Shown here: positions 1-27,178 of the stretch, one piece after another | Numbering within the stretch: position 1 is the stretch's first letter | How the letters are laid out: each line of letters starts with the position of its first letter | Source: a virus | Direction: 5' to 3' (one strand) | DNA: 27,178 nt | Virus record (IMG/VR): IMGVR_UViG_3300044695_006470 | Coordinates: 1 to 27,178 of that record | Position numbers and translations under genes: made by a program | The notes under the pieces: generated by a model | The model's database searches: none | What the model was told of the DNA's origin: nothing | What the model saw: only the letters and a program-made list of their open reading frames with translations

Positions 1-1
1 T

Positions 2-1348
2 AAGTATGGTGACAACTTTGTGTATTTGAAATTAGACCCTGAAAAAGGTGTTGTAGGATGTATGCAGTTACCGAACATTGAGATTGAGCGTTTGGAACGT
101 GGTATGCCGGCAAAATCACAGAATGTTGAAGAACCAAAAGAAAATAGAGGGTTAAGATTTAAGTGGAAAGCAAAGGACATGGAATTTAATTCATGGGAAA
201 TTGCCCACTTTAGATTGATGGGTGATGACAGAAAATTACCATACGGTACATCTATGCTGGAAAAGGCTCGTCGTATTTGGAAACAGTTATTATTGTCTGA
301 AGATGCGATGTTGATATATAGAACATCGAGAGCACCTGAAAGAAGGGTATTCAAAGTGTTTGTCGGTAATATGGATGATAAAGATGTGGAGGCGTATGTA
401 CAACGTGTCGCCAACAAATTCAAACGTGACCAAGTTGTTGACAATAAAACAGGTAATGTTGATATGAGATTTAATCAAATGGCAGTTGACCAAGATTACT
501 TTATTCCTGTTAGAGACGCTGCGGCACCAAACCCAATTGACACATTACCTGGCGCTCAAAACCTGTCAGAAATTGCGGACATTGAATACATCCAAAAGAA
601 ACTTTTGACCGCACTTCGTGTACCAAAGGCGTTTTTAGGATTTGAGGAAGTTGTAGGTGAAGGTAAGAATTTATCTTTACAGGATATTCGTTTTGCTCGT
701 ACAATCAACAGAATTCAAAAATGTATGATTGCGGAAATGAATAAAATCGCAATCATTCACTTGTTTTTGATGGGATTTGAAGATGAATTATCAAACTTTA
801 CATTAGGTTTAACCAATCCATCAACTCAGGCCGATTTACTTAAGATTGATGTATGGAAAGAAAAAATATTACTATACAAAGATGCGGTTGCGGCCATCGA
901 AGGTATCGCTCCTGTGTCAGTTTCTTGGGCTAAAAAACACGTACTTGGATTCTCTGATGAAGAAATTAAACTTGATTTACAACAACAAAGAATTGAAAAG
1001 GCCGTTGGTGCCGAATTAACTAATACCGCGACAATCATCACACATACAGGTATATTTGATAATATCGATAAATTATATGGTTCTGTCACTGGCGGTACTG
1101 CCGCTGGAGGGGCCGCAACACCACCACCTCCACCAGGTGGGGAAGATATGGGAGGAGGAATGCCTCCACCACCCCCACCGGCAGGAGGTGAAGAACCACC
1201 AATTCCCGAGTCGTTTAAAAGGGATAATTTGAAAATTTTACTAGAGAATGATAGTCTAACTGAATCAGATAGTTTTATAGATTTATCAAAGGCTAAAAAT
1301 TCTTTGGGGGAAATTGAGTCTGAATTGTCAAAACTCTTGAGGGATTGA
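2..1348 (+). CDS. gp20: Portal protein (T4 gp20-like), 5' end outside window
   Basis: The portal forms the dodecameric ring at the head vertex through which DNA enters and leaves and on which the prohead is nucleated. The reading frame is open from the first complete codon in the window (K-Y-G-D-N-F), so the gene begins upstream and the GTG at 20 is not its start. The sequence has the gp20 core: the segment around EFNSWEIAHFRLMG, the helix RRIWKQLLLSEDAMLIYR, and the RVPKAFLGFEE...LSLQDIRFARTI block. The last 100 residues hold a Pro/Gly linker (runs of five and six prolines, nt 1120-1200) and an acidic helical tail, which are not part of the core fold. It opens the head operon in T4 order. 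About 448 codons are present against 524 in T4, so little is missing. Family call is firm. Confidence 0.93.
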   Translation, partial: KYGDNFVYLKLDPEKGVVGCMQLPNIEIERLERGMPAKSQNVEEPKENRGLRFKWKAKDMEFNSWEIAHFRLMGDDRKLPYGTSMLEKARRIWKQLLLSEDAMLIYRTSRAPERRVFKVFVGNMDDKDVEAYVQRVANKFKRDQVVDNKTGNVDMRFNQMAVDQDYFIPVRDAAAPNPIDTLPGAQNLSEIADIEYIQKKLLTALRVPKAFLGFEEVVGEGKNLSLQDIRFARTINRIQKCMIAEMNKIAIIHLFLMGFEDELSNFTLGLTNPSTQADLLKIDVWKEKILLYKDAVAAIEGIAPVSVSWAKKHVLGFSDEEIKLDLQQQRIEKAVGAELTNTATIITHTGIFDNIDKLYGSVTGGTAAGGAATPPPPPGGEDMGGGMPPPPPPAGGEEPPIPESFKRDNLKILLENDSLTESDSFIDLSKAKNSLGEIESELSKLLRD

Positions 1349-1356
1349 TATTTATA
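1347..1356 (+). promoter_or_regulatory. TATTTAT-type candidate late promoter
   Basis: GATATTTATA overlaps the portal stop codon and ends 11 nt before the ATG at 1368. It is one of 12 genes with this motif just upstream (see findings). This copy continues as TATAAATA, the exact T4 late promoter word. Promoter role is inferred. Confidence 0.5.
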
Positions 1357-1367
1357 AATAAAAAGAC

Positions 1368-2084
1368 ATGGTAAAGTTCGGTTTATTAAAATCAAAGATA
1401 GAAAAATTGATGTTAGAATCTTATTCTAACGGAACATTCAAGACTGAAATGAAAAATTTCAAAAAGAATGTATTGGAGAATAAAAACATTTCAAAACTTT
1501 TCTATCTGTATGATGAATTGAATTCTAATAAAGGTTTGAATGAATCTATTGTGGATGATTATATCTACGAATGTATAACGATATACGAAAATACAATCAA
1601 TAAGATTAAAAATTCAACTCTTGTTGATTTATCTAATTGGGTGGTTAATGTAAAGTCAGATAACAATTACTCAACTATCGACAATCTATTCTCTAATGAT
1701 GTTCTCACAATTGAATCTAGATTATCTAGCAAAAAATTAATTAAAGAGTCGTTAAAGAAAAAACCTGTAGATAAAAAAGAAGTTGTTAATTTACCATTAA
1801 GTACTATGGTAAATGTTGCTAATAAAACCATTTCTAATTTTATTGAAAGTTTGAATGAGTCTGAAAAGAAAGAATTAGTTGATTTTCTTAAGACTGACGA
1901 TAAAGAATTAGAGGGTAATTTTGAGCAATTAAAAGAAAGTGTCGCCAAAAAATTGGAGACAATTAAAGAGAACGCTGACACAGAAACTAAAAGCAGGATT
2001 AATGAAACTTTGGAAAAGGTTGTTTCAGAAAAATACGACAAATTTACTTATTTCAAATTAAAGAATCTTAACGAGAATCTTTAA
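1368..2084 (+). CDS. Unknown helical protein in prohead-core gene position
   Basis: The product is 238 aa, highly charged (Lys/Glu/Asn rich) and predicted almost entirely helical, with a Lys/Glu-rich C-terminal half that looks like coiled coil. No signal peptide or membrane segment is visible. It lies between the portal and the protease, where T4 has the small prohead core genes 67 and 68, so a prohead core or assembly role is plausible by position only. The N-terminus (MVKFGLLKSKIEKLMLES) is a short amphipathic helix ending in hydrophobic-x-Glu. This weakly resembles the tag seen on other proteins here, but the fit is poor. Its stop overlaps the end of the antisense bS21 gene by 4 nt. I do not recognise the family. 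Confidence 0.8.
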   Translation: MVKFGLLKSKIEKLMLESYSNGTFKTEMKNFKKNVLENKNISKLFYLYDELNSNKGLNESIVDDYIYECITIYENTINKIKNSTLVDLSNWVVNVKSDNNYSTIDNLFSNDVLTIESRLSSKKLIKESLKKKPVDKKEVVNLPLSTMVNVANKTISNFIESLNESEKKELVDFLKTDDKELEGNFEQLKESVAKKLETIKENADTETKSRINETLEKVVSEKYDKFTYFKLKNLNENL

Positions 2085-2269
2085 AAGTCTTTGTTTTTCA
2101 TTTTCTGAACATACTTGGCCTTTTTCAACATATTTCTTTTTCTAACCGACTTTTTTTCATACTCCTTTCTTTCGACGAGTTGACTTGACTGTCGGGTCTT
2201 AATCACTTTACTCTTGAGTAACTTTAATGCTCTCTCGATACCATTTTTATCTACTTTGACAATTAACAT
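2081..2269 (-). CDS. rpsU: Ribosomal protein bS21 homologue, phage-encoded
   Basis: bS21 is a small basic 30S protein at the platform next to the 3' end of 16S rRNA. In Bacteroidota it takes part in hiding the anti-Shine-Dalgarno. This 62-aa product starts MLIVKVDKNGIERALKLL and continues with the family's charged helices (LVERKEYEKKSVRKR, then KKAKYVQKM). It matches the usual layout of beta strand, ALK helix, R-x-x-Y-E-K and a basic tail, and is close to the length of bacteroidotal bS21. It is antisense to the head operon. Upstream lies a TATTTAT motif 5 nt from the ATG and, further up, a TATATTTG host-type element. No AGGAGG-like Shine-Dalgarno is present. Phage-encoded bS21 is known from metagenomic phages. 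Likely role: phage ribosome takeover or preference for phage mRNA (inference). Confidence 0.9.
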   Translation of the reverse strand: MLIVKVDKNGIERALKLLKSKVIKTRQSSQLVERKEYEKKSVRKRNMLKKAKYVQKMKNKDF

Positions 2270-2281
2270 ATATAATAAATA
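2270..2281 (-). promoter_or_regulatory. TATTTAT motif directly before bS21
   Basis: On the minus strand this reads TTATTTATTATA and its core ends 5 nt before the bS21 ATG, the same close placement as at 2834-2845 and 12374-12388. If it is a late promoter, the mRNA would be nearly leaderless. Confidence 0.4.
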
Positions 2282-2306
2282 ACGCTTAAATTGAATTTTT
2301 TTTGAC

Positions 2307-2350
2307 TACCGACGCAAATATACTTATTTTTTTAAAAATAAACATCGGTA
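2307..2350. repeat. Nested inverted repeat between bS21 and the 154-aa gene
   Basis: The outer arms TACCGACG (2307-2314) and CATCGGTA (2343-2350) match at 7 of 8 positions. The inner arms TTATTTTT (2324-2331) and AAAAATAA (2334-2341) are perfect. The TATATTTG element lies in the unpaired stretch between the left arms. It could be an operator or a cruciform in the divergent control region. Confidence 0.5.
2315..2322 (-). promoter_or_regulatory. Bacteroidota-type -7 element before bS21
   Basis: On the minus strand this reads TATATTTG, an exact match to the Bacteroidota primary sigma -7 element TAnnTTTG, 45 nt upstream of the bS21 ATG. No clear -33 TTTG is present; TTTATTTTT lies at roughly the right distance. 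Host RNA polymerase could read bS21 from here early in infection. Confidence 0.45.
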
Positions 2351-2363
2351 AAATGGAAAATTG

Positions 2364-2825
2364 ATGAAAAAAGGAAAAACATCACCTATTGTGGGTTTTA
2401 AAAGCGCAAAGGTGATTTATGGGACGGTAGATTCGGTTGAATTTAAATCACTATATCTAAACATACAAACATGGGTTGAGCCAATTATAGAGTCTGAAAA
2501 TTGGCAAAGAATAGTTCTAAACCTAACAAGAGCATTAAGACATACAATACACGACATTTTAGATAGGGTATTATTTGAAGATAATTTTATTGTGGATTTA
2601 GATTTAAGGTCAAGCGGACTTTGTAAAGGTAAAAAATCGTTTTTAAATTTAGAAGTTAATCTGTATGTTAAACACAAAGAATTAGATTTCAAATCAAAAA
2701 AATTAAAAGATGTTCTTAAAAAGATGACAAAAGAGATAGTTTCACATCACTTTACAAAAAACGAAAATTTTAAATTTCACTTACGTAAAACACTCAAACC
2801 AAAGGAAACAATTCTACAAAGTTAA
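2364..2825 (+). CDS. Unknown conserved-looking phage protein, 153 aa
   Basis: I chose ATG 2364 over the in-frame TTG at 2361. The protein is soluble with no signal peptide or membrane segment. It starts with a beta-rich part (SAKVIYGTVDSVEFKSLYLNIQ) followed by alternating helices and strands (NWQRIVLNLTRALRHTIHDIL, then IVDLDLRSSGLC), and ends Lys-rich. The DLDLRSSGL segment and the helix before it look like the hydrophobic core of a compact alpha/beta domain. It sits between bS21 (divergent) and the prohead protease, so it is probably expressed with the head genes. I do not recognise the family, and position suggests a head assembly accessory at most. Confidence 0.78.
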   Translation: MKKGKTSPIVGFKSAKVIYGTVDSVEFKSLYLNIQTWVEPIIESENWQRIVLNLTRALRHTIHDILDRVLFEDNFIVDLDLRSSGLCKGKKSFLNLEVNLYVKHKELDFKSKKLKDVLKKMTKEIVSHHFTKNENFKFHLRKTLKPKETILQS

Positions 2826-2833
2826 AAACCAAA

Positions 2834-2845
2834 GTATTTATTATA
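2834..2845 (+). promoter_or_regulatory. TATTTAT-type candidate late promoter
   Basis: GTATTTATTATA lies in the 24-nt gap between the 153-aa gene and the protease gene. Its TATTTAT core ends 8 nt before the ATG at 2850. Confidence 0.5.
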
Positions 2846-2849
2846 AAAA

Positions 2850-3575
2850 ATGAATATGGAAGTTTTAAAACCAGGACAATCAGGAAAAGGTATTTTAATC
2901 GAATACGATGCAGGGTACCTATCCCCAACCGAAAAACGAAATTCAGATTTAATACAAGAGTCTAAAGGAATGTTAGACCACTCAAAACCATTTGAGTTCT
3001 ATGCCGTTTTACAAAAATACAATACCCCAAACAGAAACGGAAGAATATATCCTGAAAAAGTATTAAAGAGAGAATCCGAAAACTATAAGAAAATGATTAA
3101 CAAGGGTATTGCTTTATCCGAACTTAATCACCCTGAATCATCATTAGTTGACTTGGATAGAGTTTCTCACTCAATTAGCGATATATGGTGGGAAGGCCCT
3201 GTTCTTATGGGTAAATTAAAACTATTAACTTCACCAGGTTTTCACGAGAGAGGTATTGTATCAACCAAAGGAGACCAAGCGGCAAATCTTTTAAGACAAG
3301 GTGTTACACTTGGTATATCATCTCGTGGTGTAGGCTCACTAAAAAAAATTGGTGAACAAAACGAAGTACAAGATGATTTTGAATTGATTTGTTTTGACCT
3401 TGTATGGTCACCATCAACACCTGGTGCTTATCTTTTCACCGAACCTGATGACAGATTTAAGTTTGAAGAAAACTTGGATGAGGAGAAAAAAATGAAAGCC
3501 GAGAGAGAATTTGGTGGTCCAACTGACAAATCGCTTGACTTAATGAAGAAATTGAACGATTATTTGGGTTACTAA
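2850..3575 (+). CDS. gp21: Prohead core protease (T4 gp21-like)
   Basis: This is the serine protease that, inside the assembled prohead, cuts the scaffold, the capsid protein N-terminus and internal proteins after (L/I)xE. The 241-aa protein shows the family landmarks in order: NRNGRIYP (about residues 57-64), the histidine motif ELNHPE, the D-x-x-x-V-S-H segment after it, and the serine motif GISSRG. The C-terminal part ends in an acidic, helical region. T4 gp21 is 212 aa. It lies between portal and scaffold/capsid as in T4. The start MNMEV has a second Met two codons in and the choice between them is open. The presence of this enzyme makes the hydrophobic-x-Glu sites noted in neighbouring proteins meaningful. 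Confidence 0.93.
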   Translation: MNMEVLKPGQSGKGILIEYDAGYLSPTEKRNSDLIQESKGMLDHSKPFEFYAVLQKYNTPNRNGRIYPEKVLKRESENYKKMINKGIALSELNHPESSLVDLDRVSHSISDIWWEGPVLMGKLKLLTSPGFHERGIVSTKGDQAANLLRQGVTLGISSRGVGSLKKIGEQNEVQDDFELICFDLVWSPSTPGAYLFTEPDDRFKFEENLDEEKKMKAEREFGGPTDKSLDLMKKLNDYLGY

Positions 3576-3586
3576 AACATAATAAA

Positions 3587-3796
3587 ATGGACGGAAAATA
3601 TTTTGTAGCAAAAATTACAACAGACATGCCTGACCCAGAGACAGGTAAAATTAAAAAATTAAGACAAGAAAAATTAGTTAAAGGTTATTCACCGACTGAT
3701 GTTGAAGCGAAAGTGACAAAGGTTTTTGAGAACTATTCGGAGGACTGGAGAATAACAGCTATTGTAGAAAGTAAAATTGATGAGGTGATAGAATAA
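3587..3796 (+). CDS. DUF4494-like small protein
   Basis: The 69-aa product resembles the DUF4494 family, common in Bacteroidota and of unknown function. It has an N-terminal strand (YFVAKITTD), a Lys-rich turn (EKLVKGYSPTDVEAKV, the typical 'alsfteAEa' helix) and a closing strand around WRITAIVES. No catalytic residues stand out. It follows the protease gene by 11 nt without its own motif, so it is probably co-transcribed, and it is followed at once by a strong terminator. Its presence supports a Bacteroidota host. The match is by pattern from memory. Confidence 0.72.
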   Translation: MDGKYFVAKITTDMPDPETGKIKKLRQEKLVKGYSPTDVEAKVTKVFENYSEDWRITAIVESKIDEVIE

Positions 3797-3818
3797 TCAA
3801 AAAATTATCAATAGTTGT

Positions 3819-3846
3819 AAAAGGAGGGGAAACCCTCCTTTTTTTT
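3819..3846 (+). terminator. Rho-independent terminator after the protease unit
   Basis: A perfect 10-bp stem, AAAAGGAGGG (3819-3828) with CCCTCCTTTT (3833-3842), closes a GAAA tetraloop and runs into a T tract. The GGAGGG is the stem of a terminator, not a ribosome binding site. Confidence 0.92.
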
Positions 3847-3848
3847 AT

Positions 3849-3866
3849 TCTGATATATTTATCAGA
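3849..3866 (+). promoter_or_regulatory. TATTTAT motif inside a 7-bp inverted repeat
   Basis: TCTGATA (3849-3855) and TATCAGA (3860-3866) form a perfect inverted repeat around TATT, so that TATTTAT (3856-3862) spans its centre. Its end is 5 nt before the ATG at 3868, and a terminator lies just upstream. This gene therefore needs its own promoter. The palindrome could also serve as an operator or a start-site hairpin. Confidence 0.5.
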
Positions 3867-3867
3867 T

Positions 3868-4824
3868 ATGAAAATTACAATTTCAGAGGGTCAATACAAC
3901 ATATTATCAGAATATTTCAAAAGACCAACAGACCCTATTGCTGCTCATATTAGGAAAACATTGAAAGATGTTTATTCCCCATCTAATTGGGGTAAAATTG
4001 AAAACCCTGACGAGGGTTGTGCTACTGATTTTGGGGTGATTGGGGTTTATCAGCATATACCAGGTAAAGATGAATGGTCAATACTTAACAGATTTGACAC
4101 CAATACCAAAGTAAGAAGAAAAATGGAGGACTTGTTTCGTAAAGATGAACCTGACACCGAATTAACTCCTAAAAATTTCATGGAGTGGATTACACTAAAC
4201 GCCGAAAGATTATTTAAAGGTCCTATCACTGATGAATTGGTGGAATTAAATAAAACCACAATTGAGAGGGGAAATCAAAATGAAGATTACGCAATTCAAA
4301 TACTACAAGAATTTTTTGGTGAGAACGCCAAAATTGTAAGATTTTGTTCGGGTGATATTAGAGACACAAGAAAGGGAATGGATATTGCGGTAACTGTGGG
4401 CGGTAAAACATTTCACGTACAAGTAAAACCATTCACTTATATAAGAAGTTTGGTTGATAAAGATGGCGATACTTTTTTTGAAGTAACATCAAGGGGTTTT
4501 GACCCTACAAAATATTCTGAATCAAATGTACAAGTATTTTTATTCGTTGATTTGGATAGTAAAAGATATGTTGCGTTTGCCAATAAGAGAAATAAAATTA
4601 GAAAAGTAACAACTGAAATAACAAGATATGACGAACCATATCTTTTAAGTAATATAAATTTCGAAGGTCAGACCAAAGTTAAGTCATATAGAAACACTCC
4701 TGTTGAAGACGATATATTCAAAGTCGGAGAAAGAAGATTACAAAATCTAGAATTCAGAAAAGCGGAAATCGAAAAAATGATTGAGCTTGAAAAACAAAAG
4801 TTAGGAAAATCAGGAGAAAAATAA
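3868..4824 (+). CDS. PD-(D/E)xK nuclease-like protein with capsid-targeting-like N-terminus
   Basis: The C-terminal half of this 318-aa protein looks like a PD-(D/E)xK (restriction-endonuclease fold) domain: E139 in a helix (NEDYAIQILQEFFG), D172 in KGMDIAVTV, then Q185-V-K187 in TFHVQVKP. The D...QxK spacing of 13-15 residues is typical and all the acidic and Lys residues are present. The following VQVFLFVDLDSKRYVAF strand pair fits the core sheet. The first 15 residues (MKITISEGQYNILSE) match the N-terminal pattern of other proteins here: MK-x-I-x-[IL]-[TS]-E, then a short helix ending L-S-E. In T4 such a leader sends proteins into the prohead and is cut by gp21. It has its own promoter motif and lies between the protease and scaffold. 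Nuclease activity and packaging are inferences; a core or structural role cannot be excluded. Confidence 0.7.
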   Translation: MKITISEGQYNILSEYFKRPTDPIAAHIRKTLKDVYSPSNWGKIENPDEGCATDFGVIGVYQHIPGKDEWSILNRFDTNTKVRRKMEDLFRKDEPDTELTPKNFMEWITLNAERLFKGPITDELVELNKTTIERGNQNEDYAIQILQEFFGENAKIVRFCSGDIRDTRKGMDIAVTVGGKTFHVQVKPFTYIRSLVDKDGDTFFEVTSRGFDPTKYSESNVQVFLFVDLDSKRYVAFANKRNKIRKVTTEITRYDEPYLLSNINFEGQTKVKSYRNTPVEDDIFKVGERRLQNLEFRKAEIEKMIELEKQKLGKSGEK

Positions 4825-4837
4825 TAAAAAATATTTA

Positions 4838-4877
4838 GTATCAAAACGAATAATAAAAAATTTTTATGATTTGATAC
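4838..4877 (+). repeat. Inverted repeat GTATCAAA/TTTGATAC before the scaffold gene
   Basis: GTATCAAA (4838-4845) and TTTGATAC (4870-4877) are a perfect 8-bp inverted repeat 24 nt apart, directly followed by TATTTAT at 4879-4885. The spacer is A/T-rich and itself partly self-complementary. It could be a weak terminator or an operator. Confidence 0.45.
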
Positions 4878-4886
4878 ATATTTATA
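4878..4886 (+). promoter_or_regulatory. TATTTAT-type candidate late promoter
   Basis: ATATTTATA lies 20 nt before the ATG at 4907 of the scaffold gene, next to the inverted repeat. It probably serves the scaffold and capsid genes together. Confidence 0.5.
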
Positions 4887-4906
4887 TAGAAAAATAAAAA
4901 CAAAGA

Positions 4907-6412
4907 ATGGCAAAAGAAAAATCTATTGTTGAAGAAGCAATCCTCCAAATGAAAAATTTGGAAGAAGCGGTTGCGGAAAATGCAAAAGGAATACTTGCTT
5001 CGACTATGAAGGAAGAAATCAAAGAACTAGTAAAAGAATCTCTTAACGAGCAAGGCGAGGAAGAGGTTGACATGGAAGTGGACATGGAAGAACCCGAAAT
5101 GGAAGATGAGGACGAAATGGACTCAGACGAAATGGATATGGGTATGGAAATGGACACTGATAACATCGAAGATGACGAACCTATCGACTTAACTGACAAA
5201 TCAGATGAGGAGGTTTTACGTGTTTTCCAACTAATGGGTCCTGACGACCATATTGTTGTCACTAAAGATGACAGCGGTAATATTAGTGTGAAAGATACTG
5301 AGACTGACAAAGAATATATGATTGTTGGTGAAGGAGAAGAATCTGATTATACAACTATGGAAGAAAACATGGATGAAATGATGGATGATTCTATGATGGG
5401 TGACACAATGATGGAAGATGACGATGTCCTTCCTATGGAAGAAGAACTTGACGAAATGGATGAGTTTGAATCTGATGGAAACATTGAGGACATCGTTGCT
5501 AAAATTTTCGATGAAGGAAATGAAGAACAAGATGAAGATTACGTTTATGAAATCGACATGAATGAAGAATCTGACGATGATGACGATGATACTGATGAGG
5601 AATCTGAAGGTATTGTCTATGAAATCGAAATGGATGAAGAGATTGAAGAGGACATGGATGAATCATATGACCAAGAAAATGAAGGTTACTTGGAAGAAGG
5701 TAAAAAATCCGCCAAGGCCAAAGGCATGGGTATGGGTAAAGCCTCAAAATTCAAGTATCGTAAAAATCCGAATCAAGGCGAAGGGTTTAAAGTTGTTAAG
5801 AAAACCGCTAACAAAACTATGGGTACAGGAAGTGCTAAAAAAGGCTTCTCCTATGATAAGAACGGCGAAAATCTTGACGGCGAATTTAAAATTAAACCAA
5901 AAGGCGTTAAGAAGGCGGAAACAAAAGAAGCCGCACGTACATACGGAAATGGTTCTAAAGAAGGACGTGGTTTAAGAAAAGGAATCACACCTAATAGAAA
6001 CTTGAAGTTTGAAAGTGTGGATAGCAGTGAGTTACAACTTCTTCGTGAAAAGAATGAAGAATACAGAAAAGCGTTGAACGTATTCAGAAACAAATTAAAT
6101 GAAGTTGCCGTGTTTAATTCAAATTTAGCATACGCAACTCGTTTATTTACTGAACACTCAACATCTAAACAAGAGAAAATTAACATCTTGAGAAGATTTG
6201 ATTCTGTTGAAACATTGAAAGAATCGAAGAATTTGTACAAATCAATCAAAGATGAGTTGTCAGGAAGTTCTGCTCAACCAATGAATGAGTCAATCGGTCA
6301 AGTAATCGAAAAGGCTCCGTCGACAGGTTCAGCAATCAACTTAATTGAGTCAAAAACATATGAAAACCCTCAATTCCTGAGAATGAAAGATTTGATGAAT
6401 AAAATAAAATAA
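4907..6412 (+). CDS. Prohead scaffold / core protein (gp22 position), very acidic
   Basis: The scaffold shapes the prohead and is then degraded by the gp21-type protease. The 501-aa product lies immediately before the capsid gene, as gp22 does in T4. Residues 1-50 form an amphipathic helix region containing IKELVKESLNEQ (I38-Q49), with an L-N-E site like the tags on other proteins in the window. Residues 50-260 are extremely acidic (long Asp/Glu/Met runs). About 265-370 are Lys/Gly-rich and basic. The last 130 residues are a Leu/Lys/Glu coiled coil ending QFLRMKDLMNKIK. The acidic middle with a helical C-terminus is typical of prohead core proteins, but it is more than 200 residues longer than T4 gp22, mostly through the acidic block. 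The acidic block could hold basic cargo electrostatically (inference). Sequence identity to gp22 is not evident. Confidence 0.75.
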   Translation: MAKEKSIVEEAILQMKNLEEAVAENAKGILASTMKEEIKELVKESLNEQGEEEVDMEVDMEEPEMEDEDEMDSDEMDMGMEMDTDNIEDDEPIDLTDKSDEEVLRVFQLMGPDDHIVVTKDDSGNISVKDTETDKEYMIVGEGEESDYTTMEENMDEMMDDSMMGDTMMEDDDVLPMEEELDEMDEFESDGNIEDIVAKIFDEGNEEQDEDYVYEIDMNEESDDDDDDTDEESEGIVYEIEMDEEIEEDMDESYDQENEGYLEEGKKSAKAKGMGMGKASKFKYRKNPNQGEGFKVVKKTANKTMGTGSAKKGFSYDKNGENLDGEFKIKPKGVKKAETKEAARTYGNGSKEGRGLRKGITPNRNLKFESVDSSELQLLREKNEEYRKALNVFRNKLNEVAVFNSNLAYATRLFTEHSTSKQEKINILRRFDSVETLKESKNLYKSIKDELSGSSAQPMNESIGQVIEKAPSTGSAINLIESKTYENPQFLRMKDLMNKIK

Positions 6413-6440
6413 ACTTAAAATTTAATAAAAAACCAAAAAA

Positions 6441-8288
6441 ATGGGAGCATTATTAGAATCAGGTCTTGTTGGTAACATTGGTCTTAAGCACCTTAAAGTT
6501 ATCAAGGAAGATACTATTAACAAATGGGACAAATTAGGGTTCCTTGAAGGTCTTAAAGGCCACCTAAAAGAAAATGTTGCGCAGTTATATGAAAACCAAG
6601 CATCACATTTGATTAACGAAGCAACTTCTGACGGTTCTTCAGGTTCTTTTGAAACTGTTGTATTCCCAATCGTTAGACGTGTATTCTCTAAGTTACTTGC
6701 TAATGACATTGTGTCTGTACAAGCTATGAACTTACCAATTGGTAAATTGTTCTACTTCGTACCAAAGATTCAAGGTTATAACGGAGCTGATGCTGCTACT
6801 ACAACAGGACCATTTAACGCTAATTCAGGTCAACACTACGCACCTGTAGGTTCTCCTGGTAACTATCCTGGTGACCCTAACTCAGGTTACACTACAGGTA
6901 ATGGAGGTTATAATGGTACTTATGCTAAAAACCTTTACGATTTATTCTATGAAGGTACTGAACCGGGTCTTGACCCAGCAGGTCTTTTTGATTATTCAAA
7001 AGGTCGTTGGTCGGCTATCACATCTACCGCAACTGTTGTTTCTTGGCAAAATGGTGCGTTATCTACTTTTACAGGAACTTCAGGAAACGTTAGAAAAGTC
7101 ATCATTGCACTTTCTGGTTTCCAAAATGCTGGCGTTGGTAAACTTATCGCACCTGATGGTAATGAAATTGACACAGAATCATTCTTGTCAAGTTTGATTG
7201 TTTACACAGGTTCAGGTTTAGCAGTTGCTGCCGGAAGTCCATGTACAGTATCTACAGGACCACTTTTATATCGTGTTGTAACTCAAAAATATGGTCAAGG
7301 TATTGTAGGACCAACTTCAACTTCAACTCCAACTACTTGGCCGTCAAATGGTGGAGGTACTTATGATAATATCTGCAGTCAAACTGGTATTATCTATTTA
7401 GAAGTTGACCTTTCTTGTCCTACTTGTCCAACTTGTGGTAGTGATACTTTGGACGGTTACACAGGAACAACAATCACTTCAGCGGCTACAACAACTTCAT
7501 TTAGTTGTGCTTGGAGACGTTACGAAGAATTAGAATTTGAAGACAAGATTGGTGAAGTTTCTTTCGACCTTGAATCAGTAACAGTTTCTGTAACTGAAAG
7601 AAAGTTGAGAGCACAATGGTCACCAGAACTTGCTCAAGACGTTGCGGCATTCCACAACATTGACGCTGAGGCTGAATTGACAGCATTGTTATCAGAACAA
7701 GTTGCAGCAGAAATTGACCGTGAAATTCTTCGCGACCTTCGTAAAGGAGCTGCTTGGAATTTACGTTGGGATTACAACGGATGGAGAAGAGTTGCTAATA
7801 CAACTTCCTACACTCAAAAAGACTGGAACCAAACTTTGATTACTGCAATCAACCAATTATCTGCTCAAATTCACAAGTCAACACTTCGTGGTGGAGCAAA
7901 CTGGATTGTTGTTTCTTCTGAAGTTTCAGCTATCTTTGATGACTTGGAATATTTCCACGTTTCAAATGCGTCACCTGAACAAGACCAATACAACATGGGT
8001 ATTGAGAGAGTGGGTACACTTGCTGGTCGTTACCAAGTATATCGTGACCCATACTTCCCATCAAACCAAGTATTGATTGGTCACAAAGGTACATCGTTAC
8101 TTGACACTGGTTACATTTACGCACCGTATGTACCACTTCAATTAACTCCAACTATGTACAACCCATTCAACTTTACACCTATCAAGGGTATCATGACACG
8201 TTACGCGAAGAAAATGGTTAATAACCGTTTCTACGGACGTATCACAGTTGATGGTGTACGTACATTTGACTTACAAGAACTTAGATAA
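6441..8288 (+). CDS. gp23: Major capsid protein (T4 gp23-like)
   Basis: This is the hexamer-forming shell protein. The 615-aa product has the gp23 landmarks: an N-terminal propeptide, then FPIVRRVFSKLLANDIVSVQAM, a G-x-x-F-Y-F-V strand, and the C-terminal HK97-fold part (DLESVTVSVTERKLRAQWS, DLEYFHVS, YQVYRDPYFPSNQVLIGHKG). The propeptide probably ends at L-I-N-E60, followed by ATSDGSSG, matching the (L/I)xE cleavage rule and the T4 gp23 cut after residue 65. Residues about 112-350 are a Gly/Ser/Thr-rich insertion absent at this length from T4 gp23 (521 aa); it holds CPTCPTCG (Cys 326, 329, 332). It follows the scaffold gene by 28 nt and is closed by a terminator. No Shine-Dalgarno precedes the ATG, only an A-rich leader. 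Confidence 0.95.
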   Translation: MGALLESGLVGNIGLKHLKVIKEDTINKWDKLGFLEGLKGHLKENVAQLYENQASHLINEATSDGSSGSFETVVFPIVRRVFSKLLANDIVSVQAMNLPIGKLFYFVPKIQGYNGADAATTTGPFNANSGQHYAPVGSPGNYPGDPNSGYTTGNGGYNGTYAKNLYDLFYEGTEPGLDPAGLFDYSKGRWSAITSTATVVSWQNGALSTFTGTSGNVRKVIIALSGFQNAGVGKLIAPDGNEIDTESFLSSLIVYTGSGLAVAAGSPCTVSTGPLLYRVVTQKYGQGIVGPTSTSTPTTWPSNGGGTYDNICSQTGIIYLEVDLSCPTCPTCGSDTLDGYTGTTITSAATTTSFSCAWRRYEELEFEDKIGEVSFDLESVTVSVTERKLRAQWSPELAQDVAAFHNIDAEAELTALLSEQVAAEIDREILRDLRKGAAWNLRWDYNGWRRVANTTSYTQKDWNQTLITAINQLSAQIHKSTLRGGANWIVVSSEVSAIFDDLEYFHVSNASPEQDQYNMGIERVGTLAGRYQVYRDPYFPSNQVLIGHKGTSLLDTGYIYAPYVPLQLTPTMYNPFNFTPIKGIMTRYAKKMVNNRFYGRITVDGVRTFDLQELR

Positions 8289-8290
8289 TC

Positions 8291-8348
8291 TTATCTATAG
8301 TATAATTAAAAAGGGACGAGAAATCGTCCCTTTTTTATTTATAGATAA
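8291..8348 (+). terminator. Terminator after the capsid gene, with extra outer stem
   Basis: The core stem AAAAAGGGACGA (8308-8319) with TCGTCCCTTTTT (8324-8335) has a GAAA loop and a T tract. Around it TTATCTATA (8291-8299) and TATAGATAA (8340-8348) form a second, perfect 9-bp stem. The core is a standard terminator; the outer stem could protect the 3' end of the abundant capsid mRNA or act in both directions. Confidence 0.9.
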
Positions 8349-8362
8349 ATTGTAAAAAACGT

Positions 8363-8393
8363 CACACAACAAATTTATTTTACAAATTGTGTG
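8363..8393. repeat. Inverted repeat CACACAA/TTGTGTG upstream of the outer-membrane gene
   Basis: CACACAA (8363-8369) and TTGTGTG (8387-8393) are a perfect 7-bp inverted repeat with an AT-rich 17-nt spacer. It lies between the capsid terminator and the TATTTAT motif of the next gene. It may be an operator; no family is recognised. Confidence 0.4.
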
Positions 8394-8402
8394 GATTAGA
8401 CT

Positions 8403-8412
8403 ATATTTATCA
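8403..8412 (+). promoter_or_regulatory. TATTTAT-type candidate late promoter
   Basis: ATATTTATCA lies 29 nt before the ATG at 8442, the longest spacing of the set, downstream of a terminator. The following leader is A/T-only in effect and has no Shine-Dalgarno. Confidence 0.5.
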
Positions 8413-8441
8413 TTATTATAATAAATTTTAAAAAACAAATA

Positions 8442-9236
8442 ATGAAAAAACAAATCTTATTTTTAACCTTAATGATTATGTCGTTATTTACAATGGCCCA
8501 AACTTCAGTTCCTGTAGATACGACAAAAACCGGTGGTTTATTCTACAAACCAGCTAAAAAACAAAGTCCATTTACAAGTGAATTTGGTATTGCCACATCT
8601 AATCTTTGGAGAGGTGTTGATGTAGGTAAGCAACCCGTAATAAAAATGATTGCGGATTATCAACCTGTAGATTGGTTTACACTGACTTCGGAGGCGAATG
8701 TAGTGTATAATCAATTTAAAGATGGTTATGGAAACACAGTAAAGAATCAAGCAATGTTCAATATCTATAACACTTCTTTAGGCGTTCAGGACATTTACTT
8801 TACTCAAAACACTTTTTTACAGAGTGATACAAATTATTTCCATTATAATAAAAAAACAACTTCTCACTTTTTAGAAGCTGCTGTCAGATATAAAGGTGAT
8901 GCCAAAAGTAGAATTGACTTTTTGGCAACTTATGTGTTCTACCAAAACGAAGCTTACAAAAAAGGTGCCGCATATTTTGAGGCGACATACCATTTGGATT
9001 ATAATGCGGACCTATTCGTAGGATACGTAACAGGAGAATCTCAAGTTAATTTTCAACAAAAGGCAGGTTTCACTAATGTCGGTGTTGTTATTAAAAGAAC
9101 ATTACAATTTTCTAAAACAACTGATGCGAATACAAGACTTACAATTATGGTAAATCCTATGTATAAAACGGCAATTGTACCAAACTCAACGGTTGCTAAT
9201 AGACCTATAACGGCTAATTTACAGATACTATTTTAA
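8442..9236 (+). CDS. Exported outer-membrane beta-barrel protein, TorF-like
   Basis: The 264-aa product begins with a clear Sec signal peptide (MKKQILFLTLMIMSLFTMA, cleavage before Q20), the M-A-Q end being typical of Bacteroidota. The mature part is made of alternating polar/hydrophobic strands with aromatic girdles, and ends ...NLQILF with a terminal Phe, the usual outer-membrane barrel insertion signal. The segment FGIATSNLWRGVDVGKQPV, followed by a D-Y-x-P strand, resembles the start of TorF-like putative porins (pattern YVSRG-x-x-x, then x-x-K/P-A/V-x-Q). It is not a known T4 virion type, and sits alone between two terminators after the capsid gene. Such a protein could alter the host envelope, for example by masking a receptor (inference), or be a captured host porin. 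Membrane topology is well supported, function is not. Confidence 0.8.
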   Translation: MKKQILFLTLMIMSLFTMAQTSVPVDTTKTGGLFYKPAKKQSPFTSEFGIATSNLWRGVDVGKQPVIKMIADYQPVDWFTLTSEANVVYNQFKDGYGNTVKNQAMFNIYNTSLGVQDIYFTQNTFLQSDTNYFHYNKKTTSHFLEAAVRYKGDAKSRIDFLATYVFYQNEAYKKGAAYFEATYHLDYNADLFVGYVTGESQVNFQQKAGFTNVGVVIKRTLQFSKTTDANTRLTIMVNPMYKTAIVPNSTVANRPITANLQILF

Positions 9237-9257
9237 TCTGATATGAGATTTTTGATT

Positions 9258-9287
9258 AAAGGAGGGTATAACCCTCCTTTTTTTTTT
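9258..9287 (+). terminator. Rho-independent terminator after the outer-membrane gene
   Basis: A 10-bp perfect stem AAAGGAGGGT (9258-9267) with ACCCTCCTTT (9271-9280), loop ATA, runs into a long T tract. Confidence 0.92.
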
Positions 9288-9339
9288 AGACAAAAATATA
9301 TAATTATTCGACATAAAATTATATAGAAACCGAATATGA

Positions 9340-9360
9340 ATATTTATTAAGATATTTATA
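9340..9360 (+). promoter_or_regulatory. Two tandem TATTTAT motifs
   Basis: ATATTTATTAA (9340-9350) is followed directly by GATATTTATA (9351-9360), 11-12 nt apart and about one helical turn. The second ends 18 nt before the ATG at 9379. This is the only doubled copy I saw. Confidence 0.5.
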
Positions 9361-9378
9361 TATGAATTGTTTTTTTAT

Positions 9379-9960
9379 ATGAGGTTTATTTTATTTTCGA
9401 TTTTATTATTTTTACAAATTAGTGTTTTTTCACAGTTAAGAGATTCGGTCTATGTTCAGACCGCAATTTTTAATATTGTTTATTCTGAAAAATTACAGCA
9501 ACCTAAATGGGTTGAATATACCGTCCTCTGCCACGATGGTAAAATATCTAGAAAAGGATTAGATTTTTATCCTGTAAAGGGAATATCGACTTCAACAAAT
9601 GAAGATTATGAAAATAATATCTATGATAAGGGCCATCTAGCTCCAGCCGCCGATTTCAACTGTAATCAAGATTATCTAAAACAAACATTTTCTTACTTGA
9701 ATTGTGTTCTACAACACGAAAGATTAAATAGGGGGGTTTGGAGATTACTAGAATCTCGTGAGAGAGAACTCTCAAAACAATATAAAGTATCTGTTGAAAT
9801 AAGAATGAATTATAGTAAAAATTCAAAAGTCTTACCAACAGGGGCTACAGTTCCCGATTCTTTTACTAAAACAATTATGTATAATAATAAAAAAGAAAAA
9901 TATTTCTTCAAAAATGAAGAACCGAAATCATCTGACCCTAATTTATATAGGGTTAATTGA
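9379..9960 (+). CDS. Exported DNA/RNA non-specific endonuclease (beta-beta-alpha-metal)
   Basis: This belongs to the Serratia nuclease/NucA family, which cuts DNA and RNA with one metal ion. I chose ATG 9379 (193 aa) over an in-frame TTG at 9367, because the signal peptide MRFILFSILLFLQISVFSQ then starts normally. The active site reads YDKGHLAPAADF: the usual DRGH is DKGH here, with catalytic H86. It is followed by LNRGVWRLLE, giving the metal ligand N117 and E125. The H-to-N distance (31) and N-to-E distance (8) agree with Serratia nuclease (30 and 8). The protein should act in the periplasm or outside. It lies 33 nt before the protease gene in the same unit. Possible roles are nucleotide scavenging, clearing extracellular DNA, or excluding other phages (inference). 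The Arg-to-Lys change may lower activity. Confidence 0.88.
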   Translation: MRFILFSILLFLQISVFSQLRDSVYVQTAIFNIVYSEKLQQPKWVEYTVLCHDGKISRKGLDFYPVKGISTSTNEDYENNIYDKGHLAPAADFNCNQDYLKQTFSYLNCVLQHERLNRGVWRLLESRERELSKQYKVSVEIRMNYSKNSKVLPTGATVPDSFTKTIMYNNKKEKYFFKNEEPKSSDPNLYRVN

Positions 9961-9993
9961 TGTTTAATAAACAAATAAAATAAAATTAAAAAA

Positions 9994-12318
9994 ATGAAAA
10001 AAGTAATCTTATCATTACTGTTTGTTTTCTCATTTATTTTCGGATATAGTCAATACGACTTATCCAAAAATATTGACAGACAAATTATTGTGGTTCCGAA
10101 AAAAGGAATGGAACTACAAGCGAAGAATCACTTTAACCAAGGTGATACAAAAGTTGTTGTCGAGTTCGACCAACTTGGATGGTATGTTGTCCTAATTCCG
10201 AATGGTGAAACCCAAGACGAATTTATTAATCGAAACAAAAGTTTAAGTTTCGTTCAAAATCTTTACAAAGACGAAGTAAGACAAATGCAATTGGATTACA
10301 TTCCAAATGATGCTGAATTTAATCAGTGTTGGCATTTAAGACAAACTTCAGATGCTGATATAGATGCTGATGAGGCTTGGGATTTAGTACCCGCCAATAA
10401 TCCATTTGTAAGTGTTGCGATGTTTGATGGAGGATTAGATTTAACCATTCCTGATTTAGTAGGAAATACTAATAGTCCATTCAATGCCGTTAATAGTACA
10501 ACATCTATTCCTTATGTTAATGCTGAAGATAAACACGGAACAACTTGTTCTGGTACAATTGCCGCGGTAACAAACAATGGAATTGGTGTTAGTAGTGTTG
10601 GTAACAACAAAGTTAAAGTTATGCCGGTGAATATTATGTCACAAGTTTATGCGGGAGGAAGTTTTGGAACCTCGGACGTAATTCAGATTAATGGTGTAAA
10701 TGCGGCAATGGCTAATCCGACCTGTGTCGCAATTGCGATGTCATATGGTGGTTCATCATATTCGGCGGCACTTGAAGCGGCTTTTAACGCGGCTAGAACC
10801 ACCGCAAGAGGTGGAAAAGGTATGGTTGTGGTTGCATCATCGGGAAATGGGTTTTCAGGAACCGCAAATCAATATCCCGCACAATACAGTGCTGTATGGG
10901 GAATTGGAGCTACATCACAATCAGATGTTAGAGCAAGTTTTTCTAACTTCGGTCAAATTTGTGATATATCGGCGCCCGGCGTTGGTATTAGAACTACTGA
11001 TAGATTGGGTACTGCGGGATATAGTACAGGTGACTATACTTCAATAAACGGTACTTCATTCTCTTGTCCTATTACTGCGGCAGCGGCTGCTTTTGTGTTC
11101 TACAAGAATTGGGAATTAACCGATGACCAAGTTTTACAAATACTTGCTCAAACGGCTCAAAAAGTTGGCGGTTATACTTATTCAAATGTTAGTGGATGGC
11201 CCTTATCAACAAGAAGTAATGAACTTGGTTATGGTAGAATTAACTTGAGGGACGCAATTATTGCAACACCAAATCCAGGTGGTGTAACTCCACCTCCACC
11301 TCCTCCGACACTCATTCATAACTTTGTAATTAATACTTTAACTGTAAGTCCTGCGGCGGTTACAGTAGGTTCTAATATTACAATTACTGCAAATGTCGCG
11401 ACACAAAATCCCACATACCCATCGGTTAATGTAATGACTCAACATAGATTATCAACCAACACAACTTGGGGTGACTCTGACGATATTGTTATAGGAACAA
11501 CAAGTGGTAATCTTGGTGGTGGAGTTGCAACTGACGTTGAGACAATAACTTATAATGTTGGTAACATTACAGGACTCAGATATATTATAAGTAGAGTTAA
11601 TTATATGGGTACTATATCTGAAACTAATACAAATGATAATACAAGACAAACAAGTTTCAATGTTACTCAACCTGTTGTATCAGGTGGTGACTTATCCGTT
11701 GCTCTGACTATCCCGTCAACACCAACGGCAACAATTTCATCAACACAATCTCAAATTACGTTCCAATGGAAAGTTACAAATACAGGTACAGTTCCAATTA
11801 CATCATTTACTTGGGACAGAATGTGGGTGAATATTCCTGAAGCACCTAGAACTTGGCCTACACCCGCAAATGGAAGTTTTCCAGGGTCTTGGCAAGGTCC
11901 ATTACTTCCAGGTCAATTCATTTATTTACCGGGTGGAGGATTACCTACAAACCGATTAGGTGTGTCTTATTTATCGGCATCGGTATGTTTTAGTACAAAC
12001 AGTTGTGCTCTACCACTTGGCTCAACAAACACTTTCAGAGTAAGAATTCTAACCGTAAATGGTGGTGCGGGCGATGAAAACCCCGCAAATAACCAAGTTG
12101 AATGTACTGTAACAAGACTTGCGACTGCGGTTAACAATGAAGAGGTTATTGACGCACCTGAAGTTAAATTTGTTGAAGTTAGACAGTTTAGTAATTTATA
12201 TGAAAAACCAATTAGGTACGGTAGTATTGATGAAGCAATACTTGAAAAGGGGCTTAATGTAATTCACATTCATTACTCTGATGGAACGGTAGAAATTAAA
12301 AAGATTTCTGTGAACTAA
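9994..12318 (+). CDS. Exported subtilisin-like serine protease (S8) with C-terminal beta domains
   Basis: The 774-aa protein has a Sec signal peptide (MKKVILSLLFVFSFIFGYS), a propeptide of about 100 residues, and an S8 peptidase domain (about 110-425). The catalytic triad is complete: D145 (VAMFDGGLD), H181 (DKHGTTCSGT) and S355 (NGTSFSCP), with oxyanion Asn285 (SSGN). A short Pro run (about 430-437) leads to a CARDB-like beta-sandwich region (about 440-555) and a second beta domain (about 565-710). The last 45 residues end LNVIHIHYSDGTVEIKKISV, which resembles the end of a type IX secretion sorting domain, although the usual start of such a domain is not clear. It shares a transcript with the exported nuclease. 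Substrate is unknown; cell-surface protein or matrix degradation is plausible. Domain calls beyond S8 are tentative. Confidence 0.92.
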   Translation: MKKVILSLLFVFSFIFGYSQYDLSKNIDRQIIVVPKKGMELQAKNHFNQGDTKVVVEFDQLGWYVVLIPNGETQDEFINRNKSLSFVQNLYKDEVRQMQLDYIPNDAEFNQCWHLRQTSDADIDADEAWDLVPANNPFVSVAMFDGGLDLTIPDLVGNTNSPFNAVNSTTSIPYVNAEDKHGTTCSGTIAAVTNNGIGVSSVGNNKVKVMPVNIMSQVYAGGSFGTSDVIQINGVNAAMANPTCVAIAMSYGGSSYSAALEAAFNAARTTARGGKGMVVVASSGNGFSGTANQYPAQYSAVWGIGATSQSDVRASFSNFGQICDISAPGVGIRTTDRLGTAGYSTGDYTSINGTSFSCPITAAAAAFVFYKNWELTDDQVLQILAQTAQKVGGYTYSNVSGWPLSTRSNELGYGRINLRDAIIATPNPGGVTPPPPPPTLIHNFVINTLTVSPAAVTVGSNITITANVATQNPTYPSVNVMTQHRLSTNTTWGDSDDIVIGTTSGNLGGGVATDVETITYNVGNITGLRYIISRVNYMGTISETNTNDNTRQTSFNVTQPVVSGGDLSVALTIPSTPTATISSTQSQITFQWKVTNTGTVPITSFTWDRMWVNIPEAPRTWPTPANGSFPGSWQGPLLPGQFIYLPGGGLPTNRLGVSYLSASVCFSTNSCALPLGSTNTFRVRILTVNGGAGDENPANNQVECTVTRLATAVNNEEVIDAPEVKFVEVRQFSNLYEKPIRYGSIDEAILEKGLNVIHIHYSDGTVEIKKISVN

Positions 12319-12338
12319 AATATTAATTTGAATATGTT

Positions 12339-12365
12339 AAAAGGAGACTTAGGTCTCCTTTTTTT
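12339..12365 (+). terminator. Rho-independent terminator after the protease gene
   Basis: The stem AAAAGGAGAC (12339-12348) with GTCTCCTTTT (12353-12362), loop TTAG, runs into a T tract. Confidence 0.92.
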
Positions 12366-12373
12366 GTTTAACG

Positions 12374-12388
12374 GATATTTATTATAAA
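12374..12388 (+). promoter_or_regulatory. TATTTAT-type candidate late promoter
   Basis: GATATTTATTATAAA directly follows the terminator. It touches the ATG at 12389 and lies 9 nt before the ATG at 12398. If it is a promoter, the downstream ATG is the more likely start. Confidence 0.5.
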
Positions 12389-12397
12389 ATGTTTAAT

Positions 12398-12940
12398 ATG
12401 AAGAAAGTTAAATTATTAACCGAAGACGATAGAAATGAAATCTTGAATTTATATTCACAAAAAAATATAGTATTAGAGCAAGCCACCACTCAACAAAACT
12501 ATACACTACAAGATATTCAAAATATTTTAAATAGACCCCCATTTAACTCAAAATTAAACGCCGATAATAAGTTTGGTCCATTAACCGCCGGAGCAATAGT
12601 TAAGGCGTTAGATATGGTTAAATCAGGTCAGGCAGGTGTAACCCCTCAAACCATTGCGTCAAAAGATGCGACAACAGTACAATCAACAACCCAAACTGAC
12701 AAAGGATTAGCTCAAAGTACCCCAACTCTACAAACAGGACCCCCATCTCCATCCACTAATACCCAACAAGCTACGACCGCTCAACAACCAGCACAGGCAA
12801 CGACTCAAACCACCTCTCAACAATCGGCTCAAACCACAACACAACAACCAGCACAGGCAACAACCCAAACCACAACACAGCAACCACAAGCAACCGCTCA
12901 ATCGACAGGAAAAGGAGATGATTCAACGGCTATTGAGTAA
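12398..12940 (+). CDS. Thr/Gln-rich protein with tag-like N-terminus and possible peptidoglycan-binding domain
   Basis: I chose ATG 12398 (MKKVKLLTEDD) because it matches the N-termini of related-looking proteins; ATG 12389 in the same frame is possible. Residues 1-28 follow the shared pattern: MKK-[IV]-K-L-x-E, a short helix, then V-L-E27. Residues about 34-75 (YTLQDIQNILNR...DNKFGPLTAGAIVKALD) look like a small peptidoglycan-binding (PF01471-type) repeat with the D-x-x-F-G-P-x-T core. From about 85 onward it is disordered Thr/Gln/Ala/Pro sequence with a 20-residue repeat. The layout suggests a packaged or virion protein with a cell-wall-binding module, but both points are inference. Its end overlaps the antisense 82-aa gene by 11 nt. 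Confidence 0.7.
   Translation: MKKVKLLTEDDRNEILNLYSQKNIVLEQATTQQNYTLQDIQNILNRPPFNSKLNADNKFGPLTAGAIVKALDMVKSGQAGVTPQTIASKDATTVQSTTQTDKGLAQSTPTLQTGPPSPSTNTQQATTAQQPAQATTQTTSQQSAQTTTQQPAQATTQTTTQQPQATAQSTGKGDDSTAIE
12781..12900 (+). repeat. Degenerate 60-bp tandem repeat in the Thr/Gln-rich coding tail
   Basis: Two units of exactly 60 nt (12781-12840 and 12841-12900) share a nearly identical first 32 nt; for example CAACAACCAGCACAGGCAAC is at 12782 and 12842. They diverge afterwards. They encode the repeated peptide QQPAQATTQT. The reading frame is kept because the period is 20 codons. Confidence 0.8.
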
Positions 12941-13178
12941 TCTCATTGTTGTCCTCAATATCTTGAGGCTTTGCGGTAATTCTAATCGCTTTAGATATAA
13001 TTTCACTTTCACCTAAAGAGAACGCACCTCTGTGATAAGCGGATTTACAGGCCAATGTTATAAAATATAATGCGTCTTGACTAGACATAGAAGAAAGTAT
13101 AACTTCTAAATGGTCTTCACTAATAATCGGAACTTCGTCAAAAATTTTACCGTATAATTCGTCTGTTTGATTTTCCAT
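12930..13178 (-). CDS. Unknown small acidic helical protein, 82 aa
   Basis: The product is soluble and helical, acidic at the N-terminus (MENQTDELYGKIFDEVP), with a central hydrophobic helix (QDALYFITLACKSAYHRGAF) that looks like a folded core and not a membrane segment. It ends in an acidic tail. I accept it as real because nothing is coded on the other strand over 12941-13217, its composition is protein-like, and TATAAATATC lies just upstream on its strand. It is the only minus-strand gene between two plus-strand genes and converges with the preceding one by 11 nt. Family not recognised. Confidence 0.7.
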   Translation of the reverse strand: MENQTDELYGKIFDEVPIISEDHLEVILSSMSSQDALYFITLACKSAYHRGAFSLGESEIISKAIRITAKPQDIEDNNEITQ

Positions 13179-13185
13179 AATGTTT

Positions 13186-13195
13186 GATATTTATA
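13186..13195 (+). promoter_or_regulatory. TATTTAT motif in a divergent intergenic region
   Basis: GATATTTATA on the plus strand lies 22 nt before the ATG at 13218. Read on the minus strand it is TATAAATATC, 7 nt before the ATG of the 82-aa gene (13178), and contains the exact T4 late word TATAAATA. Either gene or both could be served. Confidence 0.45.
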
Positions 13196-13217
13196 ATAAT
13201 AGACAATAAATTTCATA

Positions 13218-13949
13218 ATGTTAAGTGAGATAATAAAAAAAGTTTTAAGGGAGGCAACTTCAGATTCAGGAGGAGCGGGGGCATATGTTGCGGCACTCCA
13301 ACCTGGATTACGAAAATTTGATAAGACACAATTACAACCATTTAATCAACCTGTATCTGAATACGATAGCCCTTTATTACAATATGATAGTTATGATGGT
13401 GAAATTAGTATGAGATTAAACCAAATAAAAAAAATAGAAAAACAGGCTAAAAAAATTACAGATAAGATGAATAAAAAACCTTATTTAACTACTAGTGACG
13501 AGGATGGTAACAGTATAAATCAAACACCAGGAAAAGGTCTTAATGTTGTGCCTATTAAAGAATGGGTTGAAATAAATGAGGAAACAGTTTCAGAGGATTT
13601 AGCGGTTTGGTTTGGCACTAAAAAGAAACCTAAAGGAAGTAGTCAACCAAAAGGTCCTTGGGTTAATATATGTAGAAAAAAAGAAGGAGGTGGTCATCCC
13701 CCATGTGGAAGACCTGAAGCCGATTCAAAAGGATATCCAAAATGTAGAGCGGCGGGTGTTGCTTCTAAAATGTCTGATTCACAAAAAAGAGCGGCGTGTG
13801 CCCAAAAAAGAAGGGCGGAAAAAAGCGACCCAAAAGTAGGTACCGGTAATTCTCCTACTATGACTTCGTACAAACCAAAAAAAAAGACTCAAAATGAGTC
13901 TTTAGAAAGATTGGTTAAGAAGATAATTAAAGAGATTGTTCAGGACTAA
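13218..13949 (+). CDS. Basic Cys-containing putative internal head protein, tags at both ends
   Basis: The 243-aa protein starts MLSEIIKKVLRE, then ATSDSGG. L10-R-E12 followed by ATSD matches the predicted capsid-protein cleavage site (I-N-E, then ATSDGSS). The C-terminus carries a second copy of the helix (ESLERLVKKIIKEIVQD, E239). Residues about 135-205 contain a motif I know only as a recurring element in uncharacterised phage proteins: W-F-G-T-K-K-K, PKGPWVNICRK, HPPCGRPEA, YPKCRAAGVASKM, then RAACAQKRRAEK. It has four cysteines that could bind zinc, and many Lys/Arg. A basic, tag-bearing protein in a phage with a gp21-type protease recalls the T4 internal proteins packed with DNA; that role is inferred. 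Its last 23 nt overlap the end of the antisense gene at 13927. Confidence 0.78.
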   Translation: MLSEIIKKVLREATSDSGGAGAYVAALQPGLRKFDKTQLQPFNQPVSEYDSPLLQYDSYDGEISMRLNQIKKIEKQAKKITDKMNKKPYLTTSDEDGNSINQTPGKGLNVVPIKEWVEINEETVSEDLAVWFGTKKKPKGSSQPKGPWVNICRKKEGGGHPPCGRPEADSKGYPKCRAAGVASKMSDSQKRAACAQKRRAEKSDPKVGTGNSPTMTSYKPKKKTQNESLERLVKKIIKEIVQD

Positions 13950-14370
13950 TCACTTCATTATTATCAATTTTATTCAGAATAGAGGATAATGAATACTCAA
14001 TTTGTGATGTAATTTCAGTCTCATAAGTCTGTCTTTCACGTTCTGTTCTATTATCATACATACGTGATAATCTTTCCCACGATTTAAAATTGAGTACTAC
14101 ATCGTAGTGATATACGTGATTTGTCACACTAATCTTTCCCCCATCCAAGATAACAAACAATCCAAGTTCGGAATTCTTAATATACCTTTTACCTGAAATA
14201 GGAGCAATAAGAAATTTAGAATTAGGGTGATTAATCAACTTTCTACAGATTGTACTACAAATCCGTACATTATCATCCACAGGTTCGGATTTATAATTAG
14301 ATTTTTTTGCCAGCCAAATTGCTGATTTTACATAGAGTTTTTTGAGCCAACGATTAACAATTTTTTTCAT
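13927..14370 (-). CDS. Unknown protein with basic N-terminal helix, 147 aa
   Basis: A longer open frame reaches 14499, but the upstream 43 codons overlap the preceding gene. I chose ATG 14370 because the product then starts MKKIVNRWLKKLYVK and a TACTTTTG element lies 21 nt upstream. The first 26 residues form a basic amphipathic helix that could touch membrane. After that comes a compact alpha/beta part (KFLIAPISGKRYIKNSELGL, then FVILDGGKISVTN) and a helical acidic C-terminus. A segment with two cysteines (ICSTICRK) lies near residue 40. It ends the minus-strand unit that includes the two membrane proteins. Family not recognised. Confidence 0.72.
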   Translation of the reverse strand: MKKIVNRWLKKLYVKSAIWLAKKSNYKSEPVDDNVRICSTICRKLINHPNSKFLIAPISGKRYIKNSELGLFVILDGGKISVTNHVYHYDVVLNFKSWERLSRMYDNRTERERQTYETEITSQIEYSLSSILNKIDNNEVISPEQSL

Positions 14371-14390
14371 GAATTTTAGATTTATTACTA

Positions 14391-14398
14391 CAAAAGTA
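14391..14398 (-). promoter_or_regulatory. Bacteroidota-type -7 element before the 147-aa gene
   Basis: On the minus strand this reads TACTTTTG, matching TAnnTTTG, 20 nt before the ATG at 14370 in a 55-nt gap. This gene has no TATTTAT motif, so it may be read by host polymerase and expressed early. No clear -33 box. Confidence 0.4.
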
Positions 14399-14425
14399 CA
14401 AATAAAACCAATATCTACAAAAAAA

Positions 14426-14914
14426 TTATTTCTTTTTTTTCGTGAATATGATGGCAGATTCGGTGACCGCCAAAACCGCAATTGCGGGTAACCAAGCACC
14501 AGTTACACCTCCTAATAATATACCAACCGCGGCAACACTAACACATAATGTGTTTTTTTTCCATTTCCTTATTGATTCTGTTTGAGTTATAGAAGTAACT
14601 TCATTTCTTAATTGTGATACTTCTAATGTATCTATAAGTTGAAAATATCTTCGTGATAGAAGATTATAGTCGTAGTCGGCTTGAGACAATTGGTCTGTAA
14701 GTTTATCGTTATATTTATTTAAAGAATCATTCTCCGTCGAACATTTTTCTAATCTTGATAACTTTTCTAATAATTTGACTTCTTGTTTTTTTGTGAAAAA
14801 TATACCCGAATCACCTTTAAGGATTATCCTTTTTGGTAGTTCCTTTTGTCCATAGGCTATCACGCTTTGAATCAGTATAAAATTCAGTACAATCAATTTC
14901 TTTAATAACTTCAT
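14426..14914 (-). CDS. Exported coiled-coil protein with C-terminal membrane segment, possible lysis protein
   Basis: The 162-aa product has a signal sequence (MKLLKKLIVLNFILIQSVIAYG, no lipobox Cys), then a short strand motif (RIILKGDSGIFFTKKQ) that I associate with small membrane proteins of flavobacterial phages. Next come about 70 residues of coiled coil and a hydrophobic C-terminal region (TLCVSVAAVGILLGGVTGAW, continuing to IIFTKKKK) that can span the membrane once or twice. Its first 98 nt overlap, out of frame, the end of the upstream membrane-protein gene. This overlap and topology recall spanin gene pairs, but the outer-membrane lipoprotein signal is missing, so a holin-like or spanin-like role is only a suggestion. 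Confidence 0.72.
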   Translation of the reverse strand: MKLLKKLIVLNFILIQSVIAYGQKELPKRIILKGDSGIFFTKKQEVKLLEKLSRLEKCSTENDSLNKYNDKLTDQLSQADYDYNLLSRRYFQLIDTLEVSQLRNEVTSITQTESIRKWKKNTLCVSVAAVGILLGGVTGAWLPAIAVLAVTESAIIFTKKKK

Positions 14915-15179
14915 CTCTTTTAATTACTATTGTTTCTTTTGGTTTCGAAGGTACTTTTACAAAAACCGTATCTGTTACAATTTCTTTATTATCATCTAAT
15001 AATAGTAATTTTTTTTCGTAATTCAATAGCTCTATACTATCGTTAAGACTAACAATAGTTTTCTTAAACTTTTCAGTTTCTTTTGGATAAACATTATAAA
15101 CTTTTTTAGGTACGGTTATTACATATAATAACAGACCTAGTATCACAGAATAATACCAGTATTTTTTTAAAAACTGCAT
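14817..15179 (-). CDS. Inner-membrane protein with periplasmic coiled coil, i-spanin-like
   Basis: The 120-aa product has one N-terminal membrane segment (WYYSVILGLLLYVITVP) after a short basic cytoplasmic end, so the rest should be periplasmic. That part holds a coiled coil (KFKKTIVSLNDSIELLNYEKKLLLL), a strand with Pro-Ser-Lys-Pro, and a polar tail. Size and topology agree with an Rz-type inner-membrane spanin subunit. The downstream gene starts 98 nt before its end in another frame, an arrangement common in spanin pairs. It lies 12 nt after the tagged basic protein gene. No endolysin gene is in the window to confirm a lysis cassette. Confidence 0.7.
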   Translation of the reverse strand: MQFLKKYWYYSVILGLLLYVITVPKKVYNVYPKETEKFKKTIVSLNDSIELLNYEKKLLLLDDNKEIVTDTVFVKVPSKPKETIVIKRDEVIKEIDCTEFYTDSKRDSLWTKGTTKKDNP

Positions 15180-15191
15180 GATTGTTATAAA

Positions 15192-15668
15192 TTAACAATA
15201 AGGTGGAGAACATTTTTTCTTCCCGTCTAACCCTTTCATTCTACCCTGACATACTTGAACCGCGAAGCCATTTCCATAAGCCGAGGGGTAGACTTTAAAT
15301 TTTGCTTTTGCGGCCGCTTTACCTCTAGCACAAAGTTTTGTACCTGCTTTTTTACGACCTTCCATCATAACCATTTCTTCTTCATCTGATTGGTCATTTA
15401 AATCACCTTCATCGGTAGTTTCATTCATTAAAAAATCAAACACTTGGTCCATATTATTTTTTGCTTCGGCAATATGGTCTTGTGCCCAATCGTGACCGTT
15501 ATCTAAAATAGAATCAATCTCGTCTCTATTTTTACTTAACAATAAGTCACATTGTCTTCTCATTTGTTCTAAATTTGAGAAGAACATGTATCTATCTGAA
15601 CGTTGTTCCTCTAATACTTTTTTAACTATATTAGTTAATTCTGATTCTGTCAATTTAATTTTTTTCAT
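15192..15668 (-). CDS. Tagged, basic Cys-rich putative internal head protein
   Basis: The 158-aa protein begins MKKIKLTESELTNIVKKVLEEQ: the shared leader MKK-[IV]-K-L-T-E, an amphipathic helix, then V-L-E20 or L-E-E21 as a possible protease site. The middle (about 25-110) is an acidic helical spacer. The C-terminal 50 residues are basic with four cysteines: GRKKAGTKLCARGKAAAKAK, then KVYPSAYGNGFAVQVCQGR and KKKCSPPYC. The YPSAY element recurs in uncharacterised phage proteins as far as I recall. The combination matches the 13218 protein in plan (tag plus basic Cys domain) though not in sequence. Packaging into the head is inferred. It follows the 127-aa virion-like gene by 4 nt, so the two are probably co-transcribed. 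Confidence 0.76.
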   Translation of the reverse strand: MKKIKLTESELTNIVKKVLEEQRSDRYMFFSNLEQMRRQCDLLLSKNRDEIDSILDNGHDWAQDHIAEAKNNMDQVFDFLMNETTDEGDLNDQSDEEEMVMMEGRKKAGTKLCARGKAAAKAKFKVYPSAYGNGFAVQVCQGRMKGLDGKKKCSPPYC

Positions 15669-15672
15669 AGTA

Positions 15673-16056
15673 TTAAGAATTTAATCCGTTACCTCCTATT
15701 GTAACCGCGTTCAATTGGACCACCGCGTGATGTTGATTATTTAACCATACCGGATTTGGTGGGTTAAATGTGGATGCGGTGGCGGTGCCCTGACTTAAAT
15801 TACTATTCAAATAAATAGGTATTGATTGAGCGGTGTTAGCACTATATGGGGCTATACAGGCGGCACAACTGGCAAATTCTATTGCTAAATTAACTGTAAC
15901 CGCACCCCCAGTTGTTGCGCCAGTTGATGTTATTTGAATACATCTACCATCCCCTAATTGGAAAAAGTCATTCACCGATACTCCATTGTCACTAGCAACG
16001 AAGGTCAATACTTCCCCACTTGAACAGGTCGTACCTGTCATAAATCTATTTGCCAT
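15673..16056 (-). CDS. Probable small beta-rich virion protein, 127 aa
   Basis: The product is rich in Gly, Ser, Thr, Asn and Ala with few charges, and predicted as beta strands: MANRFMTGTTCSSGEVLTFV, DFFQLGDGRCIQITST, then AVTVNLAIEF. It carries five cysteines, including CAAC. It has no signal peptide. This composition is typical of small phage decoration, head-fibre or neck proteins, but no family is recognised. It starts 14 nt after a TATTTAT motif and lies just after a large structural gene on the same strand. Structural role is inferred from composition and position. Confidence 0.72.
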   Translation of the reverse strand: MANRFMTGTTCSSGEVLTFVASDNGVSVNDFFQLGDGRCIQITSTGATTGGAVTVNLAIEFASCAACIAPYSANTAQSIPIYLNSNLSQGTATASTFNPPNPVWLNNQHHAVVQLNAVTIGGNGLNS

Positions 16057-16069
16057 TTCAGTTTTTCTT

Positions 16070-16079
16070 TATAAATATC
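16070..16079 (-). promoter_or_regulatory. TATTTAT-type candidate late promoter
   Basis: On the minus strand GATATTTATA, 13 nt before the ATG at 16056, in the 30-nt gap between two structural genes. Confidence 0.5.
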
Positions 16080-16086
16080 TTTTATT

Positions 16087-17553
16087 TTACTTATAACTTA
16101 CAATTTGAAATTTAATTTGTCTTTTATAAGTATTAATTTCACCACTGCTTTTCACCTGAATATCTACATAATATTCATTTGGTATTTTATCACGAGTATC
16201 AAATATAAAATAGTATTCATTAGGTGTTCTATTAACCTTGGTCCAATCCTGTACTTGTACTTCAATTTGACCTTCCCTGACATAAATTCTGTAATAGGCG
16301 TCTACGTTTGGTAAAAGTTTGGCGGTACTATAAGCTTGTTTAATTATAACACCAACCTTTCGAATATCGGTGTTGAATATTTTTTCATCCTGTTTGATAC
16401 CATAATAATCAAAACCATATATTTTAGGGTCTAATGAGTCGGTCCCGATGCTCAACACTTTTTTTAATGGATAAACCGCAAATTCATTAGTAATGTTTGA
16501 TATAGCAAATCCATTTAATGTCATATTCTTCCAAGTATCAGAGAATGTACAAGGTGTCTTATAACCTATTAAAGCAGGAATGGTAACTTCATAAACTCCT
16601 CTTGTTCTTAAACAAGATGTTACGGCCGACGCACTCGGGATTGGGTCACCATTCCCATCCTGTAACTCAACCACAGGAGGAGAATCCAGCTTTATTGGAT
16701 TGCCATTTTCAAACAGATATAAATATAATTTATTAACTTTACCTAAAGTAAAACTATTTCTATCATCTTGAATTATATCGTTATAATTTGTCTCAAGATA
16801 AGGTTCGTAAAAGGTTTGAGTATGACGGGTAAAAAATTGAACTTCATATGGTTGGGTTAAACCTGTTAAATTTTCAACTTGAGGTTTGAAGGCAATACCC
16901 CATCCTGTCGTATTAACTAATGAACCATTAAGTATATTGTTAATTTCACCAGTCATATCGAAGGCGATATTTTCATCACCAAATTCAAAATGTTGAGTAT
17001 CAACGATTATTAAATCATTATAATTAACCGTTCCTGTATTTTTATTATTATAAATTCCTTCTTGAGTCCAAGGAGTTACTGTTGTGGTTTTAAACCAATT
17101 TGATGGTCTATCAGAGAAGTTTTTGTCGTATTCTGAATATTCATATATCAAATCGGCAAAATCATAACCAACACCCTCATCCCATTCTTGTGGTGTAAGA
17201 GCTTCGGCATTTGCGTACGGTATTCTAAATAAGATTAAATCAAAAGAAGTTGCCCTCATTCTTCCATTAGAAGTTTGGGTATTTTTTAATTCCTCTTCAA
17301 ATGCCGAAGTATTAGTCATACGTAAAGTATGAGTCAAAGAATTTGAACAACTCGTAGAAACTGTTCCATCAGATATCTTGGATTGTAATAGAGTTAAGTC
17401 TAAATCAAAAATAAATCTGCTGTAGCCGTTAGGAAACGCAGAATATACAAAATTACCATAAAAAAGCTCGGTAACAGGATTTCTACCTGTATTTGTATAA
17501 CTGTTTGATATTAACGTATTATTCTTCTTAAAATAAGAATTGTGGATTGACAT
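16087..17553 (-). CDS. Probable virion structural protein, DNRLRE-like N-terminal region
   Basis: The 488-aa protein has no signal peptide and is beta-rich with many aromatic and Asn residues. Residues about 40-250 (RFIFDLDLTLLQSKI, TLRMTNTS, FDLILFRIPYANAEAL, then IAFDMTGEINNILNG and GWGIAFKP) follow the pattern of DNRLRE-type jelly-roll domains found on surface proteins and phage tail appendages. The C-terminal half looks like several Ig-like strands (DAYYRIYVREGQIEVQVQDW, YYVDIQVKSSG). It sits between the baseplate protein and the small virion-like protein. A tail-fibre, baseplate-wedge or head-surface role is possible; I cannot decide. The domain match is by pattern from memory. Confidence 0.72.
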   Translation of the reverse strand: MSIHNSYFKKNNTLISNSYTNTGRNPVTELFYGNFVYSAFPNGYSRFIFDLDLTLLQSKISDGTVSTSCSNSLTHTLRMTNTSAFEEELKNTQTSNGRMRATSFDLILFRIPYANAEALTPQEWDEGVGYDFADLIYEYSEYDKNFSDRPSNWFKTTTVTPWTQEGIYNNKNTGTVNYNDLIIVDTQHFEFGDENIAFDMTGEINNILNGSLVNTTGWGIAFKPQVENLTGLTQPYEVQFFTRHTQTFYEPYLETNYNDIIQDDRNSFTLGKVNKLYLYLFENGNPIKLDSPPVVELQDGNGDPIPSASAVTSCLRTRGVYEVTIPALIGYKTPCTFSDTWKNMTLNGFAISNITNEFAVYPLKKVLSIGTDSLDPKIYGFDYYGIKQDEKIFNTDIRKVGVIIKQAYSTAKLLPNVDAYYRIYVREGQIEVQVQDWTKVNRTPNEYYFIFDTRDKIPNEYYVDIQVKSSGEINTYKRQIKFQIVSYK

Positions 17554-17566
17554 TTATAGTTTTATT

Positions 17567-17576
17567 TATAAATATC
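17567..17576 (-). promoter_or_regulatory. TATTTAT-type candidate late promoter
   Basis: On the minus strand GATATTTATA followed by AATAAAA, 13 nt before the ATG at 17553. As at 1347 it continues into TATAAATA. It overlaps the stop codon of the upstream baseplate gene. Confidence 0.5.
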
Positions 17577-19137
17577 AATTAATACGGATATTTTGATTGA
17601 GGATATTGTTTTCTGCGTTGGCCAATAAAGCGTCGATTTCACTTGTTGTTTGTCCATTACCTGAAGCGACTGGAACTGGCCTCATAATTGATTTAGGATG
17701 AACGTGACCTTTAACGAACGCAAATATTTTCCGTAACAACTCTAACAACTTTTCCCCCCTAACGCTTGAAAAACTTAAAGACTCAATGCTTCTGGCGTCT
17801 CCGATAAATTTATCTTGGGGTATTCCATATAAAGTATTTCTTAAATCTATTTGCTTACCACTTGGGTGTGTTGTGTCGTGAGATATAAAATAAATTTTTT
17901 GTGCTCCAAGAACACCATATGTTATTTCATTTGGTTGGAAATCAACAGGTGTTATTGAACTAATTTTAATGTCGGCTAAAGGTCCAAAAATGGGTTTCTG
18001 ATTATTATTTTCTGAAACTAAAAAAAATCCTGTTTTGGTTGGTGCCGATGTAATTTTAATTTGTTCGTAAAACTTCTTAAAATTTTTGGTCTCGGTAATC
18101 TCCGCAAGGTCAACAATATTAGTGAATCTATCACCTCTTTCTAATGTTTGTTTTGATGGGGTAACAACAAAAGGAAATGTTTTATCAGGGTCACTCTCAA
18201 AAACCGTGCGTATAAATTCATTTATGATATCTACAGCATCAATTAAACTAGCGTTTATAGTTATTTCATTTAAAGGACCTTGAAAATCAGTACCAATAGA
18301 CAAATTCTTTATCGTAGATTGTTTAAAATTTTTGGTTGATACCGGATTCTTTTCCCCGACTGGTTTTGGTATTATTGAATATAACCCAACTGTACCATTA
18401 AAAATGTCAAAATCATTCTCCAAATTTTCAATATGCCACATAACCATTTTTTGAACATTTTTAACATTCTCAACCAAACTTATTTTTTTCTCTTTTGGTT
18501 TGGTTACTTTCTTTTGTTGGAAATTAGATAATTGTAAAAACGCTCTTTTAGTGCTGGCAACAGGAAGCTCCCGTATGTTCAATTTTTTTATCTTACCAGC
18601 ACGAAGCAATAATTCATCCCTCTTAACTATTAAATCACATGAACCTCTACCCAAAAATCCGTTATCACCAGGTTCAGGAAAAACTCCTTTACTCTCTTCT
18701 TTTCTATACTGATTAGAGTTTTTATCTTTAATACTCAAAGATTGTTCTATTCTGTCACCTGTGGCTAAAAATTTCTTTGACCCTTGATAGTTCTCAAATG
18801 GAGAATTTACGGGTGAAGAAAAAGGACCTTGTATATAAAATTGATTTTGGTACTCAAATTTTTTGTTCTGATAAACAATATGTACATACTCACCTTTTTC
18901 AGGTACTTGGTTTAGGTAGAATGGTAATAGAGGTAAAAAAATAATTGGGTCCCTACTTGTCCATCTATCTCTATCTTCATTCCAATTTTCAACCGACGCG
19001 ATTATTGCGGAATAGACCTTTGTTTCAGGTATAACCCTTAATCTACCCAGCATCATCGGGTCTTGGTTATCATAAACAATTCCCGGAAAAATTATTTGAT
19101 GTTCATTACTACTATCTATACTGGCAGGACCACTCAT
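17575..19137 (-). CDS. Baseplate hub / central spike protein with gp5-like OB-fold
   Basis: The 520-aa protein starts with a sequence typical of the N-terminal OB-fold of gp5/VgrG-type baseplate proteins: FPGIVYDNQDPMMLGRLRVI, then RDPIIFLPLLPFYLNQVPEKGEYVHIVYQ, and FYIQGP. In T4 this domain plugs gp5 into the gp27 hub. No lysozyme domain is visible in the middle. The C-terminus has KLLELLRKIFAFVKGHVHPK, then a Pro-rich turn (RPVPVASG) and a short helix, like the ends of related phage structural proteins. It overlaps the following small gene's stop by 4 nt (ATGA), so translation may be coupled. The needle and any lysozyme are presumably on other proteins. Confidence 0.78.
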   Translation of the reverse strand: MSGPASIDSSNEHQIIFPGIVYDNQDPMMLGRLRVIPETKVYSAIIASVENWNEDRDRWTSRDPIIFLPLLPFYLNQVPEKGEYVHIVYQNKKFEYQNQFYIQGPFSSPVNSPFENYQGSKKFLATGDRIEQSLSIKDKNSNQYRKEESKGVFPEPGDNGFLGRGSCDLIVKRDELLLRAGKIKKLNIRELPVASTKRAFLQLSNFQQKKVTKPKEKKISLVENVKNVQKMVMWHIENLENDFDIFNGTVGLYSIIPKPVGEKNPVSTKNFKQSTIKNLSIGTDFQGPLNEITINASLIDAVDIINEFIRTVFESDPDKTFPFVVTPSKQTLERGDRFTNIVDLAEITETKNFKKFYEQIKITSAPTKTGFFLVSENNNQKPIFGPLADIKISSITPVDFQPNEITYGVLGAQKIYFISHDTTHPSGKQIDLRNTLYGIPQDKFIGDARSIESLSFSSVRGEKLLELLRKIFAFVKGHVHPKSIMRPVPVASGNGQTTSEIDALLANAENNILNQNIRIN

Positions 19138-19349
19138 TTTGTTACAGTTCTATTTTGGTATTCTTTCAAAATTAAATTATACGAATTTTCGACCTTATCT
19201 AAATGTTTTGTAAAATTTATAATATTATCTTTGGTTCTATCGAAATCCTCTTTCAAAAAATCTAAAGCATAAACCAAGTCCTTATTAGGTAATGATTTAT
19301 ATTCTTTAATAATTTGAACTACTTTTTCAGCTCTTAATTTATCTTCCAT
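19134..19349 (-). CDS. Small coiled-coil protein between tail genes, 71 aa
   Basis: The protein is almost fully helical with heptad-like hydrophobics (AEKVVQIIKEYK, VYALDFLKEDFDRTKDNIINF, NSYNLILKEYQ). It starts 2 nt after the end of the 635-aa gene, and its stop overlaps the start of the gp5-like gene (ATGA). Such placement suggests translational coupling and a role in tail or baseplate assembly, perhaps as a chaperone. Family not recognised. Confidence 0.72.
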   Translation of the reverse strand: MEDKLRAEKVVQIIKEYKSLPNKDLVYALDFLKEDFDRTKDNIINFTKHLDKVENSYNLILKEYQNRTVTK

Positions 19350-19351
19350 AA

Positions 19352-21259
19352 TTACATCTTTTTACCAAATGCGTTTTGAGGGATTGTTAATCCGGCGGGA
19401 GTTATAGTTAAAGGAGGCAACGCAATTTGTACTTTGCCATTTTCCGCCTCTTCATTAACCATTGCCTTCATAGCACTAAATACACTTAATACTTCTAAAT
19501 TAGGACTACCATCAGGTAAAGGACCTGTAGGGATACCTAATTTTTGTAAGTCTTCAATGGTACCAATAAATGCTCTTGCCGCTGAAAATCCGTCAAGTAA
19601 TTGTGATGCGAACACCAGTGGTAAGGGAAGTTGTATTCCGCCGGGCACCGATATCTTCAACAACCATAAAATCTCATCAATAACACTCTTACATTCCCTC
19701 CAATCTTTTACAAATTGAGCAACAACTATTAGTATTTGTATTAGTTTAAGGACCATGATTATTTTTTTGTTAGACTTTTCTTTTTGTAAGTCTACAATAA
19801 CACTTTGAATTAAATTCAAAATGTCTCTTTTAATTAGATTAAAAAGTTCTTTTACAAAAATCGCTCCTATCCTTGATACTAAATTTTTTATAAATGATTT
19901 AAATTGTAAAAATAAATCAACAAAACCATTTATTTTATCAACAACAAGACTACCAATAGCCTTTAACATAACTAAAATAGGTAGTAACACTTTAGGTCCT
20001 AACAATGAAATAGTTAAACCTTGAGTAATTAATTTAATAAAATTTAAATCTAACGCCGCTTTAATATTACCACCAATTGCGATACCGGTCCATTCAGGAT
20101 TGTTTGCCAATATGTCGGTCAATTCACTAGCCGCTCTATCTAAAGCAGGACCCTCAAATCGATTTAGGTCCGCCAAGGCATTTACAATCTGAACAGAATT
20201 AACAGGTAGTTTTTCAGTAGAACACTCTAAAAATTCAACAACACCCAATTTAAAATTACTAATACTTTGCTCAACGTTTCTTAAATCGACTTGATTTAAT
20301 TCGTAAAACGATTCATCAATACCATCCAATTCTCCGACTTTAGCAACTCCACTAACGTCAATTTGTGTTCGATTATCAAAACACAAACCTAATATTCTTG
20401 CCATGTATCTTTGGAATTTAGTTGAATCCTCAACTTGATTAACACTGACTTTAGCTTGAATTGAAACAGCCCCACTTAAGGAATCCATTATGTTTGCCAT
20501 AATAGATGAAAAATTGATTACACTTATAGTTTTGTAATAATCTATTAAAAATTCTGTTACTTGATTAACATTACCTACTCTATTTTTCAAATCAACTTGA
20601 AACCACGGACCGTACTGACCAAAATTATCGGTTTCAACAAATGTTATATCAAATAATTCTTGTCCAGATTGACCATAATATAGTTGTGAGTTTGCGGTAT
20701 CATATGATTGTCCGGGGTTTTGGACTCTTCGATATAATTCTTTATTCATTGAAAACGGGTCATCTTGAATGGAGACCGCATTTTTTTCATAAAGAGCAAT
20801 ACCTACTTTACTGTTTGGGTCTTTTTTTAACAACCCACCCGGGTCAACACTTTTAACTTTTACATATATAGTTTGAGCTACAAAAGTTTGTTGCTGGTCA
20901 CAACCAGTGGTCTTAATAATCTCTTCTATTAAAATTTGTTTTATCTGTGGTTGTATATTTCTTATCGTTTTGATAAGAACATTTTTCATATACCTAGAAG
21001 TATTACCACCCTTATTTCCGGTCAAATTACCAATATCCAATAATTGACTTAATTGGTCTTTAATCTCTTTTTGGTATCTTTTTACCTGTTCTTTAGCAGC
21101 ATCTAATTGTTCGGATATATCAGCTTGAGCTTGTTCTAATGAATCTCCCGCTTTTTTCTTTGCGGAGTCATATTGACCCTTTAAATCCTTGTAAGCCCCA
21201 ATAGAACTTATTTTTTCTTTTGCCTTGTTGTAGTCACTTTCTAAATCTAATGAAGCCAT
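19352..21259 (-). CDS. Large probable tail/baseplate virion protein, 635 aa
   Basis: The first 75 residues are a Lys/Glu/Gln coiled coil (DYNKAKEKISSIGAYKDLK, DAAKEQVKRYQKEIKDQL). The middle is mixed alpha/beta (GQELFDITFVETDNFGQYGP, WFQVDLKNRVG). Residues about 400-560 are very hydrophobic helices (LLGPKVLLPILVMLKAIGSL, KKIIMVLKLIQILIVVAQFV) that could cross or enter a membrane or pack in a tail core. The end is Pro/Gly-rich (PPLTITPAGLTIPQNAFGKK). It is next to the gp5-like gene. A hub or tape-measure-like role would fit the coiled coil and hydrophobic helices, but it is short for a tape measure. I do not recognise a family. Confidence 0.75.
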   Translation of the reverse strand: MASLDLESDYNKAKEKISSIGAYKDLKGQYDSAKKKAGDSLEQAQADISEQLDAAKEQVKRYQKEIKDQLSQLLDIGNLTGNKGGNTSRYMKNVLIKTIRNIQPQIKQILIEEIIKTTGCDQQQTFVAQTIYVKVKSVDPGGLLKKDPNSKVGIALYEKNAVSIQDDPFSMNKELYRRVQNPGQSYDTANSQLYYGQSGQELFDITFVETDNFGQYGPWFQVDLKNRVGNVNQVTEFLIDYYKTISVINFSSIMANIMDSLSGAVSIQAKVSVNQVEDSTKFQRYMARILGLCFDNRTQIDVSGVAKVGELDGIDESFYELNQVDLRNVEQSISNFKLGVVEFLECSTEKLPVNSVQIVNALADLNRFEGPALDRAASELTDILANNPEWTGIAIGGNIKAALDLNFIKLITQGLTISLLGPKVLLPILVMLKAIGSLVVDKINGFVDLFLQFKSFIKNLVSRIGAIFVKELFNLIKRDILNLIQSVIVDLQKEKSNKKIIMVLKLIQILIVVAQFVKDWRECKSVIDEILWLLKISVPGGIQLPLPLVFASQLLDGFSAARAFIGTIEDLQKLGIPTGPLPDGSPNLEVLSVFSAMKAMVNEEAENGKVQIALPPLTITPAGLTIPQNAFGKKM

Positions 21260-21268
21260 TATTATAAA

Positions 21269-21640
21269 TTATTTCATTTTATATGACCCATCACTTTTTG
21301 AAATATCCTTTTCTATTAAATTTTGTAAAATATCATCATCAACATCTAAATCAGAAATTGAAAACGATTCTTGTTTTGAATTTGATTTTTCCCAAATGCT
21401 CGACTGTAGTTTAGATAGAGTGAGTTTTTTCTCAACACAGTCATTAATTATCTTTTGTTGTTCTTTAATAATTGGACCCAATACGGTCATATCTTCGGTC
21501 TCTTTCATCAAAGACAACATTTTATTTTGAATTCTAATCGCAGTATTTCTCTGTTCTACAAGTTCGTTGTAAATTTCCTGCATCAATGATAACATTGATT
21601 CTTTGGTAAGATTGATTTCTTTTTTTTGAGGTCTTGGCAT
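21269..21640 (-). CDS. Coiled-coil protein of the tail cluster, 123 aa
   Basis: The protein is helical and charged, with a long coiled coil from about residue 12 to 85 (KESMLSLMQEIYNELVEQR, then RIQNKMLSLMKETEDM) and an acidic C-terminal part with two short helices (DLDVDDDILQNLIEKDI). It has no signal peptide. It is 9 nt upstream of the 635-aa tail gene and 11 nt after the late sigma factor gene. It is the first gene of the presumed late minus-strand unit, with a TATTTAT motif 4 nt before its ATG. Family unknown; an assembly chaperone is one option. Confidence 0.74.
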   Translation of the reverse strand: MPRPQKKEINLTKESMLSLMQEIYNELVEQRNTAIRIQNKMLSLMKETEDMTVLGPIIKEQQKIINDCVEKKLTLSKLQSSIWEKSNSKQESFSISDLDVDDDILQNLIEKDISKSDGSYKMK

Positions 21641-21643
21641 AAC

Positions 21644-21653
21644 AATAAATACT
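21644..21653 (-). promoter_or_regulatory. TATTTAT-type candidate late promoter at start of tail unit
   Basis: On the minus strand AGTATTTATT, its core 4 nt before the ATG at 21640. It overlaps the stop codon of the gp55-like gene and would separate middle from late transcription. Confidence 0.45.
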
Positions 21654-22401
21654 ATTTAATCATTTTTTGAATGAGATTATAATATATTACTTTATACTTC
21701 TTCATAGAACTTCTAATTTCTTTGGTACTTAAATTAGTCATTTCCCTCAAAGACAATAAAATTATATTCTTATTGAATTTATTGTTATCAGTACCAATAA
21801 AGATATTGTCGTAGTTTTCGAATAAGTCATACAATGCTTGTCCTAGTTTAATCTCATTTTCTGACAATCCTTCTTGACTAATAAACTCATCAATCTCATT
21901 CAAAAAATTTTTAATAACTAACTCACTATCAAAAACTTCTCTATCAATACTATAAGAAAAGTTAGTATTGTTTTCTAAATTAGAAGATATATCCTCATAA
22001 GAAATCTTACGATTCATATCTTTTTGGTCTTTGATGATTTGACCCATCAAATAGTTTTTACATATCGTACCAAAGTAAGAATAAGCCTTCTTTTCTTTAG
22101 CAGGCTTAAACTTATCTATTTTGGTCATCAAAAATGAGTGAGTGTCTATATGGATTTCATAGAAGTCCATATCTTTTCTATATAATTTGTATCTTCGAAT
22201 AATCGAAGAAATCATTTTGTCTAAGGGTTTCCGTAAAAACTCATTGTATATTTTATTTTTTTCATCAAAAGTTTCGGCTTGTAAAAATCTAACGACCGCC
22301 TGCTCCTCCCTGACATCAAAATAATTTGCTTGTTTTGGTTTCCTACCCTTCTTCTTTAACTCAACATTTGTATCTCCTGACAAATTGCTGATTTCGGTCA
22401 T
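21652..22401 (-). CDS. gp55: Late-transcription sigma factor (T4 gp55-like)
   Basis: gp55 is the small sigma-like factor that directs host RNA polymerase to phage late promoters, in T4 with gp33 and the sliding clamp. The 249-aa product has the hallmark block seen in gp55 of T4-like cyanophages: KQANYFDVREEQAVVRFL, KPLDKMISSIIRRYKLYRKD, IDTHSFLMTKIDKFKPAKEK, KAYSYFGTICKNYLMGQIIK. This corresponds to sigma region 2. The C-terminal 90 residues hold a helix-turn-helix-like segment (LREMTNLSTKEIRSSMKKYK) that could be a short region 4-like part. T4 gp55 is 185 aa, so this form is longer. It shares one base with the stop of the upstream glycosyltransferase (TAATG). Its likely target is the TATTTAT motif described in this window (inference). 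Confidence 0.9.
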   Translation of the reverse strand: MTEISNLSGDTNVELKKKGRKPKQANYFDVREEQAVVRFLQAETFDEKNKIYNEFLRKPLDKMISSIIRRYKLYRKDMDFYEIHIDTHSFLMTKIDKFKPAKEKKAYSYFGTICKNYLMGQIIKDQKDMNRKISYEDISSNLENNTNFSYSIDREVFDSELVIKNFLNEIDEFISQEGLSENEIKLGQALYDLFENYDNIFIGTDNNKFNKNIILLSLREMTNLSTKEIRSSMKKYKVIYYNLIQKMIK

Positions 22402-23219
22402 TAAATGGATTCTGGTTCAAATTTTATGTCTCTTTCTTTTGTAAAGAAATACTCTTTTTTCGCGGATTCTATCCAAAATCTAACTTCTTGTTCGGTCAAC
22501 ATATTATCTCCGTTCTTGTAATTCCAAAAAATAGAACCTGTACGTAAATTAACGTGTTTGTAACCAATTTTAGGGATAGACATTATTTTAACCGAATTGT
22601 AAGTCATTCTTAAAAAGAATTCGTAACCAAATGTTAATTTGAAGTTTGGTTTCATCATTCCGTAATCTTGGAACACTGACTTTTTCATTACCATACCTGA
22701 TATTTGAAAATTTTGATATGTATGTAATGTATCATTAGTCAATATACCCATTTCAGATGAGATATTCAAAGCAAATGTTGCCTCATTTGTAAATCCGGCA
22801 AATACACCTTTTTCATCAACGTCAATAACCAATGGTAAAAATGCTTGAACATCAGGGTATGATTCATGATATTTTCTAACATTCTTAAACCAAATACTTG
22901 AAAACTCATCGTCAATCTCAAAAAGAGATACCCATTCTGATTCCGCAACGCTTACTCCATGATTTACTTGAAGTGCGTAATTACCCTCCCCACTCCATAA
23001 GTGTTTTTTAACATTTAAATCACCAAAATCATATGAATTTAAGAATTCAACTAAATTTGTTTCTTCAGTGTGAACAATAACTAATTCATTAATACCGACT
23101 TTCTGATTTGACAGTGAGTCGATACATTTTTTAAAATAACCATCAAAATCAATTACTGATGATGTTTTAATCGGCAATATGACCGATACATTAAAAATTT
23201 CTTTATTTGTGTTTTCCAT
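22401..23219 (-). CDS. Family 2 glycosyltransferase (GT-A fold)
   Basis: The 272-aa product has a GT-A nucleotide-sugar binding domain: the first strand NVSVILPIKT, the helix KKCIDSLSNQ, the strand ELVIVHTEE, and an acidic D-D pair (SLFEIDDEFSS, D103-D104) in the place of the metal-binding DxD. Further on, GYEFFLRMTYNSVKIMSIPK and YKHVNLRTGS match the acceptor side of GT2 enzymes. It has no membrane anchor. It lies 1 nt after the GT-B gene and overlaps the gp55 gene by one base. In T4-like phages such enzymes modify DNA or virion glycans, or act on host polysaccharide; acceptor unknown. Confidence 0.85.
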   Translation of the reverse strand: MENTNKEIFNVSVILPIKTSSVIDFDGYFKKCIDSLSNQKVGINELVIVHTEETNLVEFLNSYDFGDLNVKKHLWSGEGNYALQVNHGVSVAESEWVSLFEIDDEFSSIWFKNVRKYHESYPDVQAFLPLVIDVDEKGVFAGFTNEATFALNISSEMGILTNDTLHTYQNFQISGMVMKKSVFQDYGMMKPNFKLTFGYEFFLRMTYNSVKIMSIPKIGYKHVNLRTGSIFWNYKNGDNMLTEQEVRFWIESAKKEYFFTKERDIKFEPESI

Positions 23220-23220
23220 A

Positions 23221-24288
23221 TTATTCTACTGTTTCTATTTCTGTAAGTTTATTAAGTTGCTCTTCAAATGAATTAAGTCTTGTCTCTAAATAACCTTCAA
23301 ACAACGACACTGAATTTTTATAAAATTCACCTTTAGTTGATAATGAATCCACAGTTGTTTTCATTTCATTGTAAAGTTCAGGTTTAATATTATCTTCCAA
23401 CCAATTCTGAAGAAAATCGGCCGCAAAATCCGTAATTTGATTTTTGTTATTAACCCAAAATCCATTATTTTCATTCATCCAATGAGGTAACAAATTAGGT
23501 ACCAAACCCAAGACAGGAACACCAGTCTTCATTGATTCGAGAGGGTATGTACCAAACCCGCTAGTTTCGTCAACCCAAATAGATAAGAAACAATCTTGTA
23601 GATTTTTAGCAAAATCTTTTTCAGTTTGATTTCTCATGTCTTTGAAAGAAACCCATCTGTATTGAGGGAATTTTAAATAGAATGTTTTAATAATATTCGC
23701 AGTATCTCTTGGCTCACGAGTGTGAATTGCGATAATTGGTTTTGGTGGATATTGTTGTTCTGTAAAATTATCCGAAATAAATGGAGGAAGAATATCAAAA
23801 GATGCTGTTCTCATAATGTTTGATATATATTCCTTTTGGAATTCAGATGTTGTGATACATTTGAAGAAACCGAATTGTTGCCATGTTTGACCAGGTTGTA
23901 ACGTTTCCAAAATATGGTCATATGCCTGACACAAAACAATTTTACCACAAGGTAATTTTTCAATCTGAGGCATTATAAATCCGTAAAGTTCAGGTAATAC
24001 GATGAAATCTTCAGGTGAAACCTCTAATTGCTGACCCTCAATTGATTTGTGAGGTAGCTTCATAAATTCCTCACCCATCCATGACGCAACACCAACGTAA
24101 TCTGGTTTTTCATGTAACATAATTGGATTATATCCCGATTTGGATAATGACATACCTAAATGGTAAATGTAAGAAATAGATGCTTTCGCATTACCTTTAG
24201 TGTCTTGGACAAGAAGATAAATTCGAGACTTTTTGTCCTTCATGTTCATTATAGATGTCTCTAATTTTTTAATTTGTTCTTGATTCAT
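23221..24288 (-). CDS. GT-B glycosyltransferase, group 1-like
   Basis: The 355-aa protein has two Rossmann-like halves. The N-terminal one starts RIYLLVQDTKGNAKASISYIY and carries CGKIVLCQAYDHI. The C-terminal one has KPIIAIHTREPRDTANIIK and the donor-binding segment SIWVDETSGFGTYPLESMKT (about 236-255, with Glu241 and Glu251) and GVPVLG, the E-x(n)-E pattern of GT4-type enzymes. No membrane segment is seen. The C-terminus is helical and charged. It forms an operon with the GT2 enzyme and small hypothetical genes. Acceptor unknown. Confidence 0.85.
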   Translation of the reverse strand: MNQEQIKKLETSIMNMKDKKSRIYLLVQDTKGNAKASISYIYHLGMSLSKSGYNPIMLHEKPDYVGVASWMGEEFMKLPHKSIEGQQLEVSPEDFIVLPELYGFIMPQIEKLPCGKIVLCQAYDHILETLQPGQTWQQFGFFKCITTSEFQKEYISNIMRTASFDILPPFISDNFTEQQYPPKPIIAIHTREPRDTANIIKTFYLKFPQYRWVSFKDMRNQTEKDFAKNLQDCFLSIWVDETSGFGTYPLESMKTGVPVLGLVPNLLPHWMNENNGFWVNNKNQITDFAADFLQNWLEDNIKPELYNEMKTTVDSLSTKGEFYKNSVSLFEGYLETRLNSFEEQLNKLTEIETVE

Positions 24289-24291
24289 ATA

Positions 24292-24561
24292 TTAATACTT
24301 GTTTAATAATTTTTTATTTAATAATGTATTGAATGAGATTTTAAATGGGATTGACAATTCGGAGCTTTTTGGTCCTAATGCTTCATCAACACCTTCATTT
24401 TCGGTCATTAAAATTTCAATTAATGTTTTAACCATTTCATATTTAACAACACTTATATGGTTTTCTGAAGAACCTGTTGAATCAACTGAAGGCTCAATAT
24501 TGATATATTCATCAATTTGGTCCAAATCCAAATAATAATATTCGTTAAGAATTTTTAGCAT
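24292..24561 (-). CDS. Unknown small acidic protein, 89 aa
   Basis: It starts MLKILNEYYYLDLDQIDEYI, an acidic helical segment with many Tyr and Asp, followed by a Ser/Glu linker, a helix (VVKYEMVKTLIEILMTENEG) and a Phe/Leu/Lys tail. It has no signal peptide or membrane segment. It overlaps the upstream HAD-like gene by 7 nt and is followed 3 nt later by the GT-B gene, so it is clearly part of the operon. Family not recognised. Confidence 0.75.
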   Translation of the reverse strand: MLKILNEYYYLDLDQIDEYINIEPSVDSTGSSENHISVVKYEMVKTLIEILMTENEGVDEALGPKSSELSIPFKISFNTLLNKKLLNKY

Positions 24562-25204
24562 GGAATAATTTCTTTTAATTTTTCTTCGAACTCCTTCATA
24601 GTTGTAATAGTATGAATTGATTCTATTTTTTTATTATACTCCGTTTCAAATTTTATAACTAATTTATCTGACGGATGTTCTAATAATAAGGACGGATTAG
24701 ATGTAAGTAAAATATCTATTTCATCCCACATTGAATTAATTGTGTAATTACTATAAAATACCACTTTTTCTAATTGGCAACCAAATTTTGACAGGAAAAA
24801 TAATGAAGCTGGTTTTGATTTACCAATCTCGTCAGAAACCACAATAAAGTCATGTTTATCTCGTAAATTAACATACACGTCATTCAAGTCGTTAAATGTA
24901 GTGTACTCTGAAGATGGGGAGTGACCAAATATTTCCATAACATAATCCTCGAATAGAAATGAATACTCTTCTTCTTTATTCTGAAAAATGAAGTGATTTG
25001 AAATTTCTAAACTGTCCACCGGTAAATTTATTTTATATTCAAATGGAACAATCTCACTTATCTCTTCAGTGTTACCTGATATATCTAATTCATAAGTTTT
25101 TTCAAACCTATCTTCATCGGTGATATCAATTAGATTTTTTTGATAAACTTGCGCAATTTTCCCAATAGTGTCCCGTAAGACACCATTTATCTCAATTCCA
25201 ATTC

Positions 25205-25208
<4 letters not shown>
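24555..25208 (-). CDS. HAD-like protein with degenerate first motif
   Basis: The layout is that of a small HAD-fold phosphatase. The start (MRIGIEINGVLRDTIGKI) matches the usual D-x-D-G-(V/T) loop, but the nucleophile Asp is Glu6 and the second Asp is Asn8. Further on, HDFIVVSDEIGKSKPASLFF looks like motif II/III with Ser and Lys present, and WDEIDILLTSNP provides the terminal acidic residues of motif IV. A large insert (about 25-105) may be a cap domain. Loss of both motif I aspartates would abolish normal phosphatase chemistry, so it may be a binding or regulatory protein, or use different chemistry. It overlaps the PhoH gene by 4 nt (ATGA). Confidence 0.68.
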
Positions 25209-26112
<904 letters not shown>

Positions 26113-26147
26113 TTAAATTATATCAATATCAATTGCATTTTTTTAAA

Positions 26148-27146
26148 TTAAATTCTATGTAAAGAGTCAATTAAATTATTTGTGATATCATAAAATTTAT
26201 TTTTTTTATTTGATACTCTGACAGATTCACTAGCTATTAAAACATCAATTATGTTAGAGTCCAAATTAAATTTATGAATATAATTTTTTCTAAAATACTC
26301 ATATAATTCATAATCAAAAGTATAAAATAAAATACTAAACAAATGTTTTGAAACATCTATATAATATGATTGAAATAAATCATCCGATAAAATAGGGTCT
26401 ATAAGATATAGGGTATCATTTTTTTCAATTAAGTTGTAAATTGAAAAATCACCATGATTAAATGTATTTGGAATATTAAAACTTTTTAAGTTTTCTATTA
26501 AAATATTACCACCAATAATTTGATTATTATTTTTTAAGTGATTATCAATTCTTCCAATATATGATTCATAATTTGAATTATTTGATGGTTTTGTATCCTT
26601 AAAAATTTTTATTACGTCGTAAATCAAATTAAAGTTGTCACATTTTTTTCCACTTATGTAGTTAGTTGCGATAGTATTTTTATCGTAACTTAGTATCTCA
26701 GGTATATTTAGTCCCAATTTTTCGGCCATAATAAACCAAGTAAATTCATTAATACTAGTATCTGTTTTCTTGGTTACTATATTGTTTAAACGTCTAACTT
26801 TATTATCTGTAAAATTTGAATCTAATTTTTCATAAAAAATACTGTCTTTAACATTAAAACATTTGTCATCTAAATAAACATCTCCATATTCTTTATTAAA
26901 AGATATTGAATCGTATTTTACATTATGTATTCGTAACCATTTTTTTATTTTATCTAAATACTTTATTTCTCTTTCTTTTAGAGTATCACAAGTTTTAGAA
27001 CCTCTGGCGGTAACAACATTAATTATATTATTATCACCGTGCAATTCATTTATTAACCTAACTATTGGTATATTAGGAGTCATATTCTCCAAATCAGAGG
27101 TATCACCAATTGCTAAAGTACCATCAAAATCAACTACAACTATCAT
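26148..27146 (-). CDS. Fusion of HAD phosphatase and aminoglycoside-phosphotransferase-like kinase domains
   Basis: Residues 1-110 are a small HAD phosphatase domain: V-V-D6-F-D8-G-T, VVTARGS (motif II Thr46), a Lys85 region (FNKEYGDVYLDDK) with D93-D94 as motif IV. From about 115 to the end the protein looks like an APH/choline-kinase fold: EFTWFIMAEKLGLNIPEILS, then NTFNHGDFSIYNLIE (H231-G-D233...N238) and LYLIDP (D250), the Brenner-type HGDxxxxN and metal-binding Asp. Both sets of catalytic residues are intact. The N-lobe Lys is less clear. The pairing of phosphatase and kinase suggests handling of a phosphorylated sugar or small alcohol in polysaccharide synthesis. It starts with an ATGA overlap with the stop of an upstream frame. 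Confidence 0.8.
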   Translation of the reverse strand: MIVVVDFDGTLAIGDTSDLENMTPNIPIVRLINELHGDNNIINVVTARGSKTCDTLKEREIKYLDKIKKWLRIHNVKYDSISFNKEYGDVYLDDKCFNVKDSIFYEKLDSNFTDNKVRRLNNIVTKKTDTSINEFTWFIMAEKLGLNIPEILSYDKNTIATNYISGKKCDNFNLIYDVIKIFKDTKPSNNSNYESYIGRIDNHLKNNNQIIGGNILIENLKSFNIPNTFNHGDFSIYNLIEKNDTLYLIDPILSDDLFQSYYIDVSKHLFSILFYTFDYELYEYFRKNYIHKFNLDSNIIDVLIASESVRVSNKKNKFYDITNNLIDSLHRI

Positions 27147-27178
27147 ATATTTTGATAATAAGATTCTATATCACCTAA
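27143..27178 (-). CDS. C-terminal end of an upstream gene, mostly outside window
   Basis: On the minus strand the last 12 codons read L-G-D-I-E-S-Y-Y-Q-N-I-stop, with the stop overlapping the ATG of the HAD/kinase gene (ATGA). The same 4-nt coupling joins other genes of this operon, which makes a real upstream gene likely. Too little is visible to name it. Confidence 0.4.
   Translation of the reverse strand, partial: LGDIESYYQNI

Follow-up and report, generated by a model that had tools for sequence, protein, structure and literature searches.

Head genes and leader-bearing proteins of the window

The window, i.e., the whole stretch of DNA analysed here, comprises 27,178 nucleotides (positions 1 to 27,178 of the IMG/VR virus record IMGVR_UViG_3300044695_006470). 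A prohead protease of the gp21 type, already recognised in an earlier sequence-only reading of this DNA, is encoded at 2850..3575 (+) and was confirmed as a Peptidase_S77 (1.3e-24, Pfam; 4.9e-43, phrog_207). A protein in the gp67/68 position (1368..2084, +) carries MLE/S near its N-terminus and LNE/NL at its C-terminus (the slash is set after the Glu); among its homologues over 180 residues, [LIVM]xES was found in 56/67 and a C-terminal [LI]xE in 42/67. A scaffold-like protein of acidic composition (4907..6412, +), with no family match in Pfam and phrog searches, is located between the protease and the major capsid protein, which is the position of gp22 in T4 (gene order 20-67-68-21-22-23). 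The major capsid protein is of the gp23 type (6441..8288, +; 9.5e-75, Pfam). Its predicted maturation site, LINE/A at residues 57-60 (6609..6620, +), is based on conservation among homologues: it is present in 123 of 131, always at residues 46-85, and the remaining 8 start downstream of it in the ORF calls used. Judged from sequence alone, the S77 protease gene and the tag-like site in the capsid protein are those of a T4-type system.

A PD-(D/E)XK-like nuclease (3868..4824, +) is encoded between the protease and scaffold genes. Its structure model has a mean pLDDT of 62, and the top Foldseek matches, all with low TM-scores, were I-Ssp6803I (1.1e-4), followed by SPARDA subunits and Hjc resolvases. 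The protein begins with a short leader, here called type B (3868..3912, +; MKITISEGQYNILSE). The protein starting at 12398 begins with a longer type C leader (12398..12478, +; MKKVKLLTEDDRNEILNLYSQKNIVLE), followed by a Thr/Gln-rich tail. The protein starting at 13218 has an N-terminal tag (13218..13253, +; MLSEIIKKVLRE/ATSDSGG) and a C-terminal copy (13902..13934, +; LERLVKKIIKE). In its family a hydrophobic-x-Glu-Ala junction is found within the first 80 residues of 72/87 distinct members; the C-terminal helix core is present in 36/62 anchored members, 27 of the 36 with Glu at the site, and in 24/87 members by a stricter pattern.

The protein at 15192..15668 (-) consists of a type A tag (15606..15668, -; MKKIKLTESELTNIVKKVLEE), a helical domain (residues 27-84), a disordered linker and a C-terminal Cys/YPSAY domain (phrog_27331); no PDB match was found for its model. 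E8 and E21 of the tag are invariant in 35 aligned sequences, the AlphaFold2 model has a helix from residue 8 to 21, ending at E21, and the cut is predicted after E21 (or E22). A clean tag swap on the same domain in the phage LR756502 was considered and is weakened by a helix-like stretch ending in M-K-E that precedes the shared domain there.

In the sequence-only reading, the leaders of the proteins starting at 3868, 12398 and 15668, of the form MK-x-[IL]-x-E, were treated as a single candidate tag that would target unrelated proteins to the capsid. The leaders are present as described, and all residues cited for leaders and cores proved correct when rechecked, but the leaders are of three types. 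Such leaders are commoner at N-termini (223/2238 ORFs) than at internal Met (140/8419). The core [LI]xx[IL][IV]K[KE]x[LI]xE occurs four times in the 32 window proteins, as had been stated (scaffold 38-48; 13218 protein 2-12 and 229-239; 15668 protein 11-21), against a mean of 0.012 and a maximum of 1 in 500 shuffles. Scores with a type A profile were 42.4 bits for the 15668 protein, 11.2 and 7.5 bits for the N- and C-terminus of the 13218 protein, 2.7 bits for 12398, -1.0 bits for the scaffold and -3.1 bits for 3868. The shared tag is thus clear on 15668 and weak on 13218, and the other three remain below 3 bits; the low scores of 3868 and 12398 count against the capsid-targeting reading. The scaffold copy (5018..5050, +; IKELVKESLNE/Q) matches the core pattern and not the type A profile. 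Its E-I-x-x-L-V-K-E-S is conserved in 98 anchored homologues, just 66 of which have the closing Glu; given this figure and the profile score, docking on the scaffold copy is a tentative proposal.

The type A tag in related viral records

Twelve large IMG/VR records were searched. The tag census used the seven that were taken whole (G001, a close relative of the window, G003, G004, G007, G008, G009 and G011; G002, G005, G006, G010 and G012 were set aside), with 2238 ORFs called by a simple greedy script with uncurated start sites. The tag-bearing records are large uncultured relatives of phage T4, whose hosts are probably Bacteroidota. At a threshold of at least 12 bits, 75 N-terminal matches were found, compared with 0.1 in shuffled N-termini; from these counts and the core shuffles a chance origin of core and tag was ruled out. 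The profile search of related phages that had been proposed in the sequence-only reading gave 76 tagged proteins, which fall into 64 families by the sequence downstream of the tag (BLAST, 1e-3, a cutoff that leaves distant kinship among them possible). Each of the seven records encodes 9-14 type A proteins. A tag of about 20 residues from start to end is therefore carried, like a short propeptide, by otherwise unrelated proteins, as in the capsid-targeting sequence (CTS) system of T4.

The tag is broader than the exact core, which occurs 14 times at N-termini, twice at C-termini and seven times internally in the seven records; further tags are located at C-termini and inside fused frames. Tag clustering was 44 versus 21.7, with a maximum of 36 in 1000 permutations. 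Lineage-specific co-evolution of the tag was looked for and not found: similarity among tags is no higher within a genome than between genomes (0.5745 vs 0.570; 129/500 permutations as large), so no lineage-specific receptor fit is seen. Identical tag residues use the same codon in 60% of cases within records and 56% between records, with 48% expected, and a few tag pairs are >90% identical at the DNA level, which together suggest that some tags were copied. A tblastn search of 50,697 phage records with a 24-residue tag gave 0 matches, the query being too short to be informative. No description of the tag was found among the titles and abstract openings listed from the open-access literature; an earlier description may still exist.

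The tagged cargo is hypervariable. A homologue in another of the seven records was found for 25/76 tagged proteins, compared with 202/300 untagged ORFs of 90-200 residues. Enzyme-type domains in the cargo are PG_binding with Tlde1/YkuD, and PG_binding. In most of the cargo no domain was recognised, and one tagged protein, similar to tape-measure segments, is not an obvious head cargo; both observations speak against capsid targeting.

The Glu at the tag end was evaluated on tags picked by their first half alone, to avoid a circular definition, and on one sequence per family, since 42/165 sequences fell in one cluster. It persisted under both conditions, which excludes circularity and the over-weight of one family as its source. 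At residue +13, Glu was found in 73% and Asp in 3% of the 165 first-half-selected tags; with one tag per family the counts were 66/93 and 3, and no following residue exceeded 22/93. In 60/94 families selected by the first half, the tag ends in [LIVMF]xE, an end of the L/I-x-E type. In T4, Asp at the same place is described as permitting targeting and inhibiting processing (PMC9026906). The P1' residues of the tags are Q, E, D, G and S; the capsid site has Ala, which counts against the capsid-targeting reading. With type A removed, the E/D ratio of [LI]xE is 1.55 at N-termini and 1.04 internally. Broad N-terminal enrichment of [LI]xE was not upheld, the excess being small after normalisation for Glu frequency (1.33 vs 1.19), and the Microcystis phage Mel-JY01 has no N-terminal enrichment of [LI]xE. 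Type B and C heads number 58 in the seven records, 22 of them with Glu at residue 15; 13/58 have no hydrophobic-x-Glu by residue 45, again an argument against the reading.

The motif TATTTAT, a putative late promoter, is common to tagged genes and head/tail genes. It was found upstream of 35/36 tagged operon heads, 18/18 late heads and 304/730 others (tagged vs others, Fisher 3e-12). In the window it precedes the protease gene (2835..2841, +), 3868 (3856..3862, +), the scaffold gene (4879..4885, +), 12398 (12376..12382, +), 13218 (13188..13194, +) and the 16056 gene (16071..16077, -), the immediate upstream neighbour of 15668 on that strand. The short motif also occurs at 7/12 early-type genes, to the disadvantage of the capsid-targeting reading; TATTTATA occurs at 0/12.

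A head-loading role and its alternatives

The type A tag is probably a capsid-targeting propeptide that works like the T4 CTS, in a system whose tag is a different one and whose cargo is far more numerous. Late in infection, production of the tagged proteins would coincide with that of the head proteins. With its lysine-rich start and the amphipathic helix behind it, the tag may dock the cargo on the scaffold core as the prohead forms. The gp21-type protease would then cut after the hydrophobic-x-Glu at the tag end, as expected in the capsid protein, which would free the cargo inside the head and clear the core for DNA. As components of the virion, the freed proteins might leave the head along with the DNA when the next cell is infected and act against host defences or on the cell wall. 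What the sequence-only reading proposed has good, though indirect, support from the many unrelated families behind the tag, the conserved hydrophobic-x-Glu at its end, the S77 protease gene, the tag-like capsid site and the promoter-like motif that head genes also have. The hypervariable cargo, its enzyme-type domains, the clustering of tags and the comparable tags of the huge phages LR756508 and LR756502 also speak for it. That proposal is borne out only in part, because the leaders of 3868 and 12398 are of other types and the scaffold copy scores negatively.

The tag might instead be an assembly helix alone, on minor core or structural head proteins that would enter the prohead by co-assembly without being injected later, with cutting serving to clear the core. 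The core pattern common to the scaffold fits such a role, as do the C-terminal copies of the 13218 family, 9/36 of which lack the Glu, so that docking and cutting may separate. Hypervariable cargo with few cross-record homologues and with enzyme-type domains is unlike structural parts, and we consider this explanation unlikely. Less probable still is that the N-terminus sends the proteins to some other destination during infection (a cell compartment, the membrane or the tail) and that the Glu reflects helix chemistry rather than a cut site. The leaders without a cut motif agree with it. It is opposed by the large excess of Glu over Asp at one position in the family counts, by the tag-like motif in the capsid protein and by the hydrophobic-x-Glu-Ala that the 13218 family keeps ahead of its body; the phage LR756508 shows the same pattern in its own tags (L at P3 in 23/26, E at P1 in 21/26, D in 0). 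A leader for recombination or expression, copied as promoter plus start region and conserved as DNA and not for the peptide, is a very improbable explanation of the shared N-termini. The upstream motif common to tagged genes, the codon sharing and the few nearly identical tag pairs would suit such copying, but the sharing of codons is modest next to the conservation of the peptide, so the codon comparison gives little support to a leader at the DNA level, and some tags are C-terminal or lie within fused frames.

Should the tag indeed serve for head loading, candidates for injected proteins would become recognisable from the letters of a genome, namely the type A proteins of each record plus those with other leaders. 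Proteins that large phages inject besides their DNA mostly escape notice, as they are small orphans in which no domain is recognised. Candidates for anti-defence and host take-over functions, with predicted mature N-termini, could then be listed, and the tag peptide could be used to load foreign proteins into these heads, as already done with the T4 CTS (PMC9026906). A wider proposal, for which we see about even chances, is that giant T4-like phages in general use head loading by a cleavable N-terminal tag as a delivery platform. In this view every lineage would have its own tag sets ending in hydrophobic-x-Glu, which move between genes, stand at either end or serve as a polyprotein joint between fused domains. 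Each virion would thereby deliver tens of rapidly changing effectors, among them nuclease, cell-wall, ADP-ribosyl-type and kinase-type proteins.

Comparison with known systems

According to PMC9026906, the CTS of T4 IPI, IPII and IPIII and the Alt propeptides are cut by gp21 and end in L/I-x-E. The type A system resembles them in its short N-terminal propeptide-like leader with an L/I-x-E end, in the S77 protease and in a similar order of head genes. The cargo is poorly conserved apart from the leader, as is likewise described for the T4 internal proteins (PMC3012670; PMC9026906). T4 Alt is reported to be processed at both ends (PMC9026906), which may be compared with the two-ended 13218 family. 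No sequence similarity or homology of the tag to the T4 CTS (MKTYQEFIAE) was detected; the best score of the tag profile in three T4 pieces including ipI, ipII and ipIII was 7.7 bits (E 0.12). Unlike the T4 CTS, the tag is about twenty residues long, is accompanied by several other leader types and has C-terminal and internal copies.

In SPN3US, propeptides are removed by proteolysis from head and ejected proteins, a likeness to the present system; these propeptides are mostly long (111-254 residues, two of 20 and 24), and the passages on them in PMC10052503 do not mention one tag common to a large number of unrelated proteins. The type A tag, which ends near residue 20, is thus unlike the propeptides of more than 100 residues. 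The uncultured huge phages LR756508 and LR756502 (INPHARED) have their own short N-terminal tags on many ORFs, with L-x-Glu or, in many cases, [FY]-N-Glu as the last residues. Their sequences differ from tag A, for which alignment gave five weak matches and none, respectively. The isolate Flavobacterium phage immuto has repeated leaders, which may likewise be tags of its own. Compared with the three IPs plus Alt of T4, the 9-14 type A proteins per record make up a considerably larger set of tagged cargo.

Tag sites, leader types and census

The core pattern [LI]xx[IL][IV]K[KE]x[LI]xE, reported by a sequence-only reading at both ends of the protein starting at 13218, in protein 15668(-) and in the scaffold, was recovered at all four sites; a fifth is absent among the 32 window proteins, and 0.012 were expected by shuffling. 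The same reading placed one leader tag on 3868, 12398 and 15668, which holds for 15668 (42.4 bits), but not for 12398 (2.7 bits) or 3868 (-3.1 bits). Protein 13218 scores 11.2 bits at the N-terminus and 7.5 bits at the C-terminus. Based on these scores, the tag (type A, a leader of about 20 residues ending hydrophobic-x-Glu) is assigned to 15668 and weakly to 13218. The leaders of 3868 and 12398 are of other kinds with the general form M-K..[IL]xE, a class that shows N-terminal enrichment: it occurs at 223 of 2238 ORF starts vs 140 of 8419 internal Met.

Seed tags were collected by regular expression from 175 loci, one inside the window itself, yielding 55 distinct sequences. The profile matched 126 times at E ≤0.1 among 2073 distinct ORFs (106 N-terminal), and a 25-tag alignment found matches (E ≤0.1) in 13 of 16 large records, with a maximum of 15 per record. 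The profile search of related viruses that had been proposed bore the tag out: seven whole IMG/VR records (1.8 Mb, 2238 ORFs) contained 77 matches of at least 12 bits, comprising 75 N-terminal, one C-terminal and one elsewhere, vs 0.0 in shuffled proteins and 0.1 in shuffled N-termini. The 76 tagged proteins, distributed over the records as 14, 12, 12, 11, 9, 9 and 9, fall into 64 families by the region after the tag. Tags are no more alike within a record than between records. Mel-JY01, which has a related capsid protein, showed neither a type A match nor [LI]xE enrichment.

End of the tag and candidate cleavage

The tag was redefined by its first half only, because the seed expression required the final Glu. 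In the 165 distinct tags so defined, the residue 13 places after the first Glu (+13) is again Glu in 73% of cases, and Asp in 3%. As 42 of the 165 belong to one family, the count was repeated with one sequence per family (94 families): +13 is Glu in 66 of 93 and Asp in 3, +11 is Ile or Leu in 67 of 94, and past +13 the commonest residue reaches at most 22 of 93. According to PMC9026906, the T4 protease cleaves after L/I-x-E, and Asp at the cut position allows targeting and inhibits processing. T4 itself shows LTE|A at residue 65 of gp23 and FIAE|A at residue 10 of both IPII and IPIII; the capsid protein of the window's group carries NQAS-x-LINE|A in all 123 homologues reaching the site. In the AlphaFold2 model of 15668 (mean pLDDT 72; tag block means 66-75) helix 8-21 stops at the Glu and a helical domain starts at 27. 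E103-G104 (M-x-E|G) of this protein (window 15192-15668), between the helical and Cys domains, is nearly invariant and is a possible second protease site.

The tag is probably a capsid-targeting propeptide, working like the capsid-targeting sequence (CTS) of T4 internal proteins. That the tagged proteins are instead structural head or core proteins, with the tag an assembly helix, is improbable, and direction to another location in the cell is more improbable still; after profile scoring and the per-family count our confidence in the propeptide reading was slightly lower, and that in both alternatives slightly higher. Counting against the propeptide reading are the lack of greater likeness among tags of one record, the B and C leaders without a cut motif, the weak scaffold match and the negative results for Mel-JY01.

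In the 13218 family, hydrophobic-x-Glu-Ala lies inside the first 80 residues of 72 of 87 members, while the leader itself varies. The C-terminal helix is found in 36 of 62 anchored members, 27 of these with Glu at the site (24 of 87 by a stricter pattern). Some relatives continue in frame beyond the C-terminal tag for about 160-190 further residues (L143:3932-5623, L067:15103-16734, L051:7854-9464, L054:5834-7060), a possible polyprotein joint. T4 Alt, with which the two-ended tag may be compared, is processed at both ends (PMC9026906).

Head genes and upstream motif

The 27,178-base window, a viral record, is probably a fragment. Its T4-like head cluster runs portal - core protein - protease - DUF4494 - 3868 - scaffold - capsid (T4: 20-67-68-21-22-23); family matches identify the portal (Portal_T4, 1.3e-67), the prohead protease as S77 (gp21-type; 1.3e-24) and the capsid protein as gp23-type (9.5e-75). 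The putative scaffold is assigned by position and acidic composition and had no match in family searches. Of its 122 homologues 98 could be anchored, and in these the segment E-I-x-x-L-V-K-E-S shows little or no variation. The scaffold copy of the tag stands as a core pattern; its match is weak, as the tag profile does not score there (-1.0 bits) and the closing Glu is kept in 66 of the 98. Three proteins between capsid and tagged genes (window 8442-12318) have signal-like N-termini, which we infer to be Bacteroidota-like; one is a DNA/RNA nuclease (phrog_14168, 4e-20). A 61-residue ORF at 25924-26109 breaks off after an opening that we take to resemble GDP-mannose dehydratase, and looks like a gene remnant.

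TATTTAT was derived from 7-mers enriched upstream of tagged genes, and lies most often about 21-25 bases ahead of the start. It occurs within 90 bases upstream of 59/76 tagged genes (7.9 in mononucleotide shuffles), 34/40 late head/tail homologues, 7/12 early-type and 560/2075 other genes, a class that will contain unrecognised late genes. At operon heads the counts are 35/36, 18/18, 1/5 and 304/730 (Fisher 3e-12, tagged vs other). The longer TATTTATA precedes 38/76 tagged, 18/40 late and 0/12 early-type genes. Since the motif was found on tagged genes and tested afterwards on head genes, the late-gene comparison is the independent evidence. In the window TATTTAT precedes the genes for the p67-like protein, the protease and the scaffold, genes 3868, 12398 and 13218, and the one immediately upstream of 15668; it is absent directly upstream of PhoH and glycosyltransferase genes. 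Ten window genes (1349-17574), mostly virion or tagged, have it 12-38 bases ahead. TATTTAT is a candidate late promoter. A weak late-sigma match lies at 21652-22401 (phrog_234, E 0.024).

Putative cargo, other leaders and comparison with T4

Tagged proteins have a median length of 142.5 residues (173 for all ORFs). Their genes cluster: 44 have another tagged gene no more than five genes away, where permutations give a mean of 21.7 and a maximum of 36. Homologues in another record exist for 25/76, vs 202/300 untagged ORFs of 90-200 residues. Recognised domains are scarce: PG_binding_1 with Tlde1/YkuD, PG_binding_1, and tape-measure-like segments. Protein 3868, which has a type B leader, is PD-(D/E)XK-like: it matches I-Ssp6803I at 1.1e-4, TM-scores are low, and its model has a pLDDT of 62.

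The same records bear leaders of a short type B, of type C and of a type D (e.g. MKKVISEELNYIKYLFDYKKGVVISE|Q). Many end in [IL]xE; part of the B and C leaders lack the cut motif. In the 400 kb searched of LR756508 (484 kb uncultured phage), the head M..[KR][LF][KRQ]x[LIV] opens 26/574 ORFs, of which 23 have L at P3, 21 have E at P1 and none has D there; the short tag M[KR][LF]KxLLxE is on about 26-29 of 574 (LR756508.1 177696-337887, loci L300-L308). Thirty tagged proteins there include Tpt1/KptA-type (6e-5) and zeta-toxin/AAA_33-type (8e-9, 3e-9) members. A repeated family in this set, with LYRGT and RKDRxPRD, may be ADP-ribosyltransferase-like. In the first 400 kb of LR756502 (642 kb uncultured phage), M[KRN][HYNFK][LIF][KRS]x[YF] opens 66/594 ORFs vs 2/1994 internal Met; a looser pattern ending [NDE]E covers 43 ORFs in 38 families. 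Many N-termini of LR756502.1 resemble MKHLKRYNE|S (loci L315-L334, L176). Its homologue of the 15668 domain opens with a related leader, MENIKSFDSFNE, and a second stretch ending M-K-E precedes the shared domain. In Flavobacterium phage immuto (NC_055915.1, loci L274-L281) two N-termini recur on different proteins, MEN(T)FDLKKFLVEN three times and MKKQILSEQFxRMQxLAGIITE twice. They may be head tags of this phage, an isolate with a cultured host, which makes them testable.

T4 internal proteins are a diverse defence set in which the CTS alone is conserved, and one of them blocks a restriction enzyme, according to PMC3012670 and PMC9026906. The tag system would work alike, but is not a sequence member of the T4 CTS, and is unusually rich in putative cargo.
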